Positions 1 through 64,000 of a stretch of DNA of 64,000 bases are shown piece by piece. Position 1 is the first letter of the stretch; every line of letters begins with the position of its first letter. Location: positions 520,001 to 584,000 of the forward strand of contig CAUEHT010000004.1 of assembly GCA_958510875.1 (NCBI GenBank). The letters run 5' to 3'. A model generated the notes under the pieces. That model was given only the letters and a program-made list of their open reading frames with translations, had not been told where the DNA came from and did not search any database. The translations under genes and the position numbers were made by a program. The DNA comes from Endomychus coccineus (lineage: Eukaryota; Arthropoda; Insecta; Coleoptera; Endomychidae).

Positions 1-470
1 TCCTTCTTCGGAACGAACAAACTTGAAACTTCTTCTGCTTCGGAAAACAAAACTTCTTCTTCAAAACGCAAAAACTGACTTCTTCAGCGGATCGGGATAC
101 TTGAAACTTCGCTTCAGAACAGCAATACAAAAACTTCTTCCTCATAATGGAAAAACTCAAAACATCTTCTTCGTTGGAACGGAAAACTTAAAACATCTTC
201 GGAATAGAAAACTTAACATGGAAACCGAAAACAAAACTTCTTCTTTGAAACGAAAAAAAAACTTAAAACTTCTGCTTCATCAGCACGGAATTTCTTGAAA
301 CCTCTTCGGTACGGAACACTTGACCTCTTCATCGGATCGGAAAACGGACAACTTCTTCTTCGGAACGAGCACGCACCGCGGTCTCGGTGGTACTGCAAAG
401 GCTGGACGCGCTGTCCGGCTGCACCTTTCTCTCCGGTGTCCTGGGTATCCACAGCGCCAACATAATTCCC
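1..470. repeat. Degenerate CTTCTTCGGAAC-rich low-complexity stretch
   Basis: The interval is dominated by variants of CTTCTTCGGAAC and GGAAAACTTAAAAC. Short ORFs on both strands only follow the repeat. It lies beyond the 3' end of the retroelement pol gene and might be that element's 3' untranslated or LTR region. I could not match it to the sequence on the other side of the element, so LTR identity is not claimed. Confidence 0.5.
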
Positions 471-730
471 ACAACTAGACAAGCAGGTAGATCAGGTGCG
501 TCGGGGTTGTCGGAGTAGCTGGGGTTTTCTTAGCTTGGACCTGTTCGAACTCTTCCGGCTTCGATGGATCCACCATATTTTGCAGTGATTCGTCCAGCAC
601 TATCTCAATAAAATCGGACAGTTCATCTGACATATTATTTCCCTGTGAACGTGGGATCATAATAATGAGTAATTGTACTACTTGATACTTTGTCCAACGG
701 TATCTATATCTTTCGGTACCTCGATTCATT

Positions 731-2008
731 TCAACTTCCCGGAATGCCAGGAACATTATACGGCTTCAGACCCTTGATATGGACTCGTTTCACATCCTTG
801 CCATCTTCGCCTTTCAGGTCGTAAATGACCGGAGAAATTACTCTGATTACCGTAAACGGACCGGTATATTTTGGGGCCAATTTAGCGGCAAAATGTCGAA
901 CACTAGAAGACAGGTGATGCTCTTCCTTCATTACTTTATCACCCACGTGACAACGCCAATCTCGACGACGGAGATTGTAGTAACGGCTTTGATGGGTAAA
1001 AGCACGGGATAACTGGATACGGACCAGTTGCAAAGTTTCGCGTAATTTGTCTAATCTAGTTCGGTGTTCTGAAATCTGTACCCGATTCAGATAGGTAGGA
1101 TTATTTTCCTCGGTCTCCACCGGAGCGGTAAAGGAACGGACTATCGAATTTGGAACTTCAAGTTCTCGGCCAAAATTTAAAAAGGCAGGTGAAAATCCGG
1201 TAGATTCATGTGGGGCAGAATTTAAGGCAAATAGAAAATCGGGTAGAAACTTATACCATTTTCTGTGGTCTCTATTGCAAAATTGTGCAATCATGGTTTT
1301 TAAAGTCCGGTTTGTTCTCTCTACGGGATTGCATTGTGGAGTATATGTAGGAGTAAGGCGGTGCTTAATTCCAAACTCCTTCAGGAGTGTCTTGAAAACT
1401 CCACTTTCGTACTGCGTCCCATTGTCACTGATAACGGTTTCCAGACAACCAAAACGAGTTATGATTTCCTCGTAGAAGGCTTGAGTTACAGCCTGAGCGG
1501 TAGCTTTTTTCAAAGGCTTACACTGTACCCACTTCGTTAAACGGTCCTGCATGACAAGAATAAAATTGTTTACCTTGGCGGATCTTGGTAACGGTCCTAC
1601 CAAATCGGTGCTCACACATTTCCAAGGAAACTGATTTACTGTCGGCTGCATAAATCCAGGCTTCTGCTGTTGCGACACTTTGAAAGCTTGGCACTGCGTA
1701 CATCCACGCACGTACTTCGCTATTTCGCAGAACATCCCCTGCCAATAATACTTGTGGGATATTCGCGCAATCGTCTTGGCAATACCTAAATGTCCTGCAG
1801 TCGGACTGTCATGGTTCTCTTTCAGAACGTTCAACCGGAGCGGTTTCGAAACACATAGCTTCCACGGATCTCTCATTTCCGGTTCGGACAAGTCATTAGA
1901 GTCCAAGAAGTGGCGGTACAACCGATTATCTTCAACGCAATAATCCGGATATGCTTCTGGACTCTTTTCAACTTCGGCTTTCTTTGAATTGTACCAGTTA
2001 CAATTCAC
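731..2008 (-). CDS. Ty3/gypsy integrase region of pol
   Basis: A 425-residue open frame carries the integrase end of the polyprotein. An HHCC-type zinc-binding region is visible (ISHKYYWQG followed by CTQCQAF). The DDE core follows: aspartate in VSTDLVGPL, aspartate in ISDNGTQYE, glutamate in NPVERTNRTLK. The C-terminal part contains the usual VGDKV and APKYTGPF motifs. It integrates retroelement cDNA. The first Met is arbitrary, because in a working element this would be cut from a Gag-Pol precursor; the frame differs from that of the RNase H segment just upstream. Confidence 0.85.
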   Translation of the reverse strand: MNCNWYNSKKAEVEKSPEAYPDYCVEDNRLYRHFLDSNDLSEPEMRDPWKLCVSKPLRLNVLKENHDSPTAGHLGIAKTIARISHKYYWQGMFCEIAKYVRGCTQCQAFKVSQQQKPGFMQPTVNQFPWKCVSTDLVGPLPRSAKVNNFILVMQDRLTKWVQCKPLKKATAQAVTQAFYEEIITRFGCLETVISDNGTQYESGVFKTLLKEFGIKHRLTPTYTPQCNPVERTNRTLKTMIAQFCNRDHRKWYKFLPDFLFALNSAPHESTGFSPAFLNFGRELEVPNSIVRSFTAPVETEENNPTYLNRVQISEHRTRLDKLRETLQLVRIQLSRAFTHQSRYYNLRRRDWRCHVGDKVMKEEHHLSSSVRHFAAKLAPKYTGPFTVIRVISPVIYDLKGEDGKDVKRVHIKGLKPYNVPGIPGS

Positions 2009-2016
2009 GGGGTCAT

Positions 2017-2948
2017 TCAGTAAAATAACTCTTGATTGTCATTTGTTTCCTCCTTGTTCGGTAACGGATCGCGTGACAGGGCATCAGCCACACTATTCAA
2101 CACTCCTTTACGATATTTTATCTCAAAATCGTACTGCTGTAGGAAAATGCTCCAACGAGCCAATCTCCCACTCGGACTCTTTATTGAGTGCAGCCATTTC
2201 AATGACTGGTGGTCACTCAATACGGTAAATCTGTATCCCTCTAAGTATGGTCTCATTTTATCAATGCCCCACACGATAGCCAAACATTCCTTCTCGGTAA
2301 CAGAGTAATTCTTTTCGGCAGCTGCTAATGTTCGGCTAGCGTATGCAATGATTCGGTCGGCTCTCTCTATATTCTGTGTCAATGCCGCAGCAATTCCCAC
2401 ATCCGAAGCAGCGGTTTGTAAAATAAATGGCCGGTTGAAGTCAGGACAAGCCAACACAGGAGCACTGGTCAATATATCTTTCAATTGTTTGAACGCGACT
2501 TGCTGCTCCTCTCCCCAACTCCAACGTCGATGTTTTCTTAATAAGGCGGTCAACGGACTGATCATTTTCGAGAACGACGGTATGAAGCGGTGGTACCACG
2601 AAGCTATTCCTAAGAAACGCCGGAGTGCCTTCACTGTAGACGGGTTTGGAATCTGCTGGATAGCTTCGATTTTCTCAGGGTCGGTATGAATACCCTCGGC
2701 GGTGACTACATGGCTTAAATACTTCATCGACGTGCGGCAGAACTGGCATTTTCCGGGTTTATCTTCAGATTAGCTTCCCTCAATCGCCGGAAAACCTCTC
2801 TCAAATTCGTGAGATGTTCCTCGAACGTCTCTCCCAGAACAATAATGTCGTCCAAGTAAGGAAAGGCGTGTGGATCCATATCTGGTCCGATGATGGTATC
2901 CATCAGCCTCTGAAACGTTGCCGGTGCGGAATGTAAACCAAAGGCCAT
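2017..2948 (-). pseudogene. Ty3/gypsy RT palm/thumb and RNase H (frameshifted)
   Basis: Two overlapping minus-strand frames continue the reverse transcriptase. The first (2,724-2,948) has the catalytic motif FPYLDDIIV, the second (2,017-2,727) has the RT connection (RRFLGIASWYHRFIP) and the RNase H domain (YASRTL, TEKECLAIVW, VLSDHQSLKWL, VADALSRDP). The switch of frame at about 2,725 and the stop near 3,000 show that the polyprotein is broken. The residues needed for polymerase and RNase H activity are still visible, so decay is by indels and stops rather than wholesale loss. Confidence 0.85.
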
Positions 2949-2999
2949 TACCTTAAATTGGAATAAGCCACGGCCTGGTACAGTAAATGCTGTTATGGG

Positions 3000-4232
3000 T
3001 TAACTTTCCGGTGTCAGCGGTATTTGCCAATAACCTTGCTTCAGGTCAATGCTAGTAATATATCTAGCCCGTCGTAGTTTGTCCAAGATGGTACTTATAT
3101 AAGGCAGTGGATATGCATCCTCCACGGAGACTTTGTTTATCATCCGGAAATCGATGCAAAATCTTGGTTTTCCATCTTTCTTCTTCACCACCACAACGGG
3201 TGAACTCCACGAACTACTTGACGGCTCGATGACTTCCTCTGCTAGCATTCGATCAACTTCCTCGTTGATGATTGCTTGCATCCTCGGATTCTGCGGTCGG
3301 TAACGCTGCTTTATCGGATCGGTATTTGTTAATTTTATTTCGTGTTGAACCAGCGGCGTGGTTCCTTGAATTCCTTCAAAATATTTCATTTCTGTTTTCA
3401 GAAATCGGTTCAGTCTATCCTGTTCAGTTTCCGACAATGTTGCTAGTTGTGTCTCCACTTCATCACAGAAGCGCACACGTTTGACTGCCTTCGGTCCGGA
3501 ACTAGCTCCATTGGAAACTTTTTCACAATTTGTCCAAATCAAATTGTCTTTATAATACACCCCAGCGGATGGTAGATGTATTTCAAACAAACCGGAGCTC
3601 AAAATCTCCATTCCTGTTATCATATCCGATAATAACGACGGTAAATGCACGAATTCTGCTTCAATCTCACCACATCCAGAATGCAATGAGATTCGGTATG
3701 CGGTAGTACTAGGAACCAAACTACCATTGGCCATCCTAGTGCCTACGGCCTTAAGGGGAACTGGTTTCAACCCGGAATCCTTACATAACCTAACAACTGC
3801 GTCATTGATGGAAGAACGGGTGGCTCCGGTGTCCACGAGAGCCGAAAAATTTTCACCTAATACATGGACTTTCATAAATGGTCGGTTTTCACCTAAAGTT
3901 TGAGCAGCGGTATTTTTGAAAATGATTCTTTCATCACACGGCGCTAGAAAACTCTCATTTTTCACTTTACTGTCTTTCGTCCCTACAGCGGTCTCTACTT
4001 TAACTTTACTTTCACACTTATTCGGTAATTTCGGTTTATTATCGGTATTATCGGTATTACAATCAACGGTATTTTCAACGGCACCGGCGGACTCCTTATC
4101 CACGGTGCGGTTCACAATAGTGGTGCGGTGAGCGGTTTTCACTTCCTTCGTTGAGGCCTGTTCAACCGGGATCTGCTTCGCCCTCGCTACCTCGCAGTCC
4201 CGCGGACGTTTCCCTGTCCCAGACATGGACAA
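3000..4232 (-). pseudogene. Ty3/gypsy aspartic protease and RT fingers (C-terminally broken)
   Basis: The 410-residue frame contains the retroviral-type aspartic protease active site (ALVDTGATRSSI) followed by the N-terminal RT domain (VIEPSSSSWSSPVVVVKKKD, PRFCIDFR, SIDLKQGYWQIPL). It stops at position 3,002 in the middle of the RT palm, before the YLDD motif, which is found in a different frame downstream. The frame begins after gag. The N-terminal 90 residues are low-complexity linker. Confidence 0.85.
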
Positions 4233-4239
4233 TCACGCG

Positions 4240-5760
4240 ACATGATCCCAGGGCGGCGGCATCTTGAGCAAAATAATTTCGGCAGATTCCGACAATTGTT
4301 TTTGCCATGCCCAGTTTCCTCACATCTCCAACTTGAGATGGGCTGTATTGCGGTATTCGGCTTCAGCCTGGTAGGGCACTGCGTCCTGAAGTGGCCGCGG
4401 AGACCACAATCTCAACAAGTCTGCTCAGGGATCTTCGGTATCCCGGACTTGACTGGCGATGACGGTTCAGGTGCAGTTTGCCTACCCTGCGGCTCCATAG
4501 TCCTTACTGTTGGACTGGGAATTTGTGCCCTCACTGACACTGGGAAAATCCTCTTCTGCATGAGTTCCTGCTCAGCCTGCAAGTCCCTTGCCGGATAAAT
4601 TGCCCATATTCCGGCAATAAATTTTTGTGCAACCAGAACAATTCCCGTTCTGCGGTCATTGCACCATGTCTCCTGATAAGTGTTTTCATATCCACAACAT
4701 ATGCAGCGGCGCTCTCATTCATGCGTTGATGCCTGCGGCTGATCTGTACTTCCAGATCAATGTGGTAATTGGCATCCATGAAAAATAAGGTGAAGTCTCT
4801 TTGGAAATCGGCAAGCGTAGCCCAGCGACTACGCTTATTCCGATACCACAATAGTGCGGTGCCAACTTCTGGTGACGATAACAATAAGGAGTCTTTTGGT
4901 GTATTTAGCTGCATAGCTATCTCATCTAGGCGTTCCAGGAACGTAGCGGGATCTTCCGTTCCATTGGATTCAATTCTGTATTGGTTCAAACGCGGAGCAC
5001 TACCCGGAGCTGAATAACTATATCCAGGCACATGCTGAACATGACTGAACGGAATATTGTACCCTTGCGAAATAACAGTAACCGGAACATAGTGGGCAGG
5101 TGCTTGCCGAACAAATGGTACCTGCGGAACCTCAGAGGCTTGTGGAACAAATGGTAACTGTGGAACCATCGGTAATTGCGGAACGGTCGGTCCTTGCATC
5201 CACGCCGGTGTCACACCTGACGACGTGGTTCTATAACTCGGATAGTTCATAGGATTCGGCGGGGAAGAATTGATCGGCGTTTGAACTGGTGGTGTCGTCA
5301 TTACCACAGTGTTCGTGTATGTTACTGTATTCGAAGTGGACGTAGTTGACCAATACGAAGGCTGTATCTTCGGTGTGCTCCTTATTGCCGGTCTTGATTG
5401 AACACCAGAAGGACTGAACGTCGGTGTTCTGTTTAGTGCTACTCCGGTTGTCAAGGCCTTGGTTAGCGTTGCCATGGTACTGGCAATCTTTTCCAACATT
5501 CCACGCGGAGAGCGTATTATTCCTTCACGGACCCCCTTCACGCACCTACGGCGTAAATCTTCGGCGGATCCATTATGGTCAATATCATGATTGGCCAGGA
5601 CATCTTGAAGTTGTGCTTTCTTCAGTAAGTAAATCCAGTTGACTTTCGAATCAACTTCCGTAGTCTCAGTCTGGCTATCCTCGCTATTAGAGCAGAATTT
5701 CGCCATTTCGTCAAAATGTGCTGCCATTTCCTCCATACTAGTAGGCGCAGGCTGCGGCAC
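4240..5760 (-). pseudogene. Ty3/gypsy gag, with nonsense in the zinc knuckle
   Basis: The 409-residue frame (4,531-5,760) has a proline/glutamine-rich middle with repeats of VPQ and a capsid-like segment (DPATFLERLDEIAMQL, FQRDFTLFFMDANYH, HQRMNESAAAYV) typical of insect Ty3/gypsy Gag. After a frame change, positions 4,376-4,417 encode a CX2CX4HX4C zinc knuckle whose second residue is now a TGA stop. Gag packages the element RNA; this copy cannot make an intact nucleocapsid. Confidence 0.8.
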
Positions 5761-6506
5761 CTTAGGTATAGCACCTGTTTACCCAGGGAACTCCATTTTT
5801 TCAATCCAATTCAAAATCAAAATTTTCAACCCCAAAAATGAATTATTTTTCTCAGGGGTAGGTAACGGAAGACGGTGCGGTAACCAAAACCAGTCCACAC
5901 CTTCCTTCCAATAAGGCAGAAGCAATCAAATCACTTGCCCCAATTTGGGCAACGTAACTTTGATTTCGGGAGGTAACTCCAAAATGGTTGGGCCAATCCG
6001 CCCAAAAATGTTACCAACGGCTTCCTCGGTATCGATTCACTTGAAAAGGAGCTATGACTCCAATCCGGGTTACGATTGACTGGGAAAATCAAAGGGCAAA
6101 ATATGGGCAAAAATCAAAATTTGGCAAAACACTGAGGTGTGGTTAACAATTCTACACCTCACGGAACAATCTTTTTCTCAGTCAGATTTTCGGTTAAGAA
6201 CTTGACGTTTCTCCTGAAACGTGGGGGCGGATCGGAAAACAAATTTCACCAAACAACCTTGGTGAACATGGGGAACAAGTTTCTGTCAAAACTTTTCCAA
6301 ATTTGCAAAATTCGAAAACAAACTCCTGGGGATAATTCGAAAACATATTCGAAACGTCGGGGTGTTGAAGCTTGTTTTTCTGTCACACTATATCTGAAGT
6401 TTCATTCAAAACGGACTACCGGTTCAATTGCAATAAATTATTGAATATTTCACTTTTCGGAATGAACAAAAAAAAATTCCCCCTCGGTCAATTTTCAAAA
6501 GTCCCT

Positions 6507-6578
6507 GCTCGGGCGCCATTTTATAACGTGACCTTGCGGCTGTTCGGTAAATTGCTTACTTCAAATCCTCGGGCGCCA
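6507..6578 (-). other. Two tRNA primer-binding-site-like motifs
   Basis: Minus strand TGGCGCCCGAGC (6,507-6,518) and TGGCGCCCGAGG (6,567-6,578) both start with TGG, the complement of a tRNA 3' CCA, and lie at the expected place upstream of gag. The duplication 60 bp apart is odd. Either one or both could be the functional site; the LTR border would lie next to one of them. Confidence 0.6.
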
Positions 6579-7149
6579 GATTTTTCGTAAAGATTAACTC
6601 CTTCTGCTAGGGTCCTCTCCACAAGGCTTTTCACTATGCTACCTAAAGATAGCCTTGTCCCTGGGGTAGCTACAATGAAGTATAACCAGAGTCCAATGGG
6701 CAGAAAACAGTATCGAAATTGTAGGCTTGAATTACAATTGATACCTGGTTATAACTTAGCTCGTTAGAGATGGAGCAGAAATAATTTAATAAAACAGGGA
6801 ATTCCAAATATTAAAATATATACTGATTTTAACAAGTACACTTTCAGAATAATCAATTTAAATGCAATTGTACGGTATTATTTCACAAAATTACATCCAG
6901 ACGGAAAATGTAATGAAGCTCAAACGGTAAATGAAAACTCTTCCGAAATATCAACTCTACGATAAGTTCGGTCAATAAATTCCATTCAGCGGTACGGAAT
7001 CGGTTGATGAATGATTCAGAATGATCAATTTGCTGAAAAGTACGAATCAAACAGGTCTCAGCGTAATGAGCGGTATTCAATAAATTTTAGATAGCAGCAC
7101 TAATAAATGAAATGTTAAAATCACACTACGATATATTCGGTTATTAATT
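6579..7149. other. Non-coding AT-rich stretch, presumed 5' LTR zone
   Basis: No supported gene. By position it should contain the 5' LTR of the retroelement, but no second copy is visible in the window to delimit it. Confidence 0.3.
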
Positions 7150-7240
7150 CGGTTTGTTCAGGCACGTGTTTCAATATTCAGACACGCGTTCAGACACGTG
7201 CTTCAACATTCAGACACATGTTCAAACACTTCAACATTCA
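7150..7240 (+). repeat. Degenerate copies of the 20-bp CACGTG repeat (copy E)
   Basis: Several decayed units resembling ACACGTGTTTCAACATTCAG. The same array precedes the ATPase gene in copies B and C, so this marks the remains of another Polinton-like element. Confidence 0.7.
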
Positions 7241-7593
7241 GTCGATCAACACCTGAGAAAGACAGTCAATGTACAGAGATATATGTGGTAAGAGCAGGGC
7301 TAGGCCCAAAGATAACAGGTCTCTTATTCCACTCTTCTGGACATCACAACAGGTCAGGCACTTCTGAAGCTCTACTTGGACTTCTAACACCCCACTATAA
7401 TGGAACAGCGGCTACCGAGGGATTGCGGGTGTGCCTCTTGGGGAAAAGGAGAATCCATTATGCCCTATAATTGACGAAAACTATCAGGGAGAAGCAGTAG
7501 CTACTATTATTATTGGGGCTCTGAAGATGCTGCGTGACCAGATAAAATCGATGCAGGAGAGAGGTTCTGGTGTGGATCCGAGAAAAGAACTTC

Positions 7594-7672
7594 AACAGAC
7601 GATGACGTCATCATCGTTCACGAACTATGATGGTCGGATGAGGAATAGAATGCGAAAAATAATGATTAGATG
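7594..7672. repeat. TIR palindrome fragment (copy E)
   Basis: Contains the right half of the TIR palindrome (GACGTCATCATCGTTC and GAACTATGATGGTC followed by ATGAGGAAT), nearly the same as the inner edge of the TIRs of copies A-D. It is a relic separated from its element. Confidence 0.7.
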
Positions 7673-8535
7673 AATATCTACGTTACAGGACTGGTACTTT
7701 TGGATATCGCGCCATGATTGGATAATTTGGACAGGGCTAAATTGAATGGTTGGCATGCAAATCGTATGAATAGAGGATTATAATCTAAATAACAAATGAT
7801 CAAAAACAAAATATTCAAGTACTTACAAAATCTACACCAAAGTCTGTATATCTCAAATGCCGAAAACCGAACTGTGAAGTTCCTTTTCAGTGTATCGCTT
7901 TGTAATTCGAAATTGAATCGCCTCGTAAGGTATTTAGGTCTAGAAATTTATTGATGATATGTTTAACAAAGGTGTGTTTCATCAATTAGAGGTTTGATAA
8001 AAATTTGATAAACAGTATTTACCTGAACATGTCACGGACTGATGAGATCGATTTCCTAATACATATAATAAAATGTAAGCTATTTGATATTTGAAAATAA
8101 AATATAACTTATTAGAATGCGGCATTGAAATGTATGAGTTTCCTTATGTTTCAGAATGAAAATTATTTTTATCTAATTCAGATAACGCGCGGTAGCCCGC
8201 GCGCTTCGTAACGTATAAATTTCTTATCTTCTATCAGTCGGCATGAAAATAAAAATTACTAATACAAGAGGGTTACAGTTTAAGAAGATTGAATATTCTG
8301 AATTTCCCATTTAGATATGTTTACATTAAAGTTATCCAATCAGCACAGGTCATGTAGTTACCTATGCGTAGGGGTCCCTATCCCTGACGCTTATAATTAT
8401 GAGGATGAGTACATTTTTCTCAATAGCCACGTCACAAGACTTCATACAAAGAGGTAGCTTCAAAAGACAAATGTGATAAAATTATTCTGAAAACTTGAAC
8501 ATCATCAGGGTGTGCATTTAAGCGAAACCTAATTC
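7673..8535. other. Intergenic, no gene seen
   Basis: AT-rich DNA with no supported coding region or repeat related to the rest of the window. Confidence 0.4.
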
Positions 8536-8887
8536 AGTAATAATATTCGATGATGTAATGGATGAGAAACAGGAGAAAATTCGTTCTTATTTTTCATGAG
8601 GGAGACACAACTCAATTGATAGTTTCTATCTTCGTCAGTCTTTTGCTAAATGTCCAAAGCATGGATAGCGCGACAATGCCAATAGCTTGATTATTTTCAA
8701 ACAGGATGAACTCAATTTGAAATATATATTTACCGATCATATAAGTACCGACATGTCACTTGATAAATTCAAAGAGATATGTAGCGTATGTTGGAAAGAT
8801 AAATATGGATTCCTTATGATAAACAAAGATTGTGATATGAACAAAGGGCGTTATCGCAAAAGTTTTGATAGTTATATATACATCTAA
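8536..8887 (+). pseudogene. Packaging ATPase, C-terminal relic (copy E)
   Basis: Aligns by eye with the second half of the copy C ATPase: the Walker B region (ATATTCGATGATGTAATG), the conserved glutamine/serine segment and the C-terminal NKDCDMNKGRYRKSFDSY. At least two in-frame stops are present (after ATTTTTCA and after CATGGATAG), and the P-loop half is missing. It is followed by the DUF8207-type relic in the usual order. Confidence 0.85.
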
Positions 8888-8929
8888 CATGTATATATAC
8901 TTTCATTTGAAACAAACAACTCACTCAGC

Positions 8930-9571
8930 ATGGACGTGGATGTGTCTGACAAGTTAAAAGCAAAACAACAATTGAAGAAAAAAAATTGGGAGTTAGCAAA
9001 CGTTGTAAGGAAAAAATATATGGCTGTGAAATTGGGTAAAGCTGAAGGTGATACAATTCTAGATAATATGTTCAAGAATGTATCTAAACCTCTGGAGGAA
9101 ATTGAGAAAAATGCTGAAATAATCAAACAAAATTCGTTGATTAAGCCCAAAAGTATTGTTTCTACAGCAACACAAATGGAGAACATACCAATCCCAAATA
9201 TTGTAACTGAAGGGGGAAAATTCGTATAAAACCCCCCAGATACTGGAGAGGATGTGTTTACCCTCGAACCTACGATCAGATTCATGAAGAATTCAGAAAA
9301 CTTAAGAAAGATAATTCTGCAACAATACCCCACATTAGCACGTTATTACTTGGAAGAATTTCTATTGGATGATGATGTCAAGAGATACGATGATAAAATG
9401 GGTTTGCAATATAATTTCACTTTAGATAAATGGTTCATGGGTAATCAACCTATTGAAATTGATAGTGAGAGTAATATAATTATTAGGGGCACTCCGTTCA
9501 AGGGTACCACAGGACTGTATAATTTGATATTCTACAGAGATGTTCTACTAGTCCAGTCGTCCTGCAATTGA
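8930..9571 (+). pseudogene. DUF8207-type protein, N-terminal relic (copy E)
   Basis: Two frames match the first two thirds of the copy C protein: residues 1-99 (8,930-9,229) end at a stop after GGKFV. After a short deletion the match continues (9,254-9,571) through WFMGNQPIEID and GTTGLYNLIFYRDVL. Similarity ends abruptly at about 9,555, where unrelated DNA begins. Confidence 0.85.
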
Positions 9572-11195
9572 GATACACTTAATATGATATTTTTTCCACA
9601 TCTCTATTTTATGATTGATATCCATGTTTTTTGAGTCGTTGATCACGAATATGGAGGTTAAAAGATCGTAGACCCATGGCGTTCCGAGATATTGGCCATT
9701 TTCGAACCAAAAATGGCCGTTTTTCCGAGATTTCGTCGTTTTTGGCGATTTAAAGGAAAACAACACATTTTATCGACTAGACAGTGAGAACAAATTAGTA
9801 CAGAAATGAAAAATGCGTCGATTGGCGGAAGTCTCTAAGTCATTCGGGGCCTGATATAAGGCCCATTTTGGTTTTTTTCTTGGCAACATGAAAATAAAAT
9901 TTCGTCATACAAATTTTCCTCTAAGAACTTTATTTTCTGCCCAATGGTAGTATTTCATGTGTATTTTCGAAGGAATCTTGGTTTTTCGTCTACCTCTTTT
10001 TTTGTCGCCAAAATCCGCCATCTTAGAAAAATTTTTCTTCATCATAACTCCGTTAAAAATGGGTCTTTTGATCCCAATCAAAATGCGAATTGAAGAGTTT
10101 GATGTCGTCTACAACACCTCTAAGATCCAATCATTTTGATCGAAAAGTGAAGAAATGGGACTGTTTTGAAAAATCAAGATCCCAGAAAAAATTAATAATT
10201 TTCAGGTTAGAATATTCGTGTGAGACTGAACTTTCACATGCAAATAGCGGGAAGTCTTACAAGTATTTCAAGCTTACGTAGGTTTTTTTTGGATTAGTAG
10301 AACTTGAGATATCTATTGATGTAGGTTTGGGTCCACAGTGAGCCCAATTTTGACCCTAATCGGAAAAATGAAGAAAATTCTTACAGAAAAGACTTCTGGC
10401 TATCTAACCCTAAATCGTCGACCTTCCACGTATCTGTAAAGAAATTATAGCGCGAGATGAAAAAAGAAAACCGGAGCAAAAAAAAAACACATGCGCTGAA
10501 ATCCGAGCATCAATAAGGTAGATTTCAAAAAAAAATTTCAATTTTTTTTCCAATCAATGTGATAATGAATTTGAGATTTATTGTTGATAATTTTCATAAT
10601 AATTAAAATAATATCTTTTTTTTTCACGATAATGGTATTTTGAAAAGGTACCATTTATTCGAAAAAATTAAAAATAATCAATAAACTAATAATAGACATG
10701 AATCTTATTATTGACGAATTGAAAAATAATTATAATAATAATAATAATTTATGTATTTTTTTTTGGATAGGAAAATTTTGAAAGAAAAATGTATATTCAA
10801 TTATGAATGACATTGTTATATATTATATCTTATATATTGTTTCTTTCTTACTTAAAAAAAATAGAGTCATCAATAATACATTTGTACATGGCAGATTTTA
10901 CTATTTGAGATAAACAACAATTAATTCTTATCCTTAATAAACCAACAACCTATAACATCATAATGCGTAATTCCGCTTTTTAGGTTCAATGCTTTTCTCA
11001 TTTTCAGTCGTAGTCGAATCTGTTGATGTCATATCCTCAGTTTCTTCATCACTTTCGTAGCAAGTTGCTGATGTGATATGATCATTATTGATATTATCAT
11101 AGAAGATGTAAATGACTACTTCTGCAGCGGAAGTGCATCCGGTCTGAGTATAGGGAATTGCGTGAGTATGAGAGAGAGGTGTATATGTTTGATGT
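9572..11195. other. AT-rich spacer between copies E and A
   Basis: No supported gene. The part from 10,480 to 10,960 is very AT-rich with A/T runs and short inverted stretches. No match to either element type was seen. Confidence 0.4.
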
Positions 11196-13485
11196 GATTC
11201 TGTGTTCTGAGGGTAATGTACCATAGAGTTGGATGTTGTGTGTAGAATAGAATAGAAGTGTGTTGTGGACCATAGAGTTGGATGTTGTGTGTTGTGTTCG
11301 AGACCTGTCATGGCGTCTGTAGGTATGACTTGTGTAATGGTGGTTGTAACTGTCATGGCGTCTGTAGGTATTGTGATATGACGTGTGTAATGTTGGTTGT
11401 AACTGTCATGGCGTCTGTGAACAGTGTGGTTGTGAACCATAGAGTTAAATGTTGTGTGTGGAATAGAAGTGTGTTGTGTTCGAGACCTGTCATGGCGTCT
11501 GTAGGTATGACGTGTGTAATGTTGGTTGTAACTGTCATGGCGTCTGTAGGTATTGTGCTATGACGTGTGTTATGTTTGTTGCAGTTGTGAACCATAAGTA
11601 GGCAATGCGTCACTTTGGCCCGCCTGATAGAGAGCCTTATCAGATGTAGGCAACGAGTAGTGCATGCACGATCTCCTTATCAGACGACCTTGAGGTTCCT
11701 CATCAGTTACGGCCGGTAGCTCCAGACAGGTCATGGGGTAGTTCCATTATCAGTTTGAACGGATGTAGGTGATGAGGATTTTATTTGTAAAGAGTATACA
11801 GGGTGTGTATAAAAAGTGTGTCACATGTACAGAGTCACGTGACTAACACATGACAGCATGGCGGCCCTAAGGTACAACTGTCATGGCGACCATAAGGTTC
11901 AGCTGTCATGGCGGCCATAAGGTCCAGCTGTCATGGCGACCATAAGGTCCAGCTGTCATGGCGACCATAAGGTCCAGCTGTCATGGCGACCATAAGGTAC
12001 ATCTGTCATGGCGACCATAAGGTCCAGCTGTCATGGCGACCATAAGGTCCAGCTGTCATGACGACCATAAGGTCCAGCTGTCATGGCGACCATAAGGTAC
12101 AGCTGTCATGGTGGACCTAAGGTACAAATTGCTTCGTGCAGATGTCACCACCACATGACAGCTGTCATGGCGGACCTAAGGTACAGACTGCTTCGTGGAG
12201 GGGGCTCCGCCACCTCTAGGAAGCAATCTGTACCTTCGGTCCAAAGGTACAGGCTGCTTCATAGAGATGTCACCACCACGTGACAGCTGTCATCGAAGGT
12301 ACAGACTGCTTCGTGGAGATGACGCCACCAAGTGAAAGCTGTCATGGCGGACCTAAGGTACAGATTGCTTTGTGAAGATGTCACCACCACGTGACAGCTG
12401 TCATGGCGACCCTAAGGTACAGGCTGCTTCATAGAGATGTCACCACCACGTGACAGCTGTCATCGAAGGTACAGACTGCTTCGTGGAGATGACGCCACCA
12501 AGTGAAAGCTGTCATGGCGGACCATAGACACAGGTTGCTTCGTGTAGGTGTCACCACCACGTGACAGCTGTCATGGTGGGCTATAGGTACAGGCTGCTTC
12601 GTGTAGGTGTCACCACCACGTGACAGCTGTCATGGTGGGCTAAAGGTACAGGCTGCTTCGTGTAGGTGTCACGAGACAGATGTCATGGCGGACCGAAGGT
12701 ACAGGCTGCTTCGTGTAGGTGTCACCACCACGTGACAGCTGTTATCGAAGGTACAGGCTGCTTCGTGTAGGTGGCGCCACCAGTTCGGCTCGTCCAACTC
12801 GTGCGAATCCAAGATGACAGTCTGCTATCACAGGGCAGACGTATGACGTCACAGCATAAAGGTGCAGACTGCTTCGTGGAGGTGTCGCCACCAGTTCGAC
12901 TCGTCCGACTCATGCGACTCGTACGGTTTAGAAATCACATGATGTGTCACGCGGTGAGATATGGTGTCTGTCACTTCGACGGAGTGTCTGTCACAAGGTG
13001 TCATGGTGGCTATCACGTACCATAGAGCTGAAGGTTATAGAGGTAACCCAACTCAATACCATAGAGCATCATGGTGGTGGAAAGAGTTGTCATGGTGTCT
13101 GTCACGTGAGGTCTTCATCGAGGTGTCATGTCGCGTCTTGGAGGGTGTGACGTGGTGAATACATGAAGCATCTGTCACGCGAACTGTCATGACAGATTTA
13201 TGAATGTCAACCATAGCTTTATAGGTATCAAATGAAAAGTCTTGATTTGCAGACTGTTAATTTTATTGAATTGAAGATCCTGCGATCATAGTTTACGAAC
13301 GATGATGACGTCACTGCTTCAAGCCAATGACAGTAACTGATTCAACCCGGCGACCATAGTTTACGAACGATGATGACGTCACTGCTTCGAACCGATGACA
13401 TTAACCGATTCAATCCATAGTTCACGAACGATGATGACGTTATCATCGTTCACGAACTATGATGGTCAGATGAGGAATGAAATGC
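11196..13485. repeat. Terminal repeat zone of copy A
   Basis: Four blocks: about 11,200-11,610, units with GTCATGGCGTCTGTAGGTAT; 11,860-12,120, a 25-bp array (unit CAGCTGTCATGGCGACC plus ATAAGGTC); 12,120-12,900, units of about 59 bp with CACGTGACAGCTGTCATGG; 13,290-13,470, about 68-bp units ending in the GATGATGACGTCATCATC palindrome (here partly disrupted). ORFs across the blocks are repeat translations. Confidence 0.85.
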
Positions 13486-13571
13486 GAGTAATAATAATGT
13501 TACTCTACGTGTAAATGTGAATAGTTGGAGGTTATGATAAAGATATCCAGTAAGTTTGTAAATGTGTCATT

Positions 13572-13811
13572 ATGCATATATCTTTTGAAGAATACACACG
13601 TATACTTTGAAAATTTGTGGAGAAAGTTCATGAACTAAGAAGGGACTTGAATTTTTACGAAGATAAAATAAAAATTATAAGACTGTTGAATACATTCACA
13701 AGTGCAAAAAGTGAAGATAATGATGGGAGTGGGGATGTTAAAAACAAATTTCGTGATTCTAACCACAATTCTGAATGGTATTCTATACGCGAACGTTCCT
13801 CAGCACGTTGA
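13572..13811 (+). pseudogene. Small coiled-coil ORF (copy A), early stop
   Basis: Homologous to the 79-residue ORF intact in copies C and D. The start ATGCATATATCTTTTGAAG is present, but codon 13 is TGA. The remaining frame continues to 13,811 and overlaps the start of the glycoprotein gene. Confidence 0.75.
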
Positions 13812-14223
13812 GCGCATTCATATTTGTCTGAAGGATGTTGCAACCGATGGTGGTGGGGGGTGTAACCGTACCGAATGGATTCCGATGAATTTTAGAAAAA
13901 TCAACGATAATCAATTAGAGGTATTCCAATTCAACATTCCTCAAGATAATCGTACCACCATACATTATAAACTTAAACTTTTATTCTTTGATCGGAGTGA
14001 GGGAGATATGGCTGAATGGCAATTGCTCCAACAATCATCATGTTTACCACATGTCATACAAAAGACAATATCAACACCATCCTCACGTACATCATCCTCA
14101 CTAGACGAAGAAATTTCTAAAATTTTCGCAATTTTGTATGCAATTTTATCTTCTTTATCAGTACTAATGTTGAAAATGTTTGTTAAATATGTAAAGAAGG
14201 CTATTTACCATGTGAATAAATGA
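13720..14223 (+). CDS. Membrane glycoprotein (copy A), intact
   Basis: A 167-residue product from the ATG pair at 13,720. It has the same layout as in copy C: N-terminal hydrophobic signal segment, two NRT glycosylation sequons and one transmembrane helix near the C-terminus. Differences from C are single substitutions such as E-R-I-H in place of E-C-I-Y. An open frame in a truncated element suggests recent truncation or selection. Confidence 0.75.
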   Translation: MMGVGMLKTNFVILTTILNGILYANVPQHVERIHICLKDVATDGGGGCNRTEWIPMNFRKINDNQLEVFQFNIPQDNRTTIHYKLKLLFFDRSEGDMAEWQLLQQSSCLPHVIQKTISTPSSRTSSSLDEEISKIFAILYAILSSLSVLMLKMFVKYVKKAIYHVNK

Positions 14224-14366
14224 TTGTATGAAGATATAAGTGTTTTAATAAAACAAAAGGAATGATAATTATAATAATGTATTGACATTATCATTTGCTA
14301 GTTCATAAGCTTTATTTTTGTGATCGATAACACATGCTATCAATGACTCGATGTTGATATCACTAA

Positions 14367-15269
14367 TCAATTGTTCACCCCCTCTTCTTCTGCGTTATGA
14401 ATAATATTTCCTCTTGCATACCATTTCAAATCGCGGCGGAAATTCTGTTTCACTTCGTTACCAATATCGATAGCATGAGATATGTTAGACCATTTACGTA
14501 TTAATCGCATTCCTCGATTTTGTAATTTTCTATCGGCATCACGCCAACCATCCTCCTGTCGACGCATTAGGTACCATTCTGGTCTCATATCATTCGATGT
14601 GCGATATAATCCTAAATAATATATATTATATAAATTTTATTATAAAAAACAAAGTAATTTCCTAAATTTCGTCTCTTTCCGAAATTTATAGGAGGTGGAA
14701 CAATATTTGGTGCAATGTTATTCCGTAAGGTGATAACATTCATTTGAATTTGTTGAGATAAGCGTTGAGATCGTTCTTTCGCAAGACATTCACGTTCCTC
14801 AGCTCTTTGACGTTCTTGTTGTTCATATAATTTCTCGTACTCACAATATTTCATCATAATAATATATAATCATTAACGAAAACAGTTCACGTAACTCGAT
14901 GACTTCAGGAGTTCGCATTTGCATCAATAATGATTCGAAATCAATAGCATCTAGAACATAATATTTCTTTCGTGCATCAGTCTCATCACAAATTTCTAAA
15001 TGGTGTATATGCGGGTTTTTCCTCAACAATCTTGTTATAACACCCTTTTTAGCATGATATTTTTTGCCACGATAACCTAACCAATCCAATAGATCTTCAT
15101 TCATCAGAACGCGTTGGTTTAGTTGAATATTCCAAAATAAATAGTTTCTTTTATCGTTTCTTATATCGATCCCAAATTTTAGACACACTTCATTAACTGT
15201 TAACTTAATAAAATTGTTGGTGGACCATGTAGCCACATTTGAATCACGAACGCACGCTGCTAAGTTCAT
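14367..15269 (-). pseudogene. MSV199-domain gene (copy A), disrupted
   Basis: The start and MSV199 domain (14,841-15,269) are intact. A small insertion near 14,860 shifts the frame before the glutamine/arginine-rich coil (14,612-14,857), and one C is missing in the C-run near 14,383, truncating exon 2 at EEEGVNN. The 50-nt intron seen in other copies is also present, with GT and AG ends. Confidence 0.8.
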
Positions 15270-15605
15270 TTTTATAACTGAACATTTTCTGAAATGATTC
15301 TCTCTTACATACGTGAGAACGTGAACGTGAATAGTGAGGGTGGGGGGTAACTCTCCGTTTCGATGTCACTGCAAACGTTGATAACTGACTGATAACGTCA
15401 CTAGTTGTTTCAATTTGTTTCATTTCCAGCAACCGACTACCATAGTTTACAAACTATGATCGTCGGATGTTTACATCACCACCTACCGTTTGAGAAATAA
15501 AATATCAAATATAATAATAATAATAACATTTATTGGGAAAGATACATTTTGATAGTACATCATTTAGAACTAAAATTATAACATTATGATTCATCACCTG
15601 GTTCT

Positions 15606-16808
15606 TCACACCAAATTCCGAACTGATGCTGTAATCGGAGAATACTCCATTATACAATCGTTAATGATGATGCAATAAGCCCTGGTGTTTTTGGGGAAAT
15701 TCAGGAAACTTTCCATCTCTAGTTTGACGTCAACTGTTGATGACTTTATAGCATCGTTTTGTTTTGAACAGTCAATCCCAAAACTTGCTCTATTCTTGAA
15801 TGCTATATAATCTAACATGGGCTCACTTATTATTTTATTTGAAAATGATTTCTGGAAATCATAGTACATCTGGTATGCCTCCACGTATTGCTGGTCGGTG
15901 AAATTCAATTTCATTGCTTCATATGGATAACACTCTGAATTCAAGTATAATTTTACATTTAGCAAGTTTATATTATCGAAATATGCACTGTGCTTAACAG
16001 GATTATTTTTTCGATCAGTTTGGAAAGCTAGAATCACATATCTAGGACGTTCCAAATTCATTGATGTTTTAACAGCCCAAATGTCACGAGTGCTCTCCTT
16101 CATCAACGGATTTTCATGCAGATCCCAACTACGGAATGGAATCAAAATAGGCTTCTCAGCACTCAAATTCCCCAACACTTGAAATTTAACTTGATCACTT
16201 GGAAACACATGTCGCACTTTTAATGCTATCGTCTTCACATTCATTTTAGCCGTTTTCGTGCCTGTGCTATTAGTATAGCAATCGTTATCGGTTCGACACC
16301 TTATCAAGCGCAGCTTATGTTTTCCACTCAAAACATTGTTATAGTCAATGAATAGGCCTAGTAGAAAATTCAACGGTATCCATAAATTAATTTTATTATT
16401 GTAGACTGAACTCAATACATCCTTAAATGACCATCCAGAAATAGCTAGAGGTATAGATTCATGTTTGGCATATGTTAGATAAGCTCTGATGGTGCTGACA
16501 ATACCAGGATCACGTACTTTGTCTATCTCTTTTTCATTCAATTCATAACTGATATATTCGAAGAGAAACGCTCCGAAATTATTCGTTAGTTTACATTCAC
16601 CATCACCACTTGCTTCTGGCTGGAATTCTTCCTCGATGAATGAAGCAGACGAGGCCAAATCTACCAACACATCTTGTTGATTGATTAATATCTCAATTTC
16701 ATCGCTGTTGCCAAAAGATGTTGTGTGGGGATAGTAGGTATGAGTTTCTTCTCGGATGATGTCTTCATTGAAGTTTGGCTCGTTGAATATTTGAAGTTTT
16801 TCCGACAT
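15606..16808 (-). CDS. Major capsid protein (copy A), intact ORF
   Basis: A 400-residue frame from ATG at 16,808, nearly identical to the copy C protein described below. The core motifs LWIPLNFLLG, PRYVILAFQTDRK, ECYPYEAMKLNF and AYCIIINDCIMEY are present, with a few substitutions (for example FGIDCSKQN for FVIDCSKQN). Although its element is truncated, this gene has no stop or shift. Confidence 0.85.
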   Translation of the reverse strand: MSEKLQIFNEPNFNEDIIREETHTYYPHTTSFGNSDEIEILINQQDVLVDLASSASFIEEEFQPEASGDGECKLTNNFGAFLFEYISYELNEKEIDKVRDPGIVSTIRAYLTYAKHESIPLAISGWSFKDVLSSVYNNKINLWIPLNFLLGLFIDYNNVLSGKHKLRLIRCRTDNDCYTNSTGTKTAKMNVKTIALKVRHVFPSDQVKFQVLGNLSAEKPILIPFRSWDLHENPLMKESTRDIWAVKTSMNLERPRYVILAFQTDRKNNPVKHSAYFDNINLLNVKLYLNSECYPYEAMKLNFTDQQYVEAYQMYYDFQKSFSNKIISEPMLDYIAFKNRASFGIDCSKQNDAIKSSTVDVKLEMESFLNFPKNTRAYCIIINDCIMEYSPITASVRNLV

Positions 16809-17030
16809 TGTAACCAAGGGACTTCAAAAAATTGATATTTTCCAATGATAGTGATGCAGAAGCAACCTTCTCCCTTGAACTCGTTGTAGATAATGACTGA
16901 TGACCACTATGGGTATGTCTTTTATTGCTGAAATCCAAACCCATGTTCTCAAGTGATGGCTACTGCAACAACAACCTTCTCAGATGAATTCTTTTCATAT
17001 AATGAGTGGTGGTGAGTATTGGATTATTAT

Positions 17031-17400
17031 TTATTGTTGGAAGCCATAATCCCTAGCGGTCTTTTTCAACTCCAACCGTATAATAATTTCTTCTCCACGA
17101 AAATTTACCCGTTTCCAATTCTGATCTAAAATATTCAGTGTGATTTTATCGAAGGACGTCTTGCTGATGACCGGTAGATAAATAAGATTCTTCGGCTCTA
17201 TATCAATGGAAAACCCAGGTGGTACAAGAGGTGAGAACTCATATATCGTATGAGCTATCTTATTGTTATAATATGCTCCTGCGGTTAAGTTACACTCCAC
17301 TCGTATTGTTTGAACTTTGATTATGTTTATAGGTCGATCAGATACGTGTAGTTCGCGAGATGTCAATTTCTTTTTGCTGAATCCCAACAGTTCGCTTATA
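17031..17400 (-). pseudogene. Minor capsid (penton) protein, C-terminal half (copy A)
   Basis: Encodes the last ~123 residues of the minor capsid protein (from SELLGFSKKKLTSRELHV to RDYGFQQ). The N-terminal half is replaced at 17,400 by a GTGACAGACGCCATGACA repeat array, which marks the truncation point of copy A. Confidence 0.85.
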
Positions 17401-17800
17401 CGTGACTGCCGCCATGACAACTCTCTCAAAACCCCTCGTCACTGTCACCATGGTACCTCTGTTAAAACCACGTGACAGACGCCATGACACCTCTCTCAAT
17501 TCCCCACGTGACCACGTGACATACGCCATGACACCTCCCCCAAATCCTCACGTGACAAGGTCCATGACACCTATCTTTAAACCACGTGACAAGCGCCGTG
17601 GACCCTGCGATAGACGCCGTGACACCTCTCTCAAAACCACGTGACATGCACGCATGCGACAGATGCCATTTCACCTCTCTCAAGATCCACATGACTGACC
17701 CCATGACACCTCTCTTGAAACCACGTGACATGCATCCACGTAACAGACGCCATGACACCTCTCACAAAACCTAACGTGACAGACGCCATGACATTGTTGT
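17401..17800. repeat. GTGACAGACGCCATGACACC tandem array
   Basis: About a dozen units containing GTGACAGACGCCATGACACC followed by TCTCTCAAAACCAC. Related in sequence to the 217-bp repeats of element P and to the TIR satellites. ORFs across it on either strand are repeat artefacts. Confidence 0.85.
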
Positions 17801-17819
17801 GTTTTTAGTCTCTTTTGGT

Positions 17820-19167
17820 CTATTCATCATGATCATCATCTCAAGAGCCACTCAGGCTAGTTAGTTGGGCCCATTGTGCGTCCCGTGGTCAGAAGCCTAT
17901 TCTATTCTAGCAGGTTTGTGGCCCGCCAGAAACCCAGAATATTGCCAGTGCTGGCTTCTATAAGTTCTTCTGGGAGCAGTTTAAATTCTTCGAAGTGTCG
18001 GTGCCTGAGGGATGCTAATGCTGGGCATTCCCACAGGATGTGAGAGGCAGTTTCTTCCACCTCTCCGCATTTCCAACATATTGGGTCATCTGTAATGCCA
18101 TAGTGTGGAGATGTTTGTTAAGACGACAATAACTGGTTAGGATTCCAGTTATCTCTCTGATGTCCCTTCTGTTCAGAGAAAGGAGATTCGTTGAGAGCCA
18201 GGCACAGGCTTTTTAACGAAGAGCTTGGCCTGCCTCAAGCGTGGTGATTCTCGCCACAGTTTAGACCACTCTTTATTCAGTTGGCCCAGAAGGTCGAGAC
18301 CCCCTACGCAGTTTGATAAAGCGATCATTGGCATCGGCAATCAATCTCTCCATTGCCTTTAATAGGAATGAGGTTAGACTAATAGGACGGAATGCCTTAG
18401 CTTGGGTATAATCAGTTTTACCCGCCTTTGGAATAAACACGACTTTCACTGTCCGCCATAGCTTTGGAATATAGCCAGTGGCAATGCAAAATCGGAAGAT
18501 TTTCACCAATAGCTTGATGATAATTTCCTGACCCTGTTGTAGGAGAGCCGGGAAGATTCCATCTTCGCCTGGTGATTTGTACGGTGCGAACCCGCATATG
18601 GCCCACTTCGTCTTGTCATAATTGACTATGTCGGAGGACAGACGAAAGTCACCGTTATGACGGCCACTCTGTCGATCGTCCCTTTCGATAGTCAGCTCTC
18701 TGTCTCCAGAGTCAGGAAAATGGAACGACACTAGGTGTCTCAGTGTCTCCTCCGGAGTCGTGGTGTACTCACCACTCGGAAGAATCACTGATCCAATTCT
18801 GACTCTCTTGTCTTTTGAGAGAACTTTGTAGAGTCTTGCTGCAGATGGTAGCTTGTTGATATAACCGCAGAAAGTCCGCCAAATATCTCGTTTTGACGAT
18901 CTCAACGCTTTTTTATAGTCTCTTTGGGCCGCTTTATAGCTTTCCCGATCCACGACCGCTTGAGATCCCTTAGCTTTATTAAAGAGTTTTCTTATCGTTT
19001 TCCAGTGTTCCTCCACTTTTGTGGTCTACCATGGCGTTGTTCCTCCAGCGTTCCTCAGCCTAAGGTCACAGCTGGCTTCATACGCAGAGATGATGGCGAA
19101 GCTAAGACCTGAAACTACAGCCTCTCCACCCTTCCTTCTCCGTGATAGGTCGGAAGCATAAGGAGTG
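17820..19167 (-). mobile_element. Non-LTR (LINE, jockey/R1-like) fragment, internally deleted
   Basis: The minus strand holds the N-terminal part of a LINE reverse transcriptase (18,273-19,016) and then, further 3', a C-terminal cysteine/histidine motif (CWKCGEVEETASHILWECP, 17,980-18,090). The catalytic RT palm that should lie between them is missing. Copy B starts at its upstream edge (19,168). Confidence 0.75.
18273..19016 (-). pseudogene. LINE reverse transcriptase, N-terminal fragment
   Basis: A 247-residue frame with RT fingers motifs: KSPGEDGIFPALLQQG, LWRTVKVVFIPKAGK and FRPISLTSFLLKAMERL, in the order and spacing seen in jockey-like and R1-like LINE polymerases. The YADD active-site motif is absent because sequence after about 18,310 jumps toward the 3' end. 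It cannot code for an active polymerase. Confidence 0.8.
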
Positions 19168-20935
19168 AGTAGATGAACATGGCGAGTCCTGCGACAGGAT
19201 ATCCGGTCTAGCTGTCGATGTGCATCCGGTGTGAGCTCGTCCTTATCAGTTTTGAAAGGATGTAGGTGATAAGGATTTTATTTGTAAAGAGTATACAGGA
19301 TGTGTATAAAAAGTGTGTCACATGAGAGAGTATACAGGGTGTGTATAAAAAGTGTGTCACATGTACAGGATCACGTGGCTATCACATGACAGCTGTCATG
19401 GCGGCCATAAGGTCCAACTGTCATGGCTGACCTAAGGTACAGCTGTCATGGCTGACATAAGGTACAGCTGTCATGGCGACCATAAGGACCAGCTGTCATG
19501 GCGGCCATAAGGTCCAGCTGTCATGGCGAACATAAGGACCAGCTGTCATGGCGGCCATAAGGTACAGCTGTCATGGAGACCATAAGGTACAGCTGTCATG
19601 GCGACCATAAGGTCCAGCTGTCATGGCGGCCATAAGGTCCAGCTGTCATGGCGACCATAAGGTACAGCTGTCATGGCGATCATAAGGTACAGATTGCTTC
19701 GTAGATATGTCGCCACTAAGTGACAGCTGTCATGGCGGACCTAAGGTACAGAATGCTTCCTGCAGATGTCGCAACCACATGACAGCTGTCATGGTGGACC
19801 TAAGGTACAGACTGCTTCGTGGAGGGGGCTCCGCCACTTCTAGGAAGCAATCTCTACCTTTGGTCCAAAGGTACAGGCTGCTTCATGAAGATGTCACCAT
19901 CACGTGACAGCTGTCATCGAAGGTACAGACTGCTTCATGGAGATGACGCCACCAAGTGACAGCTGTCATGGCGGACCTAAGGTACAGATTGCTTCGTGAA
20001 GATGTCACCACCACGTGACAGCTGTCATGGCGACCCTAAGGTACAAGCTGCTTCATGGGTATGTCGCCACCACATGACAGCTGTCATGGCGGACCAAAGG
20101 TACAGGTTGTTTCGTGTAGGTGTCACCACCACGTGACAGCTGTCATGGTGGGCTATAGGTACAGGCTGCTTCGTGTAGGTGTCACCACCACGTGACAGCT
20201 GTCATGGTGAGCTAAAGGTACAGGCTGCTTCGTGTAGGTGTCACGTGACAGATGTCATGGCGGACCGAAGGTACAGGCTGCTTCGTGTAGGTGTCACCAC
20301 CACGTGACAGCTGTCATCGAAGGTACAGGCTGCTTCGTGTAGGTGGCGCCACCAGTTCGGCTCGTCCGACTCGTGCGAATCCAAGATGACAGTCTGCTAT
20401 CACAGGGCAGACGTGTGACGTCACAGCATAAAGGTACAGACTGCTTTGTGGAGGTGTCGCCACCAGTTCGACTCGTCCGACTCATGCGACTCGTACGGTT
20501 TTGAAATCACGTGATCTGTCACGTGGTGAGATATGGTGTCTGTCACGTGAGGTCTTCATCGAGGTGTCATGTCGCGTCTTGGAGGGTGTGACGTGGTGGA
20601 TCCATGAAGCATCTGTCACGCGAACTGTCATGACGGATCTATGAATGTCAACCATAGCTTTATGTGTATCGAAATACATAAGGATTTTGACGAGTAAGTG
20701 GTGTTTTATTGAATTGAAGATCCGGCGATCATAGGTACGAACGATGATGACGTCACTGCTTCAAGCCAATGACAGTAACTGATTCAACCCGGCGACCGTA
20801 GTTTACGAACGATGATGACGTCACTGCTTCGAACCGATGGCAGTAACTGATTCAATCCGGCGACCATAGTTCACGAACGATGATGACGTCATCATCGTTC
20901 ACGAACTATGATGGTCAGATGAGGAATGAAATGCG
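19168..20935. repeat. Left terminal repeat of copy B
   Basis: Unique tip (about 150 bp, including GATATCCGGTCT and GATGTGCATCCGGT), then a 25-bp array (19,390-19,690), about 59-bp units (19,690-20,500), a GGTGTCATGTCGCGTC block, and 68-bp units ending in the perfect palindrome around GATGATGACGTCATCATC (near 20,876-20,901). Confidence 0.85.
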
Positions 20936-21023
20936 AGTAATAATAATGATGATACTCTATGTGTAAATGTGAACAGTTGGAGGTTATGATAAAGATATCC
21001 AGTAAGTTTGTAAATGTGCCATT

Positions 21024-21263
21024 ATGCATATATCTTTTGAAGAATACACACGTATACTTTGAAAATTTGTGGAGAAAGTTCATGAACTAAGAAGAGACTT
21101 GAATTTTTACGAAGATAAAATAAAAGTTATAAGACTGTTGAATACATTTACAAGTGCAAAAAGTGAAGATAATGATGAGAGTGGGAATGTTAAAAACAAA
21201 TTTCGTGATTCTAACCACAATTCTGAATGGTATTCTATACGTGAACGTTCCCCAACACGTTGA
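21024..21263 (+). pseudogene. Small coiled-coil ORF (copy B), early stop
   Basis: Same TGA at codon 13 as in copy A, so A and B share this lesion; copies C and D do not have it. The rest of the frame overlaps the glycoprotein gene. Confidence 0.75.
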
Positions 21264-21674
21264 GCGCATTTATATTTGTCTGAAGGATGTTGCAACCGAT
21301 GGTGGTGGAAGTGTAACCGTACCGAATGGATTCCGATAAATTTTAGAAAAATCAACGATAATCAATTAGAGGTATTCGCATTCAACATTCCTCAAGATAA
21401 TCGTACCACCATACATTATAAACTTGAACTTTTATTCTTTGATCGAAGTGAGGGAGATATGGCTGAATGGTAATTGCTCCAACAATCATCATGTTTACCA
21501 CATGTCATACAAAAGACAATATCAACACCATCCACACGTACATCATCTTCACTAGACGAAGAAATTTCTAAAATTTTCGCAATTTTGTATGCAATTTTAT
21601 CTTCTTTATCAGTACTAATGTTGAAAATGTTTGTTAAATATGTAAAGGAGGCTATTTACCATGTAAATAAATGA
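21172..21674 (+). pseudogene. Membrane glycoprotein (copy B), frameshift and nonsense
   Basis: One base is missing in the G-run after GATGGTGGTGG, which shifts the frame before the first sequon, and the codon after GAATGG is TAA (CAA in the other copies). The signal segment and the C-terminal transmembrane segment are still recognisable in separate frames. Confidence 0.8.
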
Positions 21675-21719
21675 TTGTATGAAGATATAAGTGTTTTAAT
21701 AAAACAAAAGGAATGATAA

Positions 21720-22717
21720 TCATAATAATATATTGACATTATCATTTGCTAGTTCATAAGCTTTATTTTTGTGATTGATAACACATTCTATCAATGACTC
21801 GATGTTGATATCACTAATCAATTGTTCACCCCCCTCTTCTTCTGCGGCATGAATAATATTTCCTCTTGCATACCATTTCAAATCGCGGCGGAAATTCTGT
21901 TTCACTTCGTTACCAATATCGATAGCATGAGATATGTTAGACCATTTACGTATTAATCGCATTCCTCGATTTTGTAATTTTCTGTCGGCATCACGCCAAC
22001 CATCCTCCTGTCGACGCATTAGGTACCATTCTGGTCTCATATCATTCGATGTTCCATATAATCCTAAATAATATATATCATATAAATTTTATTATAAAAA
22101 ACAAAGTAATTACCTAAATTTCGTCTCTTTTCGAAATTTATAGGAGGAGGAACAATATTTGGTGCAATGTTATTCCGTAAGGTGATAACATTCATTTGAA
22201 TTTGTTGAGATAAGCGTTGAGATCGTTCTTTCGCAAGACATTCACGTTCCTCAGCTCTTTGACGTTCTTGCTGTTCACAGAATTTCTCGTACTCACAATA
22301 TTTCATCATAATAAATTTCATTAACGAAAACAGTTCACGTAACTCGATGACTTCAGGAGTTCGCATTTGCATCAATAATGATTCGAAATCAATAGCATCT
22401 AGAACATAATATTTCTTTCGTGCATCAGTCTTATCACAAATTTCTAAATGGTGTATATGCGGGTTTTTCCTCAAAAATCTTGTTATAACACCCTTTTTAG
22501 CATGATATTTTTTGCCGCGATAACCTAACCAATCCAATAGATCTTCATTCATCAGAACGCGTTGGTTTAGTTGAATATTCCAAAATAAATAGTTTCTTTT
22601 ATCGTTTCTTATATCGATCCCAAATTTTAGACACACTTCATTAACTGTTAACTTGATAAAATTGTTGGTGGACCATGTAGCCACATTTGAATCACGAACG
22701 CACGCTGCTAAGTTCAT
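21720..22717 (-). CDS. MSV199-domain protein (copy B), spliced
   Basis: Exon 1 is 22,114-22,717 and exon 2 is 21,720-22,063; the 50-nt intron (22,064-22,113) starts GTAATTAC and ends ATTTAG. Splicing joins INFEKRRNL to LYRTSNDLRPEWY in frame, giving about 315 residues. Compared with copy C the acceptor-side codon differs (ATGGAAC for ATCGAAC), changing one residue only. Both exons are open, unlike most B genes. Confidence 0.75.
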
Positions 22718-23053
22718 TTTTATAACTGAACATTTTCTGAAATGATTCTCTCTTACATACGTGAGAACGTGAACGTGAATAGTGAGGGTGGGGGGTAACT
22801 CTCCGTTTCGATGTCACTGCAAACGTTGATAACTGACTGATAACGTCACTAGTTGTTTCAATTTGTTTCATTTCCAGCAACCGACTACCATAGTTTACAA
22901 ACTATGATCGTCGGATGTTTACATCACCACCTACCGTTTGAGAAATAAAATATCAAATATAATAATAATAATAACATTTATTGGGAAAGATACATTTTGA
23001 TAGTACATCATTTAGAACTTAAATTATAACATTATGATTCATCACCTGGTTCT

Positions 23054-24256
23054 TCACACCAAATTCCGAACTGATCCTGTAATCGGAGAATACTCCATTA
23101 TACGATCGTTAATGATGATGCAATAAGCCCTGGTGTTTTTGGGGAAATTCAGGAAACTTTCCATCTCTAGTTTGACTTCAATTGTTGATGACTTTATAGC
23201 ATCGTTTTGTTTTGAACAGTCAATCACAAAAATTGCTCTATTCTTGAATGCTATGAAATCTAACATGGGCTCACTTATTATTTTATTTTAAAATGATTTT
23301 TGGAAATCATAGTACATCTGGTATGCTTCCACGTATTGCTGGTCGGTGAAATTCAATTTCATTGCTTCATATGAATAACACTCTGAATTCAAGTATAATT
23401 TTACATTTAGCAAGTTTATATTATCGAAATATGCACTGTGCTTAACAGGATTATTTTTTCGATCAGTTTGGAAAGCTAGAATCACATATCTAGGACGTTC
23501 CAAATTCATTGATGTTTTAACAGCCCAAATGTCACGAGTGCTCTCCTTCATCAACGGATTTTCATGCAGATCCCAACTACGGAATGGAATCAAAATAGGC
23601 TTCTCAGCACTCAAATTCCCCAACATTTGAAATTTAACTTGATCACTTGGAAACACATGTCGCACTTTTAATGCTATCGTCTTCACATTCATTTTAGCCG
23701 TTTTCGTGCCTGTGCTATTAGTATAGCAATCGTTATCGGTTCGAGACCTTATCAAGCGCAGCTTATGTTTTCCACTCAAAACTTTGTTATAGTCAATGAA
23801 TAGGCCTAGTAGAAATTTCAACGGTATCCATAAATTAATTTTATTATTGTAGACTGAACTCAATACATCCTTAAATGACCATCCAGAAATAGCTAGAGGT
23901 ATAGATTCATGTTTGGCATATGTTAGATAAGCTCTGATGGTGCTGACAATACCAGGATCACGTACTTTGTCTATCTCTTTTCCATTCAATTCATAACTGA
24001 TATATTCGAAGAGAAACGCTCCGAAATTATTCGTTAGTTTACATTCACCATCACCACTTGCTTCTGGCTGGAATTCTGCCTCGATGAATAAAGCAGACGA
24101 GGCCAAATCTACCAACACATCTTGTTGATTGATTAATATCTCAATTTCATCGCTGTTGCCAAAAGATGTTGTGTGGGGATAGTAGGTATGAGTATCTTCT
24201 CGGATGATGTCTTTATTGAAGTTTGGCTCGTTGAATATTTGAAGTTTTTCCGACAT
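23054..24256 (-). pseudogene. Major capsid protein (copy B), nonsense
   Basis: Frame from ATG at 24,256 is open for 322 codons and then has TAA at 23,288 (TCA in A and C), followed by the remaining 80 codons in the same frame. The truncated product would lack the C-terminal strand region (IDCSKQN to VRNLV). Confidence 0.85.
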
Positions 24257-24477
24257 TGTAACCAAGGGACTTCAAAAAATTGATATTTTCCAATGATAGT
24301 GATGCAGAAGCAACCTTCTCCCTTGAACTCGTTGTAGATAATGACTGATGACCACTATGGGTATGTCTTTTATTGGTGAAATCCAAACCCATGTTCTCAA
24401 GTGATGGCTACTGCAACAACAACCTTCTCAGATGAATTCTTTTCATATAATGAATGTTGTGAGTATTGGATTATTAT

Positions 24478-25221
24478 TTATTGTTGTGAGCCATAATCTC
24501 TTGTGGTCTTTTTCAACTCCAACCTTATAATAATTTCTTCCCCACGAAAATTTACCGGTTTCCAATTCTGATCTAAAATATTCAGTGTGATGTTATCGAA
24601 GGACGTCATGCTGATGACCGGTAGATAAATAAGATTCTTCGGCTCCATATCAATGGAAAAACCAGGTGGTACAAGGCGTGAAAACTCATATATCGTGTAA
24701 GCTATCTTATTGTTATAATATGCTCCTGCGGTTAAGTTACACTCCACTCTAATAGTTAGAACTTTGATTATGTTTATAGGTCGATCAGATACGTGTAGTT
24801 CGCGAGATGTCAATTTCTTTTTGCTGAATCCCAACAGTTCGCTTATACTATCTTTAGGAATAAAATTCACTTCAAAATCACTCTTCAGCTCTGTGTGTAG
24901 AGTGTTGTTGTCAGATTTTATTGATAATTTCCGGTCACGTTCTTCTTGCTTCACTCCTATCCCACAAACTGCACTTTGTATGAAATCCTCGATGTCTGTC
25001 AACTCGTAGGACCCCGTAGGTATAGTTACTACTTCTTCCTCACCCTTCACATTTTTATAATAAAATTTATTAAAACCTTCTTCAATGTTCGGAATGCTAT
25101 TGTACGTATGCAAGCCAACAAGTGCGATAGAATAATATGAATGAGGATCTAGTTCTATAGGTGGGTGGAAATCTACAGATAAGCGGGAGCTCTTACCCGT
25201 GATAGTGAACGTCTGAGACAT
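24478..25221 (-). CDS. Minor capsid (penton) protein (copy B), intact
   Basis: A 247-residue frame from ATG at 25,221 (MSQTFTITGKSS). It ends TTRDYGSQQ. A TATATAAA-like box (reverse strand, near 25,250) precedes it by about 35 bp as in copy C, and the protease gene lies just upstream. No lesions were seen. Role as in copy C. Confidence 0.8.
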   Translation of the reverse strand: MSQTFTITGKSSRLSVDFHPPIELDPHSYYSIALVGLHTYNSIPNIEEGFNKFYYKNVKGEEEVVTIPTGSYELTDIEDFIQSAVCGIGVKQEERDRKLSIKSDNNTLHTELKSDFEVNFIPKDSISELLGFSKKKLTSRELHVSDRPINIIKVLTIRVECNLTAGAYYNNKIAYTIYEFSRLVPPGFSIDMEPKNLIYLPVISMTSFDNITLNILDQNWKPVNFRGEEIIIRLELKKTTRDYGSQQ

Positions 25222-25303
25222 GATTGATGAAAACTTTACCAACAATCCGTTTATATACTAATAAATGCAGGGTTAGTCGAGCACAACTGAAGAGTTAGAG
25301 AGG

Positions 25304-25650
25304 AAATCTAAACATAACTGACCACAATTATAAGTGTTATATTGTTGAAAATTATCTTACACTTTTTGAAATAATCCACTAGTTCACGAGGGGGGCGTAA
25401 ATTGCCAAAACTATCATAATATAAAACTGTATCACCGACTTTATTAAACCCAACCCAGTGAGTGCCTCCATTGTCCGAGCTATCTAAATTAACTATTCCA
25501 CGCTCGTTTTTCCATGGTCCGTTGGATGGCAGTTCATCACGCATAAATACTCCTCTAAAATGGAGAATTTCCAGAGCTTTTGCTAGTTTTCGTAGATCGA
25601 GATCGGTCAGAGGTCTTCTGGGTAGGTTTACTGACAGTTTCTTGGATGTT
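25304..25650 (-). pseudogene. Adenain-like protease (copy B), frameshifted
   Basis: The histidine (GTHWVGFN) and acidic (YYDSFGNLRPP) segments are present. A 17-bp deletion after KKCKI shifts the frame before the glutamine and catalytic cysteine (NCGQLC in copy C), although the DNA for that segment still exists in another frame. Confidence 0.85.
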
Positions 25651-25687
25651 TATTTAAATATAGACCAAGACCTTTGCGATACTTTTT

Positions 25688-26410
25688 CTAATATAGATCA
25701 GATCCTTGTTTCCCCAAAGCTATAGCTTCCATTGTTTTATTATGTCTTTCCGTTTCCTCCAAGGTTTTCCGAGCTGCTTTGCTGTCATTGACGGCCTTAG
25801 CGATGCCTGTACCACCTCCCGCCAATGCTCCAGCAGCTGATGAGCCGGCAAACAGAGGTAATAAAAATGGTAGAAATCCTCCAGTCTTTGGAATAGGAAT
25901 TACTCTTGGTAACCGAACATTTTTCCGGTCACCTGCTTTTTTGAATTGTTTTCGTGCAACTTTCAACGCTGTTTGGGATGTTTTCTTCAGATTGGATGAG
26001 TAGAACTTATTCTTCATAACTTTTCTCACCCCATCGACAATTGCACTTCCGAACCCAACCTTCTTTCTCATACCCATCCCCAATTTCCTCTTTGCCTTCA
26101 TAATTTTATTTACACCGAAAGCGGCAATCCTTTCTCCAAATTTTGTGTCTTTAGATTTGACACGTTGCCAAGCAGCGTTCTCCAATATTTTATCCGCCTC
26201 GTGACGTCCTTCCAAACTAGCGTTTCGCAGATATGAAATATCGTGTTGGCGGCAAGCTTTATCGAGTGGATTGATACCTGAATCTCCTCTTCTCAACCGT
26301 TGTTCTAATTTTGTACCAGGACCACAGAATTCATAACCAGGAATATGAAGTTCAAACGGGAGCTTGTTTATAACCGTATTGAGAACACCTTCTCCTACGT
26401 ACGCTTCCAT
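25688..26410 (-). CDS. Phospholipase A2-type capsid-associated protein (copy B), intact
   Basis: A 240-residue protein. Residues 20-60 hold the parvovirus VP1/Polinton-type PLA2 signature: calcium loop CGPGTKLEQRL (29-39) and the catalytic pair in ACRQHDISY (His56-Asp57). Residues 65-115 are a helical RHEADKILENAAWQRVK region, 115-165 are strongly basic, and 168-190 form a glycine/alanine-rich hydrophobic stretch (GGFLPFLLPLFAG). In the viral families such enzymes open endosomal membranes, while the basic and hydrophobic tail recalls minor core proteins. This is the only copy in the window with an unbroken active site. Confidence 0.85.
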   Translation of the reverse strand: MEAYVGEGVLNTVINKLPFELHIPGYEFCGPGTKLEQRLRRGDSGINPLDKACRQHDISYLRNASLEGRHEADKILENAAWQRVKSKDTKFGERIAAFGVNKIMKAKRKLGMGMRKKVGFGSAIVDGVRKVMKNKFYSSNLKKTSQTALKVARKQFKKAGDRKNVRLPRVIPIPKTGGFLPFLLPLFAGSSAAGALAGGGTGIAKAVNDSKAARKTLEETERHNKTMEAIALGKQGSDLY

Positions 26411-26689
26411 ACAGACTGATGAGAATTCAAGATTGCACCGTTATTTAACGAGGGGAGGGAGAAAAACTAAAGATCTCAAAGTAATATCTTTCATTAATTT
26501 CAAAATTTTCTCAATACAAAAGACTTAAGTATAATCTTAACAATACATGTTTCAAATATTATAATCTTCACTCTTGATTCACCCTCATATTCACGGAATT
26601 TTGTTCTATTATAATAACCATACCCTCGAGTCAATAATATTCCAGCTATTTGTTTGTTCCTAATAATCTCCAAATGGTTAATGAAAAGT

Positions 26690-26796
26690 TCATTGAACGA
26701 GATCCGAATTATTGATCCAACTGTTGTGATTATTATCTAGACCCAACCATTTCACATACTGTTGACCCCTCCTCTTTCGTAATATTTTTTCGACTA
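26690..26796 (-). pseudogene. Integrase 3' end (copy B), separated by element P
   Basis: Encodes the chromodomain-like C-terminus (LRKRRGQQYVKW equivalent, ending NNSDLVQ-like before TGA at 26,690). Its upstream continuation is at 42,196 on the far side of P. The stretch 26,411-26,689 matches the untranslated gap after the integrase in copy C. Confidence 0.9.
26791..26796. other. Left 6-bp target-site duplication of P (CGACTA)
   Basis: CGACTA abuts the AGTAGATA end of P; CAACTA follows the other end (42,196-42,201). The uninterrupted sequence in copy C reads CCGACTAAATACAC, so one six-base copy is original. One base differs between the two. Confidence 0.85.
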
Positions 26797-27240
26797 AGTA
26801 GATACAGTGGACTACCTTTGGGACAGGAAGTGTGACGTCACTTCCGGTCTGTGCTCCGATTATCAGGTCTCCACTTCCGGTCTGCGCTGGCGATGTATGT
26901 TATCGGGTAGATAACGTTATCGGCTAGATAGCGTTATCAGTGATTGTGAGTCACCCATGCTGGCGATGTGTGTAATTAGTGTTATCGGGTAGATAACGTG
27001 ATCGGGTAGATAGCGTTATCAGTGATTGTGAGTCACCCATGCTGGCGATGTGTGTGTAATTAGTGTTATCGGGTAGATAACGTTATCGGGTAGATAGCGT
27101 TATCAGTGATTGTGAGTCACCCGGATGGACATCCAGTGTGTGTAATTAGTGTTATCAGGTAGATAACGTTATCGGCTAGATAGCGTTATCAGTGATTGTG
27201 AGTTACTCGGTTTGTGCTGACGATTGGCATTCGGTGTTTG
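26797..27240. repeat. P left tip and ~84-bp repeats with GATAACGTTATC
   Basis: After about 100 bp of unique tip, four units of 82-85 bp contain GGTAGATAACGTTATCGG and GATAGCGTTATCAGTG. TTATC/GATAA inverted pairs could fold into hairpins. Confidence 0.85.
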
Positions 27241-28030
27241 TAATTATTGTTTGAATGTATATACAGGATGTTTGTAAAGAATGTGTTATGTTGTATATAC
27301 AGGTTGTTTGTAAGAGAGGTCCTAGACACGTGGTGTCATGGCAGTTATCACGTGATCCTTCGGTGTCATGGCGTCTGTCACGGCGGCTATCAACGAGGTG
27401 TCATGGCGTCTGTCACGAGGTGTCATGCTATCTGTTGACGATTGGCATTCGGTGTTTGTAATTATTGTTTGAATGTATATACAGGATGTTTGTAAAGAGT
27501 GTGTTATGTTGTATATACAGGTTGTTTGTAAGAGAGGTCCTAGACACGTGGTGTCATGGCAGCTATCACGTGATCCTTCGGTGTCATGGCGTCTGTCACG
27601 CGGCTATCAACGAGGTGTCATGGCGTCTGTCACGAGGTGTCATGCTATCTGTTGACGATTGGCATTCGGTGTTTGTAATTATTGTTTGAATGTATATACA
27701 GGATGTTTGTAAAGAGTGTGTTATGTTGTATATACAGGTTGTTTGTAAGAGAGGTATTAGACACGTGGTGTCATGGCAGCTATCACGTGATCCTTCGGTG
27801 TCATGGCGTCTGTCACGGCGGCTATCAACGAGGTGTCATGGCGTCTGTCACGAGGTGTCATGCTATCTGCTGACGATTGGCATTCGGTGTTTGTAATTAT
27901 TGTTTGAATGTATATACAGGGGGTTTGTAAAGAGTATGTTATGTTGTATATACAGGTTGTTTGTAAGAAAGGTCCTAGACACGTGGTGTCATGGCAGCTA
28001 TCACGTGAGGTGGTCAACGAGGTATCATGG
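27236..28030 (+). repeat. 217-bp tandem repeat, about 4 units (P left)
   Basis: Units start at about 27,244, 27,462, 27,679 and 27,897, spacing 217-218 bp. Each holds two TGTATATACAGG motifs and GGTGTCATGGCGTCTGTCAC segments. The 60-70 residue ORFs across them are repeat translations. The right end of P has only about two units. Confidence 0.9.
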
Positions 28031-28305
28031 CGGTGAATCGATCATAACGTCTACGACGTGTACATCAAATGAAAAAAAAAAAATGGTATTCTTTGGTGAG
28101 AAAGATTGAAAGGGATCCGAACCCGCATCATTTTTATCTGAAAATGTTCTATTATTTCACATGTATACTTACCAGTTCGATCGACCTCTTATCTCTCACC
28201 CGCAAGAATACCATTTAGTTTTGATTGTATATTTAAGGTTGAAAAAGTCAATAGCGCAGAGGATGTGTGTGACTGCTTCAACTAAATCGAACTCAGTTCG
28301 TGATA

Positions 28306-28815
28306 ATGTCTCCTCGATTATACAACAGTTTTATTCATAGTGTGCTTACCACTGTGTACGATGCGAAGAAATTCGTAATAAGCGCATGTCCGCCGAATAT
28401 GATGGAAATCCTCGAAGAATTACAATTACCATCCAAAAATTGGATAATCGCTGGAGAATTCATAACTTTCCTGGTGGGGGCCTCGACCGATTGGGCGTAT
28501 GCTGATATTTTCTATTTCGGAGGAGATTTCGATCCACCTCCAGAAGATTGGAAGATAATCGATATGAATATAGAAGGTCAGTTCAAATATAAACATAGAA
28601 GAATGGGAAAAATCATATTGCATCAAATTTCCGGTATCGTTCCGAAACCAGGATCGTATATACTTGATTGTTTTAGAGTGCTCCATGATATCGATGTCGA
28701 TTTTTATCGGATCGCACTACTACCATACCGATGTGAGATAATGGACATGCGCAGCATCCGAAGAGATACTTCAAATTCTTACACCTTTAAGATGTTTCAA
28801 CTGTTTCTGAGATAG
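28306..28815 (+). CDS. Nucleotidyltransferase-like protein (P left arm)
   Basis: A 169-residue frame. WIIAGEFITFLVGASTDW followed by YADIFYFGG resembles the glycine-rich and aspartate motifs (GG...S and DxDxF) of minimal nucleotidyltransferases, with A-E for G-G. Further on is RVLHDIDVDFYRIALLP, a layout seen in virus and Polinton hypothetical proteins. Function is not established, and the second acidic position is unusual. The C-terminus is one base out of register with the right-arm copy, which reads on for 33 more residues. First gene after the terminal repeats. Confidence 0.5.
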   Translation: MSPRLYNSFIHSVLTTVYDAKKFVISACPPNMMEILEELQLPSKNWIIAGEFITFLVGASTDWAYADIFYFGGDFDPPPEDWKIIDMNIEGQFKYKHRRMGKIILHQISGIVPKPGSYILDCFRVLHDIDVDFYRIALLPYRCEIMDMRSIRRDTSNSYTFKMFQLFLR

Positions 28816-28960
28816 GAGGGGAGGTCGACTATAGAATAAGTCCATCATCACTACAAATTTTGTGCTTCGACGTACTCTTTCGAAATTTCGTCAAAGAAAT
28901 ATGTTAATGATCTGCGCATGTGCAACTAGATATTTGGATAGTTTATCATTCTAGTTTGAA

Positions 28961-29464
28961 ATGTCGTCTATCGTGGTTGATATTCAAAGTTTCCCGATTT
29001 CTGCAAACGTATATAAAATCAAGGAACTCTCTTTGTTGGACTGTGATAAAAGGTTGGAGAAATATTTTCTATTCAAACCACCAAAATCGATGGATCAACT
29101 ATCTGAGAAGCAAATGAAGAAAATATTTCATTGTGAAAAATATCACGGGATTCCATGGAACTCTGGCTATCAGGAATATGATGAATTGTATGAAATTTTG
29201 AAGGAAAATATCGATCCGGATGCTAGTGTTTATGTATGTGGGAAGATAAAAGCTAAGTTTCTACGGGGGGCGTTCCAAGAATTGGGGTTAGATCGAGTAG
29301 AAGTGGTGAATTTGAAAGGTAAATGTCCAAAATTAGAGCGAGGAAATTGTGAATTCATCTGTTTACATCACCCCAATAGTGTGAATCCTATGTGTTCTAG
29401 TGCGAATAGTTGGAAGTTATTCGAATTTCTTACGAAGGAAGATGTTATGTGGCTCTTAAAATAA
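28961..29464 (+). CDS. RNase H-like/exonuclease-like hypothetical protein (P left arm)
   Basis: 167 residues. The order VVDIQSFPI, KELSLLD, FLFKPP, YHGIPWNSG, VYVCGKIKAKFL, CPKLERGNCEFICLHH, then CSSANSWKLFEF is typical of a family of hypothetical proteins in arthropod virus-derived elements. It begins with a beta strand carrying an acidic residue and ends with Cys/His residues, as in DEDD-type nucleases. I place it there only tentatively. It lies 146 bp after the nucleotidyltransferase-like gene, same strand. Confidence 0.55.
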   Translation: MSSIVVDIQSFPISANVYKIKELSLLDCDKRLEKYFLFKPPKSMDQLSEKQMKKIFHCEKYHGIPWNSGYQEYDELYEILKENIDPDASVYVCGKIKAKFLRGAFQELGLDRVEVVNLKGKCPKLERGNCEFICLHHPNSVNPMCSSANSWKLFEFLTKEDVMWLLK

Positions 29465-29492
29465 TAATATAGATATCTACAAATATATCATT

Positions 29493-29726
29493 ATGGATAT
29501 ATCTTTTGAAGAATACACACGCAGACTTTGCGAATTCGTGGAAAAAGTTCATAAACTAAGAAGAGACTTGAATTTTTACGCAGATAAAATTAAAGTTATA
29601 AGACTGCTGAACAAATTAAGTGTAAAAAGTGGGGATGATGGGAGTGCGGGTGTTGAAAACAAATTTTATGATTCTAACCGCAATTCTGAATGGTATTTTA
29701 TACGCGAACGTTCCCCAACACGTTGA
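29493..29726 (+). CDS. Small coiled-coil protein (P left arm)
   Basis: 77 residues: MDISFEEYTRRL, then a charged helix (VEKVHKLRRDLNFYADKIK) with heptad-like spacing. The second half overlaps the glycoprotein gene in another frame and may be constrained by it. Homologous to the 79-residue ORF of copies C and D. Starts 28 bp after the RNase H-like gene. Confidence 0.55.
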   Translation: MDISFEEYTRRLCEFVEKVHKLRRDLNFYADKIKVIRLLNKLSVKSGDDGSAGVENKFYDSNRNSEWYFIRERSPTR

Positions 29727-30126
29727 ACGCATCTATATTTGTCTGAAGGATGTCGGCGGTGGTGGTGGTGGGGAGTGTAACCGTACCGAATGGATTCCGA
29801 TGAATTTTCAAAAAATCAATGATAACCAATTGGAGGTATTCACATTCGACATCTCACAAGACAATCGTACAACCATACATTATAAACTTAAACTCTTATT
29901 CTTTGATCGAAGTGAGGGGGATATGGCTGAATGGCAAATGATCCGACAATCATCATGTTTACCACATCTCGTACAAAAGACAACTACACTCACATCATCT
30001 GCAATAGAAGGAGAAATACCCAAAATTTTCGCAATTTTGTATGTTATTTTATCTTCTTTATCAGTGTTATTATTGAAAATGTTTGTTAAAAATGTGAAGA
30101 AAGCTATTTACCATTTGAATAAATAA
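29635..30126 (+). CDS. Membrane glycoprotein (P left arm)
   Basis: About 163 residues from the ATG pair at 29,635. N-terminal hydrophobic segment (FMILTAILNGILYA), two NRT sequons, and a C-terminal membrane helix (IFAILYVILSSLSVLLL) followed by a basic tail. Clearly homologous to the glycoprotein of copies A-D but diverged at many positions, so P belongs to a separate lineage. Overlaps the coiled-coil ORF. Confidence 0.7.
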   Translation: MMGVRVLKTNFMILTAILNGILYANVPQHVERIYICLKDVGGGGGGECNRTEWIPMNFQKINDNQLEVFTFDISQDNRTTIHYKLKLLFFDRSEGDMAEWQMIRQSSCLPHLVQKTTTLTSSAIEGEIPKIFAILYVILSSLSVLLLKMFVKNVKKAIYHLNK

Positions 30127-31157
30127 TAATTATTATGTAAAGGAGGTGTTTTATTGAAACAAGCAAAAGATTGATATTAATAATATTTCAGAATAAAATA
30201 CATATTATTTAGGTAGTATTACATTCAGAAACCACTGCTGTAATTTATCCACATGGTGAACTGCACACATGTATTTTCCACCATCATTACGATGATTCAG
30301 ACAGGTCAAATTGTTCGTTTGCTCGAATTTCCCCGTTTCACATTGAGTACCATCGAAACTATGAACCTGAACGATGTGTGGGTAAACATCCAATTCTATA
30401 CACTTCCTTCTCAAAAATTCGGCTTTTTGCTGTCCTCGGACATAAATATAGTCGACTGCACACAGGAGAATCGATTTAAGAATATTATTTATTTCTTCAT
30501 AATCCACATTTCCAGATACATAATCGAGTCCATGATAAGACTTTTGTAAATACCATACGGATTTTCGCTCCTATGCATTTAGCGATGAATAAGATGTGTG
30601 CGGTTTGAATAAGGAATAATGACGTTTGAATCCAATTTGTATACACATTTCTTTTGGATGGAATGCATCGTCGAATTATCGAAACGATCGATTTTCATCG
30701 TTAACCACGATTATCAATCATTATTTAAATCAATCTGCTGTAGGATTGGAATCAAATTCGTGAAAAATTTTAAACAGACTTAGTAGGGAATTTTAAAACA
30801 ATTTATTTTATATTCTTAAATTTTTATTAAATACTTACTTCAACAATCAATAATCGACAGATTTACAAAAACAACATTAATCACATTAAAGGCCCATTTA
30901 AGAGTTTCGTTCACGAGTACAAGCGATGATATTTCGTCCCCTCCCTTCGAAAAAAAAAAATAATTTACAAAATTATTAGAACTTTCAATATGAAAGAACT
31001 TGAATTTTTCAAAATGTGTATCCAAGACAAGAAGGAAGGTAAGAAAATTTTCAAGGCCAATCTATTCACAGATTGTTTTATCGTACATAATTGAAATCTT
31101 TTCAAAAATAATACAAAAAAACCCGAGTGTTTGAGATACATAGCTATTAGAACGTTC
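30052..31157. other. Segment present only in the left arm of P
   Basis: Mirror-coordinate sums change from 70,547 (inside) to 69,442 (outside), so about 1,105 bp are present here and absent from the right arm. The right-arm junction lies near 39,388-39,400 and joins TGTATGTTATTTT to CAATAATTTCACTTGG. From about 30,700 to 31,157 I see no gene. Confidence 0.85.
30205..30698 (-). pseudogene. Second RNase H-like gene, broken (P left arm only)
   Basis: The open part (30,205-30,507) has YIYVRGQQKAEFL, a Cys cluster (LTCLNH, MCAVHHVDKL) and a C-terminal QQWF, the same layout as the gene at 28,961. Reading further upstream in the same frame gives KSYHGLDYVSG, then a TAG, then LFKP and HPKEM, so the gene originally started near 30,698 and now has a nonsense codon and a probable frameshift. 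The corresponding segment of the right arm is deleted. Confidence 0.65.
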
Positions 31158-31839
31158 AATAATTTCACTTGGAATCCACAACTGATTTTATACCACATAT
31201 CGGAAAATATATATTTGCGAACAAAGAAACATCGTAATTTCGCTCTTTCCGTTTTCAAATCTCTGTCAAAAATTTGATATAGTAGGAAAGAATAGAAGTA
31301 GCTCAGAATTAAATTCTATTCACAGGGCAAAATAATTTTGATTGACTGTCATCACCAACAATATCAATTGTGATTTACTATGATCCATAAGGTTATGAAT
31401 ATTTACTTTTTTTAACTACATGTATATTGCGTAATTCTTATTCCGATTCCAATCTAATCTGCTTCATTATATTGATTCCGATTCTTAACAACTTCCACAC
31501 TAATGAAGTTCTTTGTTTCAATCGAGTTTTGACTTCATTACGGATCACATTTTATGCAATTCTCCGTAAATGTAATATCTATATAGTTCAAGCAATACAT
31601 GCAGAAATTAATACCTGGAAAAAAAATATGAGCGTATAGCAAATTAAATTTAAAAAGGTGAGTTTCTGCAACTCGATCTGAAATGTCGAACATAACTTAC
31701 AAAATTGGCAAAAATGCTGTTTTTCTTAAAAAACTATAGCTCGGATCGGAAATAGTTAAAGGAGAAAGTTGTAGGTATCAGATAGATAATTATCGATATC
31801 TTTCATACTTTTCGAGTTATATTGAAAAAACCGTTGACA
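31158..31839. other. Non-coding arm DNA (P left arm)
   Basis: AT-rich DNA, mirrored at 38,708-39,389, without supported genes. One short ORF (31,427-31,639) is conserved in the mirror copy only because the arms are near-identical. Confidence 0.4.
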
Positions 31840-32130
31840 ATCGTTATTGGGAGGGTCTTTGAAAACAGTCATATCACATTGTCATTAGTTACAAAACGTT
31901 TTTTCTTGGGAGGGTCCAAATGTTTTTTGGGAGGGTCCAAACGTTCTTTGGGAGGATCCAATCGTTATTGGGAGGGTCTTTAAAAACAGCCATATCACAT
32001 TGTCATTAGTTACAAAACGTTTTTTCTTGGGAGGGTCCAAATGTTTTTTGGGAGGGTCCAAACGTTCTTTGGGAAAATCCAATCGTTATTGGGAGGGTGT
32101 TTGAAAACAGCCATATCACATTGTCATTAG
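31840..32130 (+). repeat. TTGGGAGGGTCC repeat array (P left arm)
   Basis: About 115-bp unit repeated two and a half times; each contains three or four TTGGGAGGGTCC or TTTGGGAGG motifs plus CATATCACATTGTCATTAG. It directly precedes the zinc-finger gene and is mirrored at 38,417-38,707. Antisense translation gives a PPKK-rich ORF that is a repeat artefact. Confidence 0.8.
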
Positions 32131-32146
32131 TTAATCATCAACCACC

Positions 32147-32467
32147 ATGCACGTTTGCGGGCAATGTCAAAGGGAATTTTCGAGAGCAAATGCGCTGAGG
32201 CGGCACGAGAAAAAACATTTCAAAACACACAGTTTCTCATGCAAGCATTGTGAAGCTACATTTTCTCGCCGAGACAATTTGAATCGTCATATTATGTTAT
32301 TCCACAGTCGAGATAAAAGTATAATTTACTGGTCCAACCCAGATGTTCTACTGGACCGGTTAGAAGAAATCATACCTCTACAAGGATATATCGAAGAGAA
32401 ACGTGAAATAATTAATGAATTAAGAAGATTTTGTAATAAATGGTATTTGAATAAAAACTCGAAATGA
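32147..32467 (+). CDS. C2H2 zinc-finger protein (P left arm)
   Basis: 106 residues with two classical fingers: Cys4-Cys7-His20-His24 and Cys32-Cys35-His48-His53, each with the FSR...L..H core. The C-terminal half (54-106) is a charged helix-rich tail (LDRLEEIIPL, EEKREIINELRRF). Likely a sequence-specific DNA-binding protein in the nucleus, perhaps acting on the repeat array just upstream; that target is a guess. The mirror copy has an identical protein sequence. Confidence 0.8.
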   Translation: MHVCGQCQREFSRANALRRHEKKHFKTHSFSCKHCEATFSRRDNLNRHIMLFHSRDKSIIYWSNPDVLLDRLEEIIPLQGYIEEKREIINELRRFCNKWYLNKNSK

Positions 32468-32586
32468 TTGATCGTTTTCCACTATTTTTTTACATTATTT
32501 AAGTCAATGAAGGTGTAGGATCGAATTTCATCTTCAACGATGATTCTCAGAGAGATTATTGGTGTGAAAGTTTGCGCGATTTTGTT

Positions 32587-32943
32587 ATGTTGGTTCGACG
32601 CAATTTTGCGAACGATGATTCAGAGAGAATGTTTTGGTGTGAAGGTTCGCCATCGAATATCATTACCCCTCATGGGGATTTTTCATGCATTGCAGACATT
32701 TCAAACTCTTCTAAAACTCGGAAAAACTATCTTCAGACGCCCGCCGCTAAGCCCGATATCTTTGTAGAACATTTAGTTGCAACTGAATGGTTCGATTGCA
32801 TGTTTTTCGATGGGAATTGTTCTACAGTTTCCATTGCTTTCAGACACACGTTTTCCACATCATGCACTGCAGTTAGAACGAAATTGTTGTATACTGGATA
32901 CATCATTACAACTGATTGTTTAATTCATTTGAATCCACACTGA
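32587..32943 (+). CDS. Unknown ORF with internal duplication (P left arm)
   Basis: 118 codons from the first ATG; the frame is open upstream to 32,505. Just before and after the start the segments NDDSQRDYWCES and NDDSERMFWCEG form an internal repeat, so part of the protein may lie upstream of the ATG or be joined by splicing (a TTTAAG acceptor-like site is at about 32,502). I do not recognise it. Mirror copy at 37,604-37,960 differs by W/S and T/I changes. Confidence 0.4.
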   Translation: MLVRRNFANDDSERMFWCEGSPSNIITPHGDFSCIADISNSSKTRKNYLQTPAAKPDIFVEHLVATEWFDCMFFDGNCSTVSIAFRHTFSTSCTAVRTKLLYTGYIITTDCLIHLNPH

Positions 32944-32986
32944 CCCTTCAATAGTTATTCATCCACGCTCAAATCATACAACATTG

Positions 32987-33203
32987 TATTTCCCGCTCAA
33001 ACTGAATTGTTCGTAGAGCGCTTCTTCAAACGTTCTAATAATGCGATAGCGACTTTTTCATAGAATAGGTATTGCAATGACTGATTTTATGTTTTTCCAT
33101 TAACTTGTTATTAAAGTGCTTATTATTTTCCACGATCGCCTTGCAGATTCCTAAGTTTACGATGTTCTTCCAGGAATATCAAACTAACCGCTTTTCGAAC
33201 CTC
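32987..33203 (-). pseudogene. Integrase core fossil (P left arm)
   Basis: DNA matches, with many substitutions and small indels, the part of the copy B/C integrase gene around the second and third catalytic residues (AAAGCG..GATCG..GGAAAA, GAAGAAAC and the SLSGKY region). Compare 42,560-42,795. It has no open frame and lies antisense to the zinc-finger gene. Confidence 0.75.
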
Positions 33204-33925
33204 AAAACGAGTAAACTTGAAAATGTAACATATAATTCTATTATATCAATATTTCCACATCCAACTCTGAATACAACTACCTTATTCATTGTTATTTTAG
33301 ACTGAAATGTTTGTAGTGGTTAGAATTTCTCCAAAATGAACTAGAATTTTGCGAAGAGGAAATTGATTAAAATTTTGAATATCTCGGTTCACACTATCCA
33401 TTTCGCTTAACATACTTTTATAAAATATGGAATGAATTATTATCGAAACGATTTCATCGTTTTCCACGATTGTTAATGATTATCCAAATGAAAACTCTCT
33501 AAACTAATGAAAAATTCACCAAATTTTAACTTGAGGATATCGATGAAATAATATTCATAATAATAATCTGCAGAATAATTAGAGCGATTCCTCTTAAACC
33601 CGCTAGTCTATTATTGCGTTATAAAATATGATGATTTGAATCAATCATTGTTCTAATTATTTATCAAACTATTATGCGATATAATAGAAGACAAACTTAG
33701 TTTCCCTTCAGCTAGATATCATTCATTCACAATACAATTCCTTTAATATTGTAGAAACTTTGATAATGATTCAAATGTTCACATGTTATATAAAAATCGA
33801 ATGAATAGCTTAAAATATCTGAATATTTGAAATATCGATGATTCAGATATCATATTCGATTGAGTATACTGATGTTGTAGCTATATAGCCTTCTATTAAT
33901 AAGCCAATGAACTAGTTGAATGTCA
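33204..33925. other. Arm-centre junction zone of P
   Basis: No gene seen. Mirror similarity with 36,820-37,343 continues to about 33,735 and then stops, which marks the inner end of the left arm. Confidence 0.5.
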
Positions 33926-33929
33926 ATGT

Positions 33930-34400
33930 CAATGTTAGTGTATCTGCATCATCACATTCTGTTCATACTGATATGAGAACGCAAACGCGTGTGAGTTTAA
34001 CAATGAGTGAATCATTTGTAGTACATACAATCTGTTAATTCAAGTTTTTGGATGATATGACTGATGATTTGAATTCCACAGTCATTTGATCTGATTTATT
34101 AATAAAACAGTGCTTTCTATACGCAAAATACACATTAAAATTAATAATTTTATTTCATGTTAGTGTATCTGCATCATCACATTCTGTTCATACTGATATG
34201 AGAACGCAAACGCGTGTGAGTGTAACAATGAGTGAATCATTTGTAGTACATACAATCTGTTAATTCAAGTTTTTGGATGATATGACTGATGATTTGAATT
34301 CCACAGTCATTTGATCTGATTTATTAATAAAACAGTGCTTTTTATAGGCAAAATCTTATTTTCAATAAAAACACATTAAAATTAATAATTTTATTTCAGA
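33930..34400 (+). repeat. Direct duplication, unit about 226 bp (P centre)
   Basis: Two near-identical copies begin ATGTTAGTGTATCTGCATC at about 33,932 and 34,158. The second carries a small insertion near its end. The reverse complement of this region lies downstream of the spliced gene. Confidence 0.85.
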
Positions 34401-34471
34401 CTAATAATAATAATAATACATTTTATAAACTTATATATATATATATAAAAAAAATGAATGAAGTACCCTGT

Positions 34472-35475
34472 TCACCCCCATTTAAAGGTATAGGATCCAC
34501 CAGTGTTAGATTGAATTTTCCTCAACTGCGAAAGAATGAAAAATATATTAGTATAATCAATATAAGAACTAAAAATGTGCATACCTCCACAATCAAAACT
34601 GCTAAGTCTACACCCGTGCCATATATACGCAACTGATCAATATCTTCTTCTTTCGGTGGTGTTGTTGAGGGTGGTAGTGGATGTAGATTCGATCTAGAGG
34701 ATGATGGAGGTGGTGTTGATTGATCTCTGTAAACAGTAAAATGATGTTCCAGGAATTCCTATAGTAATTAAAATTAAATAACTAACCTTATTTGATCAGC
34801 ATCATCAATTATGATGGAGGTGATAGGAGTAAGTGGGAACTGCCTTTTTTGTTTCTTCCTATTGATATTGGATGAGGGACTTGTTGGTCTCTTTCTACAT
34901 CCACTAAAATTGCGTTGAAGAATTAAAAGAAGAATATCGAAAACAACAGAATGAAACTTACTTTTCATTTCTAATCCTTGTTGATGATTGCATCCTGTCA
35001 ACACTGTTATTATTGTCAGCTCTATAAGAAATTTATTATTAGTTTTAACAATGTCTGATTATATTTTTCTTAATGAACTTACACATTATGTAATTCATTG
35101 ATTAAAACCTCTCTCCCGTCGTTCAGGGTACACCTCTCTATTTCCCCATCGTTCATCGTTAATTAACTGTCAACAAATTATAATTAAAAATCTTTAGAAT
35201 GATGTTAAGAATAGAGAACATACCCTCTAATCGAATTATCTTCATTCAAAACTACTAATGTGCTATGAGTCCCTACAGGGTCATCATTATATTTTGAAAT
35301 AGTCCCATCATTCTTACTCATATATACAATATAACCACTGAAAAATTAGTAAAAAGATATGAAATTTTATTAATAGATATTTCTTAATGAAACTTACTTT
35401 TCAGATAAATATGCAGGTGGATCAACCGGTGGTGTATATCTATTTGTTAGTTGTTCCATCAAATCATACATCATA
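34472..35475 (-). CDS. Multi-exon gene in the centre of P
   Basis: Minus-strand exons inferred from splice signals: 35,398-35,475; 35,224-35,337; 35,083-35,166; 34,962-35,021; 34,787-34,903; 34,585-34,726; 34,472-34,525. The introns are 60, 57, 61, 58, 60 and 59 nt, all GT-AG. The first five exons are multiples of three and the splices joining them share the same phase, a symmetric-exon pattern. A stop lies at the beginning of exon 3, followed by a new ATG, so either the gene is broken or two products exist. Exons 4-6 encode a basic and then proline/serine-rich region. Retaining the last intron would add a hydrophobic VCTFLVLILIILIYFSF end; splicing gives a short SNTGGSYTFKWG end. No family recognised. 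Confidence 0.6.
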
Positions 35476-35519
35476 CTTAAAAAGAGATGATTTCAAAATT
35501 TTAACGAAAGAATTTTCAG

Positions 35520-36545
35520 AGCAATCAAATCAGAAACTTGAACTGCTAATGAGGAAAGGTCCCTGATTGAAATTATGAGAAAATGTGTTTCTTTGTTTTG
35601 AAAATATATTAAAATTCCTTTGAATCAAATTAAAAATGAAATCTATTCAATAACTAATGGAAAAATTAAAACGAAATTATTTCAAAAAATATTAAGATCT
35701 GAAAAAGTTAACTTCATAATCAATGAATATTGATCTGAAAGAAAAATTGGTTCATTGAAATTAGTGAAATGATATTTTTAAGTTGTGAAAACATCATGAA
35801 TTTTCTTTCATATATTAGGTTAAAAACATATTTAATCAATACTTCCTTTCGGTAAATTACATTTTACAATTGATAAAAATAGCATCTGATGAATAATTGT
35901 TGTCATCCATAAAATTTATGTTTTTCCCTAATTGAAATTAGGAGAAAATGTGTTTCTTTGTTTTGAAAACATATTAAAATTCCTTTGAATCAAATTAAAA
36001 TTGATAAAAATGATAACTATTCAATAACTAATAGAGAAATCAAAACGAAATTATTTCGAAAAAATATTAAGATCTGAAAAAGCTAACTTCATAATCAATG
36101 AATATTGATCTGAAAGAAAATTTGGTTCGCTAATTTAAATTAGGAGAAAATGTGTTTCGTTGTTTTGAAAACACATTAAAATTCCTTTGAATCAAATTAA
36201 AATTGATAAAAATGATATCTATTCAATAACTAATAGAAAAATTAAAACGAAATTATTTCAAAAATATTAAGATCTGAAAAAGTTAACTTCATAATCAATG
36301 AATATTGATCTGGAAGGAAAATTGGTTCATTGAAATTAGTGGAAATGATATTTTTAAGTTGTGAAAACATCATAAATTTTCTTTCAATCACAACTAGTTT
36401 TTCATATATTAGGTTAAAACATATTTAATCATAACTTCCTTCGGTAAATTATATTTTACAAGTGATAAAAATAGCATCTGATGAATAACAGGAAAATTGA
36501 AACTTACCTTGAAACAGCTGAACACAAATGATTTCTCGTACATTA
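35520..36545. repeat. Three AT-rich direct repeats (P centre)
   Basis: Copies at about 35,568-35,830, 35,930-36,130 and 36,138-36,420 share GGAGAAAATGTGTTTC and TAAAATTCCTTTGAATC. They lie upstream of exon 1 of the spliced gene and could be part of a long first intron: on the minus strand an AAG-GTAAGT donor sits at about 36,502-36,510 and a TATATATA box at about 36,553-36,562. Confidence 0.7.
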
Positions 36546-36617
36546 AACACTACTATATATAGGCAAATTTTATATTACCTAAGGGAAAAAGCAGACGCCT
36601 TTGATTAAATTGTTGTT

Positions 36618-37010
36618 GTGAATGAATGATATCTAGCTGAAAGGAAACTGAGTTTGTCTTCTATTCTATCGCATAATATTTTGATAAATAATTAGAACAA
36701 TGATTGATTCAAATCATCATATTTTATAACGCAATAATAGACTCGCGGGCTTAAGAGGAATCGCTCTAATTATTCTGCAGATTATCATTATGAATATTAT
36801 TTTATCGTTATCCTTTGTGAATGAATGATATCTAGCTGAAGGGAAACTGAGTTTGTCTTCTATTATATCGCATAATAGTTTGATAAATAATTAGAACAAT
36901 GATTGATTCAAATCATCATATTTCATAACGCAATAATAGACTAGCGGGTTTAAGAGGAATCGCTCTAATTATTCTGCAGATTATTATTATGAATATTATT
37001 TCATCGATAT
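36618..37010. repeat. Direct duplication at the inner edge of P right arm
   Basis: Two copies of about 190-200 bp, both beginning GTGAATGAATGATATCTAGC. Only one copy exists in the left arm (33,540-33,735), so the duplication is right-arm specific. Confidence 0.8.
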
Positions 37011-37343
37011 TCTCAAGTTAAAATTTGGTGAATTTTTCATTAGTTTAGAGAGTTTTGATTTGGATAATCATTAACAATCGTGGAAAACGATGAAATCGTT
37101 TCGATAATAATTCATTCCATATTTTATGAAAGTATGTTAAGCGAAATGGATAGTGTGAACCGAGATATTCAAAATTTTAATCAATTTCCTCTTCGCAAAA
37201 TTCTAGTTCATTTTGGAGAAATTCTAACCACTACAAACATTTCAGTCTAAAATAACAATGAATAAGGTAGTTGTATTCAGAGTTGGATGTGGAAATATTG
37301 ATATAATAGAATTATATGTTACATTTTCAAGTTTACTTGTTTT

Positions 37344-37560
37344 GAGGTTCGAAAAGCGGTTAGTTTGATATTCCTGGAAGAACATCGTAAACTTAGGAAT
37401 CTGCAAGGCGATCGTGGAAAATAATAAGCACTTTAATAACAAGTTAATGGAAAAACATAAAATCAGTCATTGCAATACCTATTCTATGAAAAAGTCGCTA
37501 TCGCATTATTAGAACGTTTGAAGAAGCGCTCTACGAACAATTCAGTTTGAGCGGGAAATA
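37344..37560 (+). pseudogene. Integrase core fossil (P right arm)
   Basis: Exact mirror of 32,987-33,203, with coordinates summing to 70,547. Confidence 0.75.
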
Positions 37561-37603
37561 CAATGTTGTATGATTTGAGCGTGGATGAATAACTATTGAA
37601 GGG

Positions 37604-37960
37604 TCAGTGTGGATTCAAATGAATTAAACAATCAGTTGTAATGATGTATCCAGTATACAACAATTTCGTTCTAACTGCAGTGCATGATGTGGAAAACGTG
37701 TGTCTGAAAGCAATGGAAACTATAGAACAATTCCCATCGAAAAACATGCAATCGGACCATTCAGTTGCAACTAAATGTTCTACAAAGATATCGGGCTTAG
37801 CGGCGGGCGTCTGAAGATAGTTTTTCCGAGTTTTAGAAGAGTTTGAAATGTCTGCAATGCATGAAAAATCCCCATGAGGGGTAATGATATTCGATGGCGA
37901 ACCTTCACACCAAAACATTCTCTCTGAATCATCGTTCGCAAAATTGCGTCGAACCAACAT
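37604..37960 (-). CDS. Unknown ORF with internal duplication (P right arm)
   Basis: Mirror copy of the ORF at 32,587, open over the same length with only two or three substitutions. Conservation may reflect gene conversion between the arms rather than selection. Confidence 0.4.
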   Translation of the reverse strand: MLVRRNFANDDSERMFWCEGSPSNIITPHGDFSCIADISNSSKTRKNYLQTPAAKPDIFVEHLVATEWSDCMFFDGNCSIVSIAFRHTFSTSCTAVRTKLLYTGYIITTDCLIHLNPH

Positions 37961-38079
37961 AACAAAATCGCGCAAACTTTCACACCAATAATCTCTCTGA
38001 GAATCATCGTTGAAGATGAAATTCGATCCTACACCTTCATTGTCTTAAATAATGTAAAAAAATAGTGGAAAACGATCAA

Positions 38080-38400
38080 TCATTTCGAGTTTTTATTCAA
38101 ATACCATTTATTACAAAATCTTCTTAATTCATTAATTATTTCACGTTTCTCTTCGATATATCCTTGTAGAGGTATGATTTCTTCTAACCGGTCCAGTAGA
38201 ACATCTGGGTTGGACCAGTAAATTATACTTTTATCTCGACTGTGGAATAACATAATATGACGATTCAAATTGTCTCGGCGAGAAAATGTAGCTTCACAAT
38301 GCTTGCATGAGAAACTGTGTGTTTTGAAATGTTTTTTCTCGTGCCGCCTCAGCGCATTTGCTCTCGAAAATTCCCTTTGACATTGCCCGCAAACGTGCAT
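38080..38400 (-). CDS. C2H2 zinc-finger protein (P right arm)
   Basis: Protein identical to that at 32,147-32,467. The upstream TTGGGAGGGTCC array is also mirrored (38,417-38,707). Confidence 0.8.
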   Translation of the reverse strand: MHVCGQCQREFSRANALRRHEKKHFKTHSFSCKHCEATFSRRDNLNRHIMLFHSRDKSIIYWSNPDVLLDRLEEIIPLQGYIEEKREIINELRRFCNKWYLNKNSK

Positions 38401-39389
38401 GGTGGTTGATGATTAACTAATGACAATGTGATATGGCTGTTTTCAAACACCCTCCCAATAACGATTGGATCCTCCCAAAGAACGTTTGGACCCTCCCAAA
38501 AAACATTTGGACCCTCCCAAGAAAAAACGTTTTGTAACTAATGACAATGTGATTTGGCTGTTTTTAAAGACCCTCCCAATAACGATTGGATCCTCCCAAA
38601 GAACGTTTGGACCCTCCCAAAAAACATTTGGACCCTCCCAAGAAAAAACGTTTTGTAACTAATGACAATGTGATATGACTGTTTTCAAAGACCCTCCCAA
38701 TAACGATTGTCAACGGTTTTTTCAATATAACTCGAAAAGTATGAAAGATATCGATAATTATCTATCTGATACCTACAACTTTCTCCTTTAACTATTTCCG
38801 ATCCGAGCTATAGTTTTTTAAGAAAAACAGCATTTTTGCCAATTTTGTAAGTTATGTTCGACATTTCAGATCGAGTTGCAGAAACTCACCTTTTTAAATT
38901 TAATTTGCTATACGCTCATATTTTTTTTCCAGGTATTAATTTCTGCATGTGTTGCTTGAACTATATAGATATTACATTTACGGAGAATTGCATAAAATGT
39001 GATCCGTATTGAAGTCAAAACTCGATTGAAACAAACAACTTCATTAGTGTGGAAGTTGTTAAGTATCGGAATCAATATAATGAAGCAGATTAGATTGGAA
39101 TCGGAATAAGAATTACGCAATATACATGTAGTTAAAAAAAGTAAATATTCATAACCTTATGGATCATAGTAAATCACAATTGATATTGTTGGTGATGACA
39201 GTCAATCAAAATTATTTTGCCCTGTGAATAGAATTTAATTCTGAGCTACTTCTAATCTTTCCTACTATATCAAATTTTTGACAGAGATTTGAAAACGGAA
39301 AGAGCGAAATTACGATGTTTCTTTGTTCGCAAATATATATTTTCCGATATGTGGTATAAAATCAGTTGTGGATTCCAAGTGAAATTATT

Positions 39390-39806
39390 GAAAATAACAT
39401 ACAAAATTGCGAAAATTTTGGGTATTTCTCCTTCCATTGCAGATGATGTGAGTGTAGTTGTCTTTTGTACGAGATGTGGTAAACATGATGATTGTCGGAT
39501 CATTTGCCATTCAGCCATATCCCCCTCACTTCGATCAAAGAATAAGAGTTTAAGTTTATAATGTATGGTTGTACGATTGTCTTGTGAGATGTCGAATGTG
39601 AATACCTCCAATTGGTTATCATTGATTTTTTGAAAATTCATCGGAATCCATTCGGTACGGTTACACTCCCCACCACCACCACCGCCGACATCCTTCAGAC
39701 AAATATAGATGCGTTCAACGTGTTGGGGAACGTTCGCGTATAAAATACCATTCAGAATTGCGGTTAGAATCATAAAATTTGTTTTCAACACCCGCACTCC
39801 CATCAT
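39390..39806 (-). pseudogene. Membrane glycoprotein (P right arm), membrane anchor lost
   Basis: The signal segment and both NRT sequons are intact. The 1.1-kb right-arm deletion cuts the gene at KIFAILYVI and fuses about 30 unrelated residues, so the transmembrane helix is removed. If expressed it could be secreted. Confidence 0.75.
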
Positions 39807-39948
39807 CACCACTTTCTACACTTAATTTGTTCAGCAGTCTTATAACTTTAATTTTATCTGCGTAAAAATTCAAGTCTCTTCTTAGTTTATGAACTTTTTC
39901 CACGAATTCGCAAAGTCTGCTTGTGTATTCTTCAAAAGATATATCCAT
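39715..39948 (-). CDS. Small coiled-coil protein (P right arm)
   Basis: 77 residues, mirror of 29,493-29,726 with two substitutions (S for R at position 11, E for K near position 50). Confidence 0.55.
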   Translation of the reverse strand: MDISFEEYTSRLCEFVEKVHKLRRDLNFYADKIKVIRLLNKLSVESGDDGSAGVENKFYDSNRNSEWYFIRERSPTR

Positions 39949-39976
39949 AATGATATATTTGTAGATATCTATATTA

Positions 39977-40468
39977 TTATTTTAAGAGCCACATAACATC
40001 TTCCTTCGTAAGAAATTCGAATAACTTCCAACTATTCGCACTAGAACACATAGGATTCACACTATTGGGGTGATGTAAACAGATGAATTCACAATTTCCT
40101 CGCTCTAATTTTGGACATTTACCTTTCAAATTCACCACTTCTACTCGATCTAACCCCAATTCTTGGAACGCCCCCCGTAGAAACTTAGCTTTTATCTTCC
40201 CACATACATAAACACTAGCATCCGGATCGATATTTTCCTTCAAAATTTCATACAATTCATCATATTCCTGATAGCCAGAGTTCCATGGAATCCCGTGATA
40301 TTTTTCACAATGAAATATTCTCTTCATTTGCCTCTCAGATAGTTGATCCATCGATTTTGGTGGTTTGAATAGAAAATATTTCTCCAACCTTTTATCACAG
40401 TCCAACAAAGAGAGTTCCTTGATTTTATATACGTTTGCAGAAATCGGGAAACTTTGAATATCAACCAC
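39977..40468 (-). pseudogene. RNase H-like protein (P right arm), stop at codon 2
   Basis: The ATG that starts the left-arm gene is followed here by TAG (TCG on the left). The rest of the frame is open, with small changes (ERQMKRIF for EKQMKKIF). No other suitable ATG exists near the N-terminus. Confidence 0.65.
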
Positions 40469-40533
40469 GATAGACTACATTTCTAACTAGAATGATAAAC
40501 TATCCAAATATCTAGTTGCACATGCGCAGATCA

Positions 40534-41136
40534 TTAACATATTTCTTTGACGAAATTTCGAAAGAGTACGTCGAAGCACAAAATTTGTAGTGATGATGGA
40601 CTTATTCTATAGTCGACCTCCCCGCCTATCTCAGAAAACAGTTGAAACATCTTAAAGGTGTAAGAATTTGAAGTATCTCTTCGGATGCTGCGCATGTCCA
40701 TTATCTCACATCGGTATGGTAGTAGTGCGATCCGATAAAAATCAACATCGATATCATGGAGCACTCTAAAACAATCAAGTATGTACGATCCTGGTTTCGG
40801 AACGATACCCGAAATTTGATGCAATATGATTTTTCCCATTCTTCTATGTTTATATTTGAACTGACCTTCTATATTCATATCGATTATCTTCCAATCTTCT
40901 GGAGGTGGATCGAAATCTCCTCCGAAATAGAAAATATCAGCATACGCCCAATCGGTCGAGGCCCCCACTAGGAAAGTTATGAATTCTCCAGCGATTATCC
41001 AATTTTTGGATGGTAATTGTAATTCTTCGAGGATTTCCATCATATTCGGCGGACATGCGCTTATTACGAATTTCTTCGCATCGTACACGGTGGTAAGCAC
41101 ACTATGAATAAAACTGTTGTATAATCGAGGAGACAT
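40534..41136 (-). CDS. Nucleotidyltransferase-like protein (P right arm), long form
   Basis: 200 residues from the ATG. Identical to the left-arm protein up to KMFQLF, then reads on through SEIGGEVDYRI to FVKEIC because of one extra T. This is more likely the original form, since the left-arm tail is only two residues. Confidence 0.55.
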   Translation of the reverse strand: MSPRLYNSFIHSVLTTVYDAKKFVISACPPNMMEILEELQLPSKNWIIAGEFITFLVGASTDWAYADIFYFGGDFDPPPEDWKIIDMNIEGQFKYKHRRMGKIILHQISGIVPKPGSYILDCFRVLHDIDVDFYRIALLPYRCEIMDMRSIRRDTSNSYTFKMFQLFSEIGGEVDYRISPSSLQILCFDVLFRNFVKEIC

Positions 41137-41344
41137 TATCACGAACTGAGTTCGATTTAGTTGAAGCAGTCACACACACCCTCTGCGCTATTGAATTTTT
41201 CAACCTTAAATATACAATCAAAACTAAATGGTATTCTTGCGGGTGAGAGATAAGAGGTCGATCGAACTGGTAAGTATACATGTAAAAGAATAGAACATTT
41301 TCAGATAAAAATGATGCGGGTTCGGATCCCTTTCAATCTTTCTC

Positions 41345-42195
41345 ACCAAAGAATACCATTTTTTTTCATTTGATGTACACGTCGTAGACGTTATGATCGA
41401 TTCACAACCGCCATGATACCTCGTTGACCACCTCACGTGATAGCTGCCATGACACCACGTGTCTAGGACATTTCTTACAAACAACCTGTATATACAACAT
41501 AACATACTCTTTACAAACCCCCTGTATATACATTCAAACAATAATTACAAACACCGAATGCCAATCGTCAGCAGATAGCATGACACCTCGTGACAGACGC
41601 CATGACACCTCGTTGCTAGCCGCCGTGACAGACGCCATGACACCGAAGGAACACGTGATAGCTGCCATGACACCACGTGTCTAGGACCTCTCTTACAAAC
41701 AACCTGTATATACAACATAACACACTCTTTACAAACATCCTGTATATACATTCAAACAATAATTACAAACACCGAATGCCAATCGTCAGCACAAACCGAG
41801 TAACTCACAATCACGCTATCTAGCCGATAACGTTATCTACCTGATAACACTTATCACACACACTGGATGTCCATCCGGGTGACTCACAATCACTGATAAC
41901 GCTATCTACCGATAACGTTATCTACCCGATAACGCTAATTACACACACATCGCCAGCATGGGTGACTCACAATCACTGATAACGCTATCTAGCCGATAAC
42001 GTTATCTACCCGATAACACTAATTACACACACTGGATGCCAGACCGAGTCACTGATAACGCTATCTAGCCGATAACGTTATCTACCCGATAACATACATC
42101 GCCAGCGCAGACCGGAAGTGGAGACCTGATAATCGGAGCACAGACCGGAAGTGACGTCACACTTCCTGTCCCAAAGGTAGTCCACTGTATCTACT
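41345..42195. repeat. Right terminal repeats of P
   Basis: Mirror of the left end with fewer units: about two 217-bp units (41,400-41,790), then 82-85-bp GATAACGTTATC units and the unique tip. The last 120 bp equal the left tip exactly. Confidence 0.85.
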
Positions 42196-43018
42196 CAACT
42201 AAATACACACCGGTTTGTTTTGTTTTCTGTAATTCTTCCTCATAGAAACAGCCGCTGATTGGTGCGTTGGTCATATCTTCTAGTAGATATGTGACCGGGT
42301 TGGTAATCATTACTTTGATGATTTTAAATAATTCCGTACTCCAATTGGGCGTAAATCACTTCTCAAAAATATGTTTAGCCTTACTTACTCGTACCACATC
42401 TCCAACGTTGTATTTGTGAGGCAGAGCTAACTTGATGTGTGAGTAAGATCGCTTCAATATCTCGCTCTCAATCTGTTTCGTCACTTTTATTGGAGCCATA
42501 TTTATAGTACTATGTTTACGTTTATTATATTTTCCTGTGGTTTCTTCAAGTATATCAAGCCATTTGTATTTCCCGCTAAGACTGAAATGTTCGTAGAGCG
42601 ATTCCTTTAATGTTCGAATGACACGTTCAGCAATGGCTGCTTTTTTCACACTATACGTATTATAATGATTGATATTATGTTTCTTCATTAGATCGTTAAA
42701 GTGTTCATTGAAGAATTCTTTTCCCTGATCGCTTTGCAGATTCGTAGTCTTACGATGTCCTTCTAGCAATATAGAACTGACCGCTTTCCGAACCTCTTCG
42801 GCTGATTTCGTTTTCAGCTTGCGTGTCCATAGAAATTTCGAGAAACAATCGATCATAACCAAAATGTATTTGAATCCTCTATTTTCACGAGCGTAATTAC
42901 CCATTTCAGCCAGATCCATTTGCCACAAATCATCCAAACCTTTTATGATTGTTCTGCGTCGTTTGAAATTCTTCCTCCTCGGTTTATGAAGCTCATGCAC
43001 AACTTGTTCTCCACTCAT
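42196..43018 (-). pseudogene. Integrase 5' part (copy B), split by P and nonsense
   Basis: Encodes the N-terminal and catalytic core (LWQMDLAEM, NLQSDQGKEFF, IAERVIRTLKESL) and stops at a TGA in place of the glycine of EKGFTP (near 42,356). It continues to the P insertion point at VYLV. CAACTA at 42,196-42,201 is the right target-site copy. Confidence 0.9.
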
Positions 43019-43035
43019 CTTATCAATGTGGAAAT

Positions 43036-43680
43036 CTAGTGTAGAATTAATTTTTTGGGTATATTCACAGGATTTGGAGATATACGTTTCACAGAGCCCT
43101 GCTTTGTTGTTGTGGATGATGAGGGTCTCTTCTTAGAAGGTTCCATAGATGTTATCCGTCGTTCTAACGCCTCAACTTTACTAGTAATGTCATTTAGACG
43201 CATGTTCACACTGTTAAATGTGTTATTGATCTCTTTCAATTCATTTCTGTTTTCCCTCACACTATCACTGATTGTTTCATACTCTGATTTTATATAGATC
43301 CCCATTTCATTATATTTATTCTGAATGTCCATCAGATGTTTATCAATGTTGAGAATAACCTTCTCATTCGTTAATTTATGTTCATCCAGATCCTTGTTTA
43401 TATCTTTGATCAAATTATCAACCCTAACATTGAAGGTATCTTTAAGACTGGTTTCCGTTTTCAGATTCAGTTTGTGTGTTAATTTATCAACATATACTTT
43501 ATTTGCAACATCTCCATCATCATTCGGTTATTTTACGTTGCACAATCTACGATTTTCCATATCATAACTTCCATCGCTCGTTAGGAATAATTCTTGTCCG
43601 TGAACTTGTTTGAAATTATTATTAAATATATTTGTATCATATATTCACATGGAAGAGGAGGCTCTGCCAAACTTATCCAT
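43036..43680 (-). pseudogene. Fiber-like coiled-coil protein (copy B), nonsense
   Basis: The coiled-coil part (43,036-43,413) is open. An in-frame TAA near 43,528 interrupts the segment equivalent to KSPNDDGD, and a second break separates the N-terminal tip. The ATGGATAA overlap with the upstream gene is conserved. Confidence 0.8.
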
Positions 43681-44737
43681 TGAAACCATCTTTATAACTG
43701 TGATGAATTTGTCTTACACCTGGTTTTCGTTCAATTACCCCTGCCTCTATCAATTCTTCTATTATAGAGATTATCTCGTTGTGATGATTATGGTTACCTG
43801 CATGCGAGGATGCAACAAGAAGTCTCAGTCTATCCACAATTTCGTTAACGTCATCTCAATAAACATATTCGATAGGTTTCTCGTTATATTCAAGCATATC
43901 ATTTTTGATATATGCAATTCCAGTGTATGTTTTGGCTCTGGGTTTTTTCATGGAATTAATCAAAGGTTTCAGTACATTTTTGTATTTCACAATGTTCCTT
44001 ATTCGATCAGCTGGATCGTTATTTCGTCTGTGGGCACTAGTCATTTCCATCATTTGACTGTAATTTTCCCCATCTTCCACAGTGTAAGTATCAGGTAGAA
44101 CATCTCTGTAAAATATCAAATTATACAGTCCTGTGGTACCCTTGAACGAAGTACCCTTGATAATTATATTACTCTCACTATCAATTTCTATAGGTTGATT
44201 ACCCATGAACCATTTGTCTGAAGTTGAATTATATTGCAATCCCATTCTATCATCGTATTTCTTGACATCATCATCCAATATGAATCCTTCCAAGTAATAA
44301 CGTGCTAATGTGGGGTATTGTTGCAGAAACTCCTCTGTAGCCTCTGCATTATCTGACTTATGTTTTCTGAATTCTTCACGAATCTGATCGATAGTAGGTT
44401 CGAGGGTAAACACATCCTCCTCAGTATTTTGGGGGTCTTATACGAACTCTTCCCCTTCAGTTACAATATTTGGGATTGGTATGTTCTACATTTGTGTTGC
44501 TGTAGAAACAATACTTTTAGGTTTAACCAACGAATTTTGTTTGATTATTTCAGCATTTCTCGCAATTTCCTCCAGAGGTTCAGATACATTCCTGAACATA
44601 TTATCTAGAATCTCATCATTTTCAGCTTTACCCAATTTCACAGCCCTATATTTTTTCCTCACAACGTTTGCTAACTCCCAAATTTTTTTCTCCAATTGTT
44701 GTTTTTCCTTTAGCATGTTACTCACACCCATGTCCAT
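43673..44737 (-). pseudogene. DUF8207-type protein (copy B), several stops
   Basis: Matches copy C along its length, with stops after ATQM, after EEFV and after EYVY, and no large deletions. Confidence 0.85.
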
Positions 44738-44779
44738 GCTGAGCGGGTTGTCTATTTCAAATGAAAGTATATATACATG

Positions 44780-45505
44780 TTAGATGTATATATAACTATC
44801 AAAACCTTTGCAATAACGTCCTTTGTTCATATCACAGTCTTTGTTTATCATAAGGAATCCATATTTATCTTTCCAACATACGCTACATATCTCTTTGAAT
44901 TTCTCGAGTGACATGTCGGTACTTACATGATCGGTGAATATATGTTTCAAATTGAGCTCATCCTATTTGAAAATAATCAAGCAATCGGCATTGTCGCGCA
45001 ATCCATGTTTTGGACATTTAGCAAAAGACTGGCAAAGATAGAAACTATCAATTGAATTGTGTCTCCCTCTTGAAAAATAAGCACGAATTTTCTCCTGTTT
45101 CTCAAACATCACGTCATCGAATATTATGATTGAATTAGGCCTCGCTTCTGTGGGGTCTATGACCTCATCACTTTCGGTACAAGGAAAATATCCAAGCCCC
45201 TCAATTTTCTTCAATCTCTCCTTTAGTAACTGGTATTTTGGTTGGTGTAAGGACTTTGAATATATGTACTAGTTTTCAAATTTCAGGCCGTTAGCATCTA
45301 ACAATAGAGATAACATCACATTTGTTTTCCCACAATTACTTGGACCACAGATTATTGTTCGTAGAGTATTAGGCAGCAAAGAGCTGTGACGTTGTGGTTG
45401 TTCAACATTCTCATTGCTTGACCCTAAGTTCATAATACTCAACGAGTCTTTTTGCTTAACAATCTTCATCATGCCTGAAGGCGAATCGAAATCATACTGG
45501 AACAT
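44780..45505 (-). pseudogene. Packaging ATPase (copy B), two nonsense codons
   Basis: TAG replaces an alanine codon after LKFEN, and a second TAG follows CLIIFK. The P-loop reads GPSNCGKTN, the canonical form, unlike copy C. Starts 20-25 bp after a TATATAAA-like box. Confidence 0.85.
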
Positions 45506-45609
45506 ATGTTAATAAGCATTTGTTTATATACTAGATGGTGATGTTATATTGTGTATGTCTGATCACGCGGTTAGGTGCTTCTACGCTTCTGTCAAAATCA
45601 GGTATCAAA

Positions 45610-45880
45610 TACATGTTAAATAGGTATGAATGTTGAAACACGTGTCTGAATGCTGAATCACGTGTCTGAATGTTGAAACACGTGTCTGAAACACGTGTCT
45701 GAATGTTGAAACACGTATCTGAATGTTGAAACACGTGTCTGAAAAACGTGTCTGAATGTTGAAACACGTGTCTGAAACACGTGTCTGAATGTTGAAACAC
45801 GTGTCTGAATGTTGAAACACGTGTTTGAATACTGAAACACGTGTCTGAATGTTAAAGCATGTGTTGAATCATGCGATAAA
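45610..45880 (-). repeat. 20-bp CACGTG repeat upstream of ATPase (copy B)
   Basis: About a dozen units of ACACGTGTTTCAACATTCAG (plus-strand view CTGAATGTTGAAACACGTGT), with some half units. Confidence 0.9.
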
Positions 45881-45924
45881 ACATGTGCATGAATGTATTA
45901 CAAACATTATGATTATTCACATTT

Positions 45925-48140
45925 TATTCCTCATTAGCCCATCATAGTTCGTGAACGATGATGACGTCATCATCGTTCGTGAACTATGGTCGCCGGATTG
46001 AATCAGTTACTGTCATCGGTTCGAAGCAGTGACGTCATCATCGTTCGTAAACTATGGTCGCCGGATTGAAACAATGAATGCCTCCCGTGACGTCATCATC
46101 GTTCGTAAACTATGATCGCAGGATCTTCAATTCAATAAAATTAACATTCTGCATATCAAGACTTTTCATTTGATACCTATAAAGCTATGGTTGACATTCA
46201 TAGATCCGTCATGACAGTTCGCGTGACAGATGCTTCATGAATCCACCACGTCACACACTCCAAGACGCGACATGACACCTCGATGAAGACCTCACGTGAC
46301 AGACACCATGACAACTCTTTCCACCACCATGATGCTCTATGGTATTGAGTTGGGATACCTCTATAACCTTCAGCTCTATGGTACGTGATAGCCACCATGA
46401 CACCTTGTGACAGACACTCCGTCGAAGTGACAGACACCATATCTCACCGCGTGACAGATCATGTGATTTCAAAACCGTACGAGTCGCACGAGTCGGAAGA
46501 GTCGAACTGGTGGCGACACCTCCAAGAAGCAGTCTGTACCTTTATGCTGTGACGTCACACGTCTGCCCTGTGATAGCAGACTGTCATCTTGAATTCGCAC
46601 CAGTTGGACGAGCCGAACTGGTGGCGTCACCTACACGAAGCAGCCTGTACCTTCGATGACAGCTGTCACGTGGTGGTGACACCTACACGAAGCAGCCTGT
46701 ACCTCCGGTCCGCCATGACATCTGTCACGTGACACCTACACGAAGCAGCCTGTACCTTTAGCTCACCATGACAGCTGTCACGTGGTGGTGACACCTACAC
46801 GAAGCAGCCTGTACCTATAGCCCACCATGACAGCTGTCACGTGGTGGTGACACCTACACGAAGCAACCTGTACCTTTGGTCCGCCATGACAGCTGCCATG
46901 TGATGGCGACATCTCCATGAAGCAGCCTGTACCTTAGGGTCGCCATGACAGCTGTCACGTGGTGGTGACATCTTCACGAAGCAATCTGTACCTTAGGTCC
47001 GCCATGACAGCTGTCACTTGGTGGCGTCATCTCCACGAAGCAGTCTGTACCTTCGATGACAGCTGTCACGTGGTGGTGACATCTCCATGAAGCAGCCTGT
47101 ACCTTTGGACCGAAGGTACAGATTGCTTCCTAGAGGTGGCGGAGCCCCCTCCACGAAGCAGTCTGTACCTTAGGTCCGCCATGACAGCTGTCATGTTGTG
47201 GTGACATCTGCACGAAGCAATTTGTACCTCAGGTCCACCATGACAGCTGTACCTTATGGTCGCCATGACAGCTGGATCTTATGGTCGTCATGACAGCTGG
47301 ACCTTATGGTCGTCATGACAGCTGGACCTTATTGTCGCCATGACAGATGTACCTTATGGTCGCCATGACAGCTGGACCTTATGGTCGCCATGACAGCTGG
47401 ACCTTATGGTCGCCATGACAGCTGGACCTTATGGCCGCCATGACAGCTGAACCTTATGGTCGCCATGACAGTTGTACCTTAGGGCCGCCATGCTGTCATG
47501 TGTTAGTCACGTGACTGTGTACATGTGACACACTTTTCATACACACCCTGTATACTCTTTACAAATAAAATCCTTATCACCTACATCCGTTCAAACTGAT
47601 AATGGAACTACCCCATGACCTGTCTGGAGCTACCGGCCGTAACTGATAAGGAACCCCAAGGTCGTCTGATAAGGAGATCGTGCAAGCACTTTTGGTTGCC
47701 TACATCTGATAAGGCTCTCTATCAGGCGGGCCAAAGTGACGCATTGCCTACTTATGGTTCACAACTGCAACAAACATAACACACGTCATAGCACAATACC
47801 TACAGACGCCATGACAGTTACAACCAACATTACACACGTCATACCTACAGACGTCATGACAGGTCTCTAACATAACACACTTCTATTCCACACACAACAT
47901 TTAACTCTATGGTTCACAACCACACTGTTCACAGACGCCATGACAGTTACAACCAACATTACACACGTCATATCACAATACCTACAGACGCCATGACAGT
48001 TACAACCACCATTACACAAGTCATACCTACAGACGCCATGACAGGTCTCGAACACAACACACAACATCCAACTCTATGGTTCACAACACACTTCTATTCT
48101 ATTCTACACACAACATCCAACTCTATGGTCTATTACCCTC
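45925..48140. repeat. Right terminal repeat of copy B
   Basis: Reverse order of the left TIR: palindrome units (45,945-46,120), a block with GGTGTCATGTCGCGTC, about 59-bp units (46,500-47,240), a 25-bp array (47,240-47,490), then about 0.65 kb that matches the outer end of copy A (47,490-48,140) rather than copy B's own left tip. Confidence 0.85.
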
Positions 48141-50280
48141 AGTAGATGAACAGGACGAGTTCTCGACCAGGATATCCGGTCTCCACTTCCGGTCTAGCTG
48201 TCGATGTGCATCCGGTGCATGAGCTCGTCCTTATCAGTTTTGAAAGGATGTAGATGATAAGGATTTTATTTTGTTTGTAAAGAGTATACAGGGTGTGTTC
48301 AAAAAGTGTAACACATGTACAGAGTCACGTGACTAACACATGGCAGCATGGCGGCCCTAAGGTCCAACTGTCATGGCGACCATAAGGTCCAGCTGTCATT
48401 GTGGGCATAAGGACCAGCTGTCATGGCGGGCATAAGGACCAGCTGTCATGGCGTCCATAAGGACCAGCTGTCAGGGCGACCATAAGGACCACGATCATAA
48501 GGACCAGCTGTCATGGCGACCATAAGGACCAACTGTCATGGCGACCATAAGGACCAGCTGTCATGGCGACCATAAGGACCAGCTGTCATGGCGACCATAA
48601 GGACCAACTGTCATGGCGACCATAAGGTCCAGCTGTCATGGCAACCATAAGGACCAGCTGTCATGGCGACCATAAGGACCAGCTGTCATGGCGGCCATAA
48701 GGACCAGCTGTCATGGTGGGTATAAGGACCAGCTGTCATGGCGACCATAAGGACCAGCTGTCATGGCGGCCATAAGGACCAGCTGTCATGGCGGACCTAA
48801 GGTACAGATTGCTTCGTAGAGATGTCGCCATCAAGTGACAGCTGTCATGGCGGACCTAAGGTACAGACTGCTTCGTGGGGGGGGCTCCGCCACCTCTAGG
48901 AAGCAATAAGGACCAGCTGTCATGGTGAGCATAAGGATCAGCTGTCATGGCGACCATAAGGACCAGCTGTCATGGCAATCATAAGGTACAGGTTGCTTCG
49001 TGTAGGTGTCACCACCAAGTGACAGCTGTCATGGTGACCATAAGGTCCAGCTGTCATGGCGACCATAAGGTCCAGCTGTCATGGCGAGCATGAGGTACAG
49101 CTGTCATGGCTACCAGAAGGTTCAGCTGTCATGGCGACCATGAGGACCAGCTGTCATGGTGGGTATAAGGACCAGCTGTCATGGCGACCATAAGGACCAG
49201 CTGTCATGGCGGCCATAAGGACCAGCTGTCATGGCGGACCTAAGGTACAGATTGCTTCGTAGAGATGTCGCCATCAAGTGACAGCTGTCATGGCGGACCT
49301 AAGGTACAGACTGCTTCGTGGAGGGGGCTCCGCCACCTCTAGGAAGCAATAAGGACCAGCTGTCATGGTGGGCATAAGGACACGCTGTCATGGCGACCAT
49401 AAGGACCAGCTGTCATGGCAATCATAAGGTACAGGTTGCTTCGTGTAGGTGTCACCACCAAGTGACAGCTGTCATGGTGACCATAAGGTCCAGCTGTCAT
49501 GGCGACCATAAGGTCCAGCTGTCATGGCGAGCATGAGGTACAGCTGTCATGACTACCATAAGGTCCAGCTGTCATGGCGACCATAAGGTACAGCTGTCAT
49601 GGCGAACTCAAGGTACAGACTGCTTCGTGGAGGGTGCTCCGCCACCTCTAGGAAGCAATCTGTACCTTTGGTCCAAAGGTACAGGCTGCTTTATGGAGAT
49701 GTCACCACCACGTGACAGCTGTCATCGAAGGTACAGAATGCTTCGTGGAGATGTCGCCACCACGTGACAGCTGTCATGGCGACCCTTGGGTACAGGCTGC
49801 TTCATGGAGATGTCGCCACCACATGACAGCTGTCATGGCGGACCAACGGTACAGGTTGCTTCGTGTAGGTGCCACCATCACGTGACAGCTGTCATGGTGA
49901 GCTAAAGGTACAGGCTGCTTCATGGAGATGTCGCCACCACATGACAGCTGTCATGGTGAACCAAAGGAACAGGTTGCTTCGTGTAGGTGTCACCAACACG
50001 TGACAGCTGTCATGGTGAGCTAAAGGTACAGGCTGCTTCGTGTAGGTGTCACGTGACAAATGTCATGGCGGACCGAAGGTACATGCTGCTTCGTGTAGGT
50101 GTCACCACCACGTGACAAAGACTGCTTTGTCATTGTTTCAATCCGGCGACCATAGTTTACGAACGATGATGACGTCACTGCTTCGAACCGATGACAGTAA
50201 CTGATTCAATCCGGCGACCATAGTTCACGAACGATGATGACGTCATCATCGTTCACGAACTATGATGGGCTAATGAGGAA
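48141..50280. repeat. Left TIR of copy C
   Basis: Tip with GATATCCGGTCTCC, then a long 25-bp array (48,360-49,600) of CATAAGGACCAGCTGTCATGG-type units interrupted by a duplicated block of about 430 bp (48,720-49,140 and 49,150-49,560), 59-bp units (49,600-50,110), and 68-bp units ending in the palindrome. Confidence 0.85.
50229..50254. promoter_or_regulatory. Perfect 26-bp palindrome with CRE core TGACGTCA
   Basis: GAAC, then GATGATGACGTCATCATC, then GTTC reads the same on both strands. TGACGTCA is the consensus site of CREB/ATF-type bZIP proteins. The motif sits at the inner edge of each TIR, and half-sites recur every 68 bp outside it. Regulatory or replication use is inferred. Confidence 0.55.
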
Positions 50281-50314
50281 TAAAATGTGAATAATCATAA
50301 TGATTGTATTACAT

Positions 50315-50475
50315 TCATACACGTGTTTCAACATTCAGACACGTGTTTCAACATTCAGACACGTGTTTCAACATTCAGACACGTGTTTCAGCATTCAGAC
50401 ACGTGTTTCAGACACGTGTTTCAACATTCAGACACTTGTTTTTTTAACATTCAGACACGTGTTCCAGCATTCATA
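50315..50475 (+). repeat. 20-bp CACGTG repeat upstream of ATPase (copy C)
   Basis: About eight units of ACACGTGTTTCAACATTCAG between the TIR and the ATPase gene. Each has an ACACGTGT palindrome (E-box type). Found only at the ATPase end of the elements. Confidence 0.9.
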
Positions 50476-50569
50476 CCTATTTAACATGTATTTGATACCT
50501 GATTTTGACAGAACCGTAGAAGCACCTAACCGCGTGATCAGACATACACAATATAACATCATCATCTAG

Positions 50570-50577
50570 TATATAAA
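50570..50577 (+). promoter_or_regulatory. TATA-like box before ATPase
   Basis: TATATAAA 25 bp before the ATPase ATG; the same octamer precedes the minor capsid gene. The short distance implies a very short leader. Confidence 0.45.
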
Positions 50578-50594
50578 CAAATGCTTATTAACAT

Positions 50595-51320
50595 ATGTTC
50601 CAGTATGATTTCGATTCGCCTTCAGGCATGATGAAGATTGTTAAGCAAAAAGACTCGTTGAGTATTATGAACTTAGGGTCAAGTAATGAGAATGTTGAAC
50701 AACCACAACGTCACAGCTCTTTGCTGCCTAATACTCTACGAACAATAATCTGTGATCCAAGTAATTGTGGGAAAACAAATGTGATGTTATCTCTATTGTT
50801 AGATGCAAACGGTCTGAAATTTGAAAACGCGTACATATATTCAAAGTCTTTACACCAACCAAAATACCAGTTACTAAAGGAGACATTGAAGAAAATTGAG
50901 GGGCTTGGATATTTTCCTTGTACCGAAAGTGATGAGGTCATAGACCCCACAGAAGCGAGGCCTAATTCAATCATAATATTCGATGACGTGATGTTTGAGA
51001 AACAGGAGAAAATTCGTGCTTATTTTTCAAGAGGGAGACACAACTCAATTGATAGTTTCTATCTTTGCCAGTCTTTTGCTAAATGTCCAAAACATGGATT
51101 GCGCGACAATGCCAATTGCTTGATTATTTTCAAACAGGATGAGCTCAATTTGAAACATATATTCACCGATCATGTAAGTACCGACATGTCACTCGAAAAA
51201 TTCAAAGAGATATGTAGCGTACGTTGGAAAGATAAATATGGATTCCTTATGATAAACAAAGACTGTGATATGAACAAAGGACGTTATCGCAAAGGTTTTG
51301 ATAGTTATATATACATCTAA
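50595..51320 (+). CDS. Genome-packaging ATPase (FtsK/HerA type)
   Basis: 241 residues, about the usual length for Polinton/adintovirus packaging ATPases, which pump the DNA genome into preformed capsids. The P-loop is at residues 54-61 but reads DPSNCGKT, so the first glycine is aspartate (copy B has G). Walker B is IIIFDDV (residues 116-122). The arginine-rich FSRGRHN and the conserved CQSFAKCP segment follow, with NCLIIFKQDELN after that. Start chosen at the ATG just after the TATA-like box. First gene of the plus-strand series, 42 bp before the next ORF. Confidence 0.85.
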   Translation: MFQYDFDSPSGMMKIVKQKDSLSIMNLGSSNENVEQPQRHSSLLPNTLRTIICDPSNCGKTNVMLSLLLDANGLKFENAYIYSKSLHQPKYQLLKETLKKIEGLGYFPCTESDEVIDPTEARPNSIIIFDDVMFEKQEKIRAYFSRGRHNSIDSFYLCQSFAKCPKHGLRDNANCLIIFKQDELNLKHIFTDHVSTDMSLEKFKEICSVRWKDKYGFLMINKDCDMNKGRYRKGFDSYIYI

Positions 51321-51362
51321 CATGTATATATACTTTCATTTGAAATAGACAACCCGCTCGGC

Positions 51363-52427
51363 ATGGACGTGGGTGTGAGTAACACGCTTAAAGAAAAACA
51401 ACAATTGAAGAAAAAAATTTGGGAGTTAGCAAACGTTGTGAGGAAAAAATATATGGCTGTGAAATTGGGTAAAGCTGAAAATGATGAGATTCTAGATAAT
51501 ATGTTCAGGAATGTATCTAAACCTCTGGAGGAAATTGCGAAAAATGCTGAAATAATCAAACAAAATTCGTTGGTTAAACCTAAAAGTATTGTTTCTACAG
51601 CAACACAAATGGAGAACATACCAATCCCAAATATTGTAACTGAAGGGGAAGAGTTCGTATATAACCCCCAAAATACTGAGGAGGATGTGTTTACCCTCGA
51701 ACCTACTATCGATCAGATTCGTGAAGAATTCAGAAAACATAAGAAAGATAATGCAGAGGCTACAGAGGAGTTTCTGCAAGAATACCCCACATTAGCACGT
51801 TATTACTTGGAAGGATTCCTAATGGATGATGATGTCAAGAAATACGATGATAGAATGAGATTGCAATATAATTCAACTTTAGACAAATGGTTCATGGGTA
51901 ATCAACCTATAGAAATTGATAGTGAGAGTAATATAATTATCAAGGGTACTCCGTTCAAGGGTACCACAGGACTGTATAATTTGATATTTTACAGAGATGT
52001 TCTACCTGATACTTACACTGTGGAAGATGGGAAAAATTACAGTCAAATGATGGAAATGACTAGTGCCCATAGACGTAATAACGATCCAGCTGATCGAATA
52101 AGAAACATTGTAAAATACAAAAATGTACTGAAACCTTTGATTAATTCCATGAAAAGACCCAGAGCCAAAACATACACTGGAAGTGCATATATCAAAAATG
52201 ATATGCTTGAATATAACGAGAAACCTATCGAATATGTTTATTGGGATGACGTTAACGAAATTGTGGATAGACTGAGACTTCTTGTTGCATCCTCGCATGC
52301 AGGTAACCATAATCATCACAATGAGATAATCTCTATAATAGAAGAATTGATAGAGGCAGGGGTAATTGAACAAAAACCAGGTGTAAGACAAATTCATCAC
52401 AGTTATAAAGATGGTTTCAATGGATAA
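51363..52427 (+). CDS. DUF8207-type hypothetical protein
   Basis: 354 residues. N-terminal 60 residues are a lysine-rich coiled-coil-like helix. The conserved core is around residues 175-300: KWFMGNQPIEID, KGTTGLYNLIFYRD, TSAHRRNNDPADRIR, VYWDDVNEIVDRLRLL, NHHNEIISIIEELIEAGVI. I recognise this pattern from hypothetical proteins in arthropod Polinton-like elements (DUF8207, name from memory); the function is unknown. Its constant place between ATPase and fiber-like gene suggests a structural or assembly role. Ends in an 8-base overlap with the next gene. Confidence 0.7.
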   Translation: MDVGVSNTLKEKQQLKKKIWELANVVRKKYMAVKLGKAENDEILDNMFRNVSKPLEEIAKNAEIIKQNSLVKPKSIVSTATQMENIPIPNIVTEGEEFVYNPQNTEEDVFTLEPTIDQIREEFRKHKKDNAEATEEFLQEYPTLARYYLEGFLMDDDVKKYDDRMRLQYNSTLDKWFMGNQPIEIDSESNIIIKGTPFKGTTGLYNLIFYRDVLPDTYTVEDGKNYSQMMEMTSAHRRNNDPADRIRNIVKYKNVLKPLINSMKRPRAKTYTGSAYIKNDMLEYNEKPIEYVYWDDVNEIVDRLRLLVASSHAGNHNHHNEIISIIEELIEAGVIEQKPGVRQIHHSYKDGFNG

Positions 52428-53064
52428 GTTTGGCAGAGCCTCCTCTTCCATGTGGATATATGATACAAATGTATTTAATAATAATTTCAAACAAGTTCAC
52501 GGACAAGGATTATTCCTAACGAGCGATGGAAGTTATGATATGGAAAATCGTAGATTGTGCAACGTAAAATCACCGAATGATGATGGAGATGTTGCAAATA
52601 AAGTATATGTTGATAAATTAACACACAAACTGAATCTGAAAACGGAAACCAGTCTTAAAGATACCTTCAATGTTAGGGTTGATAATTTGATCAAAGATAT
52701 CAACAAGGATCTGGATGAACATAACTTAACGAATGACAAGGTTATTCTCAACATTGATAAACATCTGATGGACATTCAGAATAAATATAATGGAATGGGG
52801 ATCTATATAAAATCAGAGTATAAAACAATCAGTGATAGTGTGAGGGAAAACAGAAATGAATTGAAAGAGATCAATAACACATTTAACAGTGTGAACATGC
52901 GTCTAAATGACATTACTAGTAAAGTGGAGGCGTTAGAACGACGAATGACATCTGTGGAACCTTCTAAGAAGAGACCCTCATCATCCACAACAACAAAGCA
53001 GGACTCTGTGAAACGTATATCTCCAAATCCTGTGAATATACCCAAAAAATTAATTCTACACTAG
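52420..53064 (+). CDS. Fiber-like coiled-coil protein
   Basis: 214 residues if started at the ATG of ATGGATAA that overlaps the preceding stop; a start at 52,411 would add three. The N-terminus MDKFGRASSS is followed by LTSDGSYDMENRRLCNV and NDDGDVANKVYVDKLT, a motif pair typical of viral and phage fiber proteins (D-x-VNKxYVD). Residues 75-180 are predicted long coiled coil. The tail is basic and serine-rich (KKRPSSSTTTK). It probably forms a trimeric stalk on the particle surface. Start codon overlap suggests translational coupling or reinitiation. Confidence 0.65.
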   Translation: MDKFGRASSSMWIYDTNVFNNNFKQVHGQGLFLTSDGSYDMENRRLCNVKSPNDDGDVANKVYVDKLTHKLNLKTETSLKDTFNVRVDNLIKDINKDLDEHNLTNDKVILNIDKHLMDIQNKYNGMGIYIKSEYKTISDSVRENRNELKEINNTFNSVNMRLNDITSKVEALERRMTSVEPSKKRPSSSTTTKQDSVKRISPNPVNIPKKLILH

Positions 53065-53081
53065 ATTTCCACATTGATAAG

Positions 53082-54005
53082 ATGAGTAGAGAACAAGTTG
53101 TGCATGAGCTTCATAAGCCGAGTAGGAAGAATTTCAAACGACGCAGAACGATCATAAAAGGTTTGGATGATTTGTGGCAAATGGATCTGGCAGAAATGGG
53201 TAATTACGCTCGTGAAAATAGAGGATTCAAATACATTTTGATTATGATCGATTGTTTCTCGAAATTTCTATGGACACGCCCGCTGAAAACGAAATCAGCC
53301 GAAGAAGTTCGGAAAGCGGTCAGTTCTATATTGCTAGAAGGACATCGTAAGCCTAGGAATCTGCAAAGCGATCAGGGAAAAGAATTCTTCAATAAACACT
53401 TTAACGATCTAATGAAGAAACATAATATCAATCATTATAATACGTACAGTGTGAAAAAAGCAGCCATTGCTGAACGTGTCATTCGAACGTTAAAGGAATC
53501 GCTCTACAAACATTTCAGTCTCAGCGGGAAATACAAATGGCTTGATATACTTGAAGAAACCACAGAAAAATATAATAAACGTAAACATAGTACTATAAAT
53601 ATGTCTCCAATAAAAGTGACGAAACAGATTGAGAGCGAGATATTGAAGCGATCCTACTCACACATCAAGTTAGCTCTGCCTCACAAATACAACGTTGGAG
53701 ATGTGGTACGAATAAGTAGGGCTAAACATATTTTTGAGAAGGGATTTACGCCCAATTGGAGTACGGAATTATTTAAAATCATCAAAGTAAAAATTACCAA
53801 CCCAGTCACATATCTACTAGAAGATATGACCAACGCACCAATCAGCGGCTGTTTCTACGAGGAAGAATTACAGAAAACAAAACAACCCGATGTGTATTTA
53901 GTCGGAAAAATATTACGAAAGAGGAGGGGTCAACAGTATGTGAAATGGTTGGATCTAGATAATAATCACAACAGTTGGATCAATAATTCGGATCTCGTTC
54001 AATGA
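53082..54005 (+). CDS. Integrase (rve family) with chromodomain-like C-terminus
   Basis: 307 residues. Catalytic triad visible as D35 (LWQMDLAEM), D97 (NLQSDQGKEFF) and E131 (IAERVIRTLK). An SH3-like segment follows (HKYNVGDVVR, WSTELFKIIKV), then a chromodomain-like tail (VGKILRKRRGQQYVKWLD). Polinton integrases insert the element DNA and make 6-bp target duplications, which fits the flanks of P. No zinc-binding N-terminus is seen. Starts 17 bp after the fiber gene. The ORF is intact here, so this is the only likely active integrase in the window. Confidence 0.9.
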   Translation: MSREQVVHELHKPSRKNFKRRRTIIKGLDDLWQMDLAEMGNYARENRGFKYILIMIDCFSKFLWTRPLKTKSAEEVRKAVSSILLEGHRKPRNLQSDQGKEFFNKHFNDLMKKHNINHYNTYSVKKAAIAERVIRTLKESLYKHFSLSGKYKWLDILEETTEKYNKRKHSTINMSPIKVTKQIESEILKRSYSHIKLALPHKYNVGDVVRISRAKHIFEKGFTPNWSTELFKIIKVKITNPVTYLLEDMTNAPISGCFYEEELQKTKQPDVYLVGKILRKRRGQQYVKWLDLDNNHNSWINNSDLVQ

Positions 54006-54285
54006 ATCCATCATTGACCATTTGGAGATTATTAGGAACAAACAAATAGCTGGAATATTATTGACTCGAGGGTATGGTTATTATAATAGAACAAAAATTC
54101 CGTGAATATGAGGGTGAATCAAGAGTGAAGGTTATAATATTTGAAACATATATTGTTAAGATTATACTTAAGTCTTTTGATTTGAGAAAATTTTGAAATT
54201 AATAAAAAATATTATTTTGAGATATTTGGTCTTTCTCCCTCCCCTCGTTAAATAACGGTGCAATCTTGAATTTTCATCAGTCTGT
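54006..54285. other. Intergenic gap after the integrase
   Basis: 280 bp without a gene, conserved in copy B. Contains an AT-rich stretch with AATAAAAAATATT that could serve for polyadenylation of the upstream genes. Confidence 0.4.
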
Positions 54286-55057
54286 ATGGAAGCGTACGTA
54301 GGAGAAGGTGTTCTCAATACGCTTATGAACAAGCTCCCGTTTGAACTTCATATTCCTGGTTATCAATTCTGTGGTCCCGGTACAAAATTAGAAGAACGGT
54401 TGAGAAGAGGAGATTCAGGTATCAATCCAATGCCGCCAACACGATATTTCATATCTGCGAAACGCTAGTTTGGAAGGACGTCACGAGGCGGATAAAATAT
54501 TAGAGAACGCTGCTTGGCAACGTGTCAAATCTAAAGACACAAAATTTGGAGGAAGGATTGCCGCTTTCGGTGTAAATAAAATTATGAAGGCAAAGAGGAA
54601 ATTGGGAATGGGTATGAGAAAGAAGGTTGGGTTCGGAAGTGCAATTGTCGATGGGGTGAGAAAAGTTATGAAGAATAAGTTTGACTCATCCAATCTGAAG
54701 AAAACATCCCAAACAGCGTTGAAAGTTGCACGAAAACAATTCAAAAAAGCGGGTGGTCGGAAAAATGTTCGGTTACCAAGAGTAATTCCTATTCCAAAGA
54801 CTGGAGGATTTCTACCATTTTTAATACCTCTGTTTGCCGGCTTATCAGCTGCTGGAGCATTGGCGGGGGGTGGTGCAGGCATCGCTAAGGCCGTCAACGA
54901 CAGCAAAGCAGCTCGGAAAACCTTGGAGGAAACGGAAAGACATAATAAAACAATGGAAGCTATAGCTTTGGGGAAACAAGGATCTGGTCTATATTTGAAA
55001 AAGTATCGCAAAGGTCTTGGTCTATATTTAAATAAACATCCAAAAAACTGTCAGTAA
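54286..55057 (+). pseudogene. PLA2-type protein (copy C), frameshifted in the active site
   Basis: The calcium-loop part (CGPGTKLEERL) is in the first frame, which ends at AKR after an 11-bp net deletion (copy B ACTCGATAAAGCTT is lost). The HD-pair region is out of frame. From 54,470 the tail is open again (LEGRHEADKIL to NKHPKNCQ) and could be made from its own ATG as a 195-residue basic, hydrophobic core-like protein. That tail ends with a GLYLKKYRKGLGLYL motif. Confidence 0.85.
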
Positions 55058-55428
55058 ACCTACCCAGAAGACCTCTGACCGATCTCGATCTACGAAAACT
55101 AGCAAAAGCTCTGAAAATTCCCCATTTTAGAGGAGTATTTATGCGTGATGAACTGCCATTCAACGGACCATGGAAAAACGAGCGTGGAATAGTTAATTTA
55201 GATAGCTCGGACAATGGAGGCACTCACTGGGTTGGGTTTAATAAAGTCGGTGATAAAGTTTTATATTATGATAGTTTTGGCAATTTACGCCCCCCTCGCG
55301 AACTAGTGGATTATTTCAAAAAGTGTAAGATATTATTCAATCACGATAATTTTCAACAATATAACACTTATAATTGTGGTCAGTTATGTTTAGATTTCCT
55401 CTCTAACTCTTCAGTTGTGCTCGACTAA
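55036..55428 (+). CDS. Adenain-like cysteine protease
   Basis: The frame is open from 55,036; the first ATG is 55,141 (95 residues). The segment before it, PLTDLDLRKLAKALKI, looks like the genuine N-terminus, so initiation may use a non-ATG codon, frameshifting from the PLA2 gene (22-bp overlap) or splicing. The catalytic set follows the adenovirus protease order: His in GTHWVGFN, Asp in YYDSFGNL, Gln seven residues before Cys in QQYNTYNCGQLC. Adenain-type proteases mature capsid proteins. Intact here, unlike copy B. Confidence 0.8.
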   Translation, partial: TSKKLSVNLPRRPLTDLDLRKLAKALKIPHFRGVFMRDELPFNGPWKNERGIVNLDSSDNGGTHWVGFNKVGDKVLYYDSFGNLRPPRELVDYFKKCKILFNHDNFQQYNTYNCGQLCLDFLSNSSVVLD

Positions 55429-55443
55429 CCCTGCATTTATTAG

Positions 55444-55452
55444 TATATAAAT
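55444..55452 (+). promoter_or_regulatory. TATA-like box before minor capsid gene
   Basis: TATATAAAT lies 36 bp upstream of the ATG at 55,480, a distance that allows a transcription start just before the ATG. It is conserved in copy B (TATATACTAATAAATG on the reverse strand). Confidence 0.45.
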
Positions 55453-55479
55453 AGATTGTTGGTAAAGTTTGCATCAATC

Positions 55480-56223
55480 ATGTCTCAGACGTTCACTATC
55501 ACGGGTAAGAGCTCCCGCTTATCTGTAGATTTCCACCCACCTATAGAACTAGATCCTCATTCATATTATTCTATCGCACTTGTTGGCTTGCATACGTACA
55601 ATAGCATTCCGAACATTGAAGAAGGTTTTAATAAATTTTATTATAAAAATGTGAAGGGTGAGGAAGAAGTAGTAACTATACCTACGGGGTCCTACGAGTT
55701 GACAGACATCGAGGATTTCATACAAAGTGCAGTTTGTGGGATAGGAGTGAAGCAAGAAGAACGTGACCGGAAATTATCAATAAAATCTAACAACAACACT
55801 CTACACACAGAGCTGAAGAGTGATTTTGAAGTGAATTTTATTCCTAAAGATAGTATAAGCGAACTGTTGGGATTCAGCAAAAAGAAATTGACATCTCGCG
55901 AACTACACGTATCTGATCGACCTATAAACATAATCAAAGTTCAAACAATACGTGTTGAGTGTAACTTAACCGCAGGAGCATATTATAACAATAAGATAGC
56001 TCATACGATATATGAGTTCTCACCTCTTGTACCACCTGGGTTTTCCATTGATATAGAGCCGAAGAATCTTATTTATCTACCGGTCATCAGCAAGACGTCC
56101 TTCGATAACATCACGCTGAATATTTCAGATCAGAATTGGAAACCGGTAAATTTTCGTGGAGAAGAAATTATTATACGATTGGAATTGAAAAAGATCGTTA
56201 GGGATTATACCTCACAACAATAA
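55480..56223 (+). CDS. Minor capsid (penton-type) protein
   Basis: 247 residues from ATG at 55,480 (MSQTFTITGKSS). The pattern of an N-terminal FTITGKSSRLSVDF strand, a central YYSIALVGLHTYNSIPN segment and a C-terminal FRGEEIIIRLELKK strand fits the single jelly-roll minor capsid (penton) of Polintons and adintoviruses, which closes the five-fold vertices. No signal peptide or membrane segment. A frame upstream of the ATG (from TTG at 55,456) is less likely because it lies before the predicted transcript start. Intact in copies B and C. Confidence 0.8.
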   Translation: MSQTFTITGKSSRLSVDFHPPIELDPHSYYSIALVGLHTYNSIPNIEEGFNKFYYKNVKGEEEVVTIPTGSYELTDIEDFIQSAVCGIGVKQEERDRKLSIKSNNNTLHTELKSDFEVNFIPKDSISELLGFSKKKLTSRELHVSDRPINIIKVQTIRVECNLTAGAYYNNKIAHTIYEFSPLVPPGFSIDIEPKNLIYLPVISKTSFDNITLNISDQNWKPVNFRGEEIIIRLELKKIVRDYTSQQ

Positions 56224-56439
56224 ATAATAATCCCATACTCACCACCACTCATTATATGAAAGGAATTCAACTGAGAAGGTTGCAGTAGCCATCACTTGAG
56301 AACATGGGTTTGGATTTCAGCAATGAAAAACATCTCCATAGTGGTCATCAGTCATTATCTACAACGAGCTCGAGGGAGAAGGTTGCTTCTGCATCACTAT
56401 CATTGGAAAATATCAATTTTTTGAAGTCCCTTGGTTACA
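56224..56439. other. Gap between minor and major capsid genes
   Basis: 216 bp, conserved in copies A and B. Contains two imperfect direct repeats with AGAAGGTTGC.GTAGCCATCACTTG-type sequence (56,270 and 56,378 areas). No ORF. Confidence 0.4.
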
Positions 56440-57642
56440 ATGTCGGAAAAACTTCAAATATTCAACGAGCCAAACTTCAATGAAGACATCATCCGAGAAG
56501 AAACTCATACCTACTATCCCCACACAACATCTTTTGGCAACAGCGATGAAATTGAGATATTAATCAATCAACAAGATGTGTTGGTAGATTTGGCCTCGTC
56601 TGCTTTATTCATCGAGGCAGAATTCCAGCCAGAAGCAAGTGGTGATGGTGAATGTAAACTAACGAATAATTTCGGAACGTTTCTCTTCGAATATATCAGT
56701 TATGAATTGAATGGAAAAGAGATAGACAGAGTACGTGATCCTGGTATTGTCAGCACCATCAGAGCTTATCTAACATATGCCAAACATGAATCTATACCTC
56801 TAGCTATTTCTGGATGGTCATTTAAGGATGTATTGAGTTCAGTCTACAATAACAAAATCAATTTATGGATACCGTTGAATTTTCTACTAGGCCTATTCAT
56901 TGACTATAACAAAGTTTTGAGTGGAAAACATAAGCTGCGCTTGATAAGGTCTCGAACCGATAACGATTGCTATACTAATAGCACAGGCACGAAAACGGCT
57001 AAAATAAATGTGAAGACGATAGCATTAAAAGTGCGACATGTGTTTCCAAGTGATCAAGTTAAATTTCAAATGTTGGGGAATTTGAGTGCTGAGAAGCCTA
57101 TTTTGATTCCATTCCGTAGTTGGGATCTGCATGAAAATCCGTTGATGAAGGAGAGCACTCGCGACATTTGGGCTGTTAAAACTTCAATGAATTTGGAACG
57201 ACCCAGATATGTGATTCTAGCTTTCCAAACTGATCGAAAAAATAATCCTGTTAAGCACAGTGCATATTTCGATAATATTAACTTGCTAAATGTTAAATTA
57301 TACTTGAATTCAGAGTGTTATCCATATGAAGCAATGAAATTGAATTTCACCGACCAGCAATACGTGGAAGCATACCAGATGTACTATGATTTCCAGAAAT
57401 CATTTTCAAATAAAATAATAAGCGAACCCATGTTAGATTATATAGCATTCAAGAATGGAGCAATTTTTGTGATTGACTGTTCAAAACAAAACGATGCTAT
57501 AAAGTCATCAACAGTTGACGTCAAACTAGAGATGGAAAGTTTCCTGAATTTCCCCAAAAACACCAGGGCTTATTGCATCATCATTAACGATCGTATAATG
57601 GAGTATTCTCCGATTACAGGATCAGTTCGGAATTTGGTGTGA
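56440..57642 (+). CDS. Major capsid protein (double jelly-roll type)
   Basis: 400 residues from ATG at 56,440 (MSEKLQIFNEPN). Segments characteristic of Polinton/adintovirus major capsid proteins: FEYISYELNGKEID, GIVSTIRAYLTYAKHES, KINLWIPLNFLLGLFIDYN, RPRYVILAFQTDRKN, FDNINLLNVKLYLNSECYPY, and VIDCSKQNDAIKSS near the end. The protein would form the hexagonal shell of an icosahedral particle as trimers. About 400 residues is shorter than adenovirus hexon but within the range of Polinton proteins. Open in copies A and C, truncated in B. Confidence 0.85.
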   Translation: MSEKLQIFNEPNFNEDIIREETHTYYPHTTSFGNSDEIEILINQQDVLVDLASSALFIEAEFQPEASGDGECKLTNNFGTFLFEYISYELNGKEIDRVRDPGIVSTIRAYLTYAKHESIPLAISGWSFKDVLSSVYNNKINLWIPLNFLLGLFIDYNKVLSGKHKLRLIRSRTDNDCYTNSTGTKTAKINVKTIALKVRHVFPSDQVKFQMLGNLSAEKPILIPFRSWDLHENPLMKESTRDIWAVKTSMNLERPRYVILAFQTDRKNNPVKHSAYFDNINLLNVKLYLNSECYPYEAMKLNFTDQQYVEAYQMYYDFQKSFSNKIISEPMLDYIAFKNGAIFVIDCSKQNDAIKSSTVDVKLEMESFLNFPKNTRAYCIIINDRIMEYSPITGSVRNLV

Positions 57643-57978
57643 AGAACCAGGTGATGAATCATAATGTTATAATATATGTTCTAAATGATGTACTATCAAA
57701 ATGTATCTTTCCCAATAAATGTTATTATTATTATTATATTTGATATTTTATTTCTCAAACGGTAGGTGGTGATGTAAACATCCGACGATCATAGTTTGTA
57801 AACTATGGTAGTCGGTTGCTGGAAATGAAACAAATTGAAACAACTAGTGACGTTATCAGTCAGTTATCAACGTTTGCAATGATATCGAAACGGAGAGTTA
57901 CCCCCCACCCTCACTATTCACGTTCACGTTCTCACGTATGTAAGAGAGAATCATTTCAGAAAATGTTCAGTTATAAAA
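57643..57978. other. Gap before the MSV199 gene
   Basis: Contains a tandem ATT/ATA run near 57,720 and an inverted repeat of CCATAGTTTACAAACTATGG (about 57,790-57,810), a relative of the TIR palindrome. An ORF of 62 codons (57,816-58,004) overlaps the next gene and is not convincing. Confidence 0.5.
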
Positions 57979-58976
57979 ATGAACTTAGCAGCGTGCGTTC
58001 GTGATTCAAATGTGGCTACATGGTCCACCAACAATTTTATTAAGTTAACAGTTAATGAAGTGTGTCTAAAATTTGGGAAAGATATAAGAAACGATAAAAG
58101 AAACTATTTATTTTGGAATATTCAACTAAACCAACGCGTTCTGATGAATGAAGATCTATTGGATTGGTTAGGTTATCGCGGCAAAAAATATCATGCTAAA
58201 AAGGGTGTTATAACAAGATTGTTGAGGAAAAACCCGCATATACACCATTTAGAAATTTGTGATAAGACTGATGCACGAAAGAAATATTATGTTCTAGATG
58301 CTATTGATTTCGAATCATTATTGATGCAAATGCGAACTCCTAAAGTCATCGAGTTACGTGAACTGTTTTCGTTAATGAAATTTATTATGATGAAATATTG
58401 TGAGTACGAGAAATTCTATGAACAACAAGAACGTCAAAGAGCTGAGGAACGTGAATGTCTTGCGAAAGAACGATCTCAACGCTTATCTCAACAAATTCAA
58501 ATGAATGTTATCACCTTACGGAATAACATTGCACCAAATATTGTTCCACCTCCTATAAATTTTGGAAAGAGACGAAATTTAGGTAATTACTTTGTTTTTT
58601 ATAATAAAATTTATATAATACATATTATTTAGGATTATATCGAACATCGAATGATTTGAGACCAGAATGGTACCTGATGCGTCGACAGGAGGATGGTTGG
58701 CGTGATGCCGACAGAAAATTACAAAATCGGGGAATGCGATTAATACGTAAATGGTCTAACATATCTCATGCTATCGATATTGGTAACGAAGTGAAACAGA
58801 ATTTCCGCCGCGATTTGAAATGGTATGCAAGAGAAAATATTATTCATGCCGCAGAAGAAGAGGGGGGTGAACAATTGATTAGTGATATCAACATCGAGTC
58901 ATTGATAGAATGTGTTATCAATCACAAAAATAAAGCTTATGAACTAGCAAATGATAATGTCAATATATTATTATAA
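57979..58976 (+). CDS. MSV199-domain protein, spliced from two exons
   Basis: Exon 1 57,979-58,582, intron 58,583-58,632 (50 nt, GTAATTAC...TATTTAG), exon 2 58,633-58,976; joined in frame this gives 315 residues. Residues 15-130 are MSV199/KilA-N-like: FIKLTVNEVC, LFWNIQLNQRVLMNEDLLDW, YHAKKGVITRLL, VLDAIDFESLLMQMRT. A glutamine/glutamate/arginine coil follows (QQERQRAEERECLAKERSQ), and exon 2 gives a basic domain rich in Trp/Arg (WYLMRRQEDGWRDADRKL). MSV199 proteins of insect viruses are thought to bind nucleic acid. Without splicing exon 2 has no ATG start. Confidence 0.7.
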
Positions 58977-59021
58977 TTATCATTCCTTTTGTTTTATTAA
59001 AACACTTATATCTTCATACAA

Positions 59022-59525
59022 TCATTTATTTACATGGTAAATAGCCTTCTTTACATATTTAACAAACATTTTCAACATTAGTACTGATAAAGAAGATAAA
59101 ATTGCATACAAAATTGCGAAAATTTTAGAAATTTCTTCGTCTAGTGAGGATGATGTACGTGTGGATGGTGCTGATATTGTCTTTTGTATGACATGTGGTA
59201 AACATGATGATTGTTGGAGCAATTGCCATTCAGCCATATCTCCCTCACTCCGATCAAAGAATAAAAGTTTAAGTTTATAATGTATGGTGGTACGATTATC
59301 TTGAGGAATGTTGAATGCGAATACCTCTAATTGATTATCGTTGATTTTTCTAAAATTCATCGGAATCCATTCGGTACGGTTACACCCCCCACCACCATCG
59401 GTTGCAACATCCTTCAGACAAATATAAATGCACTCAACGTGTTGGGGAACGTTCGCGTATAGAATACCATTCAGAATTGTGGTTAGAATCACGAAATTTG
59501 TTTTTAACATCCCCACTCCCATCAT
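59022..59525 (-). CDS. Membrane glycoprotein
   Basis: 167 residues from the ATG pair at 59,525. Residues 8-24 (KTNFVILTTILNGILYA) form a signal-peptide-like segment. N49 and N77 are NRT glycosylation sequons. Residues 135-152 (IFAILYAILSSLSVLML) form a transmembrane helix followed by a Lys-rich tail, giving a type I layout with about 110 luminal or extracellular residues. No fusion peptide or known receptor domain is visible. It is convergent with the MSV199 gene and faces away from the capsid genes. A cysteine replaces arginine at residue 32 compared with copies A and D. Confidence 0.7.
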   Translation of the reverse strand: MMGVGMLKTNFVILTTILNGILYANVPQHVECIYICLKDVATDGGGGCNRTEWIPMNFRKINDNQLEVFAFNIPQDNRTTIHYKLKLLFFDRSEGDMAEWQLLQQSSCLPHVIQKTISAPSTRTSSSLDEEISKIFAILYAILSSLSVLMLKMFVKYVKKAIYHVNK

Positions 59526-59673
59526 TATCTTCACTTTTTGCACTTGTAAATGTATTCAACAGTCTTATAACTTTTATTTTATCTTCGTAAAAATTCAAGT
59601 CTCTTCTTAGTTCATGAACTTTCTCCACAAATTTTCTAAGTATACGTGTGTATTCTTCAAAAGATATATGCAT
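59434..59673 (-). CDS. Small coiled-coil protein overlapping the glycoprotein gene
   Basis: 79 residues: MHISFEEYTRIL then a charged helix (VEKVHELRRDLNFYEDKIK). The last 30 residues are encoded by DNA that also codes the glycoprotein signal region in another frame. The intact frame in C and D and the early stop in A and B suggest a real small gene. Function unknown. Confidence 0.55.
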   Translation of the reverse strand: MHISFEEYTRILRKFVEKVHELRRDLNFYEDKIKVIRLLNTFTSAKSEDNDGSGDVKNKFRDSNHNSEWYSIRERSPTR

Positions 59674-59769
59674 AATGACACATTTACAAACTTACTGGAT
59701 ATCTTTATCATAACCTCCAACTATTCACATTTACACATAGAGTATCATTATTATTACTCGCATTTCATT

Positions 59770-62035
59770 CCTCATCTGACCATCATAGTTCGTGAACGAT
59801 GATGACGTCATCATCGTTCGTAAACTATGGTCGTCGGGTTGAATCAGTTACTGTCATTGGCTTGAAGCAGTGACGTCATCATCGTTCGTGAACTATGGTC
59901 GCCGGATTGAATCAGTTACTGTCATCGGTTCGAAGCAGTGACGTCATCATCGTTCGTAAACTATGGTCGCCGGATTGAAACAATGACAAAGCAGTCTTTG
60001 TCACGTGGTGGTGACACCTACACGAAGCAGCATGTACCTTCGGTCCGCCATGACATTTGTCACGTGACACCTACGCGAAGCAGCCTGTACCTTCGGTCCG
60101 CCATGACATCTGTCACGTGACACCTACACGAAGCAGCCTGTACCTTTAGCTCACCATGACAGCTGTCACGTGTTGGTGACACCTACACGAAGCAAACTGT
60201 ACCTTTGGTTCACCATGACAGCTGTCATGTGGTGGCGACATCTCCATGAAGCAGCCTGTACCTTAAGCTCACCATGACAGCTGTCACGTGGTGGTGACAC
60301 CTACACGAAGCAACCTGTACCGTTGTTCCGCCATGACAGCTGTCATGTGGTGGCGACATCTCCATGAAGCAGCCTGTACCCAAGGGTCGCCATGACAGCT
60401 GTCACGTGGTAGCAACATCTCCACGAAGCATTCTGTACCTTCGATGACAGCTGTCACGTGGTGGTGACATCTCCATGAAGCAGCCTGTACCTTGGGTTCG
60501 CCATGACAGCTGTACCTTATGGTCGCCATGACAGCTGGACCTTATGGTAGCCATGACAGCTGTACCTCATGCTCGCCATGACAGCTGGACCTAATGGTCG
60601 CCATGACAGCTGGACCTTATGGTCACCATGACAGCTGTCACTTGGTGGTGACACCTACACGAAGCAACCTGTACCTTATGATTGCCATGACAGCTGGTCC
60701 TTATGGTCGCCATGACAGCTGGTCCTTATGCTCACCATGACAGCTGGTCCTTATTGCTTCCTAGAGGTGGCGGAGCCCCCTCCACGAAGCAGTCTGTACC
60801 TTAGGTCCGCCATGACAGCTGTCACTTGATGGCGACATCTCTACGAAGCAATCTGTACCTTAGGTCCGCCATGACAGCTGGTCCTTATGGCCGCCATGAC
60901 AGCTGGCCTTATGGTCGCCATGACAGCTGGTCCTTATACCCACCATGACAGCTGGTCCTTATGGTCGCCATGACAGCTGGACCTTATGGTAGCCATGACA
61001 GCTGTACCTCATGATCGCCATGACAGCTGGACCTTATGGTCGCCATGACAGCTGGACCTTATGGTCACCATGACAGCTGTCACTTGGTGGTGACACCTAC
61101 ACGAAGCAACCTGTACCTTATGATTGCCATGACAGCTGGTCCTTATGGTCGCCATGACAGCTGGTCCTTATGCCCACCATGACAGCTGGTCCTTATTGCT
61201 TCCTAGAGGTGGCGGAGCCCCCTCCACGAAGCAGTCTGTACCTTAGGTCCGCCATGACAGCTGTCACTTGATGGCGACATCTCTACGAAGCAATCTGTAC
61301 CTTAGGTCCGCCATGACAGCTGGTCCTTATGGCCGCCTTGACAGCTGGTCCTTATGGTCGCCATGACAGCTGGTCCTTATATTCACCATGACAGCTGGTC
61401 CTTATGGTCGCCATGACAGCTGGTCCTTATGGTCGCCATGACAGCTGGTCCTTATGGTCGCCATGACAGCTGGTGCTTATGGTCGCCATGACAGCTGGAC
61501 CTTATGGTCGCCATGACAGTTGGTCCTTATGGTCGCCATGACAGCTGGTCCTTATGGTCGCCATGACAGCTGGTCCTTATGGTCGCCATGACAGTTGGTC
61601 CTTATGGTCGCCATGACAGCTGGTCCTTATGATCGTGGTCCTTATGGTCGCCATGAAAGCTGGTCCTCATGGACGCCATGACAGCTGGTCCTTATGCCCG
61701 CCATGACAGCTGGTCCTTATGGACGCCATGACAGCTGGTCCTTATGGTCGCCATGACCGCTGGTCCTTATGCCCACCATGACAGCTGGACCTTATGGTCG
61801 CCATGACAGTTGGACCTTAGGGCCGCCATGCTGCCATGTGTTAGTCACGTGACTCTGTACATGTGATACACTTTTTGAACACACCCTGTATACTCTTCAC
61901 AAATAAAATAAAATCCTTATCACCTACATCCTTTCAAACTGATAGGGACGAGCTCATGCACCGGATGCACATCGACAGCTAGACCGGAAGTGGAGACCGG
62001 ATATCCTGAGGCCGTGGTAGTGGAGTACATCTACT
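59770..62035. repeat. Right TIR of copy C
   Basis: Palindrome units (59,785-59,990), 59-bp units (60,000-60,500), 25-bp array (60,500-61,830) with the same internal duplication as the left TIR (about 60,630-61,060 and 61,070-61,310), then the tip. Reverse complement of 48,141-50,280 with small differences in unit number. Confidence 0.85.
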
Positions 62036-62939
62036 GGTGTCACCAACACGTGACAGCTGTCATGGTGAGCTAAAGGTACAGGCTGCTTCGTGTAGGTGTC
62101 ACGTGACAGATGTCATGGCGGACCGAAGGTACAGGCTGCTTCGTGTAGGTGTCACCACCACGTGACAAAGACTGCTTTGTGGAGGTGTCGCCACCAGTTC
62201 GACTCGTCCGACTCATGCGACTCGTACGATTTTGAAATCACATGATCTGTCACGCGGTGAGATATGGTGTCTGTCACTTCGACGGAGTGTCTGTCACAAG
62301 GTGTCATGGTGGCTATCACGTACCATAGAGCTGAAGGTTACAGAGCTAACCCAACTCAAAACCATAGAGCATCATGGTGGTTGAAAGAGTTGTCATGATG
62401 TCTGTCACGTGAGGTCTTCATCGAGGTGTCATGTCGCGTCTAGGAGGGTGTGACGTGGTGGATCCATGAAGCATCTGTCACGCGAACTGTCAAGACGGAT
62501 CTATGAATGTCAACCATAGCTTTATAGGTATCAAATGAAAAGTCTTGATATGCAGAATGTTAATTTTATTGAATTGAAGATCCTACGATCATAGTTTACC
62601 AACGGTGATGACGTCACGGGAGGCATTCATTGTTTCAATCCGGCGACCATAGTTTACGAACGATGATGACGTCACTGCTTCGAACCGATGACAGTAACTG
62701 ATTCAATCCGGCGACCATAGTTCACGAACGATGATGACGTCACTGCTTCAAGCCAATGACAGTAACTGATTCAACCCGACGACCATAGTTTACGAACGAT
62801 GATGACGTCATCATCGTTCACGAACTATGATGGTCAGATGAGGAATGAAATGCGAGTAATAATAATGATACTCTATGTGTAAATGTGAATAGTTGGAGGT
62901 TATGATAAAGATATCCAGTAAGTTTGTAAATGTGTCATT

Positions 62940-63179
62940 ATGCATATATCTTTTGAAGAATACACACGTATACTTAGAAAATTTGTGGAGAAAGTTCATG
63001 AACTAAGAAGAGACATGAATTTTTACGAAGATAAAATAAAAGTTATAAGACTGTTGAATACATTTACAAGTGCAAAAAGTGAAGATAATGATGGGAGTGG
63101 GGATGTTAAAAACAAATTTCGTGATTCTAACCACAATTCTGAATGGTATTCTATACGCGAACGTTCCCCAACACGTTGA
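62940..63179 (+). CDS. Small coiled-coil protein (copy D)
   Basis: 79-residue frame, identical in layout to copy C; one substitution (RRDMNFY for RRDLNFY). Confidence 0.55.
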   Translation: MHISFEEYTRILRKFVEKVHELRRDMNFYEDKIKVIRLLNTFTSAKSEDNDGSGDVKNKFRDSNHNSEWYSIRERSPTR

Positions 63180-63560
63180 GCGCATTTATATTTATCTGAA
63201 GGATGTTGCAACCGATGGTGGTGGGGGGTGTAACCGTACCGAATGGATTCCGATGAATTTTAGAAAAATCAACGATAATCAATTAGAGGTATTCGCATTC
63301 ATTATAAACTTAAACTTTTATTCTTTGATCGGAGTGAGGGAGATATGGCTGAATGGCAATTGCTCCAACAATCATCATGTTTACCACATGTCATACAAAA
63401 GACAATATCAGCACCATCCACACGTACATCATCCTCACTAGACGAAGAAATTTCTAAAATTTTCGCAATTTTGTATGCAATTTTATCTTCTTTATCAGTA
63501 CTAATGTTGAAAATGTTTGTTAAATATGTAAAGAAGGCTATTTACCATGTAAATAAATGA
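63088..63560 (+). pseudogene. Membrane glycoprotein (copy D), 31-bp deletion
   Basis: A deletion after EVFAF removes the second sequon and shifts the frame. The signal segment and first NRT sequon precede it. The C-terminal region including the membrane helix continues in another frame from 63,345. Confidence 0.8.
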
Positions 63561-63605
63561 TTGTATGAAGATATAAGTGTTTTAATAAAACAAAAGGAAT
63601 GATAA

Positions 63606-64000
63606 TTATAATAATATATTGACATTATCATTTGCTAGTTCATAAGCTTTATTTTTGTGATTGATAACACATTCTATCAATGACTCGATGTTGATATCAC
63701 TAATCAATTGTTCACCCCCCTCTTCTTCTGCGGCATGAATAATATTTCCTCTTGCATACCATTTCAAATCGCGGCGGAAATTCTGTTTCACTTCGTTACC
63801 AATATCGATAGCATGAGATATGTTAGACCATTTACGTATTAATCGCATTCCCCGATTTTGTAATTTTCTGTCGGCATCACGCCAACCATCCTCCTGTCGA
63901 CGCATTAGGTACCATTCTGGTCTCATATCATTCGATGTTCGATATAATTCTAAATAATATGTATTATATAAATTTTATTATAAAAAACAAAGTAATTACC
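63606..64000 (-). CDS. MSV199-domain gene (copy D), exon 2 and intron; exon 1 outside
   Basis: Exon 2 is 63,606-63,949, fully open. The 50-nt intron occupies 63,950-63,999 and position 64,000 is the last base of exon 1, so the rest of the gene lies beyond the window. Exon 2 matches copies B and C. Confidence 0.75.

Follow-up and report, generated by a model that had tools for sequence, protein, structure and literature searches.

Element P and its insertion site

The window, that is, the whole 64-kb stretch of DNA analysed, contains a family of related elements (copies A-C) and one copy of a palindromic element, P, which lies inside copy B. The features of P, its target site and the two copies most relevant to it are as follows.

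26797..42195 (no strand), element P, 15,399 bp, delimited by perfect 20-bp inverted ends and by the 6-bp overlap at the empty site in C
26791..26796 (+), left target-site duplication, CGACTA
42196..42201 (+), right target-site duplication, CAACTA, one mismatch versus the left copy
53899..53904 (-), empty target site in copy C, a single CGACTA
26797..33732 (+), left palindrome arm, 6,936 bp
36815..42195 (-), right palindrome arm, 5,381 bp, without 1,106 bp present in the left arm
33733..36814 (no strand), spacer, 3,082 bp, holding a 199-bp tandem copy of the inner edge of the right arm
27218..28008 (+), tandem repeat array in the terminal region of P, 3.6 units of 218 bp
19168..48140 (-), copy B, interrupted by P, left end AGTAGATG, with pieces of its integrase gene on both sides of P
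48141..62035 (+), copy C, 13,895 bp, with AGTAGAT at both ends

With up to four substitutions allowed, the terminus of P, AGTAGATACAGTGGACTACC, had just two matches in the 64-kb window, at 26797 (+) and 42195 (-). The inverted ends begin with AG/AGT and P is flanked by a 6-bp target duplication with one mismatch between its copies, both of which are characters of Polintons/Mavericks. The 400-bp flanks of P aligned to copy C at 382/400 positions on the left and 385/400 on the right, and the two alignments overlapped in C by exactly 6 bp (53899-53904), which gave the exact empty site. In the 345-codon integrase frame of C, the insertion point falls at codons 311-313. The ends, the target duplication and the empty site are those of an integrase-mediated insertion. 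The initial annotation of this DNA had already described P as a 15.4-kb palindrome with AG...CT ends and a 6-bp near-duplication, inserted in the integrase gene of B and with its empty site visible in C, and our results agreed with it on all of these points.

A search with AGTAGATG and AGTAGATA, which detects only ends carrying one of these motifs, gave seven matches, five at element ends (both ends of P, both ends of C and the left end of B) and two inside integrase genes. The first 150 bp of P scored 31 against the right end of C (maximum over 300 shuffles, 18) and 27 against the left end (shuffle maximum, 19), whereas the likeness to the left end of B was not significant (score 15; shuffle maximum, 16).

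The palindrome accounted for 80% of P, with arms of 6.9 and 5.4 kb. With the terminal tandem repeats excluded, the arms differed at 35/4,544 sites (0.77%) and by two 1-base indels; the left arm carried an extra 435 bp consisting of two of the 218-bp tandem units. Several intron-like donor sites were present in the spacer, and two exon candidates joined by hand from it matched no Pfam family. Rfam and tRNA scans found nothing.

Gene content of P and of copies A-C

The open frames of P other than its integrase fragments are as follows.

40537..41169 (-), ORF1, 211-codon open frame; in the left arm 28273-28812 (+), 180 codons
28955..29461 (+), ORF2, 169-codon open frame with a KYHGIPWNSG stretch; open also in the right arm, 39980-40474 (-)
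30208..30570 (-), ORF2 paralogue, 121-codon open frame, left arm only
29460..29723 (+) and 39718-39981 (-), small ORF common to the A-C family, overlapping the glycoprotein gene
29626..30123 (+), predicted membrane glycoprotein common to the A-C family
32135..32464 (+) and 38083-38412 (-), C2H2 zinc-finger ORF, 110 codons (PF00096, E 7.7e-10)

The module common to P and the family, claimed earlier for the glycoprotein, was confirmed by the match of the latter (80% identity, E 1.4e-87), the membrane topology of which was read from the sequence by eye. The stretch 29481-30185 of P was 83-84% identical to A, B and C and 80% identical to a partial copy at 62928-63613, and the right-arm copy of the module was 84-85% identical to A, B and C over a shorter stretch, the C-terminal end of its glycoprotein being gone through the deletion. 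Judged by a dN/dS of 0.25 between P and C, a value that, like all those given here, pools both lineages compared, the predicted membrane-protein gene common to the two is under purifying selection. The small ORF (tblastn, 74% identity, E 1.9e-35) was weakly constrained, with dN/dS of 0.57-0.80 against C and D.

ORF1 had no protein relative at E≤1e-3 and no Pfam match above cut-off, and ORF2 had one relative (P0001, E 1.4e-10, 30% identity), the only protein found by the search with ORF2 and its paralogue. The paralogue was 31% identical to ORF2 over 115 columns by BLASTP (E 3e-8, the value for that one comparison). The AlphaFold models of ORF1 (mean pLDDT 32) and ORF2 (mean pLDDT 46) were too poor for judging the fold. 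We claim neither a nucleotidyltransferase-like character for ORF1 nor an RNase-H-like one for ORF2. Among solved structures, ORF2 and its paralogue gave only two weak matches, to gasdermins (E 0.045 and 0.057), which were taken as chance.

As had been noted before, P lacks capsid, ATPase and intact integrase genes. The capsid, penton, ATPase, protease and PLA2 proteins of C gave no tblastn signal in P above shuffled controls (best bits 21.9, 20.0, 20.8, 20.8 and 20.4, respectively, compared with 22.3-32.0 over 15 block-shuffled versions of P). For DNA polymerase B, the longest frame of P had 211 codons and no Pfam polymerase match was obtained among the 10 ORFs of P scanned. Three occurrences of one polymerase motif in the window, all inside tandem-repeat arrays, were dismissed. 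Scans of IMG/VR and GTDB contigs, neither of which is a collection meant for insect genomes, found no relative. The lack of its own capsid and of an intact integrase is a character that P has in common with satellites.

Copy C encodes a DJR capsid protein (~405 aa), an rve integrase (E 4.4e-15), an MSV199 gene and a PLA2-type gene, and has terminal repeats of ~2.1 kb. A Chromo match in the integrase, a domain expected of adintoviruses, was weak (E 0.0038; 17.5 bits versus a cut-off of 25.1), as were the ATPase (A32-like) and protease (adenovirus-type) matches, which fell below cut-off. One gene, which we take to be the penton, had no Pfam match, and the capsid protein matched no solved structure better than E 0.35. 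No frame that could hold a polymerase was seen in C, the longest having at most 92 codons between the left end and the ATPase gene and at most 85 at the other end, a feature overlooked by the initial annotation. C may itself be damaged; the PLA2-type frame has 217 codons, against 250 in B, and no target duplication was found for C. No right end of B was seen where C abuts it.

The family had been presumed to be the helper of P. It could supply integrase and capsid, but no polymerase was seen in C, and P may have been mobilised by the A-C family or by an unseen relative. The suggestion that the insertion limits the helper was not upheld. The integrase gene of B has a premature stop of its own upstream of the P site, a feature that had also been overlooked, so P need not have disabled this gene; the capsid gene of B is broken as well. 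With the element boundaries adopted here, family sequence makes up 73% of the window outside P, and the two integrase genes make up ~4% of it, so that chance, the other possibility raised at first, suffices to explain the insertion site. Targeted disabling of the helper by P was rejected as an unneeded explanation.

The integrase fragment and the date of insertion

Each arm of P contains a remnant of an integrase gene that had escaped the first reading.

32986..33203 (-), integrase fragment of the left arm, in three frames, matching codons 113-189 of the C integrase by tblastn
37344..37561 (+), integrase fragment of the right arm, identical to that of the left arm over 218 nt

The linked matches had an E of 1e-16 and were mirrored in the right arm. 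Only 77/345 codons were recognisable, ~78% of the gene being unrecognisable, and the fragment differed from C by four indels, three of them frameshifting. Its dN/dS was 0.17 (bootstrap 5-95%, 0.08-0.33; 70 codons), which indicates that the loss of the gene ended a long functional history. Because the fragment is identical in both arms, its lesions are older than the arms or than the latest homogenisation of these.

The divergence between B and C (2.68% overall, 4.1% adjoining P) sets, at half its value, an upper limit for the residence of P in B. Over the maximal residence, 0.11-0.16 indels were expected in the fragment, and the probability of at least three was 1.9e-4 to 6.5e-4; with the indel rate taken instead from the arms, where it is higher (expectation 0.40, calculated by hand), it was 0.008. 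The residence thus appears too short for the lesions, which argues that the integrase of P was probably already dead when P entered B and that integration occurred in trans. This bound would be too short if B and C had undergone gene conversion, although the divergence beside P is above the average. The mobilisation in trans suggested earlier gained support from the frameshifted fragment and its dating, for the one copy of P that was seen. The dS of the fragment (0.88) exceeded that of the glycoprotein gene (0.36), so the common module may have been exchanged later, and P may be less closely related to C than it appears.

Origin of P and its relation to other elements

We consider P to be a non-autonomous, satellite-like, palindromic derivative of an insect Polinton/Maverick that was integrated into B in trans, with a probability of about 0.6. 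The ancestor of P would have encoded a functional integrase akin to that of C. The gene for this enzyme was broken and mostly lost, as the fragment shows. End-to-middle copy-back during linear, protein-primed replication may then have produced the two arms. The palindromic P would have kept terminal sequences recognised by a Maverick integrase and entered B through an integrase acting in trans, consistent with the dating. To judge from the AGTAGAT ends and the 6-bp duplication, this integrase could have been supplied by the A-C family or by a close relative not seen here. Since neither P nor C showed a polymerase, both would have been replicated by another Maverick or by the host. Points counted against this origin included the single copy of P, the lack of significant likeness between its end and the left end of B, the possible gene conversion between B and C, the possible later exchange of the common module and the doubtful intactness of C; in addition, ORF1 is shorter in one arm, the glycoprotein is truncated in the other and the small ORF is weakly constrained. 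That P stands for a satellite lineage is inferred, one copy having been seen.

The odds of the alternatives overlap and need not sum to one. P could be a defective genome, made by copy-back during a Maverick infection and integrated by chance on a single occasion, from which no lineage arose; the palindrome would then have the origin proposed above and only its persistence would differ. Symmetric, end-duplicated defective genomes are known from adenoviruses, and P is like them in having both ends from one parental end and a long palindrome around other DNA. These genomes are generated during passage and are not known to be inserted by an integrase; none of the 8 titles listed out of 2,416 matching papers concerned them, and a further search found no paper. 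The near-complete palindrome and the single copy agree with such an event, but the integrase was broken before the arms formed, so that the parent of P had persisted for some time without it. The longest frame of the left arm (180 codons; next, 169 and 166) also exceeds the 95% shuffle bound of 145, yet the largest of 200 shuffles reached 206. We regard this event as unlikely. It is rather improbable that an ordinary Maverick inserted itself into B by its own integrase, decayed in place and became palindromic afterwards, when a break was repaired from the opposite terminal repeat and one arm was copied onto the other. Repair templated by an inverted repeat is a known process, and the mismatch in the target duplication would fit an insertion older than the arms (chance 4.5% at 0.77% divergence and 15% at 2.7%), but the residence bound is too short for three frameshifts with ~78% of the integrase gene unrecognisable, and within the same time all trace of the capsid, ATPase and protease genes would need to have disappeared.

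It is very improbable that P is autonomous and of a different type, with ORF1 and ORF2 performing replication and integration. Both frames lack an assigned function and their models leave the fold unjudged, but at 169-211 codons they are far below a protein-primed polymerase such as the 1,162-aa POLB of Spodoptera Maverick 1 and 2 (PMC5803895), and Maverick-type ends with a target duplication require no second integrase. The least credible alternative is an artefact of assembly or reads, such as a palindrome built from a hairpin read. Long-read sequencing is known to produce false palindromes, but this one ends exactly at conserved termini, the halves of B lie on either side of it with the 6-bp duplication, and its arms differ by 35 substitutions and the 1,106-bp deletion around a 3.1-kb spacer.

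Compared with the insect Mavericks/Polintons (alpha-class adintoviruses) of PMC5803895, C has comparable ATPase, integrase, PLA2, protease and DJR capsid modules but no POLB of 1,162 aa. P lacks everything except the glycoprotein module and the integrase fragment; it has in common with C the ends, the duplication length, the integrase fragment and the glycoprotein. Adintoviruses are defined by a PolB with an OTU-like domain (PMC11071296), and this PolB was not found in C. Vertebrate Mavericks (PMC8097293) resemble the elements here in the 6-bp target duplication, the (AGT)2 or (AG)3 end motifs and the total length, but their terminal repeats (46-1,447 bp, mean 402) are shorter than the arms of P (5.4 and 6.9 kb) and the repeats of C (~2.1 kb). 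Transpovirons and virophages, dependents of larger viruses (PMC11071308), are like P in missing the structural module or needing another virus; transpovirons keep a replication protein of their own, whereas P, located in an animal genome, showed none. A palindromic Maverick satellite was not described in the titles and abstract openings of the matches listed in the literature searched.

An extended reading, which we hold to be unlikely, is a three-tier dependency within one insect genome, in which P would depend on a capsid- and integrase-bearing family that has lost its polymerase and this family on a polymerase-encoding Maverick or the host, with an adapted, heritable palindrome and an insertion in a helper integrase gene that damps the helper. 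The locus does point to a capsid-bearing Maverick family seemingly copied without a polymerase gene. With its two arms, one fragment and one empty site, it also serves as an internal clock that argues for integration in trans without recourse to other genomes, and additional copies of P should carry the same palindrome and integrase lesions. P seems to depend on borrowed machinery for its movement. If this is true, such satellites would stand to the DNA viruses of animals, through Mavericks, as virophages do to giant viruses.

Insertion of P and structure of its palindrome

Element P is a palindromic Maverick/Polinton-like element in the integrase gene of copy B, and its two arms flank a spacer of 3,082 bp.

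26797-42195: element P, 15,399 bp
26797-33732: left arm of P
42195-36815: right arm of P

The 20-bp termini of P were perfect inverted copies of each other, and no other occurrence of this end was found in the window with up to four substitutions allowed. The hexamers bordering P were CGACTA on one side and CAACTA on the other. Its 400-bp flanks matched copy C, a member of the same Maverick family (A-C) as B that carries the empty target site, at 382/400 and 385/400 positions, and both alignments shared exactly six bases in C (53899-53904). This overlap fixes the ends of P with no need of a database and marks a single insertion by an integrase, with ends of the Maverick type. With the inverted ends and the hexamers, it upholds the initial annotation of P as an inserted element.

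The arms differed at 35 of 4,544 sites (0.77%) in a comparison that excludes the terminal repeats, left-arm bases 26797-28080 and 1,106 bp absent from the right arm; the whole-arm count, with tandem repeats and about 28 columns past the inner edge included, gave 67 mismatches in 5,402. A 199-bp tandem copy of the right arm's inner edge adjoins that edge and matched the left arm at 190/199 positions, versus 197/200 for the arm proper, which places the palindrome breakpoint at a repeat junction, as would be expected from a template switch. The terminal repeats of vertebrate Mavericks (46-1,447 bp in an excerpt of PMC8097293) and of C (about 2.1 kb) are both far shorter than the arms of P. A 121-bp tandem repeat (31838-32133) lies immediately 5' of the zinc-finger ORF in both arms.

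Gene content of P and age of its integrase lesions

Each arm of P contained ORF1, ORF2, a small ORF, a predicted membrane glycoprotein, a C2H2 zinc-finger ORF and an integrase fragment. The protein search found no relative of ORF1 and one of ORF2 (30% identity), and the small ORF and the glycoprotein were 74% and 80% identical in amino acids to those of the A-C family. The ORF1 frame had 180 codons in the left arm versus 211 in the right, where the glycoprotein gene was truncated. The longest left-arm frames were 180, 169 and 166 codons; in shuffled controls (n=200) the longest frame reached at most 206 codons, with a 95% bound of 145. Codon comparison indicated that the glycoprotein common to P and the A-C family is under selection, with dN/dS of 0.25 against C and 0.26 against A (166 codons and dS 0.36 in the comparison with C), leaving out copies B and D and the right-arm copy. 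The small ORF overlapping it was under weak constraint (0.57-0.80, four comparisons). Between P and C, dS was 0.36 for the glycoprotein (29481-30185) versus 0.88 for the integrase fragment (32986-33203), and the glycoprotein looks younger, as if this module had been exchanged between lineages. ORF2 (28955-29461) and a paralogous ORF (30208-30570) had in common Cys/His residues and a conserved YHG stretch, with this one distant relative in public data. On the minus strand of the spacer, a series of short open stretches (34420-36600), each closing with a donor site of the GTAAGT type, resembled a decayed gene with several introns, and no family assignment was found for them.

Codons 113-189 of the C integrase matched P at 33203-32986, mirrored at 37344-37561, across three frames. 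The bit scores of the three pieces were 40.4, 38.5 and 34.3, with a linked E of 1e-16, and block-shuffling P 15 times gave a best match of 32.0 bits. The fragments of the two arms were identical over 218 nt, so the arms were formed or last homogenised after the death of the integrase. The residence time of P in B has the B-C divergence as its ceiling, which was 253/9,450 sites (2.68%) with 9 indels across the element and 33/800 sites beside P. At half of this divergence and 9 indels per 253 substitutions, 0.11-0.16 fragment indels were expected during residence versus 4 seen, 3 of them frameshifting. The probability of at least three was 1.9e-4 to 6.5e-4, or 0.008 with the arms' own higher indel rate (expectation 0.40, calculated by hand). 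These lesions are too many for the residence bound, which implied that the integrase of P was most likely already dead at integration. The dating presupposes that no homogenisation of B with C followed the arrival of P, and the higher-than-average divergence of the flanks beside P argues against such homogenisation.

Copies B and C and other repeats of the window

48141-62035: copy C, bounded by AGTAGAT ends
C: DJR capsid, PF21738, E 2.7e-89
C: rve integrase, E 4.4e-15
C: MSV199-domain gene, E 1.4e-5
C: poxvirus A32-type ATPase match, E 3.3e-4, under the Pfam cut-off
C: adenovirus-type protease match, E 0.0056, under the Pfam cut-off
11753-12782, 19290-20354, 46600-47600, 48347-50117, 59999-61830: 25-bp and 59-bp repeat arrays
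734-5778, minus strand: Gypsy-type retrotransposon ORFs; the 734-2038 frame has an integrase zinc-binding domain and an rve domain, and the remainder is labelled by eye

The repeat arrays, with a TGTCATGGCG core, lie in the terminal repeats of the A-C family, and the TGTCATGGCG core also occurs within the 218-bp repeats of P. An isolated fragment at 8520-9548 had about 90% identity to the region of C's 368-codon ORF. Another gene of C presumably encodes a penton. The C capsid had 453 relatives, and the species named among the 120 of them listed were beetles and ants, which points to a probable insect host. The PLA2-type domain was clear in B (PF08398, E 6e-11) but weak in C (E 0.15), which also has the shorter frame and may therefore be incomplete or damaged. 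C lacks a target duplication (ACCCTC at 48135-48140 versus GGTGTC at 62036-62041) despite AGTAGAT at both ends, and its left and right flanks are B's terminal repeat and the interior of another element's repeat; C was therefore rearranged.

Structural genes and integrase were present in B (42196-48140) and C, and no polymerase gene was found in them. Two Spodoptera Mavericks have a gene set comparable to that of C, but with a 1,162-aa POLB, in an excerpt of PMC5803895. No polymerase-sized frame was found in C from the left end to the ATPase (nothing above 92 codons) or on the corresponding side of B (nothing above 106 codons), so both probably descend from an ancestor already without a polymerase; the family was evidently copied after this loss. 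A spliced or very diverged polymerase may be present in B or C.

Insertion in the integrase gene and proposed dependence of P

P was inserted at codon 311-313 of 345, past the catalytic core (Pfam rve 68-159). The initial annotation left open whether this landing was chance or limited a helper. The B integrase has its own stop upstream of the site and the B capsid gene is also broken, and limitation of the helper was not borne out. Of the window outside P, 73% was A-C family sequence and about 4% lay in the two integrase genes (boundaries set by hand), so chance is sufficient.

P would have received its integrase in trans, either from the A-C family or from a close relative whose ends are AGTAGAT, the palindrome would have been made by copy-back during linear replication, and the polymerase would have come from a third party. 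The satellite reading of P, proposed earlier with the A-C family as helper, is the best supported one. The presumed helper family, with no polymerase found in C, is probably itself dependent.
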